Shown here: piece by piece, positions 1 through 64,000 of the stretch
How the letters are laid out: every line of letters begins with the position of its first letter
Position numbering within the stretch: position 1 is the first letter of the stretch
Source: a virus
Reading direction: 5' to 3' (one strand)
DNA length: 64,000 nucleotides
Virus record (IMG/VR): IMGVR_UViG_3300025655_000022
Span: 23,178 to 87,177 of that record
Notes under the pieces: model-generated
What the model was told of the DNA's origin: nothing
The model's input: the letters and a program-made list of their open reading frames with translations, nothing else
Databases searched by the model: none
Made by a program: the position numbers and the translations under genes

Positions 1-831
1 ATACTCTGCACGGGCACCCATTGCATCTAAACTTGCACCTACACTAACATTTGGAAAATGCTCCCACATATCAAATGCATGTTTGTCTCGTAGTTTTACT
101 TGTGTAAAGTTTGTGTTATAAATCAGTCGAACATCAGTACGTCCACGTTTAATAAGTTCTTCAAGTATAGCATAGTGTTCTTCCATCACAAGAGGCTCAC
201 CACCAGCAAAATAAATCTGTTCTACATAATCAATATGTTCCAACACTTGCTCTAACAAGTCTGTTTCAAACTTGCCAGCATAGGTTAACTGTGGGTTATT
301 CTCTTTATACTCTGGACCTGCTAGTGCAATTTGATCCTTGTACCATTGTGAACTAAAAATGTGGCCACAACTCCTACACTTGAGATTACACAAGTTACTG
401 AAACGAACATCCCAATAGGTCATCTTAAAATTGGCGTAGGCACCATCAGCGTCAGTTTCCGCTACACGCTTTATGTGCTGACCATGATGTTTGTTTGCTG
501 ACTTGCGACCACTAAAAAAGCCTGCCTCGTCTTGTTCATAACAACGAGTGCAGTATGAATTCTTTTGATTATTTAACATGTCCAAACGCAGTTTCTTTAT
601 GCGTTCGCTATTTGCTAGTTTGTTTAACGAGTCTTGTTTGGTAGTGCCCACACAACCTGCACTCATCTCTGCGTGACAACAAGGCCAAGTTTCGCCTGTA
701 GGATATGTGTGCATGTGTATCCACGGATAGATACAAAACGTTTCGCTGTCTCGCAGTAATTCTGTTTCTCGCTCTGTTAATTCATCTACCGAGATCTTAA
801 CAGGTTCCCAACTGTTATAATCATAACTCAT
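1..831 (-). CDS. Radical SAM protein, N-terminal cysteine (twitch-like) cluster; 3' end outside window
   Basis: The reading frame opens at ATG 831 and stays open to base 1, giving 277 codons, so the C-terminus is missing. The radical SAM motif CxxxCxxC is at residues 148-155 (CNLKCRSC) and GGEP at 210-213, both diagnostic for binding the 4Fe-4S cluster and S-adenosylmethionine. Upstream cysteines (C33, C51, C52, C60, C94, C97) form an N-terminal cluster that could bind a second iron-sulfur cluster, as in twitch/SPASM-type radical SAM enzymes. The start overlaps the end of the upstream gene by 11 bases, which suggests translational coupling. It is more distant from the radical SAM genes at 1569 and 5082 than those are from each other. 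The substrate is unknown; the neighbours suggest glycan or surface-molecule modification. Confidence 0.85.
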   Translation of the reverse strand, partial: MSYDYNSWEPVKISVDELTERETELLRDSETFCIYPWIHMHTYPTGETWPCCHAEMSAGCVGTTKQDSLNKLANSERIKKLRLDMLNNQKNSYCTRCYEQDEAGFFSGRKSANKHHGQHIKRVAETDADGAYANFKMTYWDVRFSNLCNLKCRSCGHIFSSQWYKDQIALAGPEYKENNPQLTYAGKFETDLLEQVLEHIDYVEQIYFAGGEPLVMEEHYAILEELIKRGRTDVRLIYNTNFTQVKLRDKHAFDMWEHFPNVSVGASLDAMGARAEY

Positions 832-1579
832 ATAAAATACCTTGATTTAGCAACACTTGGACTAGATATTCTGTTGTCCATTTGTAGTGTCCTTCAGCAG
901 TAGGGTGGCCAGCCAGGTAACCAGCTGCCGATTTAGGATAGCAAAGGTTATGCATGTGTGCAACTTCATCAAGTGTTTGCATTCTGTTTATTAGAATCCA
1001 TTTTGAGTAATCTAATTTTAAATTTAACCTTTTTAGATGCTTGTTAAACTTAAATTTATTAGTAATAATGTCTGTGTCAAGTATTTGTGACAGTGTTGTA
1101 AATCGATAGGTATATTGGTTTAGTTCTAAATAGTTATAGAGATTTTGCATATTAATCCAATTTAACAGCACTTGCGTATTTTCACCTACTAAAGACCGGT
1201 AGGTATTACAAAAGTCTGTATCTGGACCAAAGTTGTCTCCGCCTAGTAAGAAATACTCGCTGTGTTCGTTGTACCTATATTCTGGATGCTGTTTTTCTAT
1301 GGTGTACTTGTCTGACTCAACAATAAGACTGGCGCGATCTAATCCGCTCCACATAACTAATACTAACGTATCTAACGGAGACATATTGTTAGCAGACAGA
1401 TAATGCATTACGCTTCTAGATATATGCTCATTGGACTCGCTAGGCACTGCTAAGTTATGAATTTGCATGCCTGCGATATCAGCAAGCATATTTCCCCAAG
1501 ATATACTTTCGTGATAATCGTTGGCCGTATAGCTACATCCGCTAACAACTAAGTGTTTGTACTTAGTCTTATAGTTCAT
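821..1579 (-). CDS. SGNH/GDSL-like hydrolase or esterase-type protein
   Basis: The 252-residue protein starts at ATG 1579, inside the last codons of the upstream radical SAM gene (11-base overlap); longer upstream extensions would overlap that gene much more. The N-terminal stretch VVSGCSYT has the GxSx block I of SGNH hydrolases. The C-terminal HPTAEGH resembles block V, where Asp and His of the triad usually sit, although Asp is not obvious here. SGNH proteins usually remove or transfer acyl groups on polysaccharides. Between two radical SAM genes and among glycosyltransferases, a role in acyl modification of a glycan is plausible but inferred. A second SGNH-type gene lies at 10871-11557. 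Confidence 0.6.
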   Translation of the reverse strand: MNYKTKYKHLVVSGCSYTANDYHESISWGNMLADIAGMQIHNLAVPSESNEHISRSVMHYLSANNMSPLDTLVLVMWSGLDRASLIVESDKYTIEKQHPEYRYNEHSEYFLLGGDNFGPDTDFCNTYRSLVGENTQVLLNWINMQNLYNYLELNQYTYRFTTLSQILDTDIITNKFKFNKHLKRLNLKLDYSKWILINRMQTLDEVAHMHNLCYPKSAAGYLAGHPTAEGHYKWTTEYLVQVLLNQGILYEL

Positions 1580-2924
1580 TATACCATTCTCCAATGACAG
1601 GGAATGTTTCTGCCAGGTTTTTGCCGCGACGTTGATCATATTGTGCATAAAACTTTTTAAAGTCATTGTGCAGCGATGGCATATCAAACGTATCTGAGTG
1701 CGGAGTCTTAACAACATCTAAATAATCAATTAGTCGTTGCACATGATTAATCTCATGTTCATGCAGTAGTAGATTTTTATATGCATGTTCTTCTAACCAA
1801 GTATCTAGTTTGTCTGCATAATCCATACGCAAATCATCTGGTAATACCAATGGCGATTGAAAACTTGGAAAACGTAATATGTTTAATGTAAACGAAGGAT
1901 AATCCTGACCAAAACGTTTCTTTAAATCTAGCATCCAATCTAAAAACTCTGTTAATGATTCTAAGCATAATGCATTAATAGTACACATAACATGGAAACC
2001 GTCCACTTTGCCTTCGGTTAGAACACGTTCAACATTGTGTTGCCATTGTTCCCAATTTAAACCATCGCGTATATATTCTGCGTGTGCTCCAATACTTTCG
2101 TTACTGGTATATAACTGGAAATTTTTGATGTTATGGCTTGCTTTAATTAGCTGATCAAGTTTAGCATCGTCGATTCCAAGATTACTGTTTAGAGCAAATT
2201 TCACCGGGCTTTCATTCTCAACAAACCAATCAATGAGTCGCATGGTGTGCGGGCTCATCATAGGTTCGCCTCCGGTTAAGCGTAGCTCTTGTAGAGTTTT
2301 GTGCAGATCTGATTCCCACCATTTAAAGAACGCTTCTACATACGGATTAGTTTCGTTTGGCTTATACAACTGTGCTGCATCGTGTGTGTGCGTAAAGTGT
2401 CCTCTACCATCGCTAACCAGTCCTTCATACGCACCGTGTTTCTTTAAATCTGTAACCCATTGCGTACTAAACGCAGGATTGCAATACGAACATGCAAACT
2501 GACAAGTTCTGTCAAACGCAATTTCTAATGTCTTTAAATCTACATCTTCATCTGGATTTAGCATATATGCTTCTACAAGATCCTGCTCAGAATAGATCAC
2601 ACTTTTATAAACACGGTCGCTAATAGCGTCGCGGCCCATGTCTTCGATCTTCCAACAATACTCACATCCGGGCGGACGTTCTCCTACTTGCATTTGCGCA
2701 CGATCTTGTTTCTTTTGTGGAGTATTGTGTAATGCTTTTGGATTAGCAACAACATCCCCAACACTTACTAAATGTGCCGGCGGGTGGTGGCAACTTGTAG
2801 TCATGCCGGATCCTAGCCAAATAGTAGCATTATACCACTTAGCTGCACAAAAGCTCGGACTAAAACCATCGATATATCCTTTAACTTCTAAGTCTGTATT
2901 TCTATCCTTCTTTCTTAAGCCCAT
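1569..2924 (-). CDS. Radical SAM protein with N-terminal cysteine cluster
   Basis: The 451-residue protein has the radical SAM motif CQFACSYC at residues 141-148 and LTGGEP ending near residue 221. Cysteines C26, C45, C87 and C90 in the first 90 residues form an N-terminal cluster shared with the gene at 5082 (SPSFC.AKW, CxHPP and a C..CW pattern). The C-terminal end FPVIGEWYNEL matches the shape of the other paralogue's C-terminus. It is probably a twitch-type radical SAM oxidoreductase; the substrate is unknown. The start overlaps the decayed gene upstream by 10 bases and the end overlaps the SGNH gene by 11 bases, so the chain is translationally coupled. The ends of this protein also identify the remnant at 3874-4046. 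Confidence 0.85.
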   Translation of the reverse strand: MGLRKKDRNTDLEVKGYIDGFSPSFCAAKWYNATIWLGSGMTTSCHHPPAHLVSVGDVVANPKALHNTPQKKQDRAQMQVGERPPGCEYCWKIEDMGRDAISDRVYKSVIYSEQDLVEAYMLNPDEDVDLKTLEIAFDRTCQFACSYCNPAFSTQWVTDLKKHGAYEGLVSDGRGHFTHTHDAAQLYKPNETNPYVEAFFKWWESDLHKTLQELRLTGGEPMMSPHTMRLIDWFVENESPVKFALNSNLGIDDAKLDQLIKASHNIKNFQLYTSNESIGAHAEYIRDGLNWEQWQHNVERVLTEGKVDGFHVMCTINALCLESLTEFLDWMLDLKKRFGQDYPSFTLNILRFPSFQSPLVLPDDLRMDYADKLDTWLEEHAYKNLLLHEHEINHVQRLIDYLDVVKTPHSDTFDMPSLHNDFKKFYAQYDQRRGKNLAETFPVIGEWYNEL

Positions 2925-3210
2925 ATGTTACTTAACCTACAATCGTTTTCAATAAATGTTTTATCTACATATTTCTCATCCACTGGCAGTGGATTTAACA
3001 CATCAGATAACTTCGCTCTTTAAAATTTAACAACTTATACCAGTCACTATTTTTAAATTATGAGTCAAACCAAGTCATGTTAATAACTAGATTTTGATTA
3101 TTTGGAAACGCTTCGTCAACCTGCTGGCAACCATTGTTCCAGATCTCTTTCTCTGGTTTTGAATATTGATCTACAGATGATGGTGTTTGGCCTAATGTTA
3201 TCGTACTCAT
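2915..3210 (-). pseudogene. Decayed N-terminal part of a TEK-family glycosyltransferase-like gene (nonsense plus frameshift)
   Basis: ATG 3210 overlaps the upstream stop as ATGA, a normal coupled start. A 50-codon frame (3058-3210) ends in VINMTWFDS then TAA. It aligns with residues about 26-49 of the intact paralogue at 4030-5085 (NLIVNITWLGPQ). The stop falls exactly on that protein's Gln50, so a CAA to TAA change explains it. Beyond the stop the same frame continues the alignment (FKNSDW against FKNGIW). The match then moves to another frame (VLNPLPVDE against LFWLAPVDP), so there is a frameshift near 3000. That last frame ends by overlapping the next gene's ATG by 10 bases, as a coupled gene would. 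A separate functional 50-residue peptide cannot be excluded. Confidence 0.65.
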
Positions 3211-3884
3211 TGGATATACTTTTTATAATAAGTCTGATTATAATGCTGGTATTTTTCAATAAACTTTACGGCTTGGGTATTTAAATCAACAAAAAAGTTT
3301 TTATTTACAACGTCAACTAAACGTTTGTCAGATAGGCCAATAACTGTTGCAAAATCTATAACAACATCAAACTCTGTAGGATCTGTAGCTGTTACCCATT
3401 CTTTTACATAGTTTAAATTATGCAAAGATATCATTTCATTGGCAATTATTTCTGAATCTCGAATATTGGTTAGGCTGTATTCAGGCCAGTCATTTCCACG
3501 CAAGTTATTATATGCTGTCTCTGTCCACGACTCAGGATTTGAGTCAGCTTTAAAAGTTTTCTGTGCAGACACTAACAAAAAATCATCAGGTTTACAGTTG
3601 ATCAATGTTACACACGATCCAGAATAAAATTTTTCTATATCATTTCGGTTTGTAAAATGTGTAGTCCCAACTGTAAACTTTTTACTTTTATCTGACATCA
3701 AAAACGAAAAGTTGTTTCCTGATTGCCATTTTCCAAAACCAATATCGTGGCAGTTTCCCTCGGGCGAAATGTAAACATTGTCTAAATCAAAACCTTGCAA
3801 TCCAGATAATAGTACTAATTCTAAAAAAGTTCCTGATGCACCAGTCGGGTGATTTATTACATATTGTTGACTGTTATCTTGCAT
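3207..3884 (-). CDS. Conserved-looking protein of unknown function, NHPTGASGTF motif
   Basis: This is a 225-residue soluble protein with no signal peptide or membrane segment. I do not recognise the family with confidence. The N-terminal VINHPTGASGTFLE is glycine- and serine-rich and faintly recalls the phosphate-binding start of sulfotransferase-like P-loop proteins, but no second sulfotransferase motif is evident. The start ATG 3884 lies inside the tail of the decayed radical SAM gene (11-base overlap), and the stop forms ATGA with the next, decayed gene. It is therefore an intact gene flanked on both sides by broken ones, which suggests it is retained for its own function within the modification cluster. 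Confidence 0.55.
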   Translation of the reverse strand: MQDNSQQYVINHPTGASGTFLELVLLSGLQGFDLDNVYISPEGNCHDIGFGKWQSGNNFSFLMSDKSKKFTVGTTHFTNRNDIEKFYSGSCVTLINCKPDDFLLVSAQKTFKADSNPESWTETAYNNLRGNDWPEYSLTNIRDSEIIANEMISLHNLNYVKEWVTATDPTEFDVVIDFATVIGLSDKRLVDVVNKNFFVDLNTQAVKFIEKYQHYNQTYYKKYIQ

Positions 3885-4046
3885 AATACCTACACTCCCA
3901 CCAGGTAATCATCTCTGGAAATGTTTCTGTAAAATTATATCCATGCCGCTTATTATATTCGTTAAAGAAAAACTCGTACTGAATTCATCGACCCATTGCT
4001 TAATTTCCAGGTCTGTTTCTCTACCCGGTTTACGTAGTTTGCTCAT
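3874..4046 (-). pseudogene. Remnant of a radical SAM gene: fused 5' and 3' ends, centre deleted
   Basis: From ATG 4046 the frame reads LRKPGRETDLEIK...VDEFS.SF, matching the first ~25 residues of the radical SAM protein at 1569-2924 (LRKKDRNTDLEVK...IDGFSPSF). Immediately afterwards, in a different frame, the DNA encodes FFNEYNKRHGYNF then TETFPEMITWW. This matches the last ~30 residues of the radical SAM protein at 5082-6494 (FFNEYDHRHNYDF, FPEMAAWW). About 400 central codons, including both iron-sulfur motifs, are missing. The C-terminal frame ends by overlapping the next ATG by 11 bases, the same junction geometry seen at intact radical SAM genes in this cluster. The 173-base length is not a multiple of three, consistent with an out-of-frame deletion. 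Confidence 0.8.
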
Positions 4047-5085
4047 TGAATAACTCGTTTAATTTTTTATCTTGTTCTTGTGCAAATTCAAAGAATCTTT
4101 TTCTATTATAAACTAGATCAGGAAGCATGTCAACATACATACTGTTTAAATCTGCTGTAGTTAGATATTTAACGGCTTCTGTGATAGCTGGGATTATTTG
4201 TTCTTCGTTTACATCTTCTAACTCAACTGGGAAGTAATGCGTAAATGTTTTAAATCCGTTGTCTCTTAACCATTGATATATCTGCGGCTGACCGTTAATA
4301 AGGAACGGGCGCATGCCTATGATTGGTTTCCATGTCTTTTCAGTGACAAACATAGGATCCCACGGCCGCCATTCTGTTTCAGATATGATGTTCAAAAAGT
4401 GCTTGCGCCAGATATCTAACCTTCCAAGACTGCAAACATCAAACGGCACACCACCAAATGCATTATAGCCGCTTACAGACTCTGGAGCATAATCTTCTGG
4501 TGCATCATTATTAATTTTTAAAAATACATCTGTGTTAATGCCTTCGCTTGCGTCATAATCAGCATTGTTAAGTCCTAATGTAACAATACCATCATCAAGT
4601 AAATTGTTGTGCTTTAAGGATTCAACAATACGAATTCTATGTGGTTTGGGTTTTCTATTTAAACACATGTATTTGTATTCTATAGTTTCTAAACGCACAT
4701 CTTCGTCTGTGTAATTTGGAAAATCCTGATAGCTTGCAATAGCACCTGTGTTAAATGTATATGGCCCAGTATTAAACGAAGATCCAACATGAAACACACG
4801 GTTTACACCAAGACGTTGTTCAATCTCGTTACGCTGTTTTTCTGTTATTGTTAGAGGGTCAACAGGAGCCAACCAAAATAGATTATCGTACGTCTTATTA
4901 ATGCTACAAACCTGTTCCCATATTCCATTTTTAAACTGCGGACCTAGCCAGGTGATATTAACTATTAAGTTACGTTCGTTAGGAAAGTTAAACTCAACTT
5001 GACGTTTTACTGTATCAATAATATAATGCTCTTGTTTGCCCCACGGTTCATTAATGGCAAAATGTGTTCCAATAAATGTTATCAT
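4030..5085 (-). CDS. Glycosyltransferase-like protein, TEKTWKPI family
   Basis: The 351-residue product starts at ATG 5085, which overlaps the radical SAM stop as ATGA; the extra 7 residues available upstream are unlikely. Key features are YKYMCLNRKPKPHR near residues 137-150, TEKTWKPI at 248-255, then RPFLI and a GFKTF block near 277-281. A TEK motif followed by a hydrophobic strand and a glycine turn resembles the nucleotide-sugar site of GT10/exostosin-type glycosyltransferases, so a sugar transferase is the best guess, but this is inference. Paralogues occur at 6481-7440, in two pieces at 43920-45028, and as a broken copy at 2915-3210. Its pairing with a radical SAM gene recurs in this cluster. 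Confidence 0.6.
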   Translation of the reverse strand: MITFIGTHFAINEPWGKQEHYIIDTVKRQVEFNFPNERNLIVNITWLGPQFKNGIWEQVCSINKTYDNLFWLAPVDPLTITEKQRNEIEQRLGVNRVFHVGSSFNTGPYTFNTGAIASYQDFPNYTDEDVRLETIEYKYMCLNRKPKPHRIRIVESLKHNNLLDDGIVTLGLNNADYDASEGINTDVFLKINNDAPEDYAPESVSGYNAFGGVPFDVCSLGRLDIWRKHFLNIISETEWRPWDPMFVTEKTWKPIIGMRPFLINGQPQIYQWLRDNGFKTFTHYFPVELEDVNEEQIIPAITEAVKYLTTADLNSMYVDMLPDLVYNRKRFFEFAQEQDKKLNELFNEQTT

Positions 5086-6494
5086 TGATTGGCCCAGTAC
5101 TTGCATTCATTCCACCAGGCTGCCATTTCCGGAAATACCTGCAAAAAGTCATAATTGTGACGATGGTCATATTCATTAAAAAATCTATAGAAATCTCCCT
5201 TGTGCTTTTGTGAATTTTCAATAGGTGTTTTCATCCAAGCAATGTCTCTGTCCAGGCGTTTAATTTCGTAATCTTTAAATCCTTTAAAGCGTGTTCGTGG
5301 TGTTTCAACATGTTCCATCATCCACATCATTAGATCTTCTAGTTTGTCTGCGTACATATCCGGAAGCAATCGCATACTCTGCCATTTGGGAGTGTGCAAT
5401 ACAGGAGTATCAAACCAAACACGCTGATAGGTATTACTATAAAGTTGTCTTAATCCATATATTCCAGTAAACAAATGTTCTAAACTGGTTACTGATAGAT
5501 TATTCATTGTAATAATAAATGTTAAACTACTTCTATATGGTACTTCTGTTAAAAATTGATTTACACGATCCCATAATAAATTAAAGTTTAGTCCAGCACG
5601 CATATATTCTGCTTGTTTACCAAACCCATCAAGTGAAACATATTGCATAAAATGTTCAACATTCTCACCTTCATTACAAATACGTTTCACATAATCAATA
5701 TATTTGTCCCATAGTTTTTGTTCTACACTGAGATTAGATGTTACATTTAGGTGTAAGTCTGGTTTTGGATTCTCTAATACATAATCAAACACACGATATG
5801 TGTTTTTATCCATTAGTGGTTCACCGCCTGTCATGCGGAAATGTTTTAAATCAGGATACAACTCTGGCCACCATTGCCAAAATGCTTCTACGTATGGATT
5901 ATACTCTGAATGCGGAATAGGTCTACGTTCTCCTTGGAAGTGTACAGGATCGTTATGAGGAACGCTTGTTGGATACGCACCATGTTCTTTTGCCTGGCGC
6001 ATCCACGAACTGCTAAATTGGGGTGAGCAATAACTACACTCTAAATTACAAGCAGAGTTAAAGTTCACCTCAACATACGCAGGGTTAGTGTCTGCCATTG
6101 GGTCAGCTACAACTTCATCAAACTTTTCAATAGCCCACGGTTCTCCTGAACGGTAGTGTCTATCACTAAGTTTTCCGTTATCTTCCATTGCCCAACAATA
6201 GAAGCACTCCTCAGGACGTTCGCCTGCGATCATCTTTTCACGCTGTAGTTTTTTATAATCAGTGTTATGCAACTTACCGGGATTTCCGGCGAGTTCTTCT
6301 ACAGGTATTTTGCGTAGTGGTGGATGATAACATGAGTTATTCATGCCATTGGTTAAATGCAAACTTACCTGCTTCCATTTAGCCAAGCAGAAACTTGGAC
6401 TCACTGTATCTAATTTTTGTTGTGCTATTTCTGCATCACTTAAGAACTTTGACTTAAAGTCCTTGTCTACTTCGTCACCTTTATTTTGGTTCAT
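5082..6494 (-). CDS. Radical SAM protein with N-terminal cysteine cluster
   Basis: The 470-residue protein has the radical SAM motif CNLECSYC at residues 149-156 and MTGGEP ending at residue 226. N-terminal cysteines C36, C55, C97 and C100 form the same cluster as in the gene at 1569. The two proteins share SPSFC.AKW, a C.HPP step, GERP..C.YCW and NPYVEAF.(Q/K)WW. A second iron-sulfur cluster and a peptide or glycan substrate are possible, but the substrate is unknown. The start lies within the last codons of the upstream TEK gene (14-base overlap) and the stop forms ATGA with the downstream TEK gene. Translation of radical SAM and TEK partners is therefore linked on both sides. Confidence 0.85.
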   Translation of the reverse strand: MNQNKGDEVDKDFKSKFLSDAEIAQQKLDTVSPSFCLAKWKQVSLHLTNGMNNSCYHPPLRKIPVEELAGNPGKLHNTDYKKLQREKMIAGERPEECFYCWAMEDNGKLSDRHYRSGEPWAIEKFDEVVADPMADTNPAYVEVNFNSACNLECSYCSPQFSSSWMRQAKEHGAYPTSVPHNDPVHFQGERRPIPHSEYNPYVEAFWQWWPELYPDLKHFRMTGGEPLMDKNTYRVFDYVLENPKPDLHLNVTSNLSVEQKLWDKYIDYVKRICNEGENVEHFMQYVSLDGFGKQAEYMRAGLNFNLLWDRVNQFLTEVPYRSSLTFIITMNNLSVTSLEHLFTGIYGLRQLYSNTYQRVWFDTPVLHTPKWQSMRLLPDMYADKLEDLMMWMMEHVETPRTRFKGFKDYEIKRLDRDIAWMKTPIENSQKHKGDFYRFFNEYDHRHNYDFLQVFPEMAAWWNECKYWANQ

Positions 6495-7440
6495 TATATA
6501 AATCTAATAGTCTATTATAATTATGATCTAAGATATCTTGCATATTCTTTAGCATCCAACTAATCTCTTCGGTAGATTCTTTTGCTAGGGTATCAATTAC
6601 ACGAGTTATTTCATGTATAGAGTGGGTATGTGGATCTTCGTCATATCCCTCGTCCCAAAAATCATTAAATGTTTTAAATCCCAAATTGCGTAAATTCTTT
6701 AGATAGCCTGCCGGGCCTTGCACAATAAATGGAGTCTTTAATAATATTGGACGCCATATCTTTTCGGTCGGGAAAAATGTATTTCCGGTAAAATAGGTTT
6801 CACAAACAATCTCAATAGCAAATTGACTGTACTTGTTTAAAAAATCATCAGAGTCATTCTTAAATAATTGCTGTGCAGGATTAATATCAAGAGTCTTATC
6901 GATTTCAACAGATTGTGTATTAATCGGGCACTGGTTAATGTAGTTAGCAATATCTGTTATGTCAGTAATATTGTATTCGAGCATTAGTCTCTCTAGACCA
7001 ATGTTAGCAGCATAGAACTCGTTGTCTAAATCTAAATGATTTGTGTGTAATGAAATATTGCGATGATTATTATAAAGGTACGACGACAAGTAAAGCCTTG
7101 GTGCGTTTCCTCGGCCGACAAATAATCCAAAATGTTTTAGATCATTTGATTTTTTTATTGTGGATTCATATTCAAGTGCGTTATATACCAGGTGTATAGG
7201 AAAAGTCGATGACGGCTCTAGCATATTACAAGTTTGGAAAGTAATGTTACCGGTATAGTTAACAGTAGTTTTAATGGTATCGATATATTCATCTATGCCA
7301 AGTGTTGTAAAGTCTGGGCCTTCTGAGTTTAGGTCTATTAGCAGATCCTGATTGGTATATAATGCTTGGGCTATTTTTGAATGGACCTCCACGGTGTTCC
7401 ACACTACACTATCGCTAGTTTTAACCTTAACTGTTATCAT
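6481..7440 (-). CDS. Glycosyltransferase-like protein, TEKIWRPI family
   Basis: The 319-residue protein carries TEKIWRPI at 225-232, PFIVQGPAGYL at 237-247 and LGFKTFNDFWDEGYD from about 253. This is the same C-terminal block as the 351-residue paralogue at 4030. A middle stretch (LKHFGLFVGRGNAPRLYL, residues 101-118) occupies the place of the paralogue's YMCLNRKPKPHR segment. The C-terminal block resembles GT-B/GT10-like sugar-nucleotide sites; the activity is inferred. It overlaps the 2OG-like gene upstream by 14 bases and the radical SAM gene downstream by 14 bases. There is no signal peptide or membrane span, so it acts in the cytoplasm. Confidence 0.6.
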   Translation of the reverse strand: MITVKVKTSDSVVWNTVEVHSKIAQALYTNQDLLIDLNSEGPDFTTLGIDEYIDTIKTTVNYTGNITFQTCNMLEPSSTFPIHLVYNALEYESTIKKSNDLKHFGLFVGRGNAPRLYLSSYLYNNHRNISLHTNHLDLDNEFYAANIGLERLMLEYNITDITDIANYINQCPINTQSVEIDKTLDINPAQQLFKNDSDDFLNKYSQFAIEIVCETYFTGNTFFPTEKIWRPILLKTPFIVQGPAGYLKNLRNLGFKTFNDFWDEGYDEDPHTHSIHEITRVIDTLAKESTEEISWMLKNMQDILDHNYNRLLDLYNEPK

Positions 7441-7969
7441 CTAATAGAAAGCCTGATACCTGTAAAGTAAACTTATCTTGAAAGCCAGCATTAGCACCAA
7501 GATGCCACACCTCTGAATCCCACATTAATGCATCGCCGGCTTTCCAATGTGTAAAAACTGTATCACCGTACTGTATAAAATGTCCCATTTTCCAGTCTTC
7601 TAGATGTACATTAGCACGAACTTTTAATCTGGTATCGTTAGGATATTTACTAGTAATCTGATAAAACATATCTCTGTGCAAAGGAATAACACATCCTGGA
7701 CGTTGTCTAATAGCACTAACAGAAATTACTTCCATACCTAATTGTTTACCTAAATCTTCATAATCAATTTGTGTGTTGTCATACCATAATTGATTAATTC
7801 TTGTATTATCGTAAGAATACGAATCTGGAAAACCGCCATATTCTTGGTGTATATCGGCGCACTCAGTGATTTGGTGTTTAATGCACGATCCTTCGTGTGT
7901 ATTAAAGTCGTCATTAACAAACCTACTATAATTAATATCTAAATGTTTTTTATTAAAATACATTATCAT
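7427..7969 (-). CDS. 2OG-Fe(II) oxygenase / aspartyl-asparaginyl hydroxylase-like protein
   Basis: This 180-residue protein has the double-stranded beta-helix signature. It shows PGCVIPLHRD (HxD-type iron ligands near residues 97-99), RLKVRANVHLED, then GDALMWDSEVWH, which would supply the distal His, and finally FTLQVSGF. The spacing fits aspartyl/asparaginyl beta-hydroxylase and cupin-like 2-oxoglutarate oxygenases that use an HxD...H iron triad. Phages of this type often carry such oxygenases; the substrate here is unknown. ATG 7969 overlaps the upstream stop as ATGA; a second ATG two codons later is an alternative start. Confidence 0.6.
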   Translation of the reverse strand: MIMYFNKKHLDINYSRFVNDDFNTHEGSCIKHQITECADIHQEYGGFPDSYSYDNTRINQLWYDNTQIDYEDLGKQLGMEVISVSAIRQRPGCVIPLHRDMFYQITSKYPNDTRLKVRANVHLEDWKMGHFIQYGDTVFTHWKAGDALMWDSEVWHLGANAGFQDKFTLQVSGFLLDDNS

Positions 7970-8892
7970 CCCTCTTGTGTTCTAACAACATCTATCTCAC
8001 GTACAGTAGCACCCATATTGTGCCAATTACTGCGATAATGATGTTTAAAAAATTTACTTGATTTTGCGTCTAGTAGAATCATTGGCAAATCTAAACGTCC
8101 TGTTAAACGCTCGCCATAAAATTCAATCATTTCATGCGGATCGTTGTTTTGTGTTGTAGACCATAATTCTGCTAAATTATCGAACCATTGTACTTCTCGG
8201 TAATCCCAGTCTTCAAGCATAGTCATAGATGTGCCTTGACGTGCACCAGCAATCGCCCACGCTCCGTTTTCTACATCAAGTCCAACATTGTGCCAAATAG
8301 TTAAATGGTCCATGTTACGCTTATGCACTGCATCCTTAAACTCGATTTCAGTCGGTTTACGTCCACGGTCCAAACACATCTTAACACCTTCCCTAAAACC
8401 TGCTCGCCACGCTTGAAATGCACTGCCGTTTGGATATGTTGTACTATAACAATCATGCATAGACCAGTACAATGGATCAAAACAAAATTCTACGCAGGTA
8501 TCATTAGACCCGTCTGATGCTTCGTGTGTTTTCATGTTTCGAATGAATTCACGTGTCCAGCAACTTAATCCACCGTTGCCGTACATAAGCCCATTAATAT
8601 GATTAACTGCTCTCCAACGAAACACAGCCCGCTCATACTCTGGCGTTTTCATTTCTAGTTGTAGATTAAAGAATTCTGGATTTGGCAAATTATCGCCGTC
8701 AATAAGCACAAAACGTTCGGTTGTGCTTGCTTCTGCGGCTGCTTTGTGTGCAGCATCTGAACCTTTTACTCCGTCGACACGAACAGCCCAAGGTATCATG
8801 TTTTTAATTTTAACCCAGAATTCTTCTTTCTGTGGCTCATCATAACTTAGATACACAACATCCAAGTCGGCAATATCAATAATATCACTCAT
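7966..8892 (-). CDS. Glycosyltransferase, GT-A type (DxD)
   Basis: The 308-residue protein starts with a beta-alpha-beta pattern (DLDVVYLSYDEP). It has FVLIDGDN near residues 61-68, a DxD-type metal and nucleotide-sugar site expected of GT-A glycosyltransferases. Downstream VFRWRAVNHINGLMYGNGG and SCWTREF look like an acceptor-site region. It probably transfers a sugar from a nucleotide donor; donor and acceptor cannot be read from the sequence. It overlaps the upstream small gene by 8 bases and the 2OG-like gene by 4 bases (ATGA), so it is part of the continuous translational chain. Confidence 0.6.
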   Translation of the reverse strand: MSDIIDIADLDVVYLSYDEPQKEEFWVKIKNMIPWAVRVDGVKGSDAAHKAAAEASTTERFVLIDGDNLPNPEFFNLQLEMKTPEYERAVFRWRAVNHINGLMYGNGGLSCWTREFIRNMKTHEASDGSNDTCVEFCFDPLYWSMHDCYSTTYPNGSAFQAWRAGFREGVKMCLDRGRKPTEIEFKDAVHKRNMDHLTIWHNVGLDVENGAWAIAGARQGTSMTMLEDWDYREVQWFDNLAELWSTTQNNDPHEMIEFYGERLTGRLDLPMILLDAKSSKFFKHHYRSNWHNMGATVREIDVVRTQEG

Positions 8893-9190
8893 AGCGTTTT
8901 AGTTTCCACGTTTGGTCAGGAGTAACGATTGCAACATCTATACCTTGTGCGACTGGTACAAGTTTCTGATAAACATATTGTCTGGGCTTAATTAATTTTC
9001 CATCAATAACTCGCACATCATAGCGTCCACTAGCATATGTTTCTTTGTCTACTATAATGTAATTACCCAATTCTTTGTCGATTGAATAAAAAACAGGTTC
9101 GCCTAGATCGTTATAATATAAACGATATTCTAACTCTGAATGTTCTGCAGGCTGTTCTGCGTGTTCAAGTGCTTGCCAAAAGTTTGTCAT
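8885..9190 (-). CDS. Small protein of unknown function in the glycosyltransferase cluster
   Basis: This 101-residue product is taken from ATG 9190 (MTNFWQALEH); an ATG at 9214 would add 8 residues and lengthen the overlap with the upstream glycosyltransferase to 50 bases. The central part is beta-rich (RLYYNDLGEPVFYS, NYIIVDKETYASGRYDV) and the end is lysine- and arginine-rich (TWKLKRYE). No known domain is recognised, and no signal peptide or membrane segment is present. The 8-base overlap with the glycosyltransferase downstream suggests the two proteins are made together. It may be an accessory subunit, but that is inference from position only. Confidence 0.5.
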   Translation of the reverse strand: MTNFWQALEHAEQPAEHSELEYRLYYNDLGEPVFYSIDKELGNYIIVDKETYASGRYDVRVIDGKLIKPRQYVYQKLVPVAQGIDVAIVTPDQTWKLKRYE

Positions 9191-9974
9191 ATACGGGTTC
9201 CAATTCTTGTGCAAAGTCTTTTTGATGGTAGTGTACTGGATAACGCTGACTTACAGTATTAATTCTAAACTCTCCATCAATTAATTCCCATACAAGTTGT
9301 TTACACCAATCATCAGCAGCGATGTTATTGATGTGTTTTTTCATGTGTACCAAACTTGGGTACGAAGTATCGGGTAGTGTAACACGTTCTACACCGATAA
9401 AACAGGCAGCCATTGCGTATACTAAATCAGTGTTAGCAATTTCGCCCGATCCGCCGCGCAAACTTTGCTTATATACATCCCAATTTTCAAAAATATGTCT
9501 TACTCTAAAGAAAAAATCTTTTGCTGTTTTACTAACACGCCAATATGTAATAGCATTATATACATCTGGCAAATTATTCAAATCAAATATTTTACGATAG
9601 TGTCTTGATGTTGCCGTATGTTGTAAAAAATTTTTACTACCTTGTGTTACTACTACATCGCGATGTTCCAACATAGTCCACCAATGATCAATTGGCGCAG
9701 TAACAATCATATCTGCTTCTAACTTAATAGTTTGTCTAAATGGACTAGCAGAAAACACTTGCCAATCATCAGCCCATCCACCTACTGTAGGATATGGAAA
9801 CTGTTTTACATAATCAAACACAGGATCTGAATATTCTGTATCTGTTAACAAGCATATCTTTGCTGTTGGGTGCCAGTAACGTAGGCTTTTTGCAAGAACA
9901 CGTGCGCACGCAATGTAATCTACATCAGATGTGTTAGTAGCAACAATTAAATATCCACGTTCTGCTTCAATCAT
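9165..9974 (-). CDS. Glycosyltransferase, GT8-like
   Basis: The 269-residue product uses ATG 9974, which overlaps the upstream stop by 8 bases; a longer upstream start would overlap 40 bases. The N-terminus GYLIVATN followed by ACARVLAKSLR is the nucleotide-binding start of GT8-type enzymes. KICLLTDTEY and IKLEADMIV supply the second strand and the metal-binding acidic motif. It shares this plan with the neighbour at 9967-10704, so the two look like old tandem duplicates. It is cytoplasmic, with no membrane segment. The sugar and acceptor are unknown. Confidence 0.6.
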   Translation of the reverse strand: MIEAERGYLIVATNTSDVDYIACARVLAKSLRYWHPTAKICLLTDTEYSDPVFDYVKQFPYPTVGGWADDWQVFSASPFRQTIKLEADMIVTAPIDHWWTMLEHRDVVVTQGSKNFLQHTATSRHYRKIFDLNNLPDVYNAITYWRVSKTAKDFFFRVRHIFENWDVYKQSLRGGSGEIANTDLVYAMAACFIGVERVTLPDTSYPSLVHMKKHINNIAADDWCKQLVWELIDGEFRINTVSQRYPVHYHQKDFAQELEPVYDKLLAST

Positions 9975-10704
9975 ACAATGCCTCCAAGTGCTTTTTACCC
10001 ATGGCATGAAAATCCATGCCAGACAATTCTATGCGTTTATTGTCATAGCGTACTGTATACACGTTATCTGTACGTGTTAGTACGTGTTCGGGAACAACAC
10101 TTTGTAGTGTCCAGGGAATATCGAACTGTTCTGCGTTAAAATGTCCGTCAGCAATGTTTAATGCAATACTTAGTGCATAATCATTTCTGTATGGGTGTTT
10201 TTTAAAGTTATACAAGTTAGCATAATGCTCGTAGTTTGTTTCGACCATCTGCATCGCGTCAAATATAGCACGTGCAGTGTCGGATTTTGTAAAGTACACA
10301 ACAGTCGCCCACCACATTGGAAAACGGTATTCACCAAACGTGTTTAGCTGTTTGCTCCAACCTGTACCAGTAACACTGTTTGCATTCCGATGTGCTAGAA
10401 AATCTTGGCCACTTCTAAACAAATTTAACAATTGGTCGCTATTTACAATATAATCTGCGTCCAACAATACAGTTTGATCGTATGGTGATAACTCGTAAGC
10501 ACGTGAACGTCCAGAATTTAACCACTTTACGCTTTTATCGTAATCCGCGAACCAACGTGTACTCGAAGTTTTTGTATCTATATCGGTTATAATAGTCGTA
10601 GGTAGGCCTAAATATTGCTTAATGTTTTTAGCACTACGTTCTGCGAGTTTGACATAATCAATATCACCGTTATTATGTGCAAATATTAAACAACCTTGCG
10701 TCAT
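9967..10704 (-). CDS. Glycosyltransferase, GT8-like
   Basis: The 245-residue protein opens with GCLIFAHNNGDIDYVKLAER, then PTTIITDID, and has the DxD-type motif TVLLDADYIV near residues 78-87, where GT8 enzymes bind manganese and the sugar nucleotide. MWWATVVYFTKSD and NDYALSIALN resemble the acceptor-side part of the same fold. It is likely a sugar transferase, but donor and acceptor cannot be told. The start forms ATGA with the 57-residue gene upstream, and the stop overlaps the second GT8-like gene by 8 bases, so expression is coupled. Confidence 0.65.
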   Translation of the reverse strand: MTQGCLIFAHNNGDIDYVKLAERSAKNIKQYLGLPTTIITDIDTKTSSTRWFADYDKSVKWLNSGRSRAYELSPYDQTVLLDADYIVNSDQLLNLFRSGQDFLAHRNANSVTGTGWSKQLNTFGEYRFPMWWATVVYFTKSDTARAIFDAMQMVETNYEHYANLYNFKKHPYRNDYALSIALNIADGHFNAEQFDIPWTLQSVVPEHVLTRTDNVYTVRYDNKRIELSGMDFHAMGKKHLEALYD

Positions 10705-10874
10705 TTAATTTCCAGCGCCTTTCCAATTGTGTTATCAAGATCTTGCATTGTTGTATGTAAATCTTGTTGAATTTCCAATACCCGACGTTTTGGATTTAGA
10801 TTAAATTTAGCAGTAAACCAAATATTAACACGATCTGCAATGTCTACTAGCATTCTAAAAATTTTACGTTTCAT
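10701..10874 (-). CDS. Small basic/helical protein of unknown function, 57 aa
   Basis: Both ends are ATGA overlaps: ATG 10874 with the SGNH gene upstream and the TGA stop with the GT8-like gene at 10704. This is strong evidence that the short frame is translated. The sequence begins MKRKIFRMLVDIADRVN and continues as a charged amphipathic helix with LEIQQDLHTTMQDLDNTIG, so it may form a short coiled coil or a partner peptide. It is not recognisable as any known family. It occupies the only gap that would otherwise break the overlapping chain. Confidence 0.6.
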   Translation of the reverse strand: MKRKIFRMLVDIADRVNIWFTAKFNLNPKRRVLEIQQDLHTTMQDLDNTIGKALEIK

Positions 10875-11557
10875 ACTATTCTCTCTAGTGTATCTAAAAA
10901 CAAAGCATGCGCTTCGGGCGGATTGTGGTTATTAACATTATGTGGGCCAAATGGCATATCCCAGGGTTGTTTTTCGTATGGCGGCCATAAACTATCGCCT
11001 AGCCAGTTCCATCCCATCCAAAACATTGGGCCAGGCATAAAGATGAAACGCAGTCCACTCTCTTGTAAAGCACGTAGTCCGTCTCTAATAACGCAGCCAT
11101 CGATGTTGTACTGTAGTCCCATATCGTGCAAATCTGCAATATATCTTTGTACTGCCTGTTTAGTATCTTCACCAACATCAATATATTGTGCTTCGACGAT
11201 ATTTGCTAGTGTATCGCTTACAATAAACACTTCATCGTGATCAAACTCTTGCTCGCTGCTACACTGATATCCTCGATATTCAATATGCTTTAATTCAACA
11301 GGTGACCTCCACCCATCCGGATTACGTACAATATTAATTCTATCACTACTAGTAGCGCCAATAACAATTAAGTCTGGTTTCTGTTTAATGGCATAATCAA
11401 TTTGCAGTCTAATAGCAAAATTTGTAGCGCCAGGACGGGCAATACAATGATATTCATATTTGTTGCGTTCACAAAACTGTTGTAAAAATGTTGGGAAACC
11501 ACATGTAGAGGTATCATCACTCATAAAACTACAACCTAAGCTATATAAGGTTTTCAA
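10871..11557 (-). CDS. SGNH/GDSL-like hydrolase-type protein
   Basis: The 228-residue protein shows the SGNH blocks in order. Block I is LYSLGCSFMSDD with the nucleophile Ser near residue 10. A GATNFAI segment near 43-49 is like block II, LIVIGATSSDR near 63-73 is like block III, and NNHNPPEAH near the C-terminus is a possible block V. These proteins are usually esterases or acyltransferases on glycans. It overlaps gp4 upstream (ATGA at 11554-11557) and the 57-residue gene downstream, so the accessory island is joined to a head gene. A paralogous plan is present at 821-1579. Confidence 0.6.
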   Translation of the reverse strand: MKTLYSLGCSFMSDDTSTCGFPTFLQQFCERNKYEYHCIARPGATNFAIRLQIDYAIKQKPDLIVIGATSSDRINIVRNPDGWRSPVELKHIEYRGYQCSSEQEFDHDEVFIVSDTLANIVEAQYIDVGEDTKQAVQRYIADLHDMGLQYNIDGCVIRDGLRALQESGLRFIFMPGPMFWMGWNWLGDSLWPPYEKQPWDMPFGPHNVNNHNPPEAHALFLDTLERIV

Positions 11558-11943
11558 AATAACTCCCGCTCAGTTAGTACCTGAAATTCCATATTATATT
11601 CTTTACAGTATTTCTCTGCCGCCGCCCATTTTGCCTTATTAACATGCCATTTCATTTGGTAACGTGGTTTAATCTCAATTAGCTTTTGTCGCGGATTGCC
11701 GTATTTGTCAATATAGTCAACATAAAAGTCAGGATAATAATTACGCATACGGTTTTCTTTAGGATGCATATATGGAATATGAAAACTTTCCGAATCCCAA
11801 AATTGTATTGCATCCGAACGATCACAATATAACATAAACCTACGTTCCCATAGACTACGATAGATAGGATCTTTTTTACCTAAAAACTTTGATTTGTTTG
11901 TAGGGGTAAATTTACCTTTTACGGCTGAGTTCTTGAAATTCAT
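11554..11943 (-). CDS. 4: Head completion protein gp4
   Basis: The 129-residue protein matches the T4 gp4 (gene 50/65) family in length and content: SLWERRFMLYCDRSD, HIPYMHPKENRMRNYYPDFYVDY and KLIEIKPRYQ. The D..Y.E.K pattern is the nuclease-like core of this family. In T4, gp4 acts late in head assembly, after DNA packaging, and is needed for a head competent to join the tail. The start lies 32 bases inside the upstream small gene. That gp4 begins the run leading into the glycan-type island is a notable gene order. Confidence 0.85.
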   Translation of the reverse strand: MNFKNSAVKGKFTPTNKSKFLGKKDPIYRSLWERRFMLYCDRSDAIQFWDSESFHIPYMHPKENRMRNYYPDFYVDYIDKYGNPRQKLIEIKPRYQMKWHVNKAKWAAAEKYCKEYNMEFQVLTERELF

Positions 11944-12217
11944 TTAACCACCCATTCATTTGTTCTTGCCAACGTTGTTGCGCAAGCAATTCAAGTTCTA
12001 GTGTGTTAATTTGTACTGGATTGTTGTACTCGTCGACAAGCACACAGTCTTCATCTGGGCATACTGCGATAGTCATTAATAATTCTGGACCAGCACGCCA
12101 CATGCCTCCGTTGTATGCAAACAACATCTTTGCTTCGTATTTTTCACGCAGAATCTGCTTGGCTTGATTGTGATCAAACCGTGCTCGTGATTGTTTGATA
12201 ATATTGTCAGTATCCAT
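11912..12217 (-). CDS. Conserved-type small protein upstream of gp4, unknown function
   Basis: The 101-residue protein begins at ATG 12217 (MDTDNIIKQSRARF); a GTG five codons upstream is an alternative start. It is rich in charged residues and helices at both ends, with a central LLMTIAVCPDEDCVLVDEYNNP hinge split by two cysteines. No domain is recognised. It overlaps gp4 by 32 bases and is the first gene after the terminator at 12244-12271, so it leads this leftward operon. A TATAAT box ends about 8 bases before the ATG, which would make for a very short leader, and no clear -35 box or Shine-Dalgarno is visible. Confidence 0.55.
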   Translation of the reverse strand: MDTDNIIKQSRARFDHNQAKQILREKYEAKMLFAYNGGMWRAGPELLMTIAVCPDEDCVLVDEYNNPVQINTLELELLAQQRWQEQMNGWLNEFQELSRKR

Positions 12218-12243
12218 ATGGGTATTATACACGATTATATATC

Positions 12244-12271
12244 AAAAATAAAGCCCCTTGCGGGGCTTTTT
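12244..12271 (-). terminator. Rho-independent terminator after the 12294-13289 gene
   Basis: On the - strand an 8-bp stem AAAGCCCC/GGGGCTTT closes a GCAA loop and is followed by a T-rich tract (TTTATTTTT). It lies 23 bases after the stop of the virion gene at 12294. The other strand also has a T-run, so it may work in both directions. The same hairpin occurs after gp23 (58491-58513). Confidence 0.8.
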
Positions 12272-12293
12272 GGTGTAATAAGTTAAAAACTTA

Positions 12294-13289
12294 TTAGCTT
12301 GTCATTGTCCAAGATGTAGCGTTCATTGCTGGTGTGCCCCAGGTATCTGACAAGTATGTTGTACTTGGTGGACGCACAACCATTGCATTTGAAAGTGTAC
12401 CGTCCACAACGTCTAGTGCGTCGCCTGATCCTGAACCATCTGGAGCAACGGTATCGGCAGCAGCGTCAGTTAATGTAATAACATAAGTTAGCACAGTTGA
12501 CGTAGCGTTTAATGCTAATGTAATTGTAACATAGTTTGCGGTATACGGTGCACTATCAGCATACTGACGGAAAATTGTAGTTGCTGCACCACCTGGTGTT
12601 AAATCATAATAACCAGTGGTAGTAGTTAAGATATCTGGGGTACCTAATCCACCAACTTTTGTAGTACCAGTGTAAGAGGTGCCAGCAATAGATTGTGTTG
12701 CTGAGCCACCTGTAGTAACAATAGTACCGCATTTTGAAAGTAAGTCTGCCCATTCTAGTGACTTAGCGTCACCTGAAGTAAGTGTTAAACTTAAACTGTT
12801 ACGAATCATACCACCTGCATTAAAGAAGTAACGTGCTGCATTTGCGCTGCTAAATGTTACAGTGCGTGTAATTGATGCGCTAACATCCCAGGTAGTAGTG
12901 CTTGTAATTGTGCCGTTTGTAGTAATATCTGTTCCATTAGCAGCAGCATTACCTCTGTTTGTAAAAATACTTGAAATATTTCCACTTAGTGCTGTGTATG
13001 CGCTAATAGTATCACCAGTGGTTGGATTTGTAATTGCTGTAATTGAAGTACCTTGGTGATTAGCAATTGTACTTGTACGGTTAAGTAAATTTACCCATTG
13101 TGTTGCAGTAATTGTTGTTCCTGCACTTACTGTTGAAAGATTACCTGATTGACCGTAACCTTTATCACTTGTTCCTGAACCCCAAACTGTATTCAAGTTT
13201 GCTGTATTATGATCTACTGCTGATGCACCACCTTGTACAAAAATGTTATAGTGGTCATCTAGAATAGTATCGCCTGATGTATATGCCAT
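12294..13289 (-). CDS. Virion structural/tail fibre-type protein
   Basis: This 331-residue protein is dominated by Thr, Ser, Ala and Gly with few charged residues, typical of beta-structured phage fibre or virion proteins. It starts MAYTSGDTILDDHYN and contains ARYFFNAGGMIR followed by SLTLTSGDAKS, a motif seen in aquatic T4-like virion proteins of unknown position. A good Shine-Dalgarno (AAAGGGA) precedes ATG 13289. It is the last gene of the leftward virion block and is followed by a terminator. The exact particle location cannot be read from sequence. Confidence 0.65.
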   Translation of the reverse strand: MAYTSGDTILDDHYNIFVQGGASAVDHNTANLNTVWGSGTSDKGYGQSGNLSTVSAGTTITATQWVNLLNRTSTIANHQGTSITAITNPTTGDTISAYTALSGNISSIFTNRGNAAANGTDITTNGTITSTTTWDVSASITRTVTFSSANAARYFFNAGGMIRNSLSLTLTSGDAKSLEWADLLSKCGTIVTTGGSATQSIAGTSYTGTTKVGGLGTPDILTTTTGYYDLTPGGAATTIFRQYADSAPYTANYVTITLALNATSTVLTYVITLTDAAADTVAPDGSGSGDALDVVDGTLSNAMVVRPPSTTYLSDTWGTPAMNATSWTMTS

Positions 13290-13385
13290 TTTACTTTTCC
13301 CTTTGTATTAGTTGACTTTTACCAACGCCATACTTTATATACTTTGATATAAAAGTTATGGCTGGGATTGATTACTAGTCTTCTT

Positions 13386-14750
13386 TTAAAAATTAATTTT
13401 AACGACTGCTTCTACTGTGCCTTCGCCTGTTGTCTCTTTATTAGTTAGCGCACGTCCAATAATGTTACGTGCAGTTGCTTCACCGTCTTGTGCTGCTCTG
13501 GCAAAACCATTGCCTGCAGAAACTAAGCGATCGCCTTTGTTTACAGTTCCAATGACTTTAACTGGCACACGTCCATTCATAGCGATTGGTGGGTGTGTAG
13601 CATTTGAACCTGCTTTTGCGTTCATTAAGTACGCTGCACGGTCTGAGATAACGCCAAAAACGTTTTCTGATAATTCTTCAACCGCCTTAGTAATTTCAGC
13701 AATACCTCCTAACTCTACAACAGTACCTGCTTCATATTCAGCATCTGCTTCAAAGCGTTCTGCCAAGTCAGCATACTCGGCTGATGTGGCTGTTCCTTCG
13801 AAACTGTTTGCATAAACATTATTAAATTTGGTTCCGCTGGCACCCAAGTTAGTTGTGCCACCAACACCAGGCAGAATATCTGATGTTGCGCCATCAAAAA
13901 CAAGTACCTGTGTGGTTGAACCACCATCATTTACACGGAAAATAATATCTCCGTTGTTGATGAGATTATCTAAAATTACATTACCGGTTCCCAGTGGAGT
14001 AGTAATCTGAAAATCGCTGTCAACACCCACTGTTAATCCTGAGTCGTTTAAAATTCCTAGGGAACCAACAGTTGTGTCATTGGCAACGGCGCTAAGGTAA
14101 TCGGTGGCGCTGAACCCGTCAAGTTGGGCCGCATTAGTAGCCTTACCAGTAAACAATGCATTACCACTGTCAACAGTTGTGCTTAATTGAATTCCAGAAG
14201 CAATATTCGCAAAACCAGTTATTGAAGTTTGAGGTGTAAACGTTGAATCTTTACTAACAGTAGCAACAATATCATTTTCAACATATAATTTAACCACGAT
14301 GTGGTCTATGCCGCCGGAATCTCTAACAGTATCAACAATTGCACCAGATGTACCGGTGCCTGAAGTGAATGCTGGACCTACCAAAACAAAACTCGATCCA
14401 TCATAAACTTTTAATTGGCTGTTAGTTGAGTCAAACCACAAATCACCAGCAACGTTACCGGTCGGTGTGCTTGAACTTGACGTAGCAGCACCCAGGTTTT
14501 TCCATTGTGATCCGCTGTATACTTTAAGTAAGTTATTTCCTGAATCATACCATAATTGACCAGTTAATGGAGCAGTTGGGGCTGTGCTATTTGCACTGTT
14601 TTCAAGCATTTTGATAAAGTTTTCTCCCAAAAACTCACCATATCCTGCATAGTTTTTGCCGATAATAGTAATGCTACTTGATGTATTAATAGTACCGTCC
14701 GCAACTGTTGCAAAAATACTACCATTTGTTTTGTTAATTGTATAAGCCAT
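13386..14750 (-). CDS. Tail fibre-like virion protein
   Basis: The 454-residue protein begins MAYTINKTNGSIFATVADGT and has two copies of a TGQLWYDS/AGDLWFDS...LKVY module near residues 62-77 and 101-115. Its C-terminal part reads YADLAERFEAD, AEYEAGTVVELGG and ENVFGVISDRAAYLMNA, a block common to fibre proteins of aquatic T4-like phages and related to the C-terminal assembly/peptidase-like domains of fibres. Whether it is self-cleaving cannot be told. A late promoter (14783-14789) and a GGAG ribosome site lie upstream, so it is expressed as a late gene. Confidence 0.7.
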   Translation of the reverse strand: MAYTINKTNGSIFATVADGTINTSSSITIIGKNYAGYGEFLGENFIKMLENSANSTAPTAPLTGQLWYDSGNNLLKVYSGSQWKNLGAATSSSSTPTGNVAGDLWFDSTNSQLKVYDGSSFVLVGPAFTSGTGTSGAIVDTVRDSGGIDHIVVKLYVENDIVATVSKDSTFTPQTSITGFANIASGIQLSTTVDSGNALFTGKATNAAQLDGFSATDYLSAVANDTTVGSLGILNDSGLTVGVDSDFQITTPLGTGNVILDNLINNGDIIFRVNDGGSTTQVLVFDGATSDILPGVGGTTNLGASGTKFNNVYANSFEGTATSAEYADLAERFEADAEYEAGTVVELGGIAEITKAVEELSENVFGVISDRAAYLMNAKAGSNATHPPIAMNGRVPVKVIGTVNKGDRLVSAGNGFARAAQDGEATARNIIGRALTNKETTGEGTVEAVVKINF

Positions 14751-14782
14751 TGTTGCTCAACTCCAAATTCTTTATATAATCT

Positions 14783-14789
14783 TATTTAT
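14783..14789 (-). promoter_or_regulatory. T4-type late promoter (ATAAATA)
   Basis: The - strand reads GAATAAATAAG, a core ATAAATA match to the gp55-dependent late promoter (TATAAATA in T4), 33 bases before the ATG of the fibre gene at 14750. A GGAG ribosome site follows, giving a sensible leader. Confidence 0.65.
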
Positions 14790-14810
14790 TCATTTTAAAT
14801 ATATGTATAT

Positions 14811-15470
14811 TTATGTTGTACTCAAATTGGTTAACGTCTGAATACGTACAGTGTAATCAATTTGTATTTGCCTGTTCAAACTTTTCTGAACTGGGTGGAA
14901 AACCACATGTGTGATTAACTTTAAGTTGTCGGCTGAACCATTCCAACTTTTTAGTCCCAGTTCATCAAACACAAAGTCACCGTCTAGTGTGGTACTGTTA
15001 TCAAATGCCTGTTGACCTGTTGGCTCTCCATAATCTAACAGACAACTAACAAGAATATCAGTATACACACGTCCTGATGTATGTAGAACCGTTAGATTAT
15101 TTCGATTAGTATCAGTATTTGACGAACTATTATCGTCTACAACTTTGCTAAATGTTTCGTTGTATAAGTTTGCGTTTTGTCCGGTACTGTTTGCGGGCAA
15201 ATAGGTAATCACACCAGTGGGATCCACGCTGGAACCACCGTTTCCAAAACTCATCTGGTAAATATAACCCAGATTTTTGTTAGCCAAGCTCTGTGCCAGT
15301 GCTTCACTCATGTTCTCATAATGAATGGCATTTCTTTTATCAATAAAGACTTCTTTACTGTTTGGATCAAAGATTTTAATATGGCCCTGGATGTTTACTG
15401 AGCTTGATTCGTTGGGTTTTGATTCTTTGGTATCCATGGGTTTTTGATAATTTTTATTTGTGTCTGTCAT
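14811..15470 (-). CDS. Virion structural protein of unknown position
   Basis: The 219-residue product is taken from ATG 15470 (MTDTNKNYQKP). An ATG at 15476 sits inside the late-promoter context and should not be transcribed. The protein has GHIKIFDPNSKEVFIDKRNA near residues 29-48, then a run of Asn/Ser-rich segments and VRIQTLTNLSTT at the end. Similar proteins follow the large virion ORF in aquatic T4-like phages and are part of the particle; the role is unknown. The start is uncertain because the leader would be nearly absent; the next in-frame ATG at 15437 is possible. Confidence 0.6.
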   Translation of the reverse strand: MTDTNKNYQKPMDTKESKPNESSSVNIQGHIKIFDPNSKEVFIDKRNAIHYENMSEALAQSLANKNLGYIYQMSFGNGGSSVDPTGVITYLPANSTGQNANLYNETFSKVVDDNSSSNTDTNRNNLTVLHTSGRVYTDILVSCLLDYGEPTGQQAFDNSTTLDGDFVFDELGLKSWNGSADNLKLITHVVFHPVQKSLNRQIQIDYTVRIQTLTNLSTT

Positions 15471-15476
15471 TTTCAT

Positions 15477-15483
15477 TATTTAT
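15477..15483 (-). promoter_or_regulatory. T4-type late promoter (CATAAATAATG)
   Basis: The - strand carries CATAAATAATG, the same 11-base string found before gp6 and at 41817. The core ATAAATA is expected about 6-13 bases upstream of the transcription start, so transcription would begin close to ATG 15470. Confidence 0.6.
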
Positions 15484-15493
15484 GCATCCTAGA

Positions 15494-18400
15494 TCACTCG
15501 CCTCTGAAGAATCGTGCTGGAGTTGTTTGTTGTTTTTGCAGTGCAATACCATTGGTTATATACCATATTAAATTATATGGATGGCGTAAAACGCTACCTC
15601 GTGATTGGTCTTGTACTGAACTAGACGCGGCGTGTCTTTGAGTTGCTGTACCGGCTGTGCCTCTTCTGAGTCCACTGATGGTGTTATTGATTGTATCGCG
15701 TGTTCTGTAGGTAATCCTTTCACCATTAATATTAACTACACCAAAGATACCTGCCGGAAGATTGGGTTCGCCCAGCTTGCTTGCGTCATCAACATACACT
15801 GTGTCATGCCAGGGTTCCAAATCTTGCACAAGTTCAGTTGTATTATCACGTATAATACGGTATACTGCTGCATTCCCACGCATATCGTTAAAAATTCTGA
15901 ATGACAATTCATCAGGAACAACACTATTAGTAAATGTGGTAATAGCAACCACATCAATTGAACTGATCGCACCTCCTGATAAAAGAATAGCAGTGCCATC
16001 GTTTGATAAAACAAAATCTTCACCTGCTGTCAATCTGCGTCCATTGAGTGTTACCCAGATTCGGTCAGCATTTTCAATTGTTCGATATAGTTCAAAAATA
16101 TTGACCGTTGAATCAACACCAATAGTATAGTCAAACGGTACACTATCGAAACCAAAAACGTCCATCCCTTCTGATACTGGAAGTTCAATTACTTTGGGTC
16201 CTTGATACACCACAGTGAGTGCATCTTGTTGTCTGATATCTCTGAATGTAGTCACTGCGATAACATCCCCAGCACTCAAGACAATACCAGAGCTTACAAT
16301 TTTTAATTCATTATTGATGTTGTTAACTGTATAGTCAGCCGATCCAGTAACATAGACATCCACCGTATCGCCAGCATCAGGAGTTACTGACATGATAACA
16401 TACCGTTCAGAACTTTCATCGTTAAGTGATACAGCATAATCGCTGCCCAGTGTTTTCTTTTGGTTGTTTATGTATACAACTACTTCTGAATCAGCAATTA
16501 ATGTCTGATCAGTTCCTGTGCGGATGCCATCTGGGAAATAAAACTCCACAGTTGTACCATCACCGATGTGTCGAATGCCTTCGCTAGGGCGCAATCTTCG
16601 TCCATTGAGTTCAACGATGATATTATCTCTGGCTGAGCTTTCGATATTACCAGAAATAATAAAACTGGATGTGGTTCCGTCTGAAACAAATATTTCTGTT
16701 TCAGGATAACTATATCCATAATCGATTAATGATGAATCTGATTCAAGAATTTGTTCACCAAACAAAGTTACAACTATGAAATCATTGCCAGTGTATGTTG
16801 TGCTGAAAATAAATTCAGTTTCGCCAACCACGGTTTCAGAATAGCTATATGCGGTGGTTTCAATACCATTTATCAGGATCAATGCCTGATCAATGTCGTT
16901 AACATCCACTGGCACAGTTATTCGATTTCCAATCTTATCGCCGATATAATTTTTTCTGAATATCTGATGTCCGCCGCCAATCTCATAAACATAAATCTTT
17001 ACTACTTGGCCGGACGATACACCAGAAGTTACTGTGATTGTTCTGTTTACCCAGTTGATGGTATAATTTCTGTTATTATACAACCTATCACCAGTGGTAC
17101 CATTGAATACCACCAATTCCACAGGATGTTCAACAATTCCAGCAAAACTAAAGGTATCTCCGCCATCATAAACATATGATATGCCTTTGATCTGTGACGC
17201 ATGCCCATTGCCAGTATAATCATGCCCAGGTCTGGTTCTGACTGTCATATCAAGTGTATCAAATATTGCGCCAGGTACTAATTCTTCTGGAGCATGTGAA
17301 CTATATTCATCAATAAATGCCCCACCATCTACATTGATGTCTTCAGCACGTGTTCCGATGTAGATATCTGTAAACAAACTGCTGTATTCTGTGTCTAATA
17401 TGGCATCACTATATGTGGGTAATCCTTCAGGACCATAGTCAATATTATCAAATGGTGTAATATCAAAATTTCCAATATCATAACCAGTGTTATCACTAAA
17501 GTTTGTGCTTTGTACTTGTACACCTGGATAATCGATTCCATCGATCAGCAAAGCCAAATCCAATCCAGGATTGTTTACATCAGCAACATAAAAACCGGTA
17601 GTACGATCAACACCGCTCAGTGTGGATGCATTTACCAGTTCATAATTTTCTGGATCAAATGTTGATTCCTGAATTGAGCTACCATCTGCTAAACTTACGC
17701 GATACACACGGTCGTTATAGCGCACCAATTGATCTTCATTGTAAACCGTATCTGGCGTCCAATCCACTATCTGGCTCTGATATTCATAGCGATCATACTT
17801 GATTGTAGTCTTGATGTTTCTGACCAGATCGTTTTTCATGTACACGGTAGTACGTGCGCCAGTGCCATTTCCACCAGTGATTTCTATGATCGGGGTTGTT
17901 CTGTATCCATATCCTGCGGTTGAAATTTGAATTTCAGTAACCTGTCCTACAGAATTAATCAGCGCAACTGCTTGTGCTGGCTGCGTGGCATCTCCAATAA
18001 TGTTAACGGTGGGTGGTACTGTATATCCAGATCCAGCATTGGTTATAACGATTTCATCTACTGCGAGCAGATGATTATCATACCAGTCTGACCAAGGTAT
18101 GGTATCCCATACACTATCAGTGGATAAACGATTGCTTGGATCTGTTTCCAGAGCAGCAAACCCATCATCTAGAATTGGACTTACATATTTTTCATAAACC
18201 GAATCATACGCCGCAGGATTATCAAAATCAGTTGCGCTGCCATCATATAAGTCAATACCTTCATATTTTAATAAGAAGTCTTTAATCTTAACGTGATATG
18301 GTTTAGCCTCTTCAATATAGTTTTGCACAAATGTTTGGTTGTCTTTTCTGTAAACATTGTACTTTTCAAGATTTCTGACTTTGTGTTCGACGTCGATTAA

Positions 18401-21400
18401 ACTAGTCTTAAACAACCAATCAATAGATCCTTGTTCAGATAAGATATAATTAAACATCATGACCAAAAGTTGATTTCTTTGCGCAATGGAATTCCCAACA
18501 AATAGCTCTTCATTAATTGCTTTGATTATTTGTCGAGTTTCTATAACTGGTTCTTGATCAAAATATTGTGCATCAAAGATCTCAACATCAAACCCATAAA
18601 ATCCTGTGTTTGCATAATCCCACAGTGCGTCACTTAACCGGATTGTGCCTCGTTGAGTGCCCACTCTGGTCCAACCACTTGTGCTATTATAATTGTAGAG
18701 TTCCCAATTGCCGGTACTGTTAACATTAACTTTTACTAGCGTGTCATCAGGCACTGTTAACGCAAGAAGCTCACTATATGTGCTGACAATTCTTGATGGT
18801 TTGGATAAGCTATTGTATCCATCTGCATACCAATCAGTATAATCCCAGTACTTGGTTGTGTTATAATTTTGCACTCTGATTAACATCAAAGACAGATCAG
18901 CTTGCACCTGATATATGGTCCATAATCCATTGTTGCTACTGTCAGATTCAACCAATATCCTGTACCCAGAGCCAACCAATTGTAAATTTTGATAGCTTAA
19001 TTCTGAAAGATCAGCAACACGGTCGTCATATGCTCCGGAAGAACTGGACGGAATAGGATCTTTGCTACTTAAAATATTAAACGCAGTTAACTCAGCATAT
19101 GGTTGTTGCGCGAGCAACAGATTTGCATTCGTGATGTAAATTTTTAATGCTGCTAACCGATCAACAAACAGACTTCTTCTGGGTCTGAATTCAACACCAT
19201 ATCTATCGTCAGGTGATAATCCAATGTCCGGCACTTTGTTACCAAGTGTGTCTGTGCCACAAAAACTGTCTTGAAGTTTTCGATATATGCTATCAGACAA
19301 GAAATCTTTTGGTCTCTGTTCTCTGATTAAATCATACTCAACAAATACTTTGTTTTCATTAAAATTTTGATTGTACTCAATATGCAAAATACTATTGGAC
19401 TCATCCACATATTCATTAACATTATACAGAGCAACAACATTTTTTCTCATCATTGCTGCATATGGGATTCCTGAACTTTGTGGATTTTGGATATAAGATG
19501 CAATTGCAGTAGCACTCAGTGTTTTTCCTAGCTTTCTGTTAACTGTGGTGTAATCTTTGACCCAGAAATAATATCGTGTGGTGATTGTTCTGGTCTGATC
19601 CAGTCCACTGATAACTGTGTATTGATTGATGTCTTTAACTGTTCCTGTACCGGTGTATTGTGCCGGCGGTACTGAGCTTTCAATCCATTCATAAACATCA
19701 ACACTACTACCATCTGCTAGTGTACCCCAGTTTTTAGAACTATAAACTAAATCTTGTTGATTGTAATTCACAAACCTTGCATTAGTGGTATCCCACCAGA
19801 TTGTTCCAGTTTGACTGGCTGCCCAATATGTTCCATTGTTATTAACACTATATGATGCTGGGTCCACTGCACCAATAATATCAATATTTTGTTGTGCAGC
19901 ACCCAGAATTTTTCCATTTACTGGGTCAATAAAGTCCAGATATGCTTTGACTGCTTGTGTGTTTGCATCATAAATGTAAACAGCATCAATTAAACGATGA
20001 TCAACTTTTGTTGGCTGTTCCTGAATTGGTTGCCATGCAGCAGATCCGGTTGAACTTGCAAAAATTGTTAGTCTGCCAATGTTAGTCAGTGCGGTATCGT
20101 AACCTGGGCTGGTAACCAAAAGAAGATTATCAGTAAAATCAACAGCCGTTCCAAATCCATCCAATTCTTTGACATCTGGGCTGAAGATCTGTTGGCCAAA
20201 CACAAATTTTCCAGGTACATTATAATTTGAGCTAGGTAGCAGATCGAACGTAAACACCGCACCACTGTCAGGCACAACATCTGATAAGTTAGTGGTGTTG
20301 CTATCAAACGTTGTATTGGATGAATCAAACACAATTGGAATAAACGCACTGGATTTTTTAGCACCAACAACTAGATTGGTTGCACTATAATCAACATGAA
20401 TACTTGAGCCGAACTCACTGTATTCTTCTGGTCTTGGACTCACAATTGTTTGTGTTAATTCATATGGTTGTAACCCCAGTGTTTCAAATGCAGTGCCCTG
20501 ACCTGGCATCACTGTCATTTTAGAAAGCAGCGGTGATTCATTGATATTAATGTTACTAATTCTGAGCTTATTATCGACAATAGATGCCTGAACATTTGGA
20601 ATAACTGCTGAATTGATATCAGATACTATTTGATTTAATGATGTTCCAGTAAATTGTACATCAATATTGTCAATTCTAATAGTTTCACCAACAGTCACTG
20701 ATGGATTGACAACGGTACTATCAATATATCCAAACACTCTGGTTCTGCTAACAAATCTGGCAACACTGCCTGCTTCAGGAAGCAAGGTATTATCTTTTGG
20801 TGAGCTCACATACACAGAACAATCAGTTCTGCAAACACCAAGTGCTGAGCCGAAATAAGCACTCTGGTTGGATTTTTCTGCCGTTAGCGTCTGTACTAAC
20901 TGAAATTGATTAACATCAATATCAATCAAATCGCCTGTATTTAATACTGTGCTTGCATCAACGGTAATACTGTTTGAACCAATATCAATACTATAATTTG
21001 AATCAACATTGTTGATCGAATTAATTTGTTTTACTCTGTTGATTCTAACTGCGTTAACTGCATCGATTGATCTTCTGGTTGGATATCTCAATGTATTTTT
21101 GTTAGTTACAACAAATCGTTCCACTATGCGTTCGTATACATAGGTTTTTCCTGCGAAACTTTGTATTTCGCCATCAACAATGTTTGTTGCATCAGGTGCA
21201 CCAATTATTACTTGCTGTCCATCACTAGTAGTCTTGACTGATCTACCAAAATCTTCGTTGGACGATCTAGAAATTTTACCAACATATCTGAAATAATCCT
21301 GTGCTCTGATTGATATTATTGTACCAGAAGATGGGGCAACTGTAAACGTTATTTCTTTTGTGGAATCGTTAAATGTATAATCGTAATATGGACGTAAAAG

Positions 21401-24400
21401 AACACCATTAATATCTACACTAAATGAATCAATGGTTGTGGCTGTATATAGTTCAGTTATATCAAATGTAAGTGTTGATCCATCACCAGACGGTGTTGTT
21501 GTGTTTTTTCTGGTTACGCTAATTTGTGTTCCTGATGCTGGTGCACCATAAAAAATTAACGTTGTGCCAGACAAATAATAACCGGTACTGCTCTGAACAA
21601 CGTCGTTGAACGAAACTGTTAATTGTTCTGCAGCATTGATTTTTAGATCAGTTGACAGATCGTATTGTGTGGTCTGACCGTCTGCTATAAATGTGGCTGT
21701 TTGATTTTGATATACAATCTTTTCATATGCATACACACTTTCGATGCCAGTAGCACTTACATATATCCAGTTTTCATCCTCGCTGATTGCCACAGCCGCA
21801 CCAAACTCTTGAGATTGGTCGCCTTGATCTGATACCGGAAGTGTCAAGTACTGCCAATTTTGGAAAATGTCCTGGCTTGGATTTCTATAAATTACAGTAG
21901 CCAAACCTTGGCCACTGATACTCAAGCTGGCGCCAGCTACACCCCAGTTTTTAGAAATTGCCACAGCGTTTCCATAACCCTGTGCTTTGTTCGAATCCAG
22001 GGTCAACACACTATCAAATACATATGTGTTGGCGTCTTTGTTGTAACAATAGACACCGCCGCTGGCATTCTGTCTGTCGGTATAATTAGTAGCACCAATT
22101 ATAGCACCATAACCATCAAGTGCTTGCGCTAGACTTATTCCAAAATTGTAACTATCAGTAGCACCAGGCGCAGTAGTATTTTGTTCTAAACTAAACGGTA
22201 CCTTTTTCTCATACACTTTCCATTTGCCGTTTATGTCAGCATCAACCCAAACTTTATCGCCCTGGATTAAATTACTATTATATTCTGTGTTTGCAATATC
22301 ACTTGCTTGATCGACTCTGGCTGTAGTAAGTTTGAATACAATCCCATTTCCTGTTGCAACTGATGTGCTTCCTGCAAGTGACCCAGCCACAGTAACCGAT
22401 TTTGTGTCTTCGATTGTTAGAATTTGATGGGCGCCATTGACCGTATCGTCAAAATATTTGATAATTATTAGTTCATCTCTATGTAAATCAACAGTCAAAT
22501 CAAATTCCAGTGTCAGTGTTCCATTAAGGTTATCGATCACTGACACAAGTTTTGGATTGTCTTCACGAACTCGATAGTCAATTGTTGTTGGCTCATCGGG
22601 ATACACAAACATTGATTGTGATCTTAATAAGCTACAACGATAAACATCCCAATTATATTTGTTAGATTTAACAACCCACACATATGCGCCATCGCGAACT
22701 TTGTCTAATTGTTCTGTTAAGGATGTTAAATCATCAAGATTAAAAATTGAAACATCTATATCATCACTGTTGACATATCCTGCACTAGGAAATGAAACGT
22801 CGGTTATAACTTCTGTTAATTCTGGAAAAATGTTTGTGGTTGTATTTTTGTTGCTTTGTTTATAGATATTATCGATCTGAACCAATTGATCTGCAACAGT
22901 ATCTACACCTAATGTATTGACTTCAATAATACTAGGATTGGTTTTAATTAGTTGCTCATCTAATGAAAATTCCACAAATCGCTTGTTATCATTTGCACCA
23001 TAAGTTGCACGCTTGATAGCCCAGTTTTCATAAATGTTATATTCGGCCAGATCTTTATCAAAAGTTACACCTTGAAATAATTTAACGCTCGATGGTGTTC
23101 CTTTATGATTGACAAGATCGCCATATATGTTGATTTGACTTAAATCACTAATGTTAAGACTTTCCAAATAATCTCGGGGGCGGAATCCGGTAATTCCAAA
23201 TGCAAGCAAATCAACATCGCTTTCCAGGTTAGCAGTTGTGTTATTATAGTATTTTGTCATTTGATCAGCTTTATTGCTGATATTAGGGAGCATTCCTTTG
23301 TTGATTAAATCATAATCAACTTTAATCCAGTCGTCGTATTCAAATGTTTCTGTTGGTTGTAATTTTTCAAATGCCGACCAATATGAATTTTTATATTTGA
23401 CAATGTCGCCTTTGTTGTAATTTACATTAGCGTTCCAATCAGATACATTATCCTGATTGATAATAAATCCTTGAGCATCTAGTTGCCCGTTCCATTCAAA
23501 TGTGGTAAATCCATCAATTTTGATTCGTTGTTGTCTGAGACCAGTTACTGGCTGATATATCAGATCATTAAAGATGCTAACATTGTCCATGATCAACAGA
23601 TGTTCGTAGCTGGTGCTTCTCAATCTCAAGTAACTTAATGATTTGTCAGCCAACATGACCAGTTTGAATTGATTATCCAACCGAACAACTGAGAAATCAT
23701 CTGATTTTAATGGCTGTCTGTTCTGATCAAGCGGACGTTCATTAATTGCCAGATTATTTAAATTATCGACTACTGATAATGGACGCTGGTGTTTTAATAC
23801 ACTTGCTGAAGGGTTGATGTTGATTAAACTTCCGGCAACCCAGTTCTGGTCAGCCCAGTAAACAAACTCTTGTGCCATTTGCGTCCAGGTTAGGATAATA
23901 TTGTTTTCAACATCATCAAATGTCATGCCAGCTGCTTCTAGAAAAGCACCATAACTCACTAAGAAATCAACAACACTGTTAATACTTGCAAATGTATATC
24001 CATAAGGAACACGAACTACTCTGGAAGTAAACTTAGTTGGGATCCTTATTCTGGTTGTCCCTACTGTGATTGTTTCAAAGTCTCCGCTGGTGGAACTTTC
24101 TAGAATACGGAAATATGCTTCTGTCTGACTATTACCATACACTGCATATCCATTTTCTGTGCGTTGAATCATTACACTGGAAAACTGAATATCAGCAAAC
24201 GACTGATTTTTGTAAAGCAACAGATCATAACTTTCATCAGGTATTAGCAGACTTGTGTTAGAACTATCTGGGCTGCTCTTGTCTGTGAAGATTTTAAGAT
24301 ATTTTTTATCTGTGAATGCCCCCATGCGATATGCAAGTCTGACATCTAGCTCAGATATTTCAGTTTTTAAACCATCGGTATCAGGTATTCCAGTACTACG

Positions 24401-27400
24401 GTTATATTCAGCAATCCAGTCGATATAACTGTGCTTTGGCGTTGTATTATTGTAAACATCAATGGTTCTGACATCCAATCGGTATCGTCCAGCGTAAGCA
24501 TATTGACCTAATGTGGTGCCATATGTGTATGAATCTCTGTCTATGCCCAGTGCAAAATATTCAGCTGGTTTTGTTAGAGCAAACAATTTTTGCACAGCAA
24601 ACGGCCAAGAGCTTGAACGTCTCCATGCATTTTCTGCCGGACCAACGTCTCCGGCAATCCAGCTTTTCTTAAAATCACTCTGGTTATAACTTGCAACTAT
24701 AAATTCAAATGGATTTTTTAGTTGGCCTTCGCTATCTACAGGAATGATAGATGATAAACCAGTACGAGCATATCTGCTATCATATGTATCAGTACCTCTG
24801 ATATATCCGGCTTCTAGATCATCCCATAAAATTTGGTTTCCTGAAGTATATGGTGCTGGACCATATTCTGTTTCCCACCATGATGGTTGTTCACTAAATC
24901 CAAGCATTTCCCAGGGATTGGTGTGTGGGCGATCAGTGTCATAATAATTTTTATATATTCCTCTCCAGTTTCCTTTGAGCGGAGTATTGTCCAGTGCAGA
25001 TCCGGCCCGGCCATAATTCCAGGTCCATTCATTAGCAGAAGAATAATTCTGAGTCTTGTAATCAATTTTATGCCAACCTACCCAGTTCAATAACTCTGCG
25101 GAAAGAATTTCAGTAATTTCTGCATCAGTATAGTCTGTGTTTCTGAACTTTCCAGGCAATACATCACTTAGTACGATTGGAATATCTGGATTGACTTTTA
25201 TGTTATTGTATATTCTTTTTTCAAATTCTAAAAGTACATAATCTCGTACGTCATTAAACCCGATGTATATACTACCATCGTGTCCCTGGATTACAGTCTG
25301 ATCCTCGACATAGGTGTTATCAACATATATCTTAGGTTCATATTTTGGATATAAGCCCATTTTGGTTGGAGTTTCAGGAATAAAATTACCCAATGTAGAC
25401 GAATATTCTCTGACTTTTAAAAGATCTCCAGTTTGTGTTTGTGTTAAAATAGTAATTCTGGGACCATCAGTCTCCACAGAATAATCATAATCTTTGAGTA
25501 ATAATGTGTCGTTCAGATAAACCAGTAGTCCCTGCTGGTTGGCTGATGTAAAATCATATACATTGTTTGTATTAAACGTTCCGGTCGTTATCGGTGTAAT
25601 CTGATGAATGGTCTCAACATAGTTACTACCTGTAGGAATCATGTCGCTCCAGAAGAATGTGGAATCATTGGATTTACCAGAATTAATTTCAGTCAGTGCG
25701 GCATCGAGAATTTCACCATGAGTCATACCATAGGTGTCATTGTTATTAACCCAATCCAGTATCAAGTATTTGATTTTTTCGTATTGTGTGCCAACGTACT
25801 GTAATGCACCAAAGAGATCGTACTTTTCTTTGCGCAGGAAAAATGCCGCGGGCGTTACTGGGGCCGAGTGTTGGACAATGATATCTCCATAATGACTAAT
25901 GTCTCCCAGATCACGCAAGTTATTGGCACCATTAATAATACCATCAAATGCAATAATATTTTCGGCCAAACGATTGAAATGGTTTCTGACTGTTCCCAGA
26001 GTTATTGTGTTAGCATTTTCATTGAACGGATTGCTTTCCAGGCTATTGGGAATTTCGTAATATCCAATACCACTGGCCTCGTCGCTAATAATTTTAACCT
26101 GCACCATTGTGCCTGCAGATACTGTATTTGGTTTAAATGTAACTGTGGCTGGTGAATTAACTGTGACTATGTAATTGTCTGGGTCAATGAACTGGTTGTT
26201 TGCATATACTTTTATTCCAGGCACTGTGATATCAGTTCTGGGTGCAATATCCAGCAACAATGGTTTACCCTGATACTCGAATGTGAATACCTGGCGTTGC
26301 CAGTTACGGTCAACACTAGTTGTCCAACCAATTTTGTTTTCGTATTCTGTTCTGGATGAATATTTTCTTACAAATCCATCACTGACTTGTTTTTGAGTTC
26401 GTGTACTATTATTTGCATACACGAACGTGTCCGAATATTGATTGTTTTCAAATACAATATCACCCAGATTGTCGATGTTTAGATATGTTAGAGGAAAACC
26501 TAATACAGGATCATTTCTGCCTGATCCTTGCTTATAAGAAAATAATTTACTTCCGGTGAATGTGTTACTTGGGTAGGCTGCCATATCTCCAAAACTATAC
26601 CCATTGCTATCAAAAACATCAAACAATGGAGCCTGGTTGGTCTGTGTCTTTTGTTGTGCTTCAATCCACGCAGTCCCGGTATACCTGAACATCTTCCCTT
26701 GTAAAGTATTACCGCTCAGACATAGCACAGTGTCGTCTGTAACAACTTGTGTATCGTCGGCCGGAACCAGGTTTATGATATTCCCATATTCTGTACTGAG
26801 ATCATCAGGATCAACAATTTGTACAGTGTAGATTCGATTGCGCACAGATGCATTACTGTCGGCGGCAAAAATTATTCTGGTACCATTGATTAATTGATAT
26901 CCATCAACAAAATATCCAGTACTTCCGTTAACGTTTGATAATGCATCTACCTGTGTTAAATCAATTATGTCCACAGGTTGTTTTGCTTGTGTGCCATGAT
27001 TAAACAATCTTAATCCAGCATTAAATTCAATAATGGGGCGTTTGGCTTGCAGATCGCTATCAAAATTTGCGACACTGTTGTTGTATTCTGCGGTGGCTAG
27101 AATTACATCTCGATGGAACCAACGATTGTAGCGACTCCAGGCATTTGAGTCTGCTGAGTTTCTTTTGATTGTCAGATAATCAGGATCTAAAGGAGAATTA
27201 AAACTGCCATCAAATCCCAGCGTATCGAATGGTGATAAATCAAACAACTCTGAATCTGTGTTAACAAATGTTTCCGGGGTAACCAACTCTGAAACTGGAA
27301 TCAATTCAATGCTGTGACCTACACCTTCTACAATGTATTCATTGTTTTGATAAAAACTGGGCTCAGTTACACTTGCAAATCTTATTTTTAATCCGTTGGT

Positions 27401-28735
27401 AAACACTACTCCATTTGGACTGGTATAGGTTTGTTTTCCAAGAATATCATCGACATTGATGACTGCATCAGATTCTGGATCTACCAGTTGAATAACACCG
27501 AAACGCAGAGGATTCACACCATCCTGATAGTATAAAATGTTATCAAGGGCAGTTAGTTGAGGAATTTTTTCAAAGAATCCAGATGCGTTTTTATAATACT
27601 GAACGTTGCTGTATTCTGCACCACTGCCAATCTTAAACTTATCATTAATATTAATATCACTAATTTTGACCAGTTTTATAAATGTACTGCCGTTTAGTTC
27701 TACATAAGTGATTCTGTATAATCCATACCTCTCATCTTGATCGGTAATGTATCTGGTGGGTTCAAATACAATTTCAGGATATGGAGCACCCTGATCAAAT
27801 CTGGACGAATCATATGGAGTATAATCAACCCAACCCAGATCTTCGGGATCACCTGCCTGCGTATTCAAAAATACCAGCGTCTTGCCTTCAAGATCAGTAA
27901 TACCATCAATGTTATCTACCAAAGAAACCAATCTGTTGTGAATGCTATCAAATCTGTCCATGGTAGCCAGATCTATTGTGCCAATATTATTAAGACCATA
28001 ATAAAAATTTTGATCGGTTGATTTTGGAACATTAAACGTAACTGTGCCTACATCATCACCGTTATTGACTACGCCTAGTACATCACGGCTACTTAAATTA
28101 GGCGAAAAGTTAAGTGTGCCATCTGTGCCTGATTCTGATTGAATCCAGAATGGATTTCCTGGTTGATTAACATTAAATGTGTATGACCCACCTCTGACCA
28201 ATGTAATAGTTGGGTTATCACCAACCAATCCACTTATACCATAATAACTTTCCTCAGTAGCAGATACATCAAAATCATCAATCAATGCAGCACTTCCAAC
28301 ATTCACATCAACTGCATCTGGGCCGGTAGGAATCCAATAATACTGGCTGTAATTGATGAATTTATCAAAATCAATATTTGGATCCCAGCTATACGTCTGA
28401 CTGGCAAACAATCTGTCTGCACGAGATGTGTTTGCTCCTTTAACATCAAGAGCATCTAGCATGCCAACATATGTCATTGCATCTGTGACATTTCCATCAT
28501 TGTCTTTGAATGCGACAGCTGGTTCAAATTGATAATTTGCACGCTGTAATGATGGTTCTAGAACATAACCATCGTTAAAGTTAGTACCAGGCCCGAATCT
28601 ACGGCCAACGTAACCTTGTGTACGTTTTAGCTTTGGTTGTTGAATTAGCTGATCAAGGGTAGCACCAAGAAATTCCCGATTTGCATCGGTTTTGAAAATT
28701 TCAGGCAAAAAGTCAACTGATCTGATGCGTGCCAT
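15494..28735 (-). CDS. Giant virion structural protein, 4413 aa, with seven-bladed propeller-like region
   Basis: One uninterrupted 13.2 kb frame, 3 bases after gp6, where T4 has gp7. The N-terminus (SVDFLPEIFKTDANREFLG) and extreme length match giant virion proteins of aquatic T4-like phages. Visible modules are: a WNANVNYNKGDIVKYKNSYW segment near residues 1765-1790, like CBM5/12 aromatic carbohydrate-binding modules; seven FG-GAP-like repeats at about 2190-2895; a second W...Y..D.LVRYND.VYRV module near 3655-3680; and many C-terminal repeats of a beta module (NGRRLRPSEG, LNGRRLTAGED). The end has a RI.YRTRD...I.GLRRGT.GT segment common in fibres. It is probably a baseplate-periphery or host-adhesion protein; orthology to gp7 is not shown. 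Confidence 0.75.
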   Translation of the reverse strand: MARIRSVDFLPEIFKTDANREFLGATLDQLIQQPKLKRTQGYVGRRFGPGTNFNDGYVLEPSLQRANYQFEPAVAFKDNDGNVTDAMTYVGMLDALDVKGANTSRADRLFASQTYSWDPNIDFDKFINYSQYYWIPTGPDAVDVNVGSAALIDDFDVSATEESYYGISGLVGDNPTITLVRGGSYTFNVNQPGNPFWIQSESGTDGTLNFSPNLSSRDVLGVVNNGDDVGTVTFNVPKSTDQNFYYGLNNIGTIDLATMDRFDSIHNRLVSLVDNIDGITDLEGKTLVFLNTQAGDPEDLGWVDYTPYDSSRFDQGAPYPEIVFEPTRYITDQDERYGLYRITYVELNGSTFIKLVKISDININDKFKIGSGAEYSNVQYYKNASGFFEKIPQLTALDNILYYQDGVNPLRFGVIQLVDPESDAVINVDDILGKQTYTSPNGVVFTNGLKIRFASVTEPSFYQNNEYIVEGVGHSIELIPVSELVTPETFVNTDSELFDLSPFDTLGFDGSFNSPLDPDYLTIKRNSADSNAWSRYNRWFHRDVILATAEYNNSVANFDSDLQAKRPIIEFNAGLRLFNHGTQAKQPVDIIDLTQVDALSNVNGSTGYFVDGYQLINGTRIIFAADSNASVRNRIYTVQIVDPDDLSTEYGNIINLVPADDTQVVTDDTVLCLSGNTLQGKMFRYTGTAWIEAQQKTQTNQAPLFDVFDSNGYSFGDMAAYPSNTFTGSKLFSYKQGSGRNDPVLGFPLTYLNIDNLGDIVFENNQYSDTFVYANNSTRTQKQVSDGFVRKYSSRTEYENKIGWTTSVDRNWQRQVFTFEYQGKPLLLDIAPRTDITVPGIKVYANNQFIDPDNYIVTVNSPATVTFKPNTVSAGTMVQVKIISDEASGIGYYEIPNSLESNPFNENANTITLGTVRNHFNRLAENIIAFDGIINGANNLRDLGDISHYGDIIVQHSAPVTPAAFFLRKEKYDLFGALQYVGTQYEKIKYLILDWVNNNDTYGMTHGEILDAALTEINSGKSNDSTFFWSDMIPTGSNYVETIHQITPITTGTFNTNNVYDFTSANQQGLLVYLNDTLLLKDYDYSVETDGPRITILTQTQTGDLLKVREYSSTLGNFIPETPTKMGLYPKYEPKIYVDNTYVEDQTVIQGHDGSIYIGFNDVRDYVLLEFEKRIYNNIKVNPDIPIVLSDVLPGKFRNTDYTDAEITEILSAELLNWVGWHKIDYKTQNYSSANEWTWNYGRAGSALDNTPLKGNWRGIYKNYYDTDRPHTNPWEMLGFSEQPSWWETEYGPAPYTSGNQILWDDLEAGYIRGTDTYDSRYARTGLSSIIPVDSEGQLKNPFEFIVASYNQSDFKKSWIAGDVGPAENAWRRSSSWPFAVQKLFALTKPAEYFALGIDRDSYTYGTTLGQYAYAGRYRLDVRTIDVYNNTTPKHSYIDWIAEYNRSTGIPDTDGLKTEISELDVRLAYRMGAFTDKKYLKIFTDKSSPDSSNTSLLIPDESYDLLLYKNQSFADIQFSSVMIQRTENGYAVYGNSQTEAYFRILESSTSGDFETITVGTTRIRIPTKFTSRVVRVPYGYTFASINSVVDFLVSYGAFLEAAGMTFDDVENNIILTWTQMAQEFVYWADQNWVAGSLININPSASVLKHQRPLSVVDNLNNLAINERPLDQNRQPLKSDDFSVVRLDNQFKLVMLADKSLSYLRLRSTSYEHLLIMDNVSIFNDLIYQPVTGLRQQRIKIDGFTTFEWNGQLDAQGFIINQDNVSDWNANVNYNKGDIVKYKNSYWSAFEKLQPTETFEYDDWIKVDYDLINKGMLPNISNKADQMTKYYNNTTANLESDVDLLAFGITGFRPRDYLESLNISDLSQINIYGDLVNHKGTPSSVKLFQGVTFDKDLAEYNIYENWAIKRATYGANDNKRFVEFSLDEQLIKTNPSIIEVNTLGVDTVADQLVQIDNIYKQSNKNTTTNIFPELTEVITDVSFPSAGYVNSDDIDVSIFNLDDLTSLTEQLDKVRDGAYVWVVKSNKYNWDVYRCSLLRSQSMFVYPDEPTTIDYRVREDNPKLVSVIDNLNGTLTLEFDLTVDLHRDELIIIKYFDDTVNGAHQILTIEDTKSVTVAGSLAGSTSVATGNGIVFKLTTARVDQASDIANTEYNSNLIQGDKVWVDADINGKWKVYEKKVPFSLEQNTTAPGATDSYNFGISLAQALDGYGAIIGATNYTDRQNASGGVYCYNKDANTYVFDSVLTLDSNKAQGYGNAVAISKNWGVAGASLSISGQGLATVIYRNPSQDIFQNWQYLTLPVSDQGDQSQEFGAAVAISEDENWIYVSATGIESVYAYEKIVYQNQTATFIADGQTTQYDLSTDLKINAAEQLTVSFNDVVQSSTGYYLSGTTLIFYGAPASGTQISVTRKNTTTPSGDGSTLTFDITELYTATTIDSFSVDINGVLLRPYYDYTFNDSTKEITFTVAPSSGTIISIRAQDYFRYVGKISRSSNEDFGRSVKTTSDGQQVIIGAPDATNIVDGEIQSFAGKTYVYERIVERFVVTNKNTLRYPTRRSIDAVNAVRINRVKQINSINNVDSNYSIDIGSNSITVDASTVLNTGDLIDIDVNQFQLVQTLTAEKSNQSAYFGSALGVCRTDCSVYVSSPKDNTLLPEAGSVARFVSRTRVFGYIDSTVVNPSVTVGETIRIDNIDVQFTGTSLNQIVSDINSAVIPNVQASIVDNKLRISNININESPLLSKMTVMPGQGTAFETLGLQPYELTQTIVSPRPEEYSEFGSSIHVDYSATNLVVGAKKSSAFIPIVFDSSNTTFDSNTTNLSDVVPDSGAVFTFDLLPSSNYNVPGKFVFGQQIFSPDVKELDGFGTAVDFTDNLLLVTSPGYDTALTNIGRLTIFASSTGSAAWQPIQEQPTKVDHRLIDAVYIYDANTQAVKAYLDFIDPVNGKILGAAQQNIDIIGAVDPASYSVNNNGTYWAASQTGTIWWDTTNARFVNYNQQDLVYSSKNWGTLADGSSVDVYEWIESSVPPAQYTGTGTVKDINQYTVISGLDQTRTITTRYYFWVKDYTTVNRKLGKTLSATAIASYIQNPQSSGIPYAAMMRKNVVALYNVNEYVDESNSILHIEYNQNFNENKVFVEYDLIREQRPKDFLSDSIYRKLQDSFCGTDTLGNKVPDIGLSPDDRYGVEFRPRRSLFVDRLAALKIYITNANLLLAQQPYAELTAFNILSSKDPIPSSSSGAYDDRVADLSELSYQNLQLVGSGYRILVESDSSNNGLWTIYQVQADLSLMLIRVQNYNTTKYWDYTDWYADGYNSLSKPSRIVSTYSELLALTVPDDTLVKVNVNSTGNWELYNYNSTSGWTRVGTQRGTIRLSDALWDYANTGFYGFDVEIFDAQYFDQEPVIETRQIIKAINEELFVGNSIAQRNQLLVMMFNYILSEQGSIDWLFKTSLIDVEHKVRNLEKYNVYRKDNQTFVQNYIEEAKPYHVKIKDFLLKYEGIDLYDGSATDFDNPAAYDSVYEKYVSPILDDGFAALETDPSNRLSTDSVWDTIPWSDWYDNHLLAVDEIVITNAGSGYTVPPTVNIIGDATQPAQAVALINSVGQVTEIQISTAGYGYRTTPIIEITGGNGTGARTTVYMKNDLVRNIKTTIKYDRYEYQSQIVDWTPDTVYNEDQLVRYNDRVYRVSLADGSSIQESTFDPENYELVNASTLSGVDRTTGFYVADVNNPGLDLALLIDGIDYPGVQVQSTNFSDNTGYDIGNFDITPFDNIDYGPEGLPTYSDAILDTEYSSLFTDIYIGTRAEDINVDGGAFIDEYSSHAPEELVPGAIFDTLDMTVRTRPGHDYTGNGHASQIKGISYVYDGGDTFSFAGIVEHPVELVVFNGTTGDRLYNNRNYTINWVNRTITVTSGVSSGQVVKIYVYEIGGGHQIFRKNYIGDKIGNRITVPVDVNDIDQALILINGIETTAYSYSETVVGETEFIFSTTYTGNDFIVVTLFGEQILESDSSLIDYGYSYPETEIFVSDGTTSSFIISGNIESSARDNIIVELNGRRLRPSEGIRHIGDGTTVEFYFPDGIRTGTDQTLIADSEVVVYINNQKKTLGSDYAVSLNDESSERYVIMSVTPDAGDTVDVYVTGSADYTVNNINNELKIVSSGIVLSAGDVIAVTTFRDIRQQDALTVVYQGPKVIELPVSEGMDVFGFDSVPFDYTIGVDSTVNIFELYRTIENADRIWVTLNGRRLTAGEDFVLSNDGTAILLSGGAISSIDVVAITTFTNSVVPDELSFRIFNDMRGNAAVYRIIRDNTTELVQDLEPWHDTVYVDDASKLGEPNLPAGIFGVVNINGERITYRTRDTINNTISGLRRGTAGTATQRHAASSSVQDQSRGSVLRHPYNLIWYITNGIALQKQQTTPARFFRGE
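20060..22152 (-). repeat. Seven FG-GAP-like repeats (beta-propeller) within the giant virion protein
   Basis: Seven segments with the pattern F/YG.(S/A)(V/L/I)...., a hydrophobic strand, then GA/SP occur at residues about 2196, 2250, 2307, 2492, 2624, 2773 and 2858. Examples are YNFGISLAQ, EFGAAVAISED, DFGRSVKTTSDG, YFGSALGV, EFGSSIHV and GFGTAVDF. Seven such blades would close one integrin-like propeller. Small beta modules are inserted between blades 3 and 4 and between 4 and 5. Confidence 0.6.
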
Positions 28736-28738
28736 TTA

Positions 28739-31700
28739 TTAAATTACTCCACTGTTACTGGTCAATCTTAACTGACTGGATGTCAGTGAATTAACCACTT
28801 GAACGTCATTTACGGTTGCTGCACTAACAAAAATTTCATTAGCCGCAGATTTGATTTCATATAAATTACCAAATTCTTTTGAGGTATCTTTTGGCAACAA
28901 TATCACAGAGCCCAAGATTCCACCCAATTGTTCATGAATATATGCCGATAGTTCGGAAAAATAGAATGTTTCACCAAAGTCCCAGTTATCAATATTAAAG
29001 TATTGGTTAATTGTTTCGATAACACGACTTTTAATTTCGCTTGTGCTGACCACACTGTTTTCAAGTTTAACTACCTTGATAGTGGCTTGCAATGCGGTGT
29101 TTGCTTTGTCACCAAACAACGGTTTAAATTTAACACTATTGAACACCATGTTATCACTTACCATTTTGTAATCATTCAAGGATTCATATGATGTTGTTAA
29201 TTCATCAATGGTGGGTACGTCTGGTTCAAGAACTGTTCCAGTGGTATCCTGAATATATCTTTGATAGTTAGCATAGTACTCTGAAGTAACCAAATATACA
29301 TCAATAATATTGGTCGACCCTGGGTTAATTCTTCTGGAATCTGGACTGTTGTGTCTGTATTGATAAATTAATCCCCCGCGACCAGTGCGAACAATATAAT
29401 CAGTGACTTGCGTTACTGTTCTGACATTAGCAGCAGTTACTGACAACTCAAAAAATTGCTGCTCAGTGGTGGCATAAAATACCTGTCCATCACTATATTC
29501 ATATTTGGCAAGATTGATTGCATCTTGTGTCGGGTATACAGATACTACTGTTCCTTCTGCCAGCGGAACATACCGTTCCAGGTTATCAAAATCTATGGTT
29601 CTTTGGAAAAATGTTAGTTTTTGTGTCGGACTGACATCCGATGCCACAATCAAATCAAAAAAGTCTGGGTCATCTGGAACATTATCATTATCAGTATCTG
29701 ACCAGCTGACTTCAACATTAAAGTCGTTTACAAATCCATCAGTTTCTACAGTTTGTCCTACGATGTCCAGAACTATATCACCAGCAAGTGGGATGTGCGT
29801 ATCTGGCTGGTTGTTGGTTCTGAGTATTTTAATATAGTCATTGATTAGTTTACCAGTCTTTGGATCAAAAATCAGTTGATTGTCATCATAAAAAAATCTG
29901 GTTTGAACAATACTTGAGAAGAAGTATTTTAGCCCTCTGAATGTAACAGTATATGATGTGCCATCACTCGTAAACTTTGCTAGCCAACTAGAATCTAATC
30001 CTGTGCCGGACGTATCTTGTGCATATGTTTGTGCATACGAACCATTTTGGTTTAGATTGGATGATGTTATCAGATACCAGCTGTTGGTTGCATTATCGAA
30101 TCCTATGCCAAAACTTCTGTACAATTCAATCTGAGCAATCATGGATTGCTCTAAACTTGTTGGTAAATCTGATGTAAAATCAGGTATCACAACAGATGCA
30201 ATTGCGCCAGTTGGCACATAATTGTTTAATGTTACTGGACCCACACCGTTGCTATCATTCCCATTGCCGGCATTTGTGCCATCATTCAGTAGCTCTCGTA
30301 TGCTTGCCCAGATATAAGTCTTATCACCAGGTTGACTGGCAGATCCAGTTTGTAATCTGTTGTTCTTATCAAAATATTGACCAGTGGGTGGTACAAATTT
30401 TATTAAACAGCGGGGGGTTAAATATTGTTTTGCTCCATCAAGAGCGGCACCAATTGCAATCGGAGAACCAATGTTGTTCTTAAAATATCCAGTGGTTTCA
30501 TTCACAAGACTGGTACTGAATTGCCAGAACAAACCAGCTGATGTTAGGCTAAATCGATCAAAATTATCATAGTAAAACTGAAGCATACTTCTGGAAGCTA
30601 ACTGTGGTTCAACATCGTTTCGAATAACATTTTCAATGTCATTGACATCCACAAAAGTAAATCCAATCGTGTCAGATGTTTGATCGCGATGGATCATCCC
30701 GTCGTCACCGAACGTATTGATACTGGAATATTTTCCAGTTGGATCAATCAAATCCAGATATCTGCTGGCACCGATGTTTGATCTGTTGACTGCCTTGCTC
30801 TTGATGATTGTGTTAAACTGAGCATAGGGAAAATTATTATAATCTTCGCCATTGACCATTCTGTTTTGCGTATAAAATCTGGCTGGTGCTCTGCGTTTGA
30901 TATCAAGTAGTGCTTCTCTTGATCGACTGTTTGAAATATTTTCCTGTAATCCCAGCGTGAATGTTGCTGTTTCTAATCTGCCTTTGCGACTGACGTAAGT
31001 TAAGCCAACACTTACACTCTGAATTTCGTTGGGATTAATTACATATTCCAAACCATTACTACTGCGTACATAACTTCTGAATGTACCAACTGGTACCTCA
31101 CTGAACACGCCATCACCAAAATTTAGTGTGATCTGATCTGAGTTTCTGGAATCCACACTGAAAAACTTTCTGCCATTAGCACTATTTTGGTTTTGATTTG
31201 TGTAGATATTATCTACTTGTGTCCAGGTTTCTGTTATGTCACCACTGGACGGGTTTATTTTGTATAACCAAATGTCATTATTATTAACACCATTGATATT
31301 GATATCAACTGTTCTGTTATCAATTTTTTCAGGTAAATTGAATTCTCTTGTCTGCAATGTGCCTTGCTTGAAATAGAAAAAATATCCAGTATTTGAACTA
31401 CCAAATCCAAGACCATCATTACGATAAAGAATGTTTAAGTCGCCACCTGGTTGTGGTTGTGGTTCATAGATATAAGTTTTATCCACACTTGATCCACTGA
31501 CAACCTCAAACGGCATGCTAACTCCATCCACAGTTGTTGTAAACGGAATAACTGGCAAAAATCCTGGTGCTAGGTTAATTGTGTATTCACTGGTAGCAAT
31601 ACCTAAAATATCCTGTGTATTTCCTGGTTTACCAACACTCTGACTATTCACCATAATAGCATTCAAAATCGTTCTGAACTGTTCTTGCCAATCGTTGTTA

Positions 31701-32143
31701 GTTCGGTCGTTCCATTTGACTGTTACGTTTGCTAGATTATTTCGATTATAGTCTAAAATGTTTTCAGTCGTGCTAATTGCGGTTACTTTTAGATATCCTC
31801 TGGCTGCTTGATTACGTTTTGGTGTATAACCAACCAATTTAGCTAGGTTAACTACACTATCGCGGCGCTCTGCTGTGTCTAAAAAGTTTTCACGACTGTT
31901 TAAATCTACACGGAACGAAAGGCTTTGTCCCATGAACGCCATGAGATCAAGCATTGCCACAAATTCACTTGACTCAACAAAATCATTGAAGTTTTCTGGG
32001 TAATACTGGCGTAGATAATCTACAAAAGTTTTTCTCAGTGTTTCGAAATTATAACTTTGAAAATCAGCTTCTCTATAATTTTGATAGATTCGTTTCCAAT
32101 CTTCAATACCAAAAATTGTTGTTTGCCGTGAAGTTGTTGCCAT
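28739..32143 (-). CDS. 6: Baseplate wedge protein gp6
   Basis: The 1134-residue protein has the conserved gp6 N-terminal region: a first block around residues 28-50 (FQSYNFETLRKTFVDYLRQY) followed by FNDFVESSEFVAMLDLMAF and SFRVDLNSRENFLDTAERRD. gp6 dimers form the continuous ring that joins the T4 baseplate wedges and rearranges on contraction. T4 gp6 is about 660 residues; aquatic T4-like versions are longer, as here. A late promoter lies at 32172-32178 in the short gap upstream, so gp6 and the giant protein have their own late start. The next gene follows after 3 bases. Confidence 0.9.
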   Translation of the reverse strand: MATTSRQTTIFGIEDWKRIYQNYREADFQSYNFETLRKTFVDYLRQYYPENFNDFVESSEFVAMLDLMAFMGQSLSFRVDLNSRENFLDTAERRDSVVNLAKLVGYTPKRNQAARGYLKVTAISTTENILDYNRNNLANVTVKWNDRTNNDWQEQFRTILNAIMVNSQSVGKPGNTQDILGIATSEYTINLAPGFLPVIPFTTTVDGVSMPFEVVSGSSVDKTYIYEPQPQPGGDLNILYRNDGLGFGSSNTGYFFYFKQGTLQTREFNLPEKIDNRTVDININGVNNNDIWLYKINPSSGDITETWTQVDNIYTNQNQNSANGRKFFSVDSRNSDQITLNFGDGVFSEVPVGTFRSYVRSSNGLEYVINPNEIQSVSVGLTYVSRKGRLETATFTLGLQENISNSRSREALLDIKRRAPARFYTQNRMVNGEDYNNFPYAQFNTIIKSKAVNRSNIGASRYLDLIDPTGKYSSINTFGDDGMIHRDQTSDTIGFTFVDVNDIENVIRNDVEPQLASRSMLQFYYDNFDRFSLTSAGLFWQFSTSLVNETTGYFKNNIGSPIAIGAALDGAKQYLTPRCLIKFVPPTGQYFDKNNRLQTGSASQPGDKTYIWASIRELLNDGTNAGNGNDSNGVGPVTLNNYVPTGAIASVVIPDFTSDLPTSLEQSMIAQIELYRSFGIGFDNATNSWYLITSSNLNQNGSYAQTYAQDTSGTGLDSSWLAKFTSDGTSYTVTFRGLKYFFSSIVQTRFFYDDNQLIFDPKTGKLINDYIKILRTNNQPDTHIPLAGDIVLDIVGQTVETDGFVNDFNVEVSWSDTDNDNVPDDPDFFDLIVASDVSPTQKLTFFQRTIDFDNLERYVPLAEGTVVSVYPTQDAINLAKYEYSDGQVFYATTEQQFFELSVTAANVRTVTQVTDYIVRTGRGGLIYQYRHNSPDSRRINPGSTNIIDVYLVTSEYYANYQRYIQDTTGTVLEPDVPTIDELTTSYESLNDYKMVSDNMVFNSVKFKPLFGDKANTALQATIKVVKLENSVVSTSEIKSRVIETINQYFNIDNWDFGETFYFSELSAYIHEQLGGILGSVILLPKDTSKEFGNLYEIKSAANEIFVSAATVNDVQVVNSLTSSQLRLTSNSGVI

Positions 32144-32171
32144 ATTATAAACTCTTGCTATTTAATAGCAT

Positions 32172-32178
32172 TATTTAT
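32172..32178 (-). promoter_or_regulatory. T4-type late promoter (CATAAATAATG) upstream of gp6
   Basis: The - strand reads GCCATAAATAATGCT, 29 bases before ATG 32143 in the only gap of this operon (32144-32199). The core matches gp55-dependent late promoters, and the flanks match the sites at 15477 and 41817. Confidence 0.75.
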
Positions 32179-32199
32179 GGCATTAATAATGTGCGCAGT

Positions 32200-32574
32200 T
32201 TATACAACCTGCACTGTATTATCGTCTTGATCAAACATGAAATTGATAGTTTCTGGTGAAACGTTTGGGTTAATAATTATCACCAGTTCAAGATTTACTG
32301 TGTTATTTAGAGAAGATACAACAACATCAACTACTTCTACTCTGGGATCATAGGTCGTTATGCGTTGAATTTCAGCAGTTATTTGCCGTATTACTTCCGG
32401 TGTGTTGGCTTCAAATATAAAATTCCAGATTCTGGTACCAACATCAGGTTTACCAGGCAATTCACCTTCTCTGATAGACAGAATGTTTAACAAATCTCGT
32501 ATTACCAGATCTCTGTCAGTAACTGTGAACTTTTTATATCGATTAACGGTGCTAAAGCCTTTGAATCTTGCCAT
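32200..32574 (-). CDS. 25: Baseplate wedge protein gp25 (lysozyme-like fold)
   Basis: The 124-residue protein is the right length for gp25 and has its conserved core: RDLLNILSIREGELPGKPDVGTR (split here as ILSIREGE and GKPDVGTRIWNFIFE), then ITTYDPRVEVVDV. gp25 is a small wedge component with a degenerate lysozyme-like fold, shared with contractile injection systems. Its start overlaps the stop of the gene at 32574 by one base. Confidence 0.9.
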   Translation of the reverse strand: MARFKGFSTVNRYKKFTVTDRDLVIRDLLNILSIREGELPGKPDVGTRIWNFIFEANTPEVIRQITAEIQRITTYDPRVEVVDVVVSSLNNTVNLELVIIINPNVSPETINFMFDQDDNTVQVV

Positions 32575-33752
32575 TATACTATTGTTCCTGTATTACTATT
32601 TACTGTATGACAGATCCATTTTCCACCAGCATTTTCGCATTCTGATTGCGTGGGTGCTATCAGAGTTGGATCGCTACAGGAGCACACTGTAATGGGGTTA
32701 TCAGTGTTGACATTATCATTGTTTACCAGGCCACTCAAACTTGGAAGTTGAAATGAAGCTGCGTTAACTATGCCGGTATAATTTGGCACCGGTACTTTGG
32801 GATTGTCAATAAGACCAATTACAGATGTGTCGACTCCAGTACGATTAACTGTTTGGGTAACTGCCGGTGGGGTATAAGTTACTGGGCCGCTGCTGCCTCC
32901 AAAAAGTCCACCAAGTCCTCCAAGAAGCCCACTAAACCCACCGAGAACATTACTTAATGCTCCAGAAACACTACCAATTAAATTTCCAGCGACATCACTA
33001 ATGGCGCTAATGCCACCGATACTTCCAGCTAGTTCACTAATACTTCCACTAATACCGCCAACAACGTCAGATATTGCGCCGGTTGCATCATTCAATAACG
33101 TACCACCACTGGTAAACATTGATGTGAGTTTAGTATCCACAAAATCGACTGAAAATTGTGCGCCGCGGGCAATTGAATCCATGTTCAACGATTCATCTGC
33201 ACTTAGCCCTTCACCAAGCACACTTCCGGAATCCCCTAATCCCAACCAATCTTTAGTTGGCCCGATACCATGATCGCCTACCACACTCGTGACGCTTGCT
33301 ACTACATCTGGAGACTCAAGCCCGCTAATAATTTTATTTGATTGTAATGTGTTTAACCCTTGCCCGAGTATATCTGACTGCATAGACGTTTGTATGCTAC
33401 TACTTCCCAATACGTCTGATGCTGCACCAATACCATCTTTTCCAGTCCAAACCGTGGGACTGTTTAACACATTGGATAATGCACCAGGATCATCTAAGAA
33501 CCTATCAACTGTTCCTGGTTTAATGTATCCTGCATCTTCAAGCGCCTGTGGTTTTAAACCATACTTTCCTAATCCAGTAGTTGAACTAATAGTATTAACC
33601 ATTTCATCAACAGACAGGGTGTTTGCACTAGCTACAGTTTTTGATTTCTGTGCTAATACTGTTCCAAGTTGATCGGTGCTCACTGATCCAACTGATTCAA
33701 TAACACGATCTTGGTTAGCTAAGTCTGCAATATCTACGTTTAATATAGTCAT
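32574..33752 (-). CDS. Baseplate-region virion protein, Gly/Ser-rich, cysteine-rich tail
   Basis: The 392-residue protein lies between gp25 and gp5 with single-base overlaps on both sides, so it belongs to the baseplate operon. It contains GLGKYGLKPQALEDAGYIKPGT near residues 60-81, a long run of Gly/Ser/Ile/Ala (VGGISGSISELAGSIGG) near 225-290, and a C-terminal CSCSDPTLIAPTQSECENAGG with four or more cysteines that could bind a metal or form disulfides. No known enzyme domain is seen. A tail-tip or baseplate structural role is inferred from position. The glycine-rich run could be a flexible or membrane-interacting segment. Confidence 0.55.
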   Translation of the reverse strand: MTILNVDIADLANQDRVIESVGSVSTDQLGTVLAQKSKTVASANTLSVDEMVNTISSTTGLGKYGLKPQALEDAGYIKPGTVDRFLDDPGALSNVLNSPTVWTGKDGIGAASDVLGSSSIQTSMQSDILGQGLNTLQSNKIISGLESPDVVASVTSVVGDHGIGPTKDWLGLGDSGSVLGEGLSADESLNMDSIARGAQFSVDFVDTKLTSMFTSGGTLLNDATGAISDVVGGISGSISELAGSIGGISAISDVAGNLIGSVSGALSNVLGGFSGLLGGLGGLFGGSSGPVTYTPPAVTQTVNRTGVDTSVIGLIDNPKVPVPNYTGIVNAASFQLPSLSGLVNNDNVNTDNPITVCSCSDPTLIAPTQSECENAGGKWICHTVNSNTGTIV

Positions 33753-35263
33753 TATTCTGGTCTAACTCCTATGGAGGAAATTTCATTTAATTTATTAATT
33801 ACATTGTCACTTGGCGGAACTTCACCCGCACCATCATATTGAACGTTAGTTGATACACCTTTGTTGTGGTGTACATACGGTTCATGCGTTGGTGCCCGTG
33901 TTACGATGCTATCCAATAACCCTTCCCCACTGGACCATCCAGAATCCGAGTGTTTGGTATCTGGTAGCTTAGATCTGGCAGCATATACTGGTGGAGCACT
34001 GGGTAGACTTGGACCTGTGTTTAATAATACAAATGCACCATTGACCGCAGTTGGACCAGTTGCACTTAAACTTGCCGCAGTAGTTCCAGCTAATCCTAAT
34101 GTTCCGTCACTCTTTACACTGATTGCTTTGGTGCTATACATGTTTACACTTTTTTCGCCTAACAGACTTACAATACCTTCTGAATTTAAAATAGTTGCTT
34201 TTTTACTGTGCAAGTTCAGTGCTTGGCCAGCAAATAAGTTTAAATTTTGATCGGCGTGTATGTTAACATCTCCCTGAGAACGCAAATTAATTGAATTGGC
34301 GGCATACACATCAACGGTACCCTCTTTGCCCAATTCCACCCATGACTGGCCATTTGCGTGAATAATGTGTATGCAATTTCCATCATCACTCAGCAGAATC
34401 TGATGACCTTTGCCAGTTCTGATACGTACCAGATTATCATTACCAGTTAGGTCTCCATCATCCATTACAAAACTGTGACCGCTACGTCTGCCAACGACCT
34501 TTACATCATCCGGAGTCATTGCGCCTGATCGCAAACTTTGCTGAATATTGTATTCAGATGCGCCACTTTCATAGATAGGTCTGCCAGGAGTATTGATACC
34601 GAATGTTGCACTGGGCGATTCTCTGTACGCACTGGAACCAATTGGCCCTCGAACGGGATCTTTGATTAGACCTTGCTGGTACATCACGGCCGCAGTGTAG
34701 CTATGTACTGGTCTGGTTTGTGCAAAACTACGTGAATCTTCACGAATTTCTGTGTTCTGGTTGTTGATCTCTGTAACGGGCAGTCGGGTAGCACCAGCAT
34801 ATCTTTTCTGCTCTTCTGAATTGTTAAATTCAAAATTAGAACTAGCTCCCACTGCTGGAACCATGTGCATCAGGTCTGGATCTGGAATTGCACCAACGTA
34901 GTAGCCCTGACTCTGATCGCCAGCCACAAAAAAGCATAATACTTTGACACCAACATCAGGCACAGTAAACCACATTCCATAACTATGACTGTTGCCAACG
35001 TATTGTCCTTGGCCTTGACTGGTTCCTGACTGTTGCGTGTTCCCAAAGAATGGACTCAGATATCTAACTGTTCTCCAAGATGTTTGATCACTTTTATCGT
35101 CTGCACCAAATTCTGGAATATAAACCTGAACACGACCAATACGTGCCGGGTCGTGATTGTTCATGACTTCACCAATAAACGGTCCGGTTTCAGTAGGAAA
35201 CCCACCGCGATCTATGCGATAACTTCCTGGGCGGCCTCTGCTACTTTGTAAATTTTCTGCCAT
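33752..35263 (-). CDS. 5: Baseplate hub/spike protein gp5-like, no lysozyme domain
   Basis: The 503-residue protein has an OB-fold start (PFIGEVMNNHDPARIGRVQVYIPEFG, read in two parts) and MWFTVPDVGVKVLCFFVAGD, typical of gp5/VgrG-type spikes. The C-terminal half has the trimeric beta-helix needle repeats from about residue 275 to 397 (SINLRSQGDVNIHADQNLNL, AGQALNLHSKKATILNSEG). T4 gp5 carries a lysozyme between these domains; here the region between them shows no lysozyme-like motif. The protein probably forms the puncturing needle but does not itself degrade peptidoglycan. It lies between the 35289 gene and the 32574 gene. Confidence 0.8.
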   Translation of the reverse strand: MAENLQSSRGRPGSYRIDRGGFPTETGPFIGEVMNNHDPARIGRVQVYIPEFGADDKSDQTSWRTVRYLSPFFGNTQQSGTSQGQGQYVGNSHSYGMWFTVPDVGVKVLCFFVAGDQSQGYYVGAIPDPDLMHMVPAVGASSNFEFNNSEEQKRYAGATRLPVTEINNQNTEIREDSRSFAQTRPVHSYTAAVMYQQGLIKDPVRGPIGSSAYRESPSATFGINTPGRPIYESGASEYNIQQSLRSGAMTPDDVKVVGRRSGHSFVMDDGDLTGNDNLVRIRTGKGHQILLSDDGNCIHIIHANGQSWVELGKEGTVDVYAANSINLRSQGDVNIHADQNLNLFAGQALNLHSKKATILNSEGIVSLLGEKSVNMYSTKAISVKSDGTLGLAGTTAASLSATGPTAVNGAFVLLNTGPSLPSAPPVYAARSKLPDTKHSDSGWSSGEGLLDSIVTRAPTHEPYVHHNKGVSTNVQYDGAGEVPPSDNVINKLNEISSIGVRPE

Positions 35264-35288
35264 AATCTTAATTATTCTCTGTTATATT

Positions 35289-38200
35289 TTAACCCTTAAT
35301 AAATTTTCCAGTCTTTTCATCATAGTATCCTTCTTCGGCGGTAGTATCGGTTACGGGATCATAATTAACACGTATACGCTGATTTAAGTATGGATCATAT
35401 GCATCATAGGAAATTGGTTGTCCAGAATCAATTGCTTGTACCTGCGCATCAAGTTCTGCTTGCGTGCGGCCACTAATATTCTTGCCTTTATAATAATACA
35501 TTTGATCAGTGCCTTCAGTTAACGGGTCTGGAGTTACACCTTCTGGTATTCGCTGAAGCGTTTCTGGTTCTGTCCAGCCTGGTCCACTCTTGGGAACTGT
35601 TGGTAATGTGAATGCTGTGTTTGCTTGTTCTGCTGGAATGTCGTTATATTTGGGTGGTAACTCTGTCTGAGTTTGGGGTTCAGGATTATCTGACAGAACT
35701 GGACTTGTATTGTTTTGCGCATACACTGGTGGAGTTTCGACAACTGCTGTGGAAATCTCCTGAGCCGGCTCAGCATCATTATTATAAAAATCAGCAGCGG
35801 CTTCTGCGTCGCCATCAAACATATCCAGTACTTCTGCATCGGTGCTCCATTCTGGCATACCATAATCAGCTGGATCTTGTACCTTGATTGGTGTGCCATC
35901 AGAACTTGCTTTGCCTCCACTAAGACTTGCTGATATATCACTGGTTGATATGTCAGCATCATGCGCAGTAGCAATAATGTTTGCCTGCCGGCGATCTTCT
36001 CGTATTCTGGCCTGAGCGCCTGTGCGTAATCCGCCTGACACCCGTTCAACATTTGGATCATCCAGGTAGGTCATTAGTGTGCCTTCTAATCTTTGCTTGA
36101 ACTCTCCCTTGGATAACACGGTTGTAATAGTGTTTGCACGGTATACTAAACTTAATGAACCACCGCTGTAAGGTGTATCAGTTCTGAGTGTGTTTGGTTT
36201 ATAGTTAATATCCATGAGACCATCTGGACGATAGTCACCAGCAGTATTGTACTTGATGCCAAACAATACTTCACTAGCATCGTAATTTATCGAACCATCA
36301 GTCATAAACGGGCCCAACCCAACATCTGACAATGCCACATCTGGACTATAAAAAATTTCGCTCTGTGCCATCCAGTCAGGGTCACCTAAAATCTCAACTG
36401 TTGCGTTGGCTTGATCAGCCGGGCTATACAGCAGGCTGGCAATGTTGGCAGCGATTTCACCACTCTTACTTCCAGTTCCGCCCAATGCACTTTCGTTGGA
36501 GCGTGGCATGTAATAATTCTTGGTGATGTGAATTGTGTTGGTTTGTGGCATTGATTCAGATGCACCAGTTACGCCCAGTGCCTGCTGATAATACAAATAA
36601 TTATATGACTGTGAAAAACTCAAAATCTCTGTGTTCTGACCAGTGAACCAATAGTCATACTGTTTGTGTACTCCACGATACAGTGGCGGACCAATATAAG
36701 GCGTTCGCAATGAGGTAACATTGTATCTGCTGATTACATAATGTATTCTGTATGCATAATCGTTGGTTTTGTTATCATATTTTATAGGTACAATTTTTGT
36801 TCTGATTTTATACCACATGAATGGATTTTTCTTTCCATCAGTATTAAATTTAACTTCACCAGTAACTCGATCCACATATACGTTTGTTTGTGATGAAATA
36901 TAAGTGCTATTTTTGAGTACATATTCAATTGCCTGAATAATACTGGTGCCAGCCGGTATGGTATAGATTTGGCTGGATTTTTGAACAGAATTTTTATTGG
37001 TATCCAGTTGATTTGCAGGATCATCCTTGGTTGGCGGCATGCCAGTGTTGCTTTTGGCTGTGTTACCGGAAGCCAATACCTCAGCATCGGCAATTGATTC
37101 ATGCTCAAATTCTATCACAAATTCATTGGGATAAGTCTGTTTTTTGTCTGGGGCATTGCCTGAAATTCTTTTCTGGTGTGCATTTAATGCTTCGGTTAGC
37201 CCTTTAAAAATTAATCGTTTGGTGGGATCTACGTTTGCGCCCTGTCGTTCCAGAGATTCAGACAATTGCACTGAAGCTGCACCACCAGCATCTTGTATTT
37301 GACCAGACAAAATGTCCTTTACTGTACCACCGATTAATTCAACATTGAATGGTATGTGTGAATGAGTATCACTAAATGGTAGCACACTTTGTGGTGCTGC
37401 GGCTTCACAGGTATATTCCACTAAGTTATCAGTTAGCTGGAATGTAATTCCCTTAAAGATGAACGGAATGAATTTTTCTGTGACTGCGTTTGGATCGCTG
37501 GTGGGTTCTCTTTTTTTCAGTGTACTTCCACTAACTGGATTTCCATATTCATCATATCCATAAAAGCGCACCACCATCAGATAATTTTGCGCAGCATAGT
37601 TAATGTGTCCTGGTTTGGCACCTTCACGTTCCATGTACTCGGTAACAGCGGCATGTAGTCTTTCTAAAAAACTAAGTCCGTTGGGTTCTAAAATTTTAAA
37701 CCTAATTTCAAACATGTTGTGTGCTGCCTGACTGCTCTGCCCACTTACTAGACCTTTGAGTTCAATATCATCAATATAAAAATCAACATCAAAGTGTTTG
37801 CTTCTGACTGCACCAAAATTACCTATATTTTCTGATGGATTTGTGCTGGAATTAGCACCGCCACTTTGTAGTATTAGTGTCATGCCGTTGACACTTTTGG
37901 TTCCTGAACTTATTAATTCTGCATAGCGTTGAGCACTTAATGCATATACACTGACCGAATAGGTCATAGTTGAAAACTTTTTAAAAATATTTTCAGTTGG
38001 AATGATATTTGGAAAAAATTCTCCAGGTATTGACACATTGCCATCAGCACTGGTGTTGTTTTGTTTAGTTACAGAATCAGCACTAATTTCTGGTGTTGTT
38101 TGTCCAACAACAAATTCTGGTGATATTCCAAACCCTGTACCAGCATCTTCGGCAAAACTTAGTTGAGATGCTGGATCAACTCCTGCCTGTGTAGGACTGA

Positions 38201-39326
38201 TTGGTGTTGTTCCTGAAACTGGAATTTGTGTGGCAGCATTTTGGCCGTCTACTGATACCGGAGATGTTACACCAGAATTTTCTAGCAATGGATCTGTGAT
38301 TATTTCTGCATTTTCGGCATATTCAAGTTGATCTCCACGCACAATTGCACCTGCGCTATCAATTGGCACTGCTGTTTCAGCCAAAGATAACTGATCATTG
38401 TTTGCTGAGTATGATTGTGTTGTTGTGTTGCCCACGGTGCCTGGCAAGGCAGTGATGTTGGCACCGGGTTCTAGTTTAATTTCAGTATTTGGCGGCACAA
38501 CAGCTACACCACCTTGCGACACAACATATCTGCCATTGGCATCTTGTGTAACACCTGTGCCTAGCTGCGCATTGGTTGCAAGATCTGGTGTAATGTATAA
38601 ATTCCCGTCTGCTGCCAGAGATACCTGCGCCAATGGACCAGCTTCAACACTACCAGTGGTTGGATTAAATTCATTTGCACGAGATGGCACAATAACCGGA
38701 GCAGCATCTGGTAGAACATTGACATTTCCCAGTGCCGGATTTGAATCTATGTTTGCATTTATTGCTGACCCTGGCATACCAATTGTGACTGCGTTATTTC
38801 CAACAGTCACAGCTTGTTCTGCTGTTCTCACGGCCGGTGCTTCAGTAACTGGTACATTTGCAGTTGCATCCTGACCAATTACACGTGTATTTGCATCTGT
38901 AATCCTGCCAGAAACATTTGATACAGCCGGAGTACCTTCAACATTTTGTACTGGCGGTAGAGCAGGTGATTGTGCAGGAGTCGAATAATCAATAACTGGT
39001 GCAACGATGGGCGCACTGAGACCAGTTTGAGCAGGGGGCAATACTCCGTATTGTGAATTTGATGGTGTGGGTTTCACTTCTGCAGACGGGGCACGAGATA
39101 TCCCGCCAACCGATCCTTCACCCTGTTTCCATGCAAAATATGAATCTGAACCGGTAGCAGGAATGGGTGTTAATCCAGGATTACCAATAAAAATTCTGGG
39201 TACTGTTCCTGCATTTCCAGTATCAGGACTTACCTCAATTGCGCTGACCACATTTCCAGCAGAGTCTCTGACCACACTGGTCCACACATCACCATTACGG
39301 TCAACATAATAATTTGAATCAGCCAC
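35289..39326 (-). CDS. Large baseplate structural protein (possible hub role)
   Basis: The 1345-residue protein has an N-terminal Pro/Thr/Ala-rich low-complexity region (about residues 1-430) with repeated short segments. From about 448 there is a folded part (MTYSVSVYALSAQRYAELI, DVDFYIDDIELKGLVSGQ, LEPNGLSFLERLHAAV), and the C-terminus is again low complexity. Position next to gp5 and gp53 and the folded part suggest a hub-type protein related in role to T4 gp27, but this is inferred; no clear gp27 signature was found. It is 2 bases after gp53. The low-complexity ends are unusual and might be flexible linkers. Confidence 0.5.
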   Translation of the reverse strand: MADSNYYVDRNGDVWTSVVRDSAGNVVSAIEVSPDTGNAGTVPRIFIGNPGLTPIPATGSDSYFAWKQGEGSVGGISRAPSAEVKPTPSNSQYGVLPPAQTGLSAPIVAPVIDYSTPAQSPALPPVQNVEGTPAVSNVSGRITDANTRVIGQDATANVPVTEAPAVRTAEQAVTVGNNAVTIGMPGSAINANIDSNPALGNVNVLPDAAPVIVPSRANEFNPTTGSVEAGPLAQVSLAADGNLYITPDLATNAQLGTGVTQDANGRYVVSQGGVAVVPPNTEIKLEPGANITALPGTVGNTTTQSYSANNDQLSLAETAVPIDSAGAIVRGDQLEYAENAEIITDPLLENSGVTSPVSVDGQNAATQIPVSGTTPISPTQAGVDPASQLSFAEDAGTGFGISPEFVVGQTTPEISADSVTKQNNTSADGNVSIPGEFFPNIIPTENIFKKFSTMTYSVSVYALSAQRYAELISSGTKSVNGMTLILQSGGANSSTNPSENIGNFGAVRSKHFDVDFYIDDIELKGLVSGQSSQAAHNMFEIRFKILEPNGLSFLERLHAAVTEYMEREGAKPGHINYAAQNYLMVVRFYGYDEYGNPVSGSTLKKREPTSDPNAVTEKFIPFIFKGITFQLTDNLVEYTCEAAAPQSVLPFSDTHSHIPFNVELIGGTVKDILSGQIQDAGGAASVQLSESLERQGANVDPTKRLIFKGLTEALNAHQKRISGNAPDKKQTYPNEFVIEFEHESIADAEVLASGNTAKSNTGMPPTKDDPANQLDTNKNSVQKSSQIYTIPAGTSIIQAIEYVLKNSTYISSQTNVYVDRVTGEVKFNTDGKKNPFMWYKIRTKIVPIKYDNKTNDYAYRIHYVISRYNVTSLRTPYIGPPLYRGVHKQYDYWFTGQNTEILSFSQSYNYLYYQQALGVTGASESMPQTNTIHITKNYYMPRSNESALGGTGSKSGEIAANIASLLYSPADQANATVEILGDPDWMAQSEIFYSPDVALSDVGLGPFMTDGSINYDASEVLFGIKYNTAGDYRPDGLMDINYKPNTLRTDTPYSGGSLSLVYRANTITTVLSKGEFKQRLEGTLMTYLDDPNVERVSGGLRTGAQARIREDRRQANIIATAHDADISTSDISASLSGGKASSDGTPIKVQDPADYGMPEWSTDAEVLDMFDGDAEAAADFYNNDAEPAQEISTAVVETPPVYAQNNTSPVLSDNPEPQTQTELPPKYNDIPAEQANTAFTLPTVPKSGPGWTEPETLQRIPEGVTPDPLTEGTDQMYYYKGKNISGRTQAELDAQVQAIDSGQPISYDAYDPYLNQRIRVNYDPVTDTTAEEGYYDEKTGKFIKG

Positions 39327-39327
39327 G

Positions 39328-39633
39328 TTAGAACCCTAACACTTCTCGCAACGTTTCTAACTGAGGCAAATATATGTTTTTGCCCAGTGTAAAATCACCC
39401 AGAGGATCGACCAGTGTATTAGGGTTACGCTGCGCAAATACCCACCAGAGTTCGCTGTAACCATATAAATCATAGGCCAACAAATCGGGACGCAGGTTGT
39501 ATACCTGGTTGATTGTGAATAACCGATCATCAGCATTTTTGGGTATGCTGCGATTTACCATTAGATCCAGATAAAATTCGTTAGTACCGGTGTTATAATA
39601 TGGGCTAACTGATGTGTATTTTACTTTTGCCAT
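39328..39633 (-). CDS. 53: Baseplate wedge protein gp53
   Basis: The 101-residue protein has the gp53 pattern: LDLMVNRSIPKNADDRLF, NLRPDLLAYDLYGYSELWWVFAQRN (in two parts) and DPLGDFTLGKNIYLP. gp53 locks wedges together during T4 baseplate assembly and carries a LysM-like fold. The stop lies 1 base before the next start and the gene start overlaps the upstream stop. It is shorter than T4 gp53 (about 196 residues), which is normal for aquatic T4-like phages. Confidence 0.8.
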   Translation of the reverse strand: MAKVKYTSVSPYYNTGTNEFYLDLMVNRSIPKNADDRLFTINQVYNLRPDLLAYDLYGYSELWWVFAQRNPNTLVDPLGDFTLGKNIYLPQLETLREVLGF

Positions 39634-41792
39634 TACCAGAATCCTTTCTTGGTTAAGTCACCATATGCATATTTTCTGAGGCTGAATTGATTGCTGATGC
39701 GATCTCTGCTGTCCACTGGGTGGAATGTAAGTTGTATGCCAATCTTGGTGGGCACATAAGTTTCGTCTTGTGAAATTTTAGTAACACCTTCAAATGCCAA
39801 ATCAAAATCAGGTATCGTGGGTGGTGCACCTGACTCCAATTTACTAGTTATTAATCGTGTAATTTTGCTACTCCAGGATTGATAGCCCATGGCTGTGTCT
39901 GTTCTGCCCACAAAGTTATTGGTGTTAGGTCCAGCATAAGCACGCACATAATCCACATTATCAGGAATAGTATAGTTAAATGTACTTAACACACACGGAT
40001 GTTCAGCAAATTGAAAATCACCAAAACCATTCATGTATAACAATGGTGGTGGAACACCCCTGCGCTGGTCCTGACCATAAAACATTTTGGTAGCAGATTT
40101 AAAAAAATGAATGGCTGCTAACAAATAATTAGCTTCGTCAGTATCTTGCGCTGTAAATGTTCCATTGACAACAATGTCACCTATTTGACTGCCCTGATAA
40201 AAAAATCCACGATAGTTACTGTGTGTCAATGCATAACTTGCATAGTTTGCCATATGTGGGACGGTAATGCTAGGAGTATATGGAAAAATTACCCCATCTG
40301 TTTTTTTAAGTGGTGCCAACACATGTGCATTGTGCATGAGCGGATCATTATACAGATAGTCGCTGAATGGACTTAGTCTGATTTTAAATCTCCAGTCTTT
40401 TTTGTCGTAGTTTCGATTGTTTGATTTTCTTGCTTCACGAATACTGATTGGTGGTTCAGGTGTTTCATCAAACGATAACTCAAACTCATCAAACAATTGT
40501 TCTGCTTCAACGTCTGTGAACTCATCATCAACCGGAATTGGTTCGCCCAGATAATTGGAAGTTCCTCCAATAGGAACACACACTCCGTCAGTGTCATCAT
40601 ACTCTTCCTGACCAATGATACACCCAAAATCATCATATTGTGGTTCTTGAGTTACTGTGGTGTCGCCATAGTTCCAGTTGTCTGGTAGATCTTCTCTGGG
40701 AACCCATTCACCAAGATCGTCGTTGTAAACAAACTCGTTTTGGTCTCTGGCTTGCCAATCTTCGGGACGGTCTGTGCGCGGTACATATTCGCCTAGACTG
40801 TCATCATACCATAGATTAGGATCGTCTGCTGGATTCTCATAGTAATCGTATTCGCCTTCGACACCTGCTTCATATGCATCTCTGTCTGCTAGTTGTTGGT
40901 TAATGCTTGCTTGTGTATTTGCTCGATATGCATCAACTGCGGCATCTGGATCCCCATAATCAGCCAACGATGATGCTGGATCTGTTCCTGAAACCGACTG
41001 TTGACTATATGCAGTTTCAGTCGGAGACGCAAAGTTGTTGGTTGTTGAGTTAATGCTGGTTGTAGAAGTACCGGGCACATTTAAAGATGTGGCATTTTGT
41101 TGCGCAGATGCATACTCAGAATTTGCTGTTTGATATGCTGCATTCGCTGCTTTATAATCAGGATGATTAAGCACGTCTGCACCAGATACCCCTTGCGCTT
41201 TCAATCTGTCAATGGTTTCTTTTTTATCTTGTTGTGCATTATATAGGTCTTCATCAGCATTTGATAACCTTTCGTTAGCTGCTTTCTGTGCTGCTGTTGG
41301 CGCATAATCCGGAACACTGGTTTTGGTTACTGTTCGCGTAAATGTGGGTGTATTCGTCGTTACATTGGCATCTCCTCCACTAGAAGTAACTGTCTGTTCT
41401 GTTCTGCTAGTTGGAGTTTGTGTTACCGAGCTTGTGGTTTTTGTGCCACTTGGGCTAATTCCTGGTGACTGTGTTGGGGGTTGCTGAGATGCTTGTTGTA
41501 ATTCTAAACGTGTGCGGCTGTCAGTTGCAGCAGAAGGCACAGAACTCCCACCAAAATCAATTTCTGCTGCTTCGCCTGGTTCAACAGAATTCTTTTTTAA
41601 TATTACAACAGTCTGATTAGCCTGATTAATCTGATTGGTTAATGCTTGATACTGTGGATCTGAGCGCCAGGAAGTTACACCTTTTGCTTGTAGATCACTT
41701 CTGAGTTTGTTACGTGCGCTAACAGCAGCGGCTCGATCCGCCTCTGCATCACTAAGTGCTTGATTGTAACCTTCATAATCAAATATAGCCAT
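39633..41792 (-). CDS. Baseplate tube-cap type protein, gp48/gp54-like C-terminus
   Basis: The 719-residue product is taken from ATG 41792, because a late promoter lies between it and the alternative ATG 41816, and an AAGGA ribosome site lies 10 bases before it. The first ~450 residues are low complexity, with coiled-coil-like Ala/Gln stretches and acidic runs. The folded C-terminus has GVIFPYTPSITVPHMANYAS, THSNYRGFFYQGSQIGDIVV and GTFTAQDTDEANYLLAAIHF, a block found in tail-tube-associated baseplate proteins of aquatic T4-like phages. The gp48/54 assignment is likely but not certain. It is the first gene of the leftward baseplate operon. Confidence 0.55.
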   Translation of the reverse strand: MAIFDYEGYNQALSDAEADRAAAVSARNKLRSDLQAKGVTSWRSDPQYQALTNQINQANQTVVILKKNSVEPGEAAEIDFGGSSVPSAATDSRTRLELQQASQQPPTQSPGISPSGTKTTSSVTQTPTSRTEQTVTSSGGDANVTTNTPTFTRTVTKTSVPDYAPTAAQKAANERLSNADEDLYNAQQDKKETIDRLKAQGVSGADVLNHPDYKAANAAYQTANSEYASAQQNATSLNVPGTSTTSINSTTNNFASPTETAYSQQSVSGTDPASSLADYGDPDAAVDAYRANTQASINQQLADRDAYEAGVEGEYDYYENPADDPNLWYDDSLGEYVPRTDRPEDWQARDQNEFVYNDDLGEWVPREDLPDNWNYGDTTVTQEPQYDDFGCIIGQEEYDDTDGVCVPIGGTSNYLGEPIPVDDEFTDVEAEQLFDEFELSFDETPEPPISIREARKSNNRNYDKKDWRFKIRLSPFSDYLYNDPLMHNAHVLAPLKKTDGVIFPYTPSITVPHMANYASYALTHSNYRGFFYQGSQIGDIVVNGTFTAQDTDEANYLLAAIHFFKSATKMFYGQDQRRGVPPPLLYMNGFGDFQFAEHPCVLSTFNYTIPDNVDYVRAYAGPNTNNFVGRTDTAMGYQSWSSKITRLITSKLESGAPPTIPDFDLAFEGVTKISQDETYVPTKIGIQLTFHPVDSRDRISNQFSLRKYAYGDLTKKGFW

Positions 41793-41816
41793 ATCAATAA
41801 TGTGTCCTTGTGTCAT

Positions 41817-41823
41817 TATTTAT
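41817..41823 (-). promoter_or_regulatory. T4-type late promoter (CATAAATAATG) for the baseplate operon
   Basis: The - strand reads GACATAAATAATGAC. The ATAAATA core lies 24 bases before ATG 41792, with AAGGA (41803-41807) between them. This places transcription start after the alternative ATG 41816 and supports the shorter protein. Confidence 0.75.
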
Positions 41824-41859
41824 GTCACCCATTAACTGCGTATATAATGCAAAAAAATA

Positions 41860-41889
41860 TTGACATCATACACAAATTTGTTATATAAT
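41860..41889 (+). promoter_or_regulatory. Near-consensus sigma70 promoter for the gp55 gene
   Basis: TTGACA at 41860-41865 and TATAAT at 41884-41889 are separated by 18 bases, both full consensus. The TATAAT ends 25 bases before ATG 41914. This fits host-polymerase-driven early transcription of gp55. Confidence 0.8.
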
Positions 41890-41913
41890 AAGTGTATTAT
41901 TATAGGAGATTCA

Positions 41914-42816
41914 ATGAATCAACCAAAACAGAAAAGAGTAAACTATCTAAACAACAAAGATATACTGGCAGAAATTCACAAAAGTAAGAACACATTTTGC
42001 TCTTACCGAGACAAGATTACAGACAGCGATTTTGATTTAATTTTAGAACCGGACGAAAACGGCAAGACCGGACTTGAAAAGATCAACGTTCGTACACTAA
42101 AAGAAGCACGTGACAATCGTGCCACACGTTTGTCTAAACTCACAGGCGAAACTGTAGATCCAAAATCTATTACTAACGAAGATATTGTTATTCGTGTAAT
42201 GACCGACGAACACGTTCCGCTAGGACCTAAGAAGCGTACAAAAGCAAGCACTAAACCTAAGAAAAAGAAAGCAGCAGACTTGCTTGATGATTTAGATCTA
42301 GATGAAGACACCGACGACACAGATGTTGATGCTAACGATCCCGATGTAGAAATGGTTCCAGTTCGTTGTAACTTTCCGCCATTCAAGCATTATAGAATCG
42401 ACGCAGATGGTAACCCGTTCGAAGTAGGCCGTAGTCACTGGCGTGGTGATTTTGAAACTGGACACTTTAGTAAGAGTCACGGACGTGTTACAGATAAACT
42501 TGCTATGATGTATATGAAGTTATGTGAACGTTATGCTACACGTTCTAACTGGCGTGGATACACTTATAATGACGAAATGCGTTCGCAAGCTCTGCTTCAA
42601 CTTTGTCAAATTGGCTTACAGTTTAACGAAGCAAAATCACTGAATCCATTTGCTTATTACACAGCAGCAGTTACTAACTCATTTACCCGTGTACTAAACA
42701 TTGAAAAGAAAATGCAGAATATTCGTGACGATATTCTTGAACAGCATGGCCTTGACCCGAGTTGGACTCGCCAATTTGCAAATGAGAATGTTGACGGGAA
42801 ATATTTAGGGGATTAA
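41914..42816 (+). CDS. 55: Late transcription sigma factor gp55
   Basis: The 300-residue product starts at ATG 41914, preceded by TAGGAGA 6 bases upstream; earlier in-frame starts lie inside the promoter. The C-terminal part (LAMMYMKLCERYATRSNWRG, MRSQALLQLCQIGLQFNEAK, FAYYTAAVTNSFTRVLNIEK) is the sigma region-2 core of gp55, which recognises the TATAAATA late promoter with the sliding clamp. N-terminally it has a longer basic and acidic segment (KKRTKASTKPKKKKAADLL, then DDLDLDEDTDDTD), typical of the aquatic members, where T4 gp55 is only about 185 residues. It is the first gene of the rightward block. Confidence 0.88.
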   Translation: MNQPKQKRVNYLNNKDILAEIHKSKNTFCSYRDKITDSDFDLILEPDENGKTGLEKINVRTLKEARDNRATRLSKLTGETVDPKSITNEDIVIRVMTDEHVPLGPKKRTKASTKPKKKKAADLLDDLDLDEDTDDTDVDANDPDVEMVPVRCNFPPFKHYRIDADGNPFEVGRSHWRGDFETGHFSKSHGRVTDKLAMMYMKLCERYATRSNWRGYTYNDEMRSQALLQLCQIGLQFNEAKSLNPFAYYTAAVTNSFTRVLNIEKKMQNIRDDILEQHGLDPSWTRQFANENVDGKYLGD

Positions 42817-42877
42817 AACAAATTAATGTTTGATAAAAGTATCGGTTATCAACAAACAAGTTATTGGAGATTTTTGA

Positions 42878-43891
42878 GTGAGCTTATTCAAACGAGCAGC
42901 AATTTTTACCGATATTCACTTCGGGCTAAAGAATAATAGCATTACACATTTACAAGACTGCGAAAGTTTTGTGGATTGGTTTATTGATTTAGCCAAAAGT
43001 AAAAATTGCGAAACCGGAATGTTTCTCGGTGATTGGCATCATCATCGTGCTAGTATTAACCTACAGACATTAAATTTTAGTTTGCGCAGTTTAGAGAAAT
43101 TGAGTGCTGCATTTGATCGGTTTTATTTCTTGCCCGGTAATCACGATCTTTATTATAGAGACAAACGTGACATTCACGGTGCAGAGTGGGCGAAGCATTT
43201 GCCCAACATTCATGTTGTTAATGATTGGTTTACTGATGGCGATGTAACTATTGTTCCGTGGCTAGTTGGTGATGATCATAAGCGTATTCAAAAGATTACA
43301 TCCAAGTATGTGTTTGGTCATTTTGAACTACCGCACTTTAAAATGAATGCAATGGTAGAAATGCCCGACACCGGCGAAGTTAACGCAGATGATTTCAAAG
43401 GTGTTGAACGTGTGTTTAGTGGGCACTTTCATATGCGTCAAAATAAGGGTAATATTTCGTACATTGGCAATGCGTTCCCACATAACTTTGCTGACGCTGG
43501 TGATGAACAGCGTGGTGCTACAATCTTAGAATGGGGGCAGAACCCAGAGTTCTTTGCGTGGGATCAACAACCAACATATCGTGTTGTTGATTTGTCAGCG
43601 TTAATCGATCATGCCGACCAAATTCTAAAACCTAATATGTATGTTCGTGTTAATTTGGATATTAATGTAAGTTACGAAGAAGCAAACTTTATTAAAGAAA
43701 CATTTGTAAACAGTTACGGTGTTAGAGAAATTAGCCTTTTGCCAAAATCTAAAAATCAAGAGCACGAATTAGATTCATCAGACTCCGTTATGTTTCACTC
43801 AGTTGACCAAATTATCACAGAACAATTAACAAATATAGACTCTGATTTTTATAATAAGCAATTATTGTTAGAAATTTATAGGAATTTATGA
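42878..43891 (+). CDS. 47: Recombination endonuclease subunit gp47 (Mre11/SbcD-like)
   Basis: The 337-residue protein begins at GTG 42878 with a GGAG site 9 bases before it. It carries metallophosphoesterase motifs in order: TDIH (11-14), GDWHHH (51-56), GNHD (87-90), GHFE (147-150) and SGHFH (181-185), the two-metal nuclease of the Mre11 family. In T4, gp47 with gp46 processes double-strand ends for recombination-dependent replication. The partner gp46 follows, but a two-part TEK gene is inserted between them, which is unusual. Confidence 0.9.
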   Translation: MSLFKRAAIFTDIHFGLKNNSITHLQDCESFVDWFIDLAKSKNCETGMFLGDWHHHRASINLQTLNFSLRSLEKLSAAFDRFYFLPGNHDLYYRDKRDIHGAEWAKHLPNIHVVNDWFTDGDVTIVPWLVGDDHKRIQKITSKYVFGHFELPHFKMNAMVEMPDTGEVNADDFKGVERVFSGHFHMRQNKGNISYIGNAFPHNFADAGDEQRGATILEWGQNPEFFAWDQQPTYRVVDLSALIDHADQILKPNMYVRVNLDINVSYEEANFIKETFVNSYGVREISLLPKSKNQEHELDSSDSVMFHSVDQIITEQLTNIDSDFYNKQLLLEIYRNL

Positions 43892-43919
43892 AGGCACTAA
43901 ATTATAGAATATTTTAACT

Positions 43920-44474
43920 ATGGCTAATGTAACAAAAAACTTTCTTAGCGAAATTTCAAAGCATGTTAATATTCTCGCTAATATCAGTCTAATACTTATA
44001 GATGATGATTTTGAAAAACTTCGCTCGATTTTATTAAGAACAAAAAAAGAAACTTTTCAACACAACGATTATTATGTTATATGTCACGGTGATACAGACT
44101 TTTATCTTCCTGGAAGCCCTTATGGATTATCTATTTTTAATCTTGTTAGGACATTCCAAGAAGTTGACATTTCGTTAGGGCGTGTAATTTTTGTAACTGA
44201 TCATTTAGGTATCGAAGAAGAATTTAAATTCCTTATTCCTCAAAAATTACATCAGTTTGATTTACCATTGATCATCGATAATTGTATGAGCGCATCGTCA
44301 GACCTAATGCTAGATAATTTTTGTTATCCAGATATTAATGTTAATCCAGCTAAAATTAAAAAACATGCGTTATGCATGATGGGGGCAAAAAGAATTCATC
44401 GCAACGGATTATTTCATTTTTTAAAAAATAATAACCTATTAGAAAAAATTGTAACATCCTATAATAATACGTGA
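43920..44474 (+). CDS. N-terminal half of a split TEK-family glycosyltransferase-like protein
   Basis: The 184-residue product ends with HALCMMGAKRIHRNGLFHFL and NNNLLEKIVTSYNN. These match the middle of the intact paralogue at 4030-5085 (YKYMCLNRKPKPHRIRIVES, HNNLLDDGIVTLGLNN). The protein stops where the paralogue enters its C-terminal half. The stop TGA overlaps the GTG start of the next ORF. The part lost here is carried by that next ORF, so the original gene seems to have been split in two. It lies between gp47 and gp46. Confidence 0.6.
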   Translation: MANVTKNFLSEISKHVNILANISLILIDDDFEKLRSILLRTKKETFQHNDYYVICHGDTDFYLPGSPYGLSIFNLVRTFQEVDISLGRVIFVTDHLGIEEEFKFLIPQKLHQFDLPLIIDNCMSASSDLMLDNFCYPDINVNPAKIKKHALCMMGAKRIHRNGLFHFLKNNNLLEKIVTSYNNT

Positions 44475-45028
44475 TCATGAAACATAGAATATACACTAAA
44501 CCATTTACTAGAATTAACGAAAATTGGAATACCTATGGAGAGCTAAACACTTTACCAACTGATGAAAAATATTCAGACAACATTATCACCGGCTCTGCTA
44601 ACGGACATCATATTAACAGACATAATGATATTGTCAAAGACTTTTATCAATTAATTGGTATTGACATTGTTACCGAAACCGTGTTCGATTACAAATATCC
44701 GCGGATATCTGAAAAAATAATTCGTCCTATAATTAACAAAAGACCGTTTTTAGTTGTAGGTGCACCTAACACACTAAAATTTTTATGCAGCAAAGGTTTT
44801 CAAACTTTTGCTCCATTTATTAATGAAGATTATGACCAAATAGTTGATCCAGTGTATCGTATGAAATTTTTACTTGACGAAATAACCCGATTAACACAAA
44901 TGCCCATTGACAAAATAAAAGATTTTGTGTTAGAGTATACACCTATCTTGAATCATAATTTTAATATTTTAAAAGACTTAGAGCAGCAAGAACTAAAGTC
45001 AATTTCAAAATTATTATCAAAATTATAA
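44471..45028 (+). CDS. C-terminal half of the split TEK-family protein
   Basis: The 185-residue product begins at GTG 44471, overlapping the upstream TGA by 4 bases (GTGA); ATG 44477 is an alternative. It contains ISEKIIRPIINKRPFLVVGAP and KGFQTFAPFINEDYD, the C-terminal block of the TEK family, with TEK changed to SEK. Two stop codons lie in its frame just before the GTG, so it is a separate translation unit. If the two halves bind each other, they could remain functional; otherwise this is a decaying gene. It is 12 bases upstream of gp46. Confidence 0.6.
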   Translation: MIMKHRIYTKPFTRINENWNTYGELNTLPTDEKYSDNIITGSANGHHINRHNDIVKDFYQLIGIDIVTETVFDYKYPRISEKIIRPIINKRPFLVVGAPNTLKFLCSKGFQTFAPFINEDYDQIVDPVYRMKFLLDEITRLTQMPIDKIKDFVLEYTPILNHNFNILKDLEQQELKSISKLLSKL

Positions 45029-45040
45029 ACAAATAAATTA

Positions 45041-46798
45041 ATGATAACAATTCGCACATTAACCGTTAAAAACTTTATGAGCGTAGGCAATGCTACGCAA
45101 GCAGTTCATTTTGACCGCAATGATCTAACCCTGGTGTTAGGTAATAATATGGACTTAGGTGGCGATGGCGCTCGTAATGGCACAGGTAAGACTACTATTA
45201 TTAACGCACTTTCGTATGCGTTTTACGGTGTAGCACTGACTAACATTAAACGAGATAACTTAATTAACAAAACAAATTCTAAAGGCATGCTTTGCTCTGT
45301 AGAGTTTGAGTACGCTGGCAAAGAGTACAGAATTGAGCGTGGGCGCAAGCCTAACGTATTAAAGTTCTATATTGAAAATGAAGAACAAGAATCAACAGAT
45401 AACGCCCAGGGTGATTCGCGAGAAACACAAAAAGCTATTGAGGAATTGCTAGGTATAAGCCACACTATGTTCAAGCATATTGTGGCTTTGAACACGTATA
45501 CCGAACCTTTCCTCAGTATGCGGGCCAACGATCAGCGTGATATTATCGAGCAATTGCTTGGCATCACATTGCTCACCGAAAAAGCAGAGCAACTAAAAGA
45601 GCAGTCTAAAAATACAAAAGACCTCAAAAAAGAAGAAGAGTTGCGTATTCAAGCAGTTATGGATGCTAATCAACGTATTCAAGATCAAATCGATTCGGTT
45701 AGACGTCGGCAACGTATGTGGTTAGATAATCAACAAAAAGATGTTGCCGATTATGAAGCATCCATTGAAGCTCTTGAACACATTGATATTGAAGCAGAAG
45801 TAAAAGCGTTTGCTGAAATTGATGCATATAACGAAAAGAAAACACAAATTGATACACTACAAGTATATCAAACCTCAATCGACGCCGAGAATAAGCGTCT
45901 TGGAACTAAAATTCAAAAATTAGAAAAAGAAATTGCTTCACTAAAGGATCACAAGTGTCATGCGTGCGGTCAAGAGTTACACGATGCTAAACATGAAGAA
46001 ATTTTAGCAGACAAAGAAGGCGATCTACAACAAGCAGCACTTCAAATTGTTACCAATGAAGGTCAATGGGACGAAGCACATCAAGGATTACAAGCACTAG
46101 GCGAACTTGGATCAAAGCCGCAAACGTTTTATAAAACATTACAAGAAGCATTGGAGCATAAAAATACACTAGAAACTGCTCGTGCGCAGCTAGAAACACG
46201 TCGCAATGAAACAGACCCATATAGTGAGCAAATTACAGAAATGGAAGAACAAGCGTTACAAGAAGTTTCATATGATCGTGTAAATGAGTTAGCACATTTA
46301 CAAGAGCATCAAGAGTTCTTGCTTAAATTGCTCACTAACAAGGATTCGTTTATTCGTAAAAAGATTATTGATCAGAATCTAGCGTATCTAAACTCTCGGT
46401 TAACGCATTATCTTGACAAAATTGGATTAAGACATACAGTACAGTTCTTAAATGATCTTTCTGTAGAAATTACCGATCTAGGACGAGATTTGGATTTTGA
46501 TAACTTATCGCGTGGTGAACGTAACAGACTTATATTAAGTTTGTCATGGGCATTCCGTGATGTTTGGGAATCTCTATACCAACCAATTAATGTTGTATTT
46601 GTTGACGAGCTAATCGACAATGGACTAGATTCGCAAGGTGTTGAAAACGCATTAGGTATCTTAAAACACATGACTCGCGAGCGTTCTAAGAGTGTGTGGC
46701 TTGTTTCGCACAAAGATGAACTTATTGGACGTGTACACAATACATTAACAGTAGTAAAAGAAAACGGGTTCACAACATACGATACAACCGATGCCTAA
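45041..46798 (+). CDS. 46: Recombination endonuclease subunit gp46 (Rad50/SbcC-like ATPase)
   Basis: The 585-residue protein has the Walker A GARNGTGKTT at residues 43-52, long coiled-coil arms, a zinc hook CHACG (C306, C309), the ABC signature LSRGERNR near 489-496 and Walker B NVVFVDEL near 516-523. With gp47 it forms the Rad50/Mre11-type complex that resects DNA ends. The length matches T4 gp46 (560). The stop overlaps the next start by 8 bases (46791-46798), so the nuclease gene is coupled. Confidence 0.92.
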   Translation: MITIRTLTVKNFMSVGNATQAVHFDRNDLTLVLGNNMDLGGDGARNGTGKTTIINALSYAFYGVALTNIKRDNLINKTNSKGMLCSVEFEYAGKEYRIERGRKPNVLKFYIENEEQESTDNAQGDSRETQKAIEELLGISHTMFKHIVALNTYTEPFLSMRANDQRDIIEQLLGITLLTEKAEQLKEQSKNTKDLKKEEELRIQAVMDANQRIQDQIDSVRRRQRMWLDNQQKDVADYEASIEALEHIDIEAEVKAFAEIDAYNEKKTQIDTLQVYQTSIDAENKRLGTKIQKLEKEIASLKDHKCHACGQELHDAKHEEILADKEGDLQQAALQIVTNEGQWDEAHQGLQALGELGSKPQTFYKTLQEALEHKNTLETARAQLETRRNETDPYSEQITEMEEQALQEVSYDRVNELAHLQEHQEFLLKLLTNKDSFIRKKIIDQNLAYLNSRLTHYLDKIGLRHTVQFLNDLSVEITDLGRDLDFDNLSRGERNRLILSLSWAFRDVWESLYQPINVVFVDELIDNGLDSQGVENALGILKHMTRERSKSVWLVSHKDELIGRVHNTLTVVKENGFTTYDTTDA

Positions 46799-47426
46799 TA
46801 TTTTTAATTTGAGTCAAATTGACGAGTATCAGCTTGAAATTACTGCGTGGGTAAATTACAATTTTGAGCAGAATATATTACAAGGTATAAGTAAGCACGT
46901 GCCAAGTCCACAGAAAGCAAAAGGTAGTAATTGGGAAAGAGATGTTGCTAGACGACTTTCTGAAATCTACAATGAAACCTTTATTAGAGTTCCAGGATCT
47001 GGTGCGTATGTAGGCGGCTTAAATGCTGCTCGCAAAGAATTTTTACACGAAGGCACTATACGAGTCCTTAAAGGAGACATTGTTCCTCCGTTAAGTTTTC
47101 CTCGTTTTAATGCTGAGTGTAAAAGTTATAAAGAATTTCCGTGGCATCAACTATATACAGGCGACTGCAAAGTTCTTGACGGTTGGATAACTCAGTGCTT
47201 GGATGCAGCGGACGAAGGCGACGTGAATTTATTATTCATGAAGTTCAACCGTAAAGGCACATTTTTGGCATTTGAAGACAGGCATAAGGCACATTTTAAA
47301 ATAGAAAATTACACCTGTTACAGTCCATTATCAGAGTCCCTGGGAGGACCTTGGATCGTAACAGATTTGGGCACATTCTTAGGCATAAGGCAAAACACAG
47401 ACAAACTGAATGAGTTGTGTGCATAA
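46791..47426 (+). CDS. PD-(D/E)XK nuclease-type protein (possible Holliday junction resolvase)
   Basis: The 211-residue protein begins inside the end of gp46. Its nuclease core is KGSNWERDVARRLSEIY (E49), RVPGSGAYVGG, then GDI (D96) and ECK (E109, K111), the E...D...ExK pattern of archaeal Hjc-like resolvases and related nucleases. Position after gp47/gp46 fits a DNA recombination or repair role. T4 uses the unrelated endonuclease VII for branched DNA, so this gene could supply a different solution, but function is inferred. It is followed by the non-coding region at 47440. Confidence 0.6.
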   Translation: MPNIFNLSQIDEYQLEITAWVNYNFEQNILQGISKHVPSPQKAKGSNWERDVARRLSEIYNETFIRVPGSGAYVGGLNAARKEFLHEGTIRVLKGDIVPPLSFPRFNAECKSYKEFPWHQLYTGDCKVLDGWITQCLDAADEGDVNLLFMKFNRKGTFLAFEDRHKAHFKIENYTCYSPLSESLGGPWIVTDLGTFLGIRQNTDKLNELCA

Positions 47427-47439
47427 CACAATACTAAAT

Positions 47440-48116
47440 CGTTAAAAGTCTAGCTTGGGGCGGTTAATACAAGCGGTAACACTCTCTGTTGTGAGGAGGA
47501 CACCTAAATCGTGGGTAACGACACGGACATCAATCACTATCCTTAACAGGACGCTAACACGACATGCCTGTGAACTTTGTAACGCTTATTTGTAGTTCAC
47601 TAACGTGTTTGATCGATGTATGGCAACACAAAAAGGCTAAAAGATGCTGCTCTGTAAAAAAAATCAACAGCAAGTTTGCATATAGCGGGCAATTAGTTAT
47701 ATGTAAACTCCCGTCAGAATAAAGTCTAGAGTAGGGGGTACCGGCTGACCGCCTCCGCAAAATGATCATTATAAAATACATTTTAATCTCTTATAATTGC
47801 TGGCTAGCTCACTCGACGAAAGATGAATTAGTTTAACTTTACCCTCGGATGGGTAAAGTTTGACCAGTCTATCTGACGAAATATGTTCAAGAAAACATAT
47901 TAAATTTATTTCACTTACATATTGATATCACACTATTACATAATATTCAGAGTCTTAAAAAATAAGATTGAGCGTAAGCGAAATCTTAGATATGCGTAGC
48001 ATATCTCCTGATATTAAATCTATTGTGTGATATGACAAAATTCTGATATTTGGAAACACATTTTCTTATTCATGCGTTCATGAAAAAGCCCCTAGCTTTG
48101 GCATACCAGGGGCTTT
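47440..48116 (+). ncRNA. Candidate large structured non-coding RNA
   Basis: The 724 bases from 47427 to 48150 carry no supported gene and are dense in paired elements. A 9-bp helix joins 47457-47465 (GGGGCGGTT) to 47747-47755 (GACCGCCTC). Inside it are a two-part stem (47556-47561/47604-47609 with 47570-47576/47594-47600) and an H-type pseudoknot at 47673-47713. The 3' part has hairpins at 47835-47860 (AACTTTACCC/GGGTAAAGTT) and 47881-47900, and a 9-bp stem 47925-47933/48025-48033 enclosing a GNRA hairpin with tandem G-A mismatches and an 8-bp hairpin. The terminator at 48085 would end it. Size and style recall giant phage RNAs such as GOLLD, but family membership is not shown. Confidence 0.6.
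48085..48116 (+). terminator. Bidirectional terminator ending the non-coding region
   Basis: AAAGCCCCT (48085-48093) pairs with AGGGGCTTT (48108-48116) around a 14-base loop. It lies between the rightward block and the leftward gene ending at 48151. The T-runs are short on both strands, so strength is moderate. Confidence 0.65.
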
Positions 48117-48150
48117 GATTTGGGCACGTTACATTGCGTAACAAATTTAT

Positions 48151-48483
48151 TTATGCAAATGTGTCTGGCCAGTCTCGATAATATGCGTGTTTGATATCCT
48201 CTACAAATTGATTAAACGATTTGTGTTTGGTTTCCAGTTCACCTTCCAGAGGGGCTACACGCTGAAACGCCTCTTCTAATTGTGCCATGTTCTTGAATTC
48301 CATCATGATATGCCATTCAGGCAAATCAGGAATACTTGCGAAACCCATTTTGCAACGAGTAATGCGATAGCCTTCGCATTTTCCTTCAGATTTCAGATGT
48401 TCTAAAAATCCTTTCATGTTGTTAACCCAATCGATATCCGAAATATCCGTGGACTTTTCAGCCCAAATATGATAAATGTCCAT
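48151..48483 (-). CDS. DUF6614-like small protein of unknown function
   Basis: The 110-residue protein fits a compact family remembered as DUF6614 from bacteria: MDIYHIWAEKSTDISDIDW, FLEHLKSEGKCEGYRITRCK, EWHIMMEFKNMAQLEEAFQR, and a final YYRDWPDTF. It has a ferredoxin-like alternation of strands and helices. The function of that family is not known. In a phage it would be a transferred host-type gene. It starts one base into the stop of the gene at 48483 (TAATG), so it is coupled. The family assignment is from memory and needs a profile search. Confidence 0.5.
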   Translation of the reverse strand: MDIYHIWAEKSTDISDIDWVNNMKGFLEHLKSEGKCEGYRITRCKMGFASIPDLPEWHIMMEFKNMAQLEEAFQRVAPLEGELETKHKSFNQFVEDIKHAYYRDWPDTFA

Positions 48484-48905
48484 TATGTTCTTGGTCCTAA
48501 AATTTCAAATCCGTCAATTTGACGTTTGTATTCGGTAGCTTCGCCTAAGTACAAATAGTCAAACCCTCTACTTTTATAAAACGCACATTCACTTCGTAAG
48601 CTAGAAATTCCTAAATGTAGCTTAGGATTTTGATAATCCCATGCAAATTGAATGGCTTCTACATTTTTATTATTATAAACACGCATTAAGCTAAATGCAA
48701 CCAATTTATCTTGATCATAATATCCTAGAACATCATTTGTGAAATATTCCTCGGTAAAAATAGGCATTACAGATCGGAATTTTTTATGAGCACAATATGT
48801 ATTATAAATGCGCTCTAATTCAATTGGATTTGGATTTACAATAAATTCAAAATTATCCAAAATGCTGTAATTGGTATCTGCCAGTCGTATACGGGCATAT
48901 ATCAT
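48483..48905 (-). CDS. GNAT-like acyltransferase, arginyl-transferase C-terminus type
   Basis: The 140-residue protein reads GYYDQDKLVAFSLMRVYNNK, then AIQFAWDY, LGISSLRSECAFYKSRG and FDYLYLGEATEYK. The order of a strand, a helix starting with small residues and YLYLGEA resembles the C-terminal GNAT half of arginyl/leucyl-tRNA protein transferases. It could be a small aminoacyl or acetyl transferase, but the N-terminal half of that family is absent, so the activity is unknown. ATGA overlap with the upstream gene at 48902-48905. Confidence 0.5.
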   Translation of the reverse strand: MIYARIRLADTNYSILDNFEFIVNPNPIELERIYNTYCAHKKFRSVMPIFTEEYFTNDVLGYYDQDKLVAFSLMRVYNNKNVEAIQFAWDYQNPKLHLGISSLRSECAFYKSRGFDYLYLGEATEYKRQIDGFEILGPRT

Positions 48906-49405
48906 GATCTGGGATCCTTCCTGTTTGTAAACAAATCATCTAAATATTCTGAATCCCATCCATTATAGTAACCTTTTTTGTATAGTTGCACACTAGCATC
49001 GTCGAGATTTTTAGTTAGAGCACAAATGCTTAATGCATACGTTCCTTGATTAAAACAAACTCCATTTTGTTCTTCGTAATGTCCAGGATGATCTGATAAG
49101 CTAATAAGCCCAGCATTTTTCATTGGTCCGTTGTTTGCAGCGTCGATATGATCATTAAATTCGTCAGCACCCCATAATTCTGGGTCGTATATGTAAACAA
49201 CAACTTCCCAGTTTTCCATACCTTTTTTGCTTAACATTAGCAAGTCTAAATACGGATCTCCGCCTAAACGAAAATCAATTTGATTTTTTAAGCGTGCTTG
49301 TTTAGCATACGGGCACGGTGGAAATCCTCCTAATGCTGGGTGAGGAACTTCGATAAAGTTTTGTAACCAATCTATAACTGACTGTTTTGCTTCGGTTAAA
49401 TTCAT
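48902..49405 (-). CDS. Conserved-type phage protein with PCPYAKQAR motif, unknown function
   Basis: The 167-residue protein has FIEVPHPALGGFPPCPYAKQ near residues 17-36, then GGDPYLDLLML, VVYIYDPELW and a C-terminal YNGWDSEYLDDLF. The two-step pattern PCPYAKQAR with a following VYIYDPE resembles a hypothetical family from aquatic phages, but I do not recognise an enzyme. Its start forms TAATG with the end of the -1 extension gene upstream, and its stop forms ATGA with the acyltransferase gene. Confidence 0.5.
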   Translation of the reverse strand: MNLTEAKQSVIDWLQNFIEVPHPALGGFPPCPYAKQARLKNQIDFRLGGDPYLDLLMLSKKGMENWEVVVYIYDPELWGADEFNDHIDAANNGPMKNAGLISLSDHPGHYEEQNGVCFNQGTYALSICALTKNLDDASVQLYKKGYYNGWDSEYLDDLFTNRKDPRS

Positions 49406-49635
49406 TAAAAATACGGGAGTCCTGATTTTTTGGTTGTTTCCAGATTGTCTTTGAGCAGTTTTCCAATGCTCTCACGTTCAGAATTACTTAGCATCAGTGC
49501 ATGATCGTAACTGATTCCGCCGCGCATGCCCCAGGATATTCTGAGCGATTCTTCTTTGATGGCCACACACTCTTTTTCCATGTCATCCACTAGCCTGGAT
49601 ATCTGGTCAGAATCCAGCGTGAGCAGCCTTACCCG
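49405..49635 (-). CDS. -1 frame extension of the gp26-like gene (candidate frameshifted tail chaperone tail)
   Basis: From the slippery site onward the -1 frame is open for 76 codons and reads RVRLLTLDSDQISRLVDDME, then ECVAIKEESLRISWGMRGGI and ...LSNSERESIGKLLKDNLE with TTKKSGLPYF at the end. It has no ATG or GTG until GTG 49590 or ATG 49581, neither with a clear ribosome site, while the 15 in-frame codons before GTG 49590 carry coherent, helix-like sequence. This is expected if it is reached by -1 slippage from the gp26-like gene, giving a 350-residue fusion. Small proteins with the RGGISY...TTKKSG pattern lie beside gp26-like genes in aquatic phages and may be tail assembly chaperones. Independent translation from GTG 49590 is the alternative. 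Confidence 0.65.
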   Translation of the reverse strand, partial: RVRLLTLDSDQISRLVDDMEKECVAIKEESLRISWGMRGGISYDHALMLSNSERESIGKLLKDNLETTKKSGLPYF

Positions 49636-49641
49636 AAAAAA
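49595..49641 (-). promoter_or_regulatory. Candidate -1 programmed frameshift site: U UUU UUC plus downstream stem
   Basis: The gp26-like frame reads AAT TTT TTC GGG TAA, so T TTT TTC (49641-49635) is an in-frame -1 slippery heptamer two codons before the stop. Seventeen bases later CTGGATTCT (49617-49609) pairs with AGATATCCAG (49604-49595), one bulged T, loop GACC. Slippage enters a 76-codon open frame. Confidence 0.65.
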
Positions 49642-50456
49642 TTCGACATATCAAATGTAAACGGTTGAGCATATTCATGACCACAATGTGTGCATTTGAT
49701 GTTAAGTGGTTTGAGTTCGCTTTCTGTCTTTAACTTAATAACACGATCACGTAACCGATCAAACACTTCACGATCGCAATTACGTAAAAACTCGTCGATG
49801 TGTTTGCGATCCTGTACTACTGTTTCTGGTGTTTTAATGGCAGCAATGCCTTGGCCCACTGCCTTTAGGGTGAGTTCGCCTATTTTTCGAAACGCATCAG
49901 CAAGAATATTAAGTTTTTGCTTGTCATCCATGTCAGTATTGTCAATGACTGATACCAGTTTTTGTTCTTCAAATTGAAGTACATTGTTTTCTGACATTTG
50001 TTTGTAATTTAACGGTCTGAAATAAACTTCTAAATCACCAATGATTTCAGGAGTTCTGAAATCTGGCGCTGCCAACCCTTCTATTACGGTACGCAAATCT
50101 AGTGCATATGTGGATTCTTCACCACATTTTGTACAAGTGGTGTCAATATCCATGCTGTGCCCATAACTTGCAATTCTTATGGCAACTAGTATGGAATCTA
50201 AATCAACACTGGGCACTGCCCAGGCATTTTTGATGTTTGGAACGCAACTCTGAATTACATCAACTACGGCTTGTCCATTGAACAGCGCATCTGGTGTTCG
50301 ATAGGTGATTTCATCAATGGCCGTCATGGGAAACACTGGTAGTTCATGAGTTTCAGTCATGTTTAATGTATCCTTGGCATAATATTGACCGTCACTGGGC
50401 AGTTTAATGTAAATTGCAGGGCGTCTAAAATAAGTTGTTAAAGGGTTATTTTCCAT
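49629..50456 (-). CDS. gp26-like baseplate/tail assembly protein with two CxxC zinc sites
   Basis: The 275-residue protein has LPSDGQYYAKDTLNMTE, VFPMTAIDEITYRTPDALF, NGQAVVDVIQSCVPNI and two zinc-type sites, CTKCGEE (near 107-113) and CTHCGHE (near 256-262). These are features of a baseplate hub/assembly protein common in aquatic T4-like phages, here called gp26-like; the numbering is tentative. Phage G/GT chaperones also sit next to the tape measure gene, as this one does (divergent, 50 bases away). Its last codons contain the slippery sequence described above, so it may exist both as this form and as a longer fusion. It heads the leftward operon to 48151. Confidence 0.7.
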   Translation of the reverse strand: MENNPLTTYFRRPAIYIKLPSDGQYYAKDTLNMTETHELPVFPMTAIDEITYRTPDALFNGQAVVDVIQSCVPNIKNAWAVPSVDLDSILVAIRIASYGHSMDIDTTCTKCGEESTYALDLRTVIEGLAAPDFRTPEIIGDLEVYFRPLNYKQMSENNVLQFEEQKLVSVIDNTDMDDKQKLNILADAFRKIGELTLKAVGQGIAAIKTPETVVQDRKHIDEFLRNCDREVFDRLRDRVIKLKTESELKPLNIKCTHCGHEYAQPFTFDMSNFFG

Positions 50457-50468
50457 AGATTTTTATTC

Positions 50469-50476
50469 TATAAATA
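50469..50476 (+). promoter_or_regulatory. T4-type late promoter (TATAAATA) for tape measure and head genes
   Basis: TATAAATA at 50469-50476 is the full T4 late consensus, 31 bases before ATG 50507. It lies in the divergent gap with the gp26-like gene and would drive the rightward late block. Confidence 0.85.
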
Positions 50477-50506
50477 TGTGTATTAACTACTTATGGCACA
50501 TAAAAT

Positions 50507-52630
50507 ATGGCTGATGAAAACGACGATATAGATGACAAAGCTGAACGAGCGATAGATCGCATTGAAGATCTGATCCTGGAAATGACAAAAATGCCAGGTG
50601 TTACCAAGGCACAACTGGACAGACTTGCACGATCAGCTGGCCGCGCTGCTGATGGACTGGATGAAGCTGCCCGTGTAAGCACACACATGAAAAAGTTAGC
50701 TGGTGCAATACCAGGGCTAACCGCAGGATTAAGTCGTGGAACCACTAATTTTTCACAACTAAGTGGAGTTATTTCAGGAACAATCAGTGTCATAACTGCT
50801 TTTGCAAAGAAGATTCCATATGTTGGTGGTGCTCTGGGAATTGCTGGTGATGCAATTTCAGCATCAACAGTACCCATCATTGAATCGTTTGATCGTGCAT
50901 ACTCATCATTTGAACAACTGAGTCAAATTGGTGCCATTAGTGGTGAAGGCATCGACGGCATGGTTGATAACTTTGCACAATTGGGATTACCACTGCAAAC
51001 ATATCAACAATTAGTTCAGTCAAACAGCACTAGGTTAGCGCATCTGGGTGGCACAGTTGGTGACGCGGCAGACAGTTTTACTGATGCCGCTGGTGTTATG
51101 AAACGAACCAACGCTGAAAATGCCATCAGCGAGCAAAACTTACGTAGACTGGGATTTAGTGCTGACGAAATATCAGATACCATGATACAATATGCAGACA
51201 TTCAGCGCAGAATGGGTCTGCAAGGCTACATGGATCAGCAAAAGTTGACTGAAGGAACCATAGCATATGGCAGAGAACTGGATGCCATTGCCAAGTTAAC
51301 CGGTCAAAGCCGCAAACAATTAAAAGATCAGAATGATGCAGCACTGCGTAATGCCAGATTTAACGCAAGATTACGTGAAGTAGAAGCTACACAAGGTCGC
51401 GAAGCGGCAGAAAACCTACGCATGATGAATCTGGCACTCAGTAACTACCCTGAACTGCAAAAAGGATTTCAGGATGCAGCATCAGGATTTGTTAGTACAA
51501 CTGAAGCACAGAAATTCTTTATTACCACTCAGGGACAAGGCACCCGTGTAATTGAAGGTGTGATTAATAAACAAATCGGCCTGGAACAGGGGTTAGGTTC
51601 ATTACAACAGTCAATTCAGCAAACAATCCCATATCAGCAGAGTTTAGTTAAAGCTACTGGTGATGCAAACAATGCATTTGTGAACTTTTATGAAACATCA
51701 GGGTTTGCAACGGCAGCACAAGGAGATCTTGCTGAAGCTGCTAGACGGGCACGTGACGCACAAGATCAACAGGTTAAAGATGCCAGCGATAATGCCAAAA
51801 ACTTACAAAAAGCTCGTGGAGATCTTGAACAAGCAGCAAGCAACGTTGATTTATTAATTCTAAAATTGCCTGTAGTAACAGCCACTATTGAAGAATTTTC
51901 CAATGCCATCAAAGCAGCAACCAATCAGTTACGTTACAGAAACATTGAAGGACCAGTTGGTGAAGCGCCAAGTCTGACTGGCGCCAGAATGATTGTGGAT
52001 GAGATTGCAAAAACCAATCAAATTCTGGAATCCAGTGTTGACCCAACAACAGGAAAAAACCTAACTGAAGAACAAATTGTTGATCTTGCTAACAAATTAG
52101 ATGCTCTTAAAAACGCACTGGTAGAAACCAATCAGAGAATCCGAGAAGAAACCAGTGGCGCACAAGGGTACAAAACCCCTAGAATGGATCGACCTTTCCT
52201 GAACGATGCTGAACGAGGTGCTTTCCGTGAACGTGTGATTGACAGTTTGGTTGATTTTTATCGTGCAAATCAGCCAACCACCGCAGCACCTTCAGCACCC
52301 ACCTCAAATGTAACAGAACCGCCAGCATCTGCTGTATCTGATGCACAAAATCAAGGTCTAACTGCACCAGTAGCACCACAAGCCGGTCAGGCCAGAGGTG
52401 CAGTGGTTAGTGGTCCTCGATCAGGGTATCAGACTACTTTGCATGGCACTGAAGCTGTAATACCACTTGATTCGACACGTAAAATTCCAGTTGAAATAAC
52501 TGATTCTCGTGATTCATCAGCAGCATTGCAAATGATGTCTGCACAATTAGCCAAGCTGGATGACATGGTATCAGAATTAAAACGTAACACAGACGTTAAC
52601 GAAAAGATATTCCGCACCAGATACAGCTAA
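50507..52630 (+). CDS. Tail tape measure protein (gp29 analogue)
   Basis: The 707-residue protein is long, helical and Ala/Gln-rich, with a hydrophobic stretch near residues 82-130 (SGVISGTISVITAFA, VGGALGIAGDAISAS), as in tape measures. Near the C-terminus GYQTTLHGTEAVIPLD is the tape-measure/tail-tip motif of many phages. Its length sets tail length and its interior may pass into the cell. It follows a full-consensus late promoter and is 8 bases before the portal gene. Adjacency to a candidate frameshifted chaperone gene strengthens this call. Confidence 0.75.
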   Translation: MADENDDIDDKAERAIDRIEDLILEMTKMPGVTKAQLDRLARSAGRAADGLDEAARVSTHMKKLAGAIPGLTAGLSRGTTNFSQLSGVISGTISVITAFAKKIPYVGGALGIAGDAISASTVPIIESFDRAYSSFEQLSQIGAISGEGIDGMVDNFAQLGLPLQTYQQLVQSNSTRLAHLGGTVGDAADSFTDAAGVMKRTNAENAISEQNLRRLGFSADEISDTMIQYADIQRRMGLQGYMDQQKLTEGTIAYGRELDAIAKLTGQSRKQLKDQNDAALRNARFNARLREVEATQGREAAENLRMMNLALSNYPELQKGFQDAASGFVSTTEAQKFFITTQGQGTRVIEGVINKQIGLEQGLGSLQQSIQQTIPYQQSLVKATGDANNAFVNFYETSGFATAAQGDLAEAARRARDAQDQQVKDASDNAKNLQKARGDLEQAASNVDLLILKLPVVTATIEEFSNAIKAATNQLRYRNIEGPVGEAPSLTGARMIVDEIAKTNQILESSVDPTTGKNLTEEQIVDLANKLDALKNALVETNQRIREETSGAQGYKTPRMDRPFLNDAERGAFRERVIDSLVDFYRANQPTTAAPSAPTSNVTEPPASAVSDAQNQGLTAPVAPQAGQARGAVVSGPRSGYQTTLHGTEAVIPLDSTRKIPVEITDSRDSSAALQMMSAQLAKLDDMVSELKRNTDVNEKIFRTRYS

Positions 52631-52638
52631 ATAGTGAC

Positions 52639-54369
52639 ATGAGTTACAAAAAGCATTTCCGAGCAGCAGATACATCTGGTAGATTTAGTCCACTGGGCAA
52701 CGGCGCTACAACTTCAAATAATTCGCCAAACTTTTCATTTAGAAATTATGAGAGTGTACTGCCCGAAGTTTACACAGGACACCCAAATCGTGTTGAGCGT
52801 TATAATCAATACGAAGCCATGGACATGGACTCAGAAATTAATGCGTGCTTAGATATTATTGCAGAGTTTTGTACTCAAGAAAACGAACAAAATGGCACAG
52901 CGTTTGAAATTAACTTTAACGAAAAGCCAACCGAAAACGAAGTAAACATTATCAGACAACAACTAAAGCAATGGTCCAAGCTAAATCAATTTGACAAGCG
53001 TATTTTTAAATTGTTTCGCAATACATTAAAGTATGGCGATCAAGTTTTTATTCGTGATCCAGAAACATTTGAACTGTTCTGGATTGAACCAACCAAAGTT
53101 TCACGAGTCATCGTAAACGAAAGTGAAGGCAAACGTCCAGAACAATATGTTATTCGGGACATTAACCCTAATTTTGAAAACTTAACCGTAGCACAAAAGT
53201 CAACAAATGACTTTCAGCATAATATTCCAACTAGTGCCAATGGGCAACAGTACAATTATAATATACCTAATTCAACCGGCGCAGGAGCTCAAGGAAGATT
53301 TGAAACAGCAATGAACGAAAGTGCTGTTGATGCTAAACATGTTGTTCATTTAAGTTTAACAGAAGGGTTAGATTTCTTTTGGCCTTTTGGGCAATCAATT
53401 CTGGAAAACATTTTTAAAGTATTCAAACAGAAAGAATTACTCGAAGATGCTATTCTGATTTATCGTATTCAGAGAGCTCCTGAACGCCGTGTATTTAAAA
53501 TTGATGTAGGTAACATGCCAAGTCACATGGCTATGAGTTTTGTTGAACGTATTAAAAATGAAATTCATCAGCGTCGTATTCCTACCAAAAATGGTGGTGC
53601 CAGTGCGCTGGATGCCACATACAATCCATTATCAATCAATGAGGATTACTTCTTCCCACAAACTGCTGAAGGTCGTGGATCCAGTGTTGAAACACTGCCA
53701 GGAGGTGAAAACCTGGGTCAGATTGATGATTTAAAGTATTTTAATAACAAAATGGCACGTGGATTACGTGTGCCTAGCAGTTATCTACCAACTGGTCCAG
53801 ACGATTCAGCGACTCCGTTAAGTGATGGGCGTGTGGGAACGGCACTAATTCAAGAATATCGTTTTAATCAATACTGCCAACGACTACAAAATACACTTGT
53901 TGCTACACTTGATGACGAGTTTAAGATGTTTTTACGCTGGAGAGGCTTTAATATTGATTCAGGATTATTTGATTTAAAGTTTAACTCTCCGCAAAATTTT
54001 GCTACATTCCGCCAAGCAGAGATGGATTCTGCTCGTGTTGGTACATTCCAAGGACTAGAGCAACTACCGTATATGAGTAAGCGTTTCTTGTTAGAACGTT
54101 TCTTAGGGTTAACTGAGGAGGAAATTGTTCGCAATGAAGAATTGTGGAACGAAGAACAAGGATCGCAAGGAGACCTGAGCCCAGAAGGTTCGGATCTGCG
54201 TTCAGTAGGTATCATGCCAGGTGGTTTAGAATCAGACATAGGTAACCTATCAGCTATGGAAATGCCACCAGAAGGTGAAGAAGGAGCTGAAGTTGGCGCT
54301 GGCGAAGTTCCTCCGATGCCTAGCACAGGACCATTAGGTGGGGCAGGCGCACCCCCTCCAGAAGCATAA
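52639..54369 (+). CDS. 20: Portal vertex protein gp20
   Basis: The 576-residue protein matches the T4 portal family: YEAMDMDSEINACLDIIAEF, KYGDQVFIRDPETFELFWIE, RIQRAPERRVFKIDVGNMPS and PGGENLGQIDDLKYFNNKMA, followed by the LRVPSSYLP step. It forms the dodecameric ring through which DNA enters and to which the neck binds, and it starts prohead assembly. The C-terminus is Gly/Pro-rich (PEGEEGAEVGAGEVPPMP). Head genes follow without long gaps. Confidence 0.92.
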   Translation: MSYKKHFRAADTSGRFSPLGNGATTSNNSPNFSFRNYESVLPEVYTGHPNRVERYNQYEAMDMDSEINACLDIIAEFCTQENEQNGTAFEINFNEKPTENEVNIIRQQLKQWSKLNQFDKRIFKLFRNTLKYGDQVFIRDPETFELFWIEPTKVSRVIVNESEGKRPEQYVIRDINPNFENLTVAQKSTNDFQHNIPTSANGQQYNYNIPNSTGAGAQGRFETAMNESAVDAKHVVHLSLTEGLDFFWPFGQSILENIFKVFKQKELLEDAILIYRIQRAPERRVFKIDVGNMPSHMAMSFVERIKNEIHQRRIPTKNGGASALDATYNPLSINEDYFFPQTAEGRGSSVETLPGGENLGQIDDLKYFNNKMARGLRVPSSYLPTGPDDSATPLSDGRVGTALIQEYRFNQYCQRLQNTLVATLDDEFKMFLRWRGFNIDSGLFDLKFNSPQNFATFRQAEMDSARVGTFQGLEQLPYMSKRFLLERFLGLTEEEIVRNEELWNEEQGSQGDLSPEGSDLRSVGIMPGGLESDIGNLSAMEMPPEGEEGAEVGAGEVPPMPSTGPLGGAGAPPPEA

Positions 54370-54384
54370 AGGTTAAATAGTATT

Positions 54385-54612
54385 ATGAATTTGATGGAAA
54401 TGTTTGATCAAGCAGTATCTGGCTACCAAGATGTTCAAGATGATAACACTCAACTTGACGACGATGCCACACGTAAAACTCGTTTAACACTAAAGCAGAT
54501 TAATAAACTGCGCCGTATGCTTGACTTAAGAAACATTGAATATCGAGAAAAATTAAAGAAAATTCAAAAACAATATGCTGTACCTGCAGAAGCAATGCAG
54601 CCACCAATGTAA
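54385..54612 (+). CDS. Prohead core protein gp68-like
   Basis: This 75-residue protein lies between portal and the gp67-like gene, where T4 has prohead core genes. The RKTRLTLKQINKLRRMLDLR segment followed by NIEYREKLKKIQKQY is a basic helix common to small core proteins at this position in T4-like phages. In T4, gp68 helps shape the prohead core and is processed by gp21. Position and helix pattern support the call; the family name is likely rather than proven. Confidence 0.65.
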   Translation: MNLMEMFDQAVSGYQDVQDDNTQLDDDATRKTRLTLKQINKLRRMLDLRNIEYREKLKKIQKQYAVPAEAMQPPM

Positions 54613-54748
54613 GCAGAACTGACTGTATCTAGTAGTAAATTCTGACTTTTCTTGTGTTTCTTGCCATTTTTGGTGTTATATACACACATTTTTGTAAGTT
54701 ATTGTAAATACAATACACACAAAGCCATACTTTATTGGAGAACAAAAC

Positions 54749-55492
54749 ATGAACAAATTTGAGAAGCTAATTGAATACGTCATCAATGACGAAGATTCAA
54801 AAGCACAAGACCTATTCCACGAAATCGTGGTTGAGAAGTCTCGTGAAATTTACGAAAACTTAATGTCTGAAGAAGACATGGCAGAAGATGAAGTTGATGA
54901 TCTAATCGACGATATCGAAACTGACGAAGAAGGCGTTGCTGAAGCTGAAGACGACATGGAAATGGACGTTGAAATGGGCGACGATGAAGGCGAACTAGAA
55001 TCAGACGCTGACGAAGAAGAAGGCGAAAGCGAAGACAAAGTTGAAGAATTAGAAGATCGTGTTGTTGATCTAGAAGACAACATGGAAGAACTAATGGCAG
55101 AATTTGAAGCCTGGATGGCTGACGAAGCTGATGAACCAGAACATGCTGACATGGACATGGAACCAGAAATGGAAGGCATGTTTGAATCTGATGAAGAAGT
55201 TTCTGAAGATGCAGATGCAGAAGCCCTGGAAGAAGGTGTTGCACTAAAAGCTGCCCCTGCTCCAGTTAAAAGCGAAGAAGGCACAGTAAACAAGAAGTCA
55301 ACTGTGGCTGCTAATGCCGGTGCTGCAGGTGCTGAAGCAAAACCAACAATGAGTTCAGGTGAAGAAAAAGGTCGCACTGCCCCAACTGCCAAAGACATGG
55401 GCGGTACAACTCATATCGACAAACTAAGTTCTGCTCCCAAAGCCAAAATGAAAGGCGAAGAGTCAGGCACTAACACCAAAAGCACACTATAA
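54749..55492 (+). CDS. Acidic prohead core protein, gp67-like
   Basis: The 247-residue protein begins FEKLIEYVINDEDSKAQDLF followed by HEIVVEKSREIYENL, the same kind of start as T4 gp67 (about 80 residues). It then has a strongly acidic run (DDLIDDIETDEEGVAEAEDD, GDDEGELESDADEEEG) and a Lys/Ala/Thr-rich C-terminus. gp67 is a core protein cleaved by gp21 during head maturation. The protein is about three times the T4 length. A GGAG site precedes ATG 54749. The 136-base gap before it contains a 14-base inverted repeat at 54701-54714. Confidence 0.65.
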   Translation: MNKFEKLIEYVINDEDSKAQDLFHEIVVEKSREIYENLMSEEDMAEDEVDDLIDDIETDEEGVAEAEDDMEMDVEMGDDEGELESDADEEEGESEDKVEELEDRVVDLEDNMEELMAEFEAWMADEADEPEHADMDMEPEMEGMFESDEEVSEDADAEALEEGVALKAAPAPVKSEEGTVNKKSTVAANAGAAGAEAKPTMSSGEEKGRTAPTAKDMGGTTHIDKLSSAPKAKMKGEESGTNTKSTL

Positions 55493-55506
55493 GGACACCG
55501 AAAGGT

Positions 55507-56139
55507 ATGGCATACTTAAAAGAGAACCTAACCTTTGATGCTGCTAAGATTGTTATCGAAAGCAGCGGAGAAGGCTCTTCTAAGAACCTTTACATGAAAG
55601 GTATTTGCATCCAGGGTGGTGTAAAGAACGCCAATCAACGAGTGTATCCAGTGAATGAAATTGAAAAAGCTGTTTCAACCTTAAATGAACAAATCACAGG
55701 TGGATACAGTGTGCTTGGTGAAGTTGATCACCCAGATGACTTGAAGATTAACCTGGATCGTGTAAGCCACATGATTACCGAGATGTGGATGGACGGTCCA
55801 AATGGTTATGGTAAAATGAAAATCTTACCAACACCGATGGGACAACTAGTTACAACAATGCTGGAAAGTGGAGTTAAATTAGGAGTTTCGTCGCGTGGTA
55901 GCGGTAACGTTAACGAAGGTAATGGTCACGTTAGTGACTTTGAAATCGTTACCGTTGACGTAGTTGCTCAACCAAGTGCGCCAAATGCTTACCCAACTGC
56001 AATTTATGAAGGCTTGATGAATATGAAGCACGGACATAGATTGCACGAGATGGCAAAGGAAGCAGGTGTTGACAATAAAGTACAGAAGTATTTAAAAGAA
56101 GAGGTTAAGAAATTAATTCAAGACCTCAAATTACGTTAG
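55507..56139 (+). CDS. 21: Prohead core protease gp21
   Basis: The 210-residue protein has the U9/S78-type serine protease pattern of gp21: GEVDHPDD (H75), GVKLGVSSRGSGN (Ser near 128) and FEIVTVDVVAQPSAPNA. In T4, gp21 cleaves scaffold, core and capsid proteins at (I/L)xE sites, then destroys itself, after assembly. It is translated shortly before gp22, and the spacing from the gp67-like gene is 14 bases. Length matches T4 gp21 (212). Confidence 0.9.
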   Translation: MAYLKENLTFDAAKIVIESSGEGSSKNLYMKGICIQGGVKNANQRVYPVNEIEKAVSTLNEQITGGYSVLGEVDHPDDLKINLDRVSHMITEMWMDGPNGYGKMKILPTPMGQLVTTMLESGVKLGVSSRGSGNVNEGNGHVSDFEIVTVDVVAQPSAPNAYPTAIYEGLMNMKHGHRLHEMAKEAGVDNKVQKYLKEEVKKLIQDLKLR

Positions 56140-56150
56140 GAGACTACGAA

Positions 56151-57248
56151 ATGCTTGATGCAATTAAACCATTGCTTGAAAGCGGACTGATTAGCGAAGA
56201 AGTTGGTACTGAGCTTAATGAGGCTTGGGAACAAAAAATCAACGAAGCTCGTGAAGAAGTTCGCGCAGAGCTACGCGAAGAGTTCGCACAACGCTACGAA
56301 CACGATAAAAGCGTAATGGTTGAAGCATTAGATCGCATGGTGTCAGAAGGCCTAACTAGTGAAATCGAAGCTCTAGCAGAAGAAAAAGCTGCCTTAGCTG
56401 AAGATCGCGTTAAGTTCCAAAGCAAAATGACTGAAAGTGCCGGTAAGTTTAACGACTTTATGGTTACTAAGTTAGCTGAAGAAATTAGCGAATTACGTAA
56501 AGATCGTGCAATCCAATCAGAAGGTTTTGCTAAACTAGAGAACTTTGTAATGAAGGCTCTAGCTAAGGAAATCAATGAATTTGCACAAGACAAGCGTGAC
56601 CTAGTTGAGTCTAAAGTACGTCTAGTTGCTGAAGCAAAAGATAAGCTAGAAAATCTGAAGAAGAATTTTGTTGCTGAGTCTGCTGCCAAGGTTAAGGGCG
56701 TAGTGGCCAAGCATCTATCAACTGAATTGTCTGCTCTACACGAAGACATCAAAGTTGCTCGTGAGAACAACTTTGGTCGTCGTATTTTCGAAGCGTTTGC
56801 TGCTGAATTTGGCACAACTCACTTAAATGAGAATGCCGAAATCCGTAAGCTACACGACATTATTGTAGAAAAAGACAAGAAGTTAGCTGAAGCCGTTGAA
56901 ATGACAACTAAAGCTAAGAAGCTAGTTGAATCAAAGGATCGCGAAGTACGTTTAATTAAGGAAACTAATGAACGTGCTCGTATTATGGAAGAACTACTAA
57001 CTCCGCTAAACGAAAGTAAAGCAGGCGTTATGAAGAGCCTTCTAGAAAATGTGCAGACTACTCGCTTACAGTCTGCATTTGAAAAGTATTTGCCAGCAGT
57101 TTTAGCCGAAGGTAAAGTTACTAAGTCTGAAAAAACTACACTAACTGAATCCAAGAAAGAAGTTACTGGCGATAAAACCGTTACAACAAAAGCTGAAGTT
57201 GCGCAAGACGACAACATCATCAGCATTAAAAAGTTGGCGGGGCTTTAA
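56151..57248 (+). CDS. 22: Prohead scaffold protein gp22
   Basis: The 365-residue protein is nearly all charged helix with Glu/Lys/Ala heptads (EEVGTELNEAWEQKINEARE, LDRMVSEGLTSEIEALAEEK), as expected of the scaffold that fills the prohead. The C-terminus (KVTKSEKTTLTESKKEVTGD, then ...NIISIKKLAGL) is basic and probably contacts the shell. T4 gp22 is about 270 residues. It lies between the protease and the capsid gene, and gp21 would cleave it at L.E/I.E sites. No enzymatic motif is expected. Confidence 0.88.
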   Translation: MLDAIKPLLESGLISEEVGTELNEAWEQKINEAREEVRAELREEFAQRYEHDKSVMVEALDRMVSEGLTSEIEALAEEKAALAEDRVKFQSKMTESAGKFNDFMVTKLAEEISELRKDRAIQSEGFAKLENFVMKALAKEINEFAQDKRDLVESKVRLVAEAKDKLENLKKNFVAESAAKVKGVVAKHLSTELSALHEDIKVARENNFGRRIFEAFAAEFGTTHLNENAEIRKLHDIIVEKDKKLAEAVEMTTKAKKLVESKDREVRLIKETNERARIMEELLTPLNESKAGVMKSLLENVQTTRLQSAFEKYLPAVLAEGKVTKSEKTTLTESKKEVTGDKTVTTKAEVAQDDNIISIKKLAGL

Positions 57249-57277
57249 TCTAAGTTGCAATTTGGAGATTATATAAA

Positions 57278-58468
57278 ATGTCACAAGAACTATTAGAAAG
57301 CCGTTGGAGCGAGACCAAAGAAGCCCTACTAGAAGGCCTAGCTGGTTCTCGCCGCAACACCATGGCAGCAGTATTAGAAAATACTCGCGGCCATTTAACA
57401 GAAAGTGCAACCGCAGGTGCAACCGCATCTGGTAACGTTGCTACACTTAACCGTGTAATTTTACCAGTTATCCGCCGTGTAATGCCAACCGTTATTGCTA
57501 ACGAAATTGTTGGTGTTCAGCCAATGACTGGTCCAGTAGGTCAGATCCACACTCTACGTGTGCGTTACGCTACTACAATGAACGACACTTCAGGTACTAA
57601 CACTGATACCACAGCAGGCGAAGAAGCTCTAAGCCCATTCAAGATTGCTACTGCATATTCTGCTGGTACTGGTGCTACCCAAGCTGATTACCGTGGTGGT
57701 CCAACAGCTACTCTAGAAGGTACTGGCGGCCGTTCAATCAGCGTACAAATTCTAAAGCAAACAGTCGAAGCTCGTACACGTAAGTTACAAGCTCGCTGGA
57801 CTTTCGAAGCTGCACAAGATGCACAAGCAATGCATGGTCTAGATGTTGAAGCAGAAATCATGGCTGCACTAGCTCAAGAAATCACTGCTGAAATCGACCA
57901 GGAAATCCTATACAGCCTACGTTCATTAGCTGCACAGGACTTCACATACAACCAAGCCACTGTTAGTGGTACTGCAACTTTCGTTGGTGATGAGCACGCA
58001 GCTCTAGCAGTTCTAATGAACCGTGCTGCTAACCAAATCGCTCAACGTACACGTCGCGGTGCTGGTAACTGGGCAGTTGTAAGCCCAGCAGCACTAACTG
58101 TTCTACAGAGTGCTACTACTTCAGCATTTGCTCGTACTACTGAAGGTGCTTTTGAAGCTCCGACTAACACTAAGTTTGTTGGTACACTAAACAGCGCAAT
58201 GAAGGTATACGTTGACAGCTATGCTAGCGACACCCAAGCTGTACTAGTTGGCTATAAAGGTTCTTCAGAAGCAGACGCAGCAGCGTTCTACTGCCCATAC
58301 ATTCCATTGATGAGCAGCGGCGTTGTACTAGATCCACAAAACTTCGAACCAGTTGTGAGCTTCATGACTCGTTACGGATATGTTGAACTAAGCAACACTG
58401 CTTCTTCGCTAGGTAACGCAGGCGACTACGTCAGCGAAATCGGCGTAAGCAACCTATCGTTCAGCTAA
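57278..58468 (+). CDS. 23: Major capsid protein gp23
   Basis: The 396-residue protein is the HK97-fold capsid protein: LNRVILPVIRRVMPTVIANE, GVQPMTGPVGQIHTLRVRYA, then RKLQARWTFEAAQDAQAMHG and FMTRYGYVELSNTASSLGNA. An LTE site at residues 40-42 (then S43) is a plausible gp21 cleavage point, matching the (I/L)xE rule; the T4 site is at Glu65. The protein is shorter than T4 gp23 (521), lacking mainly insertion regions. A GGAG ribosome site precedes ATG 57278, and a strong terminator follows at 58491-58513. Confidence 0.93.
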   Translation: MSQELLESRWSETKEALLEGLAGSRRNTMAAVLENTRGHLTESATAGATASGNVATLNRVILPVIRRVMPTVIANEIVGVQPMTGPVGQIHTLRVRYATTMNDTSGTNTDTTAGEEALSPFKIATAYSAGTGATQADYRGGPTATLEGTGGRSISVQILKQTVEARTRKLQARWTFEAAQDAQAMHGLDVEAEIMAALAQEITAEIDQEILYSLRSLAAQDFTYNQATVSGTATFVGDEHAALAVLMNRAANQIAQRTRRGAGNWAVVSPAALTVLQSATTSAFARTTEGAFEAPTNTKFVGTLNSAMKVYVDSYASDTQAVLVGYKGSSEADAAAFYCPYIPLMSSGVVLDPQNFEPVVSFMTRYGYVELSNTASSLGNAGDYVSEIGVSNLSFS

Positions 58469-58490
58469 TAGTTTTACTATTACTAACAAA

Positions 58491-58513
58491 AAAGCCCCGC
58501 AAGGGGCTTTTTT
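58491..58513 (+). terminator. Rho-independent terminator after gp23
   Basis: AAAGCCCC (58491-58498) pairs with GGGGCTTT (58503-58510) around a GCAA tetraloop, followed by a T-run. It ends the head cassette 22 bases after the gp23 stop. The same stem and loop are used at 12244-12271. Confidence 0.88.
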
Positions 58514-58527
58514 ATTGAGTGTACATC

Positions 58528-58534
58528 ATAAATA
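58528..58534 (+). promoter_or_regulatory. T4-type late promoter (CATAAATAAT)
   Basis: ATAAATA lies 14 bases after the gp23 terminator and 73 bases before ATG 58607. The flanks (CATAAATAAT) match the late promoters on the other strand. It would restart late transcription for the fibre block. Confidence 0.65.
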
Positions 58535-58606
58535 ATATTGTTCATAGTAACTTATGCAGTTTTGCCACTGCGTATGGCCTAGAACGTCACATTAAGGAGA
58601 AAACAA

Positions 58607-59242
58607 ATGGCAAGAGCATTAAAAACACAAAAAACCAACACAGTTGATTCTGGTTTTCCATGGGTTGATCTGTACAATATTGGCGTAGTTGGTGGTAACA
58701 CTGCATTAACTGGTGCACAAATCAAAACTCGCGTTAAAATTGGTTCTGCTTCTGAAGCAGACGGTTACATTATTCGTCAGAAAGGTGCCAAGAAGTTTTT
58801 GGTAACTGACGCCGCTAGCGTAAGTGCTGGTAGCTTTGTTGTCGGCCAATCATATATCGTTTTGACAGCAGGCAATACTGATTTCCAGGCAATTGGCGCT
58901 GATGCATCCTATGCAGCAGGTACAATTTTTACTGCAACTGGCGCTGGTACTGGTACTGGCACAGCAGCTCGCGTGGGCACATGTGTGCTGAGCGATCTGG
59001 CAGATGGTAGCTTGACCGCAGATACCATGACTGTGTCTGTTATTGAAACAGATTCAGGTGTAATTCGTCTGGCACGTATCAGCAACAAATGGGGCGTCGG
59101 CTTCGATGGTGTACAACGTGCATTATCATTCACTGACTTTGCTGATTCATCCGTGGGCACACAAGCTGAAACTATTAAATCAGGTACCAAAGATCTGTAC
59201 GTGGAAATCGTTCAGGTTGATAACGATTATACCTGGGGTTAA
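58607..59242 (+). CDS. Virion-associated protein with Gly/Thr/Ala repeat, unknown role
   Basis: The 211-residue protein contains a GSFVVGQSYIVLTAGNTDFQ module followed by AIGADASYAAGTIFTATGAG and TGTGTA, a module found in many aquatic phage virion proteins. The outer parts (SGFPWVDLYNIGVVGG; ARISNKWGVGFDGVQRALSF) look like a separate beta domain. A decoration-type or head-associated protein is plausible because it directly follows gp23, but this is inferred. A GGAG ribosome site precedes the ATG. Confidence 0.55.
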   Translation: MARALKTQKTNTVDSGFPWVDLYNIGVVGGNTALTGAQIKTRVKIGSASEADGYIIRQKGAKKFLVTDAASVSAGSFVVGQSYIVLTAGNTDFQAIGADASYAAGTIFTATGAGTGTGTAARVGTCVLSDLADGSLTADTMTVSVIETDSGVIRLARISNKWGVGFDGVQRALSFTDFADSSVGTQAETIKSGTKDLYVEIVQVDNDYTWG

Positions 59243-59279
59243 TATTTAATTAACGTTAAGATAATTTTACTTGACTAAT

Positions 59280-59315
59280 ATCCCTCTAAGATACATACAC
59301 TTAGAGGGATTTTTT
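59280..59315 (+). terminator. Terminator-like hairpin overlapping the ribosome site of the next gene
   Basis: ATCCCTCTAA (59280-59289) pairs with TTAGAGGGAT (59301-59310), a 10-bp perfect stem, followed by T6 that runs directly into ATG 59316. GAGGG, the only ribosome-site-like sequence before that ATG, lies inside the stem. Confidence 0.75.
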
Positions 59316-59891
59316 ATGACTGCATTTGTGCTTGGCAACGGCGTTAGCCGAAAAGGGATTAATTTATACAAACTGGAAAATCACGGTGATATCTACGGAT
59401 GCAATGCTCTGTATCGTGAGTTTACACCAACTGTGTTAGTAGCAACTGATCCAGGAATTAGTCGTGCAATTCAGGAATCTGGATACGCACAAAATAACAG
59501 ATTTTATACACGTCGACCATTTTCAGACAGTGGCGCACACGCATTGGATGCCAAATACAAAGGCATGAGCAGTGGCCCCAACGCTGTTAATCTGGCTGTG
59601 AAAGACAGCCACAAACAGATATTTTTGTTGGGATTTGATTTTGGCAGTGTTAATGGCTTGTTTAACAATGTTTACGCAGACACCGAATTCTATAAAAAAT
59701 CCACAGATAAGCCCACATTTGGTGGAAATTGGATGAATCAGATCAAACAAATCATGCACGAAAATCCAGACGTAATTTTTACCAGAGTGGTCAATGGTTA
59801 CAGTCAACAATTTAACATTGATTGGAAGAGTTGCCGAAATTACACCGAGATACCAGTGGACCAGTTTCAGGATGAGTATAAATACACATAA
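59316..59891 (+). CDS. Rossmann-like phage protein of unknown function (GNGVSRKG start)
   Basis: The 191-residue product starts at ATG 59316, directly after the hairpin; upstream in-frame codons lie within the hairpin. It starts AFVLGNGVSRKGINLYKLEN, then IYGCNALYREF, VLVATDPGIS and IFLLGFDFGSVNG. This glycine-rich N-terminal motif with GPNAVNLAV and LGFDF resembles the MptE/DUF115 fold used by some pterin and glycan-related enzymes, but I do not assign a reaction. The end of the gene contains a late promoter for the next gene. Confidence 0.5.
   Translation: MTAFVLGNGVSRKGINLYKLENHGDIYGCNALYREFTPTVLVATDPGISRAIQESGYAQNNRFYTRRPFSDSGAHALDAKYKGMSSGPNAVNLAVKDSHKQIFLLGFDFGSVNGLFNNVYADTEFYKKSTDKPTFGGNWMNQIKQIMHENPDVIFTRVVNGYSQQFNIDWKSCRNYTEIPVDQFQDEYKYT
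59877..59884 (+). promoter_or_regulatory. T4-type late promoter (TATAAATA) for 59904 gene
   Basis: TATAAATA is a full T4 late consensus and lies within the last codons of the upstream gene, 19 bases before ATG 59904; AAGGA follows at 59891-59895. Confidence 0.7.
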
Positions 59892-59903
59892 AGGAACTAA
59901 TCT

Positions 59904-60599
59904 ATGTCGCTCACAGTTAAACGTATCACTGGTGATTATGAAATTCAGACAGTTAATCTGGCTGGTAGTACTGAAAACCAGATTATATTTACAACAGACC
60001 AAGTGTTAATTCGCGGTGATTTACAAGTTACTGGAGATTATAACACAACGACAGTTACTGAAAGTAACCTTTCACTAAAAGACAGATTTATTTTACTTAA
60101 TGAAGGTGAAACAGGATCAGGTGTAAGTGCTGGAACATATTCAGGCATTGAAGTTGACCGTGGCAGTTTGGATAAATCTGTTTTTTATTTTAATGAAACC
60201 ACAGACAAATGGGTTATTGGCACGGTTAACACATCAACTGGTACTGTAACTGAAATTGGCGATGTATTGACTACTGGTGCTGGTGGCGGGTTAACAGATG
60301 TAGTTGATGATATTACTCCACAACTGGGTGGTGATTTAGATGTTAACAGTCAATCAATTGTTTCGGTATCTAACGGCGACATTGTGCTTGCTCCAGATGG
60401 TACCGGTACTGTCAAGATTGAAAGCACAGAACTAGCATTTGATAAACTAGCAAGCGATCCAACCGCACAAGCAGATTATAACTTGCTGTACCACAAAACA
60501 GAAGGTTCTGGCGGAACTGGTTTATATTTTAAAACGAGTTCAACTGCCGACGAACTTGTATCAAAAGCAAAAGCAATCGTTTACGGTATTATTTTTTAA
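59904..60599 (+). CDS. Tail fibre/virion structural protein
   Basis: The 231-residue protein is a beta-rich fibre-like chain: MSLTVKRITGDYEIQTVNLA, FTTDQVLIRGDLQVTGDYNT, LKDRFILLNEGE, ending with QLGGDLDVNSQSIVSVSNGD then IVLAPDGTGTVKIES. The QLGGDLDVN...G.G.V.I pattern is a common trimeric fibre repeat in aquatic T4-like phages. It directly follows a full late promoter and an AAGGA site. Its location on the particle is not known; it is the first of a run of fibre-type genes. Confidence 0.65.
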   Translation: MSLTVKRITGDYEIQTVNLAGSTENQIIFTTDQVLIRGDLQVTGDYNTTTVTESNLSLKDRFILLNEGETGSGVSAGTYSGIEVDRGSLDKSVFYFNETTDKWVIGTVNTSTGTVTEIGDVLTTGAGGGLTDVVDDITPQLGGDLDVNSQSIVSVSNGDIVLAPDGTGTVKIESTELAFDKLASDPTAQADYNLLYHKTEGSGGTGLYFKTSSTADELVSKAKAIVYGIIF

Positions 60600-60609
60600 G
60601 GATTAAACA

Positions 60610-60927
60610 ATGGCAATAACAACAGCAACAGTAGCACAAACTACCCCAGCCGCAGTTTACACAAGCAGCGGTAATACTGCTGTAACATGGGCAACATTTA
60701 CAAATTATATTGGTTCAGCGGCAACCTTAACACTACATATTGTTCCAAATGGTGGCAGCGCAACAGATCAAAACATGATTTTAGACGCAGAATCTATTGT
60801 AGCAGGTGATACATTAAATTTGTATACAGCCGGCGAAAAGATTTTACTTGAAAGCGGCGATGCAATTTATGCTGCTTCAGATACCGCTACCGCAGTTAAC
60901 GCAGTTTTTAGCTATACGAGTATCTAA
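60610..60927 (+). CDS. Small virion-type protein, unknown position
   Basis: The 105-residue protein has MAITTATVAQTTPAAVYTSS, YIGSAATLTLHIVPNGGSAT and LNLYTAGEKILLESGDAIYA. It forms a compact beta-sandwich-like chain similar in style to decoration or fibre-associated proteins of tailed phages; a single-domain tail-tip or head protein is possible. It sits 10 bases after the upstream stop, with AAGGA before the ATG. Confidence 0.55.
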   Translation: MAITTATVAQTTPAAVYTSSGNTAVTWATFTNYIGSAATLTLHIVPNGGSATDQNMILDAESIVAGDTLNLYTAGEKILLESGDAIYAASDTATAVNAVFSYTSI

Positions 60928-60932
60928 TTAAC

Positions 60933-61349
60933 GTGCCAATTGGACAGTTTCTCAAAAATAGACGAACTGGTAACTCTAGACAGGTTGTAATTCCGTCTGG
61001 GCCTGGTTCTGACAGACCAGATGAACCTATTTTTGGTAGTTTTAGATTTAATACAACAGCAGGTACACTAGAAGTATTTGACGGGAGTGCCTTTAAGTTG
61101 CTTGCTGTTGAAGGATTAACAAATGTTGTAGTTGACGACTTTACAGGTGATGGATCAACAGTAGTGTTTGGATCAATGACAAATACTGTAACCAGCGCAA
61201 CAGATGTTCTAGTATTTGTTGGCGGCGTGTATCAAATACCAACTACAAATTACACAGTTGACGGTAGTTACGATATTACGTTTACTACTGCTATTCCAAA
61301 TAGTGTGCCAATTAACATTATTCATAACTTGAACTCAACGACGGTATAA
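60933..61349 (+). CDS. Virion-type protein with repeat module, GTG start
   Basis: The 138-residue protein starts at GTG 60933 (MPIGQFLKNRRTGNSRQVVI), 5 bases after the upstream stop. It carries a PIFGSFRFNTTAGTLEVFDG segment and a TNVVVDDFTGDGSTVVFGSM then DVLVFVGGVYQIPTTNYTVD module. The latter is the same beta module that recurs in the giant virion protein, so the two may have exchanged domains. It belongs to the fibre block; the location is unknown. Confidence 0.6.
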   Translation: MPIGQFLKNRRTGNSRQVVIPSGPGSDRPDEPIFGSFRFNTTAGTLEVFDGSAFKLLAVEGLTNVVVDDFTGDGSTVVFGSMTNTVTSATDVLVFVGGVYQIPTTNYTVDGSYDITFTTAIPNSVPINIIHNLNSTTV

Positions 61350-61350
61350 T

Positions 61351-63903
61351 ATGGCTATTAATAGAATTACCGCAGCAATGCTAGGCACTACAAACTTAGA
61401 ACAAAGTGACTACATTCTAGCGACTGACGGCAGCGGTAATTTATACTGGACTGATGTAGGTTCTGTGTCAACAGGACACGACATTACGCTAGGAGATCCA
61501 TCAGATACGTCTCTATTCCCTCCAGGAGCAATTAATAATTGGCAAAATTCAACAGTTGTTACGGATGCAATCGACGACTTAAATGAATTAGCAGCAAACA
61601 TAATAAACAATACTGCTGTTGCTAATGTTGATTTTACTGCAAGTCCGACAGCAGGCGGTGCAGGAACAGCAGTTACATTAACTATTACGGCTAATGGCAA
61701 TCCAGACAGATATACAATTAACTGGGGTGATGGAACTACAACAACCGGAACTGCTAACAGCACACCAACACATACATATTCGTCAAATGCCGGATCACCG
61801 TATGCTGTAACTGTTACAGCATATAATTCAAATGGAACTGGTACAGGAAGTTCTGTAAGTAAAGAACGTGATGATTATGTTATTATTTACACGGCAGATC
61901 CTGTAGTGAGTTATGATTTTTATAGAACTCCTACGGGTGGCACAGCACTAAGTGGAAACAATTTATATGTTATCGAAGGCGAAAGTCTATACCTTGATAA
62001 CAACACAACTAATATTGGTGCTGCTACCGTTGATTATTCAATGGCATGGGGTGACAGCAGCGCAGATTCTAGTATTGTTTCTGATTCTGCTGCTGGTGGC
62101 ACAGCAGGCGCACGCTTACAACATACATGGGGAGCAGGAACTAGTTCAGGTAACGGAAAAGACACTACACAATTAACATTAAACAGCCACAACACCGCAG
62201 ATCCTGCTGTAATACCTACTAGTAACACAGTACGTTTAAAAGTATACGCAAGCAATCCAACTGCTCCGTATGGTTTAACGGAAACTTCAATTGGATATTC
62301 AGGATCTGTTGGGATTAATCCAAGATTGGCAGTAGGATTCACTGATAATACATCTGTTGCAATATATTCAGCAGGCGATGATGTTAATCGTACAGTAGCG
62401 ACTACTGGTGATATTGAATCTACTGTGACAACATCGTATACATACAATCCAGAATCTGGAACATTGAGTGCTAAAGTTAATGGAAATACAGATGGCTCAG
62501 TTATATTATCAGCATCATTAACACCAGTTACCAACACGAGTCTTGTTATCACAGAAGTTGCTGATTATAACCTGTTAGATAGTTACGGAAATAGTGTATC
62601 GTTTGATAATAGCATTTACTATCCAGGTGCATTTTCTGGATTCAAAGCAAAAGTATCAAAAACCGCTAGTAGCATTTCAGTTGGTGTGAACAGTTTTCAA
62701 ATAACACACTCAGCAGGCGAGTCAACAGATCCTGTTGGGTTTGTTAAAGATGACTTAACAGCAATACCTACTGTAGATATTAGCAATGCTACATTAACAG
62801 AAAATGTCAGTGGGACTTATCGATATATTTCAGGAATCCCGTATTATAATAGTGGAAGTCCTAGTTTAACATTATCGGGTATTTTAATTTCAAACTTAGT
62901 TGGACAATGCTACACTAACCAAGCAAGTATTGTTGAAGTTAATGATGGAACTAATCAAGAAGGTACATCGGCAAACGCTGTTGTTGAGTCTTTTTACAGT
63001 TATGCAAATATTGACGGTGCAACGACTATGCTATCAGGAGGTATTCCAAAGGTTAACATTGGAACTTCAACACCATATGCTATCGGTAACTTAACAATAC
63101 CCATTACGTCAAGTACAGTTAGAACAGTAAGTCGTGTTAAAGTGTTAGCAAAAAATGTTAACGGAACAACTGATTACACTGACGATTTAGCGGTTAATGT
63201 ACAAGTTCATAAATCATCACAATCAGGCGTTAACGAGATCTCTATCCCTGTATCAGTTGACTTAGGTAACGGAGTATATGTAGATAACGGTGTACGAATT
63301 TTTGATTTCAACGCTGCTAGTACCAACACACCAGCGGTTAGTAACGCTATAAATTATTATACGAATAATGTGTATACTGAACTAAGTGATCCGGGCGTTG
63401 CTGGAACTAAAGAAGCAACTGTTAGACTTGGAGTACTAAAGCATGACACTACGGACTATAGCACAAATTATTTACCAGTAGGTCCGGATAGAAGTGCAGA
63501 TACAGGAACACAATATTTTACATTTGCTTTCCGTAGACAAGCAGTAGCGAACTTTTCGGTAAGAATCGTATCGTCCACTGGCATTTCGGGATGCTGGATT
63601 GCTGCACCTAATACTGCAATCGATAATACATCGACGCTAAACGGATGGTTAGATTGTAGCACACAATATGCTGGTTCAGGAATTCCTGGTGCTGACACAA
63701 ATAGTGGCGGTAATGGTAGCAATGGCTGTGCTTTAACTGGAGCAGATAGAATTATTGCTGGCAGTAGTTTAAATACCTACTACACAATGACATTAGGAAC
63801 AGAAAACATGAGCAACTCTACAGGTAACGTAGTTCTTGTTCGTATTGCGTTGAGTAGCGGAGAAAGCATTACCGCTTTAGAAGTAGCAGAGGGTAACAAT
63901 TAA
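61351..63903 (+). CDS. Large virion/fibre protein with PKD-like domain
   Basis: The 850-residue protein starts AINRITAAMLGTTNLEQSDY. At about residues 90-165 it has a PKD-type beta-sandwich: VDFTASPTAGGAGTAVTLTI, then INWGDGTTTTG and YAVTVTAYNSNG, with WGDG as the hallmark turn. A second, poorer copy (YSMAWGDSSADSSIVSD) follows at about 200-290. The remainder is Asn/Ser/Gly-rich fibre-like sequence with one cysteine-bearing C-terminal domain (SGCWIAAPN). PKD domains in phage virions often mediate carbohydrate or surface binding; role here is inferred. The stop TAA overlaps the next ATG. Confidence 0.65.
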   Translation: MAINRITAAMLGTTNLEQSDYILATDGSGNLYWTDVGSVSTGHDITLGDPSDTSLFPPGAINNWQNSTVVTDAIDDLNELAANIINNTAVANVDFTASPTAGGAGTAVTLTITANGNPDRYTINWGDGTTTTGTANSTPTHTYSSNAGSPYAVTVTAYNSNGTGTGSSVSKERDDYVIIYTADPVVSYDFYRTPTGGTALSGNNLYVIEGESLYLDNNTTNIGAATVDYSMAWGDSSADSSIVSDSAAGGTAGARLQHTWGAGTSSGNGKDTTQLTLNSHNTADPAVIPTSNTVRLKVYASNPTAPYGLTETSIGYSGSVGINPRLAVGFTDNTSVAIYSAGDDVNRTVATTGDIESTVTTSYTYNPESGTLSAKVNGNTDGSVILSASLTPVTNTSLVITEVADYNLLDSYGNSVSFDNSIYYPGAFSGFKAKVSKTASSISVGVNSFQITHSAGESTDPVGFVKDDLTAIPTVDISNATLTENVSGTYRYISGIPYYNSGSPSLTLSGILISNLVGQCYTNQASIVEVNDGTNQEGTSANAVVESFYSYANIDGATTMLSGGIPKVNIGTSTPYAIGNLTIPITSSTVRTVSRVKVLAKNVNGTTDYTDDLAVNVQVHKSSQSGVNEISIPVSVDLGNGVYVDNGVRIFDFNAASTNTPAVSNAINYYTNNVYTELSDPGVAGTKEATVRLGVLKHDTTDYSTNYLPVGPDRSADTGTQYFTFAFRRQAVANFSVRIVSSTGISGCWIAAPNTAIDNTSTLNGWLDCSTQYAGSGIPGADTNSGGNGSNGCALTGADRIIAGSSLNTYYTMTLGTENMSNSTGNVVLVRIALSSGESITALEVAEGNN

Positions 63904-64000
63904 TGGCAATTTCAGACAACCAAAAAGTTGACTATTTGTGGAAAAAGTTAGGTTACTCTGCTACAAAGACAGATACTAATGCTAACAAACTTGGTCCAAA
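63903..64000 (+). CDS. Fibre/virion protein start, cut by the window edge
   Basis: ATG 63903 overlaps the previous stop (TAATG) and opens 32 codons to the end of the window. It reads MAISDNQKVDYLWKKLGYSA followed by TKTDTNANKLGP, a start shared by several fibre-type proteins in aquatic T4-like phages. The rest is not available, so length and domains are unknown. Confidence 0.65.
   Translation, partial: MAISDNQKVDYLWKKLGYSATKTDTNANKLGP

What the first reader, a model, noticed from the sequence alone, without database searches (positions are those of the whole stretch)
1..11557. Overlapping modification island: radical SAM, TEK-type and GT-A glycosyltransferases, SGNH, 2OG oxygenase
Seen: from 11557 to 1 nearly every gene overlaps the next by 4-26 bases, mostly ATGA or 8-14 base overlaps, without internal promoters. 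It contains three radical SAM genes, two intact TEK-type genes, three GT-A-like genes, two SGNH genes and one 2OG-like gene. Inferred: one transcript makes a multi-enzyme system that builds or decorates a glycan, lipid or virion glycoprotein. Radical SAM genes alternate with TEK-type genes, suggesting paired use. The substrate is unknown, so this may be a new phage-encoded modification pathway.
Basis: partly seen in the sequence, partly recalled or inferred. Interest (0 to 1): 0.7.

Follow-up and report, generated by a model that had tools for sequence, protein, structure and literature searches.

The report
Five-radical-enzyme glycan-tailoring cassette in aquatic jumbo phages
A family of large, uncultivated water phages carries, right behind its tail genes, a strictly ordered set of five radical-SAM enzymes wrapped in fast-changing sugar-transferase genes; a predatory bacterium has the same five enzymes on its chromosome, so this looks like a real but still undefined pathway for building or editing an unusual surface sugar.

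Summary
In detail: from 11557 to 1 nearly all genes overlap by 4-26 bases, with three radical SAM genes and two intact TEK genes. The island continues about 16 kb past the window. Relatives show what the window alone cannot. In 122 non-redundant environmental phage loci the core order is A-A-p-G-R0-R2-R1-R3-R4-u-C (canonical in 97 of 98 testable loci). All five radical SAM genes belong to NF033640 (N-terminal twitch), form five lineages and keep their iron-sulfur cysteines. TEK proteins are GT-B-fold, GT10-like glycosyltransferases; they are accessory, hypervariable, and sit mainly before R0, R2 or R4, never R1 or R3. One Bacteriovoracaceae chromosome carries an orthologue of each of the five, and the family is enriched in Bdellovibrionota genomes (35/138 vs 2/298). 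Cultured Vibrio phage K566 has a distant version beside an LpxC homologue. Best reading: a late-expressed pathway that makes or edits an unusual glycan for tail fibres or the host surface. Acceptor and chemistry are unknown. Radical SAM plus glycosyltransferase cassettes are already known in Campylobacter phages and pelagimyophages, so this is a new variant of a known kind.

The parts
11554..11943 (-). gp4-like head closure gene (phrog_218); the island overlaps its end by 4 bases
   Evidence: PHROG E 2.5e-36
10871..11557 (-). SGNH-type hydrolase candidate (SGNH2), phage-specific insertion before the core
   Evidence: GCS and HxxxxH motifs by eye; no Pfam hit; rare in relatives
10701..10874 (-). 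small ORF, 57 aa, unknown
   Evidence: 4-base overlaps on both sides
9967..10704 (-). A1, GT-A-like protein with LDADY motif; hypervariable core gene
   Evidence: phrog_1903 E 4e-7; order; no Pfam/PDB match
9165..9974 (-). A2, paralogue of A1
   Evidence: phrog_1903 E 9e-6
8885..9190 (-). p, small conserved-position protein of unknown function
7966..8892 (-). G, GT2-like core protein with invariant DxD-type motif; also found beside radical SAM genes on Bdellovibrionota chromosomes
7427..7969 (-). 2OG-type oxygenase candidate, accessory
   Evidence: Asp_Arg_Hydrox 15.6 bits, below cut-off 22.6
6481..7440 (-). TEK gene in the slot before R0; GT-B/GT10-like by homology to the modelled TEK
   Evidence: same family as the modelled TEK
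5082..6494 (-). R0, N-twitch radical SAM, the most widely kept member
   Evidence: NF033640 324.7 bits; clade 0
4030..5085 (-). TEK gene in the R0-R2 slot; GT-B fold predicted
   Evidence: AlphaFold2 pLDDT 85; Foldseek top FucT 2nzy E 3.5e-4; VIA Z 11.2 T4 BGT, 10.6 FucT
3876..4044 (-). chimeric scar: R2 N-terminus fused out of frame to R0 C-terminus
   Evidence: tblastn 89% over 27 aa to R2 and 72% over 32 aa to R0, E about 1e-14 each
3207..3884 (-). h, unknown protein; homologues in two relatives in the same slot between R0 and R2
2930..3210 (-). decayed TEK N-terminal remnant, frameshifted
   Evidence: tblastn E 6e-10
1569..2924 (-). R2, N-twitch radical SAM
   Evidence: NF033640 311.7 bits; clade 2 support 0.99
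821..1579 (-). SGNH1, DUF6071 family, insertion between R2 and R1, not found in the relatives
   Evidence: PF19547 34.5 bits, cut-off 27; start read from sequence
1..831 (-). R1, N-twitch radical SAM, cut by the window edge (whole gene: L003 10723-12009)
   Evidence: NF033640 396.3 bits for the whole gene; clade 1

Best explanation
This is part of a conserved, probably late-expressed glycan pathway of T4-like aquatic jumbo phages. Proposed mechanism: sugar-nucleotide genes (epimerase, DegT aminotransferase, UGDH) supply an activated amino sugar. The conserved G protein and the five ordered radical SAM enzymes R0-R4, with u and the carbamoyltransferase C, make or edit a rare sugar or glycan by radical steps (epimerisation, dehydration, deoxygenation or C-C chemistry) that use a SAM-derived radical and an N-terminal auxiliary iron-sulfur cluster. 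The hypervariable transferases (A pair, TEK GT-B enzymes) then choose linkages, giving each phage its own glycoform. The product is placed on the phage's tail fibres or on the host surface, changing recognition or blocking rivals. New TEK variants enter by recombination in the conserved flanking radical SAM genes. Shown: gene order, orthology, conserved cysteines, predicted GT-B fold, variability contrast, linkage to tail genes, bacterial counterparts, recombination scar. Inferred: the chemistry, the acceptor, single-transcript expression and its timing, and the biological role.
For: Core order A-A-p-G-R0-R2-R1-R3-R4-u-C, 97/98 loci canonical, 75 with all five, R4 followed by u in 90/96. Five separate lineages, support 0.81-0.99. 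CX3CX2C kept in 99.4% and the N-terminal cysteines in 97-98% of 331 proteins; the N-terminal region matches the BtrN (twitch) auxiliary-cluster domain, E 1e-3. TEK = GT-B, nearest GT10 fucosyltransferase and T4 BGT. Median identity 0.58-0.70 for R, G, u, C against 0.29-0.48 for A, p, TEK. Tail-fibre-like genes lie directly upstream, same strand, 57/57; the gp53-position gene abuts A in most of 41 loci (median distance -3). Sugar-nucleotide genes share the island. Bacteriovoracaceae chromosome with an orthologue of each of the five. Vibrio phage K566: four related radical SAM genes, two GT8 and a GT4-like gene near an LpxC homologue. A Bdellovibrionota locus has TEK, G, an SGNH-like gene and radical SAM genes together.
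Against: No enzyme of NF033640 has a demonstrated substrate that I found; SPASM/twitch radical SAM proteins often act on peptides. No flippase, polymerase or initiating transferase was seen in the stretch examined, so nothing visible exports a glycan; only SGNH3 has a strongly hydrophobic stretch. The GT-A assignments are not supported by Pfam or PDB profiles, and the G and A profiles are not alike. u has no clear relative of known function. TEK is rare in the Bdellovibrionota genomes tested (2/17), so glycosyl transfer by TEK is not tied to the radical SAM set there.
Confidence: 0.5

Rival explanations
1. Host-surface remodelling: the products act during infection on the host's lipopolysaccharide or capsule, excluding other phages. 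This is one version of the glycan model, with the host as acceptor.
For: LpxC homologue and an annotated PagP near the K566 cassette; chromosomal counterparts in Bdellovibrionota near GT2 genes and a GLF/amine-oxidase-type flavoprotein; published reading for pelagimyophages (PMC7029224).
Against: The core is joined to tail-fibre and gp53-position genes on the same strand in all relatives tested, which predicts late expression; no membrane export proteins seen.
Confidence: 0.4
2. Virion glycosylation: the pathway decorates the tail fibres or giant tail protein encoded just upstream. This is the other version of the glycan model.
For: Abutting, co-oriented position behind tail genes in 41-57 loci; mostly soluble enzymes; hypervariable transferases beside fibre genes.
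Against: Bacterial chromosomes keep radical SAM genes of the set, G and u without phage fibres.
Confidence: 0.35
3. Peptide or protein modification unrelated to glycans: N-twitch radical SAM enzymes mature a peptide or a structural protein, and the transferases are neighbours by accident.
For: SPASM/twitch radical SAM enzymes commonly modify peptides (established knowledge); weak matches to peptide maturases; the small protein p has a fixed position.
Against: No obvious precursor peptide noticed in the core (not searched systematically); repeated association with GT genes in three settings (window family, Vibrio K566, Bdellovibrionota).
Confidence: 0.15
4. DNA hypermodification: TEK enzymes glycosylate phage DNA as T4 BGT does.
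For: T4 BGT and AGT are among the top structural matches of TEK.
Against: TEK is accessory and hypervariable; it has a GT10-type TEK motif; no dedicated modified-pyrimidine pathway noticed (a thymidylate-synthase-like gene at L002 5398-6282 was not tested further).
Confidence: 0.06

Closest known systems
Host recognition cluster of pelagimyophages and cyanomyophages (PMC7029224)
   Same: Large variable island by the tail-fibre module of T4-like aquatic phages, rich in glycosyltransferases, with radical SAM cassettes that differ between close relatives.
   Different: In the passages read, radical SAM genes are mentioned only briefly as added cassettes; here five orthologous lineages in strict order form the stable core and the transferases vary.
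Campylobacter phage CP220/CPt10 radical SAM module (PMC2853527)
   Same: Five radical SAM genes, an amidinotransferase and GT-A genes in one overlapping, interchangeable module; our island also has an amidinotransferase-like gene (L003 1666-2709).
   Different: CP220 radical SAM proteins are shorter (249-342 aa) and do not reach NF033640; no TEK, u or G is annotated there.
T4-like TARA_ERS488813_N000010 with 12 radical SAM genes (PMC5332604)
   Same: Environmental T4-like virus with many radical SAM genes.
   Different: Reported as Fe-S protein content; no order, partners or function given in the passage read.
Bacteriovoracaceae UBA6144 chromosomal radical SAM array (L185/L221)
   Same: One orthologue of each of R0, R2, R1, R3, R4 in one array.
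   Different: Different gene order, no A, TEK, G or u next to it in the stretch read; beside obgE and other housekeeping genes.
GT10 alpha-1,3-fucosyltransferases
   Same: GT-B fold, best Foldseek match, TEK motif resembling the GT10 donor site (motif recalled).
   Different: No GT10 Pfam hit; sequence identity about 12%.

Membership tests
NF033640 N_Twi_rSAM (twitch-domain radical SAM) | NCBIfam score over cut-off 170 | tested here: met
   R0 324.7, R2 311.7, R1 396.3, R3 332.6, R4 291.1 bits
NF033640 N_Twi_rSAM (twitch-domain radical SAM) | CX3CX2C motif and N-terminal Cys cluster | tested here: met
   99.4% and 97-98% conserved in 331 proteins; alignment A4
NF033640 N_Twi_rSAM (twitch-domain radical SAM) | radical SAM activity and substrate | not testable with these tools
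   needs anaerobic enzymology
GT-B glycosyltransferases | two-Rossmann GT-B fold | tested here: met
   model pLDDT 85; top matches GT-B enzymes, VIA Z 9-11 over 240-290 residues
GT10 fucosyltransferase | sequence family match | tested here: not met
   no Pfam hit up to E 1; the PDB profile search gives no fucosyltransferase
GT10 fucosyltransferase | E-K pair in a TEK-type motif | tested here: met
   E249, K250 nearly invariant in A1; 91/99 proteins carry [TS]EK
GT-A glycosyltransferase (A1, A2) | profile or fold match | tested here: inconclusive
   no Pfam or PDB profile hit; LDAD-type motif only; no structure predicted
DUF6071 (SGNH1) | Pfam score over cut-off | tested here: met
   34.5 vs 27 bits
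Aspartyl/asparaginyl beta-hydroxylase (2OG gene) | Pfam score over cut-off | tested here: not met
   15.6 vs 22.6 bits
CP220-type five radical SAM module | same radical SAM subfamily | tested here: not met
   CP220 proteins at most 43 bits to NF033640, cut-off 170
O-antigen/capsule locus | flippase, polymerase or initiating transferase | tested here: not met
   none among Pfam hits; one protein with a strongly hydrophobic stretch; the contig is a fragment
Host recognition cluster of T4-like aquatic phages | variable region next to tail-fibre genes with glycosyltransferases | tested here: met
   position

The most novel reading that the evidence does not exclude
A five-step radical SAM pathway with unprecedented chemistry, shared as a set between Bdellovibrionota (predatory bacteria) and a widespread group of jumbo phages that probably infect them, which rewrites a surface sugar; the u protein would be a new enzyme or chaperone fold serving it.
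Probability: 0.25. Interest if true: 0.8.

Novelty: new variant of a known kind. Interest (0 to 1): 0.58.

Why it matters
Radical SAM clusters in phages have been noted since 2010 without a function. A strictly ordered set of five orthologous enzymes, present in many phages and on a bacterial chromosome, defines a minimal pathway that can be cloned and tested. If it makes a glycan, it would be a rare case of a virus carrying radical chemistry for sugars, and a clue to the hosts of an abundant uncultivated phage group. Conserved enzymes as recombination anchors for swapping transferases would explain how such phages vary their glycans.

Tried and rejected
Megablast of the island against phages: no match. 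tblastn of TEK, A, G and u against cultured phages: none. TEK profile against PDB sequences: only urokinase noise. Scans with TEK and mixed radical SAM alignments failed for lack of conserved stretches. Foldseek of u: no match better than E 0.1; the VIA cyclophilin-like arrangement (Z 8.3 over 139 residues) is at the level of common arrangements and was not used. Idea that A and G are one family: not supported. Strict radical SAM/TEK pairing: rejected in favour of slot-specific insertion. Promoter scan: at background. gp4 as a general anchor: found upstream of A in only 4 loci; the gp53-position gene is the general neighbour.

Full report
What is there. The window is bases 23178-87177 of an 87,177-base IMG/VR virus record. 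It is a T4-like phage by portal and major head protein; the portal's nearest cultured relatives are jumbo phages such as Sinorhizobium phage Phosso, Atu_ph07 and PA5oct. From 11557 to 1 the genes run on the minus strand and overlap by 4-26 bases, except in a decayed stretch near 4044-2925. The island continues into the rest of the contig: radical SAM R3 and R4, an SGNH-like gene, u, UGDH, carbamoyltransferase, methyltransferase-like, amidinotransferase-like, two more TEK genes, a large G-related protein, DegT aminotransferase and epimerase.

The radical SAM set. All five proteins pass NF033640. A tree of 331 relatives falls into five main clades, and the clades occur in one order, R0-R2-R1-R3-R4, in 97 of 98 non-redundant loci with three or more of them. 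Before them stand A, A, p and G; after them u and usually C. A scan with u returned at least 509 encoding stretches in viral contigs, the kept ones on contigs of up to 345 kb. The radical SAM CX3CX2C and the N-terminal cysteines are nearly invariant, so the enzymes are probably active and carry an auxiliary cluster; the N-terminal part resembles the BtrN twitch domain.

The TEK genes. The modelled TEK protein is a GT-B fold (pLDDT 85) whose best Foldseek matches are alpha-1,3-fucosyltransferases; the VIA list is headed by T4 beta-glucosyltransferase and fucosyltransferases. It is not a GT10 member by sequence. Within the G-to-u segment TEK genes lie before R2 (36 against 9 expected), R0 (13 against 9) and R4 (13 against 9), never before R1, R3 or u; the excess is clear for R2 and slight for R0 and R4. 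They are far more variable than the radical SAM genes (median identity 0.29-0.39 against 0.60-0.70). The window holds a scar in which the start of an R2 gene is joined out of frame to the end of an R0 gene, next to a broken TEK start. This is what recombination between conserved flanking radical SAM genes would leave, and it suggests how TEK variants are exchanged.

Position. In relatives the tail-fibre-like genes lie directly upstream on the same strand (57 of 57 loci that hold both), and the gp53-position gene precedes A in 41 of 41 with a median distance of -3 bases. This fits the host recognition cluster described for pelagimyophages and cyanomyophages (PMC7029224) and predicts late expression.

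Cellular relatives. A genome-contig scan with R0 found 20 loci, most in genomes titled Bdellovibrionales or Bacteriovoracaceae. Sampling whole genomes, NF033640 exceeds its cut-off in 41 of 144 genomes of that phylum and in 3 of 299 genomes of the phylum of the genome titled Alphaproteobacteria; without pre-selected genomes 35/138 against 2/298, Fisher p 4e-17. u and G each occur in 9 of 144, always in NF033640-positive genomes, and in 0 of 299. G lies beside a radical SAM gene in several, and R0-u stand together in L183. A Bacteriovoracaceae contig with obgE, rsfS, gpmI, pfk (read from sequence) and lgt (Pfam) carries an orthologue of each of R0, R2, R1, R3 and R4 in one array; sister support is strong for R4 (1.0) and R3 (0.99), moderate for R1 (0.84), weak for R0 and R2 (0.68-0.69). 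Caveats: the scan was seeded with R0, only two phyla were sampled, and most genomes are metagenome bins.

Other phages. Cultured Vibrio phage K566 has four related radical SAM genes (two over the cut-off) with two GT8 genes and a GT4-like gene, near an LpxC homologue and an annotated PagP. Campylobacter phage CP220 has five radical SAM genes with an amidinotransferase and GT-A genes in an interchangeable module (PMC2853527), but of other radical SAM types. A T4-like ocean virus with 12 radical SAM genes was reported in 2017 (PMC5332604). So the kind of cassette is known; the ordered five-enzyme core and its predatory-bacterium counterpart were not found described in the papers searched.

Mechanism. 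The most likely reading is a pathway that builds or edits an unusual glycan, conserved in its radical steps and variable in its transfer steps. That TEK is a glycosyltransferase rests on fold; that the radical SAM enzymes act on sugars is inferred from repeated company with glycosyltransferase and sugar-nucleotide genes. The acceptor is open: tail fibres (position, mostly soluble enzymes) or the host surface (LpxC neighbour, chromosomal counterparts). The confidences given to the two acceptor versions are shares of where the product goes; the 0.5 for the best explanation is for the glycan pathway as a whole.

Noticed in passing
15494-28735: A 4413-aa open reading frame on the minus strand among the tail genes, a very large putative tail or adhesin protein.
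   Followed up: no
4105-4133: A perfect sigma-70 consensus (TTGACA-17-TATAAT) on the minus strand inside the second TEK gene, just upstream of the decayed stretch; it could drive the distal part separately.
   Followed up: no
L185:9536-10498, L166:8898-9875, L180:11333-12289, L216:7919-8809: Next to R0-type or u genes on Bdellovibrionota chromosomes stands a protein of about 300-325 aa with an SDLDLT/SDIDFT-like motif; three of the four were scanned and have no Pfam match; possibly a nucleotidyltransferase-like partner.
   Followed up: partly
L180, L185/L221: In two different Bdellovibrionota the radical SAM locus sits beside obgE-rsfS-rlmH-gpmI-pfk, suggesting a shared chromosomal site.
   Followed up: no
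L218:11965-23244: Vibrio phage K566, a cultured jumbo phage, has radical SAM, GT8 and GT4-like genes near LpxC and PagP: a workable test bed.
   Followed up: partly
L220:5450-11972: Synechococcus phage S-SCSM2R has an amidinotransferase beside KdsA, KdsB, a glycosyltransferase and 2OG oxygenases: an oxygen-dependent analogue of the cassette.
   Followed up: no
L003:5809-6891 (u): u has a confident predicted structure (pLDDT 89) without a clear PDB relative and an invariant HxxxE plus CHExE pattern in its helical insertion, possibly a metal site.
   Followed up: partly

What the first reader, a model, noticed from the sequence alone, without database searches (positions are those of the whole stretch)
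47440..48116. Roughly 690-nt gene-free region that looks like a large structured RNA
Seen: no supported ORF in 724 bases, in a genome otherwise packed with genes. There is a 9-bp long-range helix (47457-47465 with 47747-47755), a two-part stem (47556-47609), further perfect hairpins, a pseudoknot, and a terminator. Two short repeats, AAAGTCTAG (47445 and 47721) and CTAAATCGT (47434 and 47504), frame the 5' domain. Known: some phages carry giant ornate RNAs such as GOLLD and ROOL of 500-800 nt. Inferred: this is a large phage RNA downstream of the recombination genes; it may be a GOLLD-type or a new class.
Basis: partly seen in the sequence, partly recalled or inferred. Interest (0 to 1): 0.82.

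Follow-up and report, generated by a model that had tools for sequence, protein, structure and literature searches.

The report
Large structured RNA of freshwater phages
The gap between genes encodes a roughly 570-base folded RNA found in hundreds of T4-like phage contigs and in mobile islands of Polynucleobacter; only its first quarter was catalogued before, and it carries two identical seven-base tags that have changed together many times in evolution.

Summary
Its first ~140 nt match Rfam RF01718 Polynucleobacter-1 (32.7 bits, below the gathering score of 37; near relative L046 scores 38.5). Three capped IMG/VR scans gave 322 loci with relatives over about 570 nt, four times the Rfam model. 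Covariation supports 14 helices, three of them pseudoknots; in the window 15 of 16 helices tried pair throughout (P5 has one mismatch). The carriers are T4-like phages (Gp23 capsid in 19 of 20 records); the RNA usually follows a SegE-like GIY-YIG gene after gp46/gp47. It also occurs in 12 of 151 Polynucleobacter genomes, in an integrase island, mostly with a phage clamp-loader-like gene (candidate satellite). Strangest feature: two 7-nt direct repeats around a hairpin are identical in 281 of 285 loci, yet changed at least 74 times on a tree of 174 RNAs, with no complement in the RNA and no enriched target in 11 phage records. Most likely a trans-acting scaffold showing one recognition tag twice to an unknown partner. 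Identity is secure; mechanism is inferred.

The parts
47439..48006 (+). The structured RNA, P1 to P14, about 568 nt; transcription may run on to the terminator at 48116
   Evidence: profile match L001 E 6.8e-49 (profile includes this sequence); covariation; window pairing
47448..47582 (+). Part matching Rfam RF01718 Polynucleobacter-1 (model 1-141 of 141)
   Evidence: 32.7 bits, E 3e-5, gathering 37; relatives 38-115 bits
47439..47521 (+). P1 pseudoknot: 47439-47444 with 47516-47521, the latter inside the P4 loop
47453..47474 (+). P2 hairpin 47453-47457/47470-47474
   Evidence: 97% paired
47510..47525 (+). P4 hairpin 47510-47513/47522-47525
47528..47618 (+). P5 stem 47528-47536/47610-47618 (one internal mismatch in the window), with P5a (CTATCCTTAACAGGACG), P5b 47557-47561/47604-47608 and P5c 47570-47576/47594-47600 (an insert also seen in close relatives)
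   Evidence: (P5 97.7%, P5b 98.2% paired)
47646..47671 (+). P6 hairpin 47646-47649/47668-47671
47673..47709 (+). P7 hairpin 47673-47684/47698-47709; its loop forms PK2
47689..47800 (+). PK2 pseudoknot: P7 loop 47689-47695 (GCAATTA) with 47794-47800 (TAATTGC); TTAGCG/CGCTAA in many relatives
   Evidence: 95.6% paired
47713..47749 (+). PK3 pseudoknot 47713-47717 (GTCAG) with 47745-47749 (CTGAC), the latter inside the P10 loop
   Evidence: 97.5% paired
47734..47756 (+). P10 hairpin 47734-47738/47752-47756
   Evidence: 99.8% paired
47815..47821 (+). X7 direct repeat copy 1 (GACGAAA, context ACTC-X7)
47835..47860 (+). P11 hairpin between the repeats, 47835-47844/47851-47860
47875..47881 (+). X7 direct repeat copy 2 (GACGAAA, context ATCT-X7)
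47964..48006 (+). 3' twin hairpin: P13 47964-47969/47982-47987 enclosing GAGCGTAAGCGA, and P14 47988-47995/47999-48006
   Evidence: P14 96.2% paired; the motif followed by a second hairpin is seen once per genome, after the RNA, where found
48085..48116 (+). Terminator-like hairpin 48085-48093/48108-48116, facing a convergent gene
46791..47426 (+). Upstream gene: PDDEXK_15 / RusA-like nuclease, in the place where most relatives have a SegE-like GIY-YIG gene

Best explanation
This is a trans-acting noncoding RNA of about 570 nt encoded by T4-like phages: the full-length form of what Rfam holds as the 141-nt Polynucleobacter-1 motif. Shown by comparison: a multi-pseudoknot fold, and a 3' domain that shows the same seven bases, unpaired in the consensus, twice, on both sides of a hairpin. 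Inferred: it is transcribed with or after the recombination operon, stays as a stable RNA, and uses the two identical tags to bind two copies, or two subunits, of one partner. The partner is most likely a protein, or an RNA from outside the phage genome, so the RNA would work as a scaffold or decoy. The tag is switched often while both copies are kept identical, as expected if partner specificity is under changing selection.
For: RF01718 match. Relatives in 322 of 348 loci. Double-changed cells 311 vs 108 shuffled and 54-83 slid in the 5' domain, 304 vs 119 and 65-97 in the 3' domain; each of 14 helices exceeds all 100 shuffles on 175 sequences. Window helices pair. Tags identical in 281 of 285 loci, spacing 47-79 nt, with fixed different flanks, CTC/G vs TCT/A. 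At least 74 changes on a tree of 174 RNAs, 170 pairs identical. No complement in the RNA (8 vs 14 expected); own tag not enriched in 11 phage records or their start regions. Downstream neighbours differ and bacterial copies lie beside other genes, which argues for an independent RNA.
Against: No expression data, no partner found, no biochemical test. Tag variants show no excess association with the adjacent GIY-YIG protein, so the obvious neighbour is not supported as partner. No own promoter is evident in the window (promoter-like sites no more than in shuffles).
Confidence: 0.5

Rival explanations
1. An ornate RNA that assembles with itself (dimer or cage, as GOLLD, ROOL and OLE do); the twin tags are part of an assembly interface rather than a binding site for another molecule.
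For: Similar size, pseudoknot-rich fold and phage home as GOLLD and ROOL, which form homo-oligomers (PMC12286853).
Against: Identical tags cannot pair with each other unless palindromic, and no complementary element was found in the RNA.
Confidence: 0.2
2. An antisense regulator with two identical seeds against one host RNA or one narrow target.
For: Two copies of one short unpaired sequence that change together.
Against: No clear enrichment of complements in phage flanks, genomes or start regions; the host side was not tested.
Confidence: 0.15
3. A cis-acting untranslated element of a neighbouring gene (the table of Weinberg 2010 appears to mark Polynucleobacter-1 as possibly cis-regulatory).
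For: Table entry 'y y ?' in PMC2864571; constant position after the nuclease gene in phages.
Against: Upstream gene replaced in the window lineage and absent in Polynucleobacter; downstream genes differ in strand and family.
Confidence: 0.07
4. The direct repeats act in DNA (binding, packaging or recombination site).
For: Near-perfect direct repeats; the element is shared between phages and islands.
Against: Repeat spacing varies from 47 to 79 nt without helical phasing; pervasive RNA-type covariation around them.
Confidence: 0.05
5. A mobile intron-like ribozyme moving with its GIY-YIG homing nuclease.
For: SegE-like GIY-YIG gene adjacent in most loci.
Against: No intron family match; the RNA lies after the stop codon of the upstream gene; fixed syntenic position; a different nuclease in the window lineage.
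Confidence: 0.03

Closest known systems
Rfam RF01718 Polynucleobacter-1 RNA
   Same: Homologous over the 5' ~140 nt; same Polynucleobacter and fresh-water setting
   Different: The Rfam model stops at 141 nt; P7 to P14, the pseudoknots P1, PK2 and PK3, the twin tags, the T4-like phage home and the nuclease neighbour are not in it
GOLLD RNA
   Same: Very large, pseudoknotted, phage-borne, function unknown
   Different: No covariance-model match; ARAGORN finds no tRNA in the window
ROOL RNA
   Same: Large ornate phage RNA of similar length
   Different: No covariance-model match; different context
Phage satellites and integrative islands (general class)
   Same: The Polynucleobacter copies sit with integrases and usually a phage clamp-loader-like gene
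   Different: Helper dependence not tested; no packaging genes identified

Membership tests
RF01718 Polynucleobacter-1 | Own score at or above gathering (37 bits) | tested here: not met
   Window 32.7 bits, E 3e-5, full model length
RF01718 Polynucleobacter-1 | Homology through relatives that pass the gathering score | tested here: met
   13 of 13 chosen relatives pass, including window-lineage L046 at 38.5 bits. The profile and model that find the window were built with it, so they are weaker support
RF01718 Polynucleobacter-1 | Same conserved structure in the 5' domain | tested here: met
   P2, P4, P5, P5a, P5b pair in the window; covariation
GOLLD | Covariance model match | tested here: not met
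   No match up to E = 10
ROOL | Covariance model match | tested here: not met
   No match up to E = 10
GOLLD/ROOL-like ornate RNA | Homo-oligomer or cage formation | not testable with these tools
   Needs purified RNA
tmRNA / tRNA | ARAGORN or Rfam match | tested here: not met
Group I or II intron | Rfam match | tested here: not met
   No match up to E = 10

The most novel reading that the evidence does not exclude
A new kind of phage RNA machine whose specificity lies in a duplicated, fast-switching 7-nt code that must match in both copies, shared between T4-like phages and integrative islands of Polynucleobacter, so that phage and island may compete for, or cooperate through, the same partner.
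Probability: 0.3. Interest if true: 0.92.

Novelty: new variant of a known kind. Interest (0 to 1): 0.82.

Why it matters
It turns a small orphan Rfam motif into one of the larger known phage RNAs, frequent in IMG/VR contigs and not found by DNA similarity in the isolate-phage collection searched here. The concerted direct repeats are an unusual form of covariation (identity instead of complementarity) that makes the partner question testable by single-copy versus double-copy tag swaps. The shared RNA and clamp-loader-like gene also point to a possible phage-island relationship in Polynucleobacter.

Tried and rejected
GOLLD, ROOL, tmRNA, introns: no match. Internal complement of the tags: none. 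Phage mRNA or start-region targets: no enrichment of the own tag. Co-evolution of the tags with the adjacent GIY-YIG protein: at or near the level of control RNA columns; with gp46 two tag positions lie about 2 sd above the control mean but below its maximum, not followed up. DNA similarity in isolate phages: nothing significant. P9 drawn on L087 aligned badly (49% paired), although MI and the 175-sequence count support it. A T4 late-promoter element upstream of the island copies: TATAAATA in only 2 of 13 copies read; the others have CTAAATA at about that place, read by eye and left as a lead.

Full report
WHAT IS THERE. Between a PDDEXK/RusA-like nuclease gene (46791-47426) and a convergent DUF6614 gene (48151-48483) lies a gene-free stretch. 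Rfam at gathering level gives nothing here, but a permissive scan places RF01718 Polynucleobacter-1 at 47448-47582, full model length, 32.7 bits, E 3e-5. The only paper found here that names this motif has it in a table row (Weinberg 2010, PMC2864571).

RELATIVES. A profile built from the first set finds the RNA in 322 of 348 held loci. Of 13 relatives tested all pass the RF01718 gathering score, and nothing else in Rfam matches along them. Isolate phages give no significant DNA match. An exact-pattern scan of one genome for each of 84,980 bacterial and archaeal species gives two Polynucleobacter hits. A covariance model of the 5' domain (R1) finds it in 12 of 151 genomes of that genus and in 5 of 399 drawn from the family, four of which were already seen in the genus.

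STRUCTURE. Mutual information on 175 non-redundant RNAs and pair counts support P1 (pseudoknot with the P4 loop), P2, P3, P4, P5, P5b, P6, P7, PK2 (P7 loop with a downstream strand), PK3 (strand inside the P10 loop), P9, P10, P11 and P14. Controls: 5' domain 311 double-changed cells against 108 shuffled and 54-83 slid; 3' domain 304 against 119 and 65-97. In the window 15 of 16 helices tried pair throughout and P5 has one mismatch; P3 and P9 were not checked there. The helices were picked from MI and by reading the same sequences, so some selection is built in; the size of the gap to the slid and shuffled controls is the argument.

TWIN TAGS. In the 3' domain, ACTC-X7-G before P11 and ATCT-X7-A after it carry the same seven bases. 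The X7 columns are 98-99% identical between copies, where 50-75% would be expected by chance for the four most variable ones; 281 of 285 loci with both copies have no mismatch (these loci were selected as having at most 3 mismatches); spacing varies 47-79 nt. On a tree built without the repeat columns X7 changes at least 74 times, with 170 of 174 pairs identical (a FastTree tree of a short alignment, so the count is rough). Fixed differences directly beside X7 argue against gene conversion. No internal complement, no enriched target in 11 phage records, no excess link to GIY-YIG residues.

SETTING. In the first scan 99 of 119 loci have the SegE-like GIY-YIG family upstream on the same strand (92 of its members within 400 nt); 7, the window lineage, have the PDDEXK protein. 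T4 major capsid Gp23 is found in 19 of 20 RNA-bearing records. In Polynucleobacter all 13 loci examined have a divergent DUF6641 gene beside the RNA and 12 a small tyrosine recombinase after it; 10 carry an AAA protein whose tested member matches phage clamp loaders (phrog_168, E 6e-25) and is 27-31% identical to proteins in six RNA-bearing phages. A phage satellite is a reasonable but untested reading.

VERDICT. Identity as a large structured RNA and full-length relative of RF01718: about 0.97 by my judgement. Mechanism (two-tag scaffold or decoy): inferred, about 0.5 for the statement as a whole.

Noticed in passing
58533-58609: Rfam RF02980 freshwater-2 RNA above gathering (56.6 bits), directly before the ORF at 58607.
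   Followed up: no
Polynucleobacter loci L372-L384: Recurrent integrase island with DUF6641, tyrosine recombinases, usually a clamp-loader-like AAA protein, and the RNA: a candidate satellite of T4-like phages.
   Followed up: partly
records of L054 (353 kb) and L073 (259 kb): Each holds two copies of the RNA; the second copy in the 259-kb record is very diverged yet keeps matching tags.
   Followed up: partly
48483-48905: Small protein with an arginine-tRNA-protein transferase C-terminal domain match (PF04377).
   Followed up: no
15494-28735: A 4413-aa ORF, not examined.
   Followed up: no
related loci, e.g. L063 and L084, upstream of the RNA: Radical-SAM-like proteins (cysteine motif read by eye) between gp46 and the nuclease gene in many relatives.
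   Followed up: no

What the first reader, a model, noticed from the sequence alone, without database searches (positions are those of the whole stretch)
49595..49641. Candidate -1 programmed frameshift joining a gp26-like gene to a tail-chaperone-type extension
Seen: the last codons of the gp26-like gene are AAT TTT TTC GGG TAA, so T TTT TTC is a perfect in-frame -1 heptamer. The -1 frame is open across the stop for 76 codons and contains coherent sequence upstream of any ATG/GTG. A 9-bp stem with one bulge starts 17 bases after the heptamer. Known: lambda-like G/GT tail chaperones use -1 slippage and lie beside the tape measure gene; this gene is divergent from, and next to, the tape measure. 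Inferred: a 275-residue form and a 350-residue fusion are both made. I am not aware of such a frameshift being described for T4-type phages.
Basis: partly seen in the sequence, partly recalled or inferred. Interest (0 to 1): 0.82.

Follow-up and report, generated by a model that had tools for sequence, protein, structure and literature searches.

The report
Frameshifted tail chaperone in T4-like phage
Some ribosomes reading this phage tail-assembly gene almost certainly slip back one base near its end and add a 76-residue tail, a way of making two proteins from one gene that many phages use and that has already been reported for some T4-like phages.

Summary
On the minus strand the gp26-like gene (Pfam T4_baseplate) ends AAT TTT TTC GGG TAA, and the -1 frame is open for 76 codons past U UUU UUC. 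In-frame U UUU UUC ends 84 of 87 gp26 relatives of the window group, 12 of 12 of 121Q (jumbo coliphage) type, 81 of 82 best matched by the cyanophage query (the exception is a T4-type gp51), and both KVP40-type loci. In the window group the -1 frame is uninterrupted and under protein-coding constraint upstream of the commonest first start codons, and the base before the two Phe codons is always T, whatever the amino acid. T4 gp51 is itself a gp26-like domain plus an extension, so T4 uses two genes where its relatives use a frameshift. Vladimirov et al. (2022) already identified gp26/gp51 as tail assembly chaperones; a later paper credits them with poly-T slip sites in T4-like phages. Added here: the window/jumbo lineages, whose extension is hardly alignable to gp51 and which are annotated as two genes, or miss the second, in every annotated record inspected.

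The parts
49629..50456 (-). gp26-like gene, short tail assembly chaperone form (TAC-N), 275 aa, with two CxxC pairs
   Evidence: Pfam T4_baseplate PF12322 E=6e-18, phrog_150 'baseplate hub' E=2.7e-18; AlphaFold2 pLDDT 87.6
49635..49641 (-). slippery heptamer U UUU UUC in the 0 frame (Asn-Phe-Phe)
   Evidence: conserved in 84 of 87 window-group relatives, 12 of 12 of 121Q type, 81 of 82 best matched by the S-PM2 query, 2 of 2 of KVP40 type
49629..49631 (-). 0-frame stop codon UAA, one codon after the heptamer
   Evidence: 3 nt after the heptamer here; 3 to 33 nt in relatives
49405..49635 (-). -1 frame extension, 76 codons plus stop (TAC-C-like); fused to residues 1-274 it gives a 350-aa long form
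   Evidence: no stop in 44 of 44 representatives of this length; pN/pS 0.47 overall and 0.55 in codons 1-13, against 0.97 and 1.41 overall in the other frames; AlphaFold2 pLDDT 88, helical
49405..49590 (-). 61-aa ORF (GTG start) that lies wholly inside the extension; probably not a separate gene
   Evidence: position of the first start codon varies from codon 2 to 37 among relatives and one lacks any; anti-Shine-Dalgarno pairing of the best internal start in the window -3.3 kcal/mol
   Evidence: z -0.64, no consensus structure in 44 representatives

Best explanation
[quoted passage not shown] Most ribosomes finish at the UAA and make the 275-aa short form. A minority slip back one base when tRNA-Phe sits on UUU and UUC of U UUU UUC, and go on in the -1 frame to make a 350-aa long form (NFF-RVRLL junction). 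By analogy with lambda gpG/gpGT and T4 gp26/gp51, the short form coats the tape measure protein and the minor long form recruits tail tube subunits through its extension. Shown by sequence: the conserved slip site, the conserved coding -1 frame starting at the slip site, and homology to T4 gp26 and to the N-terminal part of gp51. Inferred: slippage itself, its efficiency, and the roles of the two forms.
For: Heptamer and open -1 frame conserved across four groups. The base before TTT TTC is T in 48 of 48 representatives while the residue is N, S, A, D, R or H; chance of TTT TTC in all 48 from Phe codon use about 2e-32, treating them as independent. Coding constraint only in the -1 frame from the heptamer onward. 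No in-frame TTTTTTC elsewhere in these genes. PF12322 homology, and T4 gp26 and gp51 N-part both match PF12322 at 8e-65 and 2e-53. The tree places T4 gp26 and gp51 as sisters inside the frameshifting clades (97/88 support), so the frameshift looks ancestral. Literature on the same mechanism: PMC5009743, PMC12846349, PMC10885494.
Against: No protein or ribosome-profiling data were available. No conserved stimulatory structure in the window group. The extension is only weakly similar to gp51's C-terminus (hhalign E 0.009 to 0.03, probability under 5%), so the role of the extension is an analogy. PDB fold searches gave no match that ties either model to a known tail chaperone.
Confidence: 0.92

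Rival explanations
1. The 61-residue ORF is a separate small gene, translated by re-initiation or from its own start (a stand-alone gp51-like protein), as public records annotate it.
For: Records of S-PM2, P-HM1, KVP40, 121Q, BF and others list two separate CDS. The window has a GTG start at 49590 and some relatives have fair ribosome-binding sites at internal starts (13 of 46 at -5 kcal/mol or better).
Against: Coding constraint begins at the heptamer, upstream of the commonest first start codons (pN/pS 0.55 in codons 1-13). Start position is not conserved and one representative has none. It does not explain the invariant slip site.
Confidence: 0.04
2. RNA polymerase, not the ribosome, slips on the T6 run and inserts one U in some transcripts; the same NFF-RVRLL junction results.
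For: A T6 run is present; an inserted U would give the same protein, so peptides alone cannot tell the two apart (reasoning from the sequence).
Against: Six T are short for productive transcriptional slippage (general knowledge). The last base C is near-invariant although TTT would also encode Phe and lengthen the run. The phase of the run relative to the codons is fixed.
Confidence: 0.03
3. Chance or a sequencing error: the two ORFs are a broken gene or accidental neighbours.
For: None found.
Against: The same arrangement in more than 150 contigs and named genomes.
Confidence: 0.01

Closest known systems
Tail assembly chaperones of T4-like phages: gp26 (TAC-N) and gp51 (TAC-NC), Vladimirov, Gautam and Davidson 2022, Virology 566:9-15
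   Same: Same Pfam family (PF12322); short form plus C-terminally extended form; poly-T slip site reported for T4-like TAC-N genes (as cited in PMC12846349)
   Different: T4 itself has two genes and no slip site (gp26 ends GAG TTC TTT GAG TTA CTA TAA); the window extension is only weakly similar to gp51's C-terminus. The paper itself could not be read here.
Cyanophage S-PM2 and vibriophage KVP40 gp26 plus short gp51
   Same: T TTT TTC at the end of gp26 and an open -1 frame
   Different: Extension of gp51 type (phrog_634), 57-66 residues; S-PM2-like cyanophages carry a hairpin after the slip site
Jumbo myoviruses 121Q, RaK2, GAP32, CBB, PA5oct, Atu_ph07, Phosso
   Same: Same heptamer; same type of extension as the window (hhalign E=7e-13 for the 121Q type; 36-39% identity for Phosso and Atu_ph07); in 121Q, RaK2 and PA5oct a divergent structural gene next to it, as here
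   Different: gp26 only about 26-32% identical; records show two CDS, or gp26 alone (RaK2, PA5oct), never a joined one
Lambda gpG/gpGT tail assembly chaperone frameshift
   Same: -1 frameshift near the end of a tail chaperone gene close to the tape measure gene
   Different: Slip site G GGA AAG (general knowledge); sequence relationship to gp26 not tested; here the neighbouring tape-measure candidate is divergently transcribed

Membership tests
[quoted passage not shown]
Tail assembly chaperone with -1 programmed frameshift (G/GT type) | -1 frame open from the slip site across the 0-frame stop and under coding constraint | tested here: met
Tail assembly chaperone with -1 programmed frameshift (G/GT type) | Gene lies beside the tape measure gene | tested here: inconclusive
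   The divergent neighbour 50507-52630 (707 aa) has no significant family match; its position matches that of RaK2's structural protein, noted in that record as similar to a tape measure protein
Tail assembly chaperone with -1 programmed frameshift (G/GT type) | Both short and long products are made in a fixed ratio | not testable with these tools
   needs proteomics or ribosome profiling
Tail assembly chaperone with -1 programmed frameshift (G/GT type) | Short form binds tape measure protein, extension binds tube protein | not testable with these tools
   needs binding assays
T4 gp26/gp51 chaperones (PF12322) | PF12322 domain in the first ORF | tested here: met
   E=6e-18, 65.8 bits against cut-off 24.5
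T4 gp26/gp51 chaperones (PF12322) | C-terminal extension homologous to gp51's last about 50 residues (phrog_634) | tested here: inconclusive
   no phrog_634 match for the window extension; hhalign to T4 gp51 C-part E=0.0094 and to cyanophage extensions E=0.03, both at probability under 5%

The most novel reading that the evidence does not exclude
The frameshift is ancestral to all gp26-bearing phages (jumbo, cyanophage, vibriophage), and the T4 lineage replaced recoding by gene duplication (gp26 plus gp51). In the window/jumbo branch the extension is a second type of TAC-C, not gp51, carried in a frame that the records inspected miss or annotate as a separate gene.
Probability: 0.6. Interest if true: 0.5.

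Novelty: new member of a known kind. Interest (0 to 1): 0.38.

Why it matters
A 2016 review states that G-T type frameshifting is conserved in long-tailed phages 'except T4' (PMC5009743). These data show it at the end of gp26 in several T4-related groups and in many large phages, so T4 looks like the derived exception that swapped recoding for gene duplication. It also means that the jumbo and marine T4-like records inspected here hold a mis-annotated tail gene (two CDS, or a missing one, instead of one joined CDS), which affects proteomics and any work on these tails with cloned genes.

Tried and rejected
Naming the extension from families: no match in Pfam or NCBIfam, and none in PHROGs below E 0.01. 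PDB fold searches: no match for the extension with E <= 0.001; for gp26 only common helical arrangements under Z 8 and no sequence match. Independent start for the 61-aa ORF: tested through start codon positions and ribosome-binding strength, not favoured. The key prior paper (Vladimirov et al. 2022) is not held; its content is taken from papers that cite it. My memory that its abstract reports frameshifting in several T4-like groups could not be checked. The frame call for IME-SM1 (L204) used the annotated CDS end and was not pursued.

Full report
What is there. The gene is on the minus strand. The gp26-like ORF runs from 50456 to 49629 (275 aa) and ends AAT TTT TTC GGG TAA; the heptamer T TTT TTC is at 49635-49641 and the -1 frame reads R-V-R-L-L-T-L-D... 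for 76 codons to a stop at 49405-49407. The first ORF matches Pfam T4_baseplate (E 6e-18) and phrog_150 'baseplate hub' (E 2.7e-18).

Conservation. A scan of viral contigs gave 80 relatives. In 79 of them the gp26 gene ends with T TTT TTC in frame, and all keep the -1 frame FFRxxLL or close variants of it; the exception L050 has T TTT TCC with the same -1 peptide. Counted over all loci fetched, in-frame TTTTTTC is present in 84 of 87 in the window group, 12 of 12 in the 121Q group, 81 of 82 best matched by the S-PM2 query (the exception, L196, is the gp51 gene of a T4-type phage, not a cyanophage) and 2 of 2 of KVP40 type. The other two window-group exceptions are XacN1, with T TTT TTT, and a distant uncultured phage without the site.

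Nucleotide-level constraint. Among 48 representatives (under 90% identity) the base before TTT TTC is T in all, although the codon is AAT, AGT, GCT, GAT, CGT or CAT. From Phe codon use elsewhere in the same genes, TTT TTC in all 48 has a chance of about 2e-32 if they were independent, which they are not; the figure is only an indication. In 12,943 other codons of these genes in-frame TTTTTTC never occurs.

Coding in the -1 frame. In 44 representatives with a 76-codon extension no stop interrupts the -1 frame, against means of 7.6 and 5.3 stops in the other two frames. pN/pS is 0.47 in the -1 frame, 0.97 and 1.41 in the others. In codons 1-13 it is 0.55 against 0.98 and 1.62. The first possible start codon lies anywhere from codon 2 to 37 and one sequence has none. 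So translation enters this frame at the heptamer, not at an internal start.

Stimulator. The window stem is not significant (z -0.64), is broken in L003-L005, and the group has no consensus structure. Group means of z for the 60 nt after the site are -0.9 (window), 0.1 (121Q) and -2.5 (S-PM2 group). In one S-PM2 subgroup a long hairpin about 9 nt after the site has one C-G to U-A pair exchange. The close 0-frame stop (3 to 33 nt away) is the only other common feature.

Relation to T4. T4 gp26 and the N-terminal part of gp51 both match PF12322 (8e-65 and 1.8e-53), so gp51 is a gp26-like domain with an extension. KVP40 and S-PM2 have the frameshift arrangement with a gp51-type extension. The 2010 comparison of T4-like phages had noted that cyanophage gp51 is only about 20% as long as T4's (PMC3037559), which the frameshift now explains. 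In the gp26 tree T4 gp26 and gp51 are sisters (97/88) within the clade that also holds the cyanophage and KVP40 frameshifters, with the window/jumbo frameshifters on the other side. The simplest reading is an ancestral frameshift replaced by duplication in the T4 lineage; the root was placed at the midpoint and several branches are long.

Two classes of extension. Window and 121Q-type extensions align well (hhalign E 7e-13), as do cyanophage and T4 gp51 ones (E 1.7e-9); between the classes the match is weak (E 0.005 to 0.2, probability under 7%). The window extension has no phrog_634 match and is predicted to be a few helices.

Breadth. Additional phages keep a -1 extension with varied slip sites: T TTT TTC in P-HM1, Aeromonas P19, ACP17 and OLIVR6; T TTT TTT in pf16; T TTT TTG in RHph_I1_9; G GTT TTC and GTT TTT C in two Ackermannviridae. 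None of the annotated regions inspected shows a joined CDS here.

Prior art. PMC5009743 (2016) calls T4 the exception to conserved G-T frameshifting. PRFect (PMC10885494) cites Vladimirov et al. 2022 for T4-like phages that carry a short gene and a fused longer gene instead. PMC12846349 (2025) describes the same kind of frameshift in Vandenendeviridae and says poly-T slip sites are known in T4-like TAC-N genes, citing the same paper. Whether the window/jumbo groups were covered could not be checked.

Verdict. Real, strongly conserved and very probably a functional -1 programmed frameshift in a tail assembly chaperone gene; a new member of a known kind, with some added value for annotation and for the evolution of gp26/gp51.

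Noticed in passing
window 49403-49407 (-): The next gene (48902-49405) starts in a TAATG overlap with the stop of the -1 frame, so its translation may be coupled to ribosomes that have frameshifted.
   Followed up: no
L104:3176-3235, L105, L107, L110, L111, L113, L114, L116, L117, L123, L124, L127: S-PM2-like cyanophages carry a strong hairpin about 9 nt after the slip site, with one compensatory pair change.
   Followed up: partly
L206, L207 (Ackermannviridae), L208, L201: More distant gp26 genes keep a -1 extension but use other slip sites (GTT TTT C, G GTT TTC, T TTT TTG, T TTT TTT).
   Followed up: partly
L050 near 4449: One relative has T TTT TCC instead of T TTT TTC with the -1 frame intact: a sequencing error or a weaker slip site.
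   Followed up: no
window 48151-48483 (-) and 48483-48905 (-): Short genes downstream: a DUF6614 protein (E 3e-26) and one resembling the C-terminal part of arginine-tRNA-protein transferase (E 8e-7).
   Followed up: no
L097:2303-2929 (T4 gene 26): T4 gp26 still ends ...EFFELL but with TTC TTT codons, as if the Phe pair were a relic of a lost slip site.
   Followed up: no
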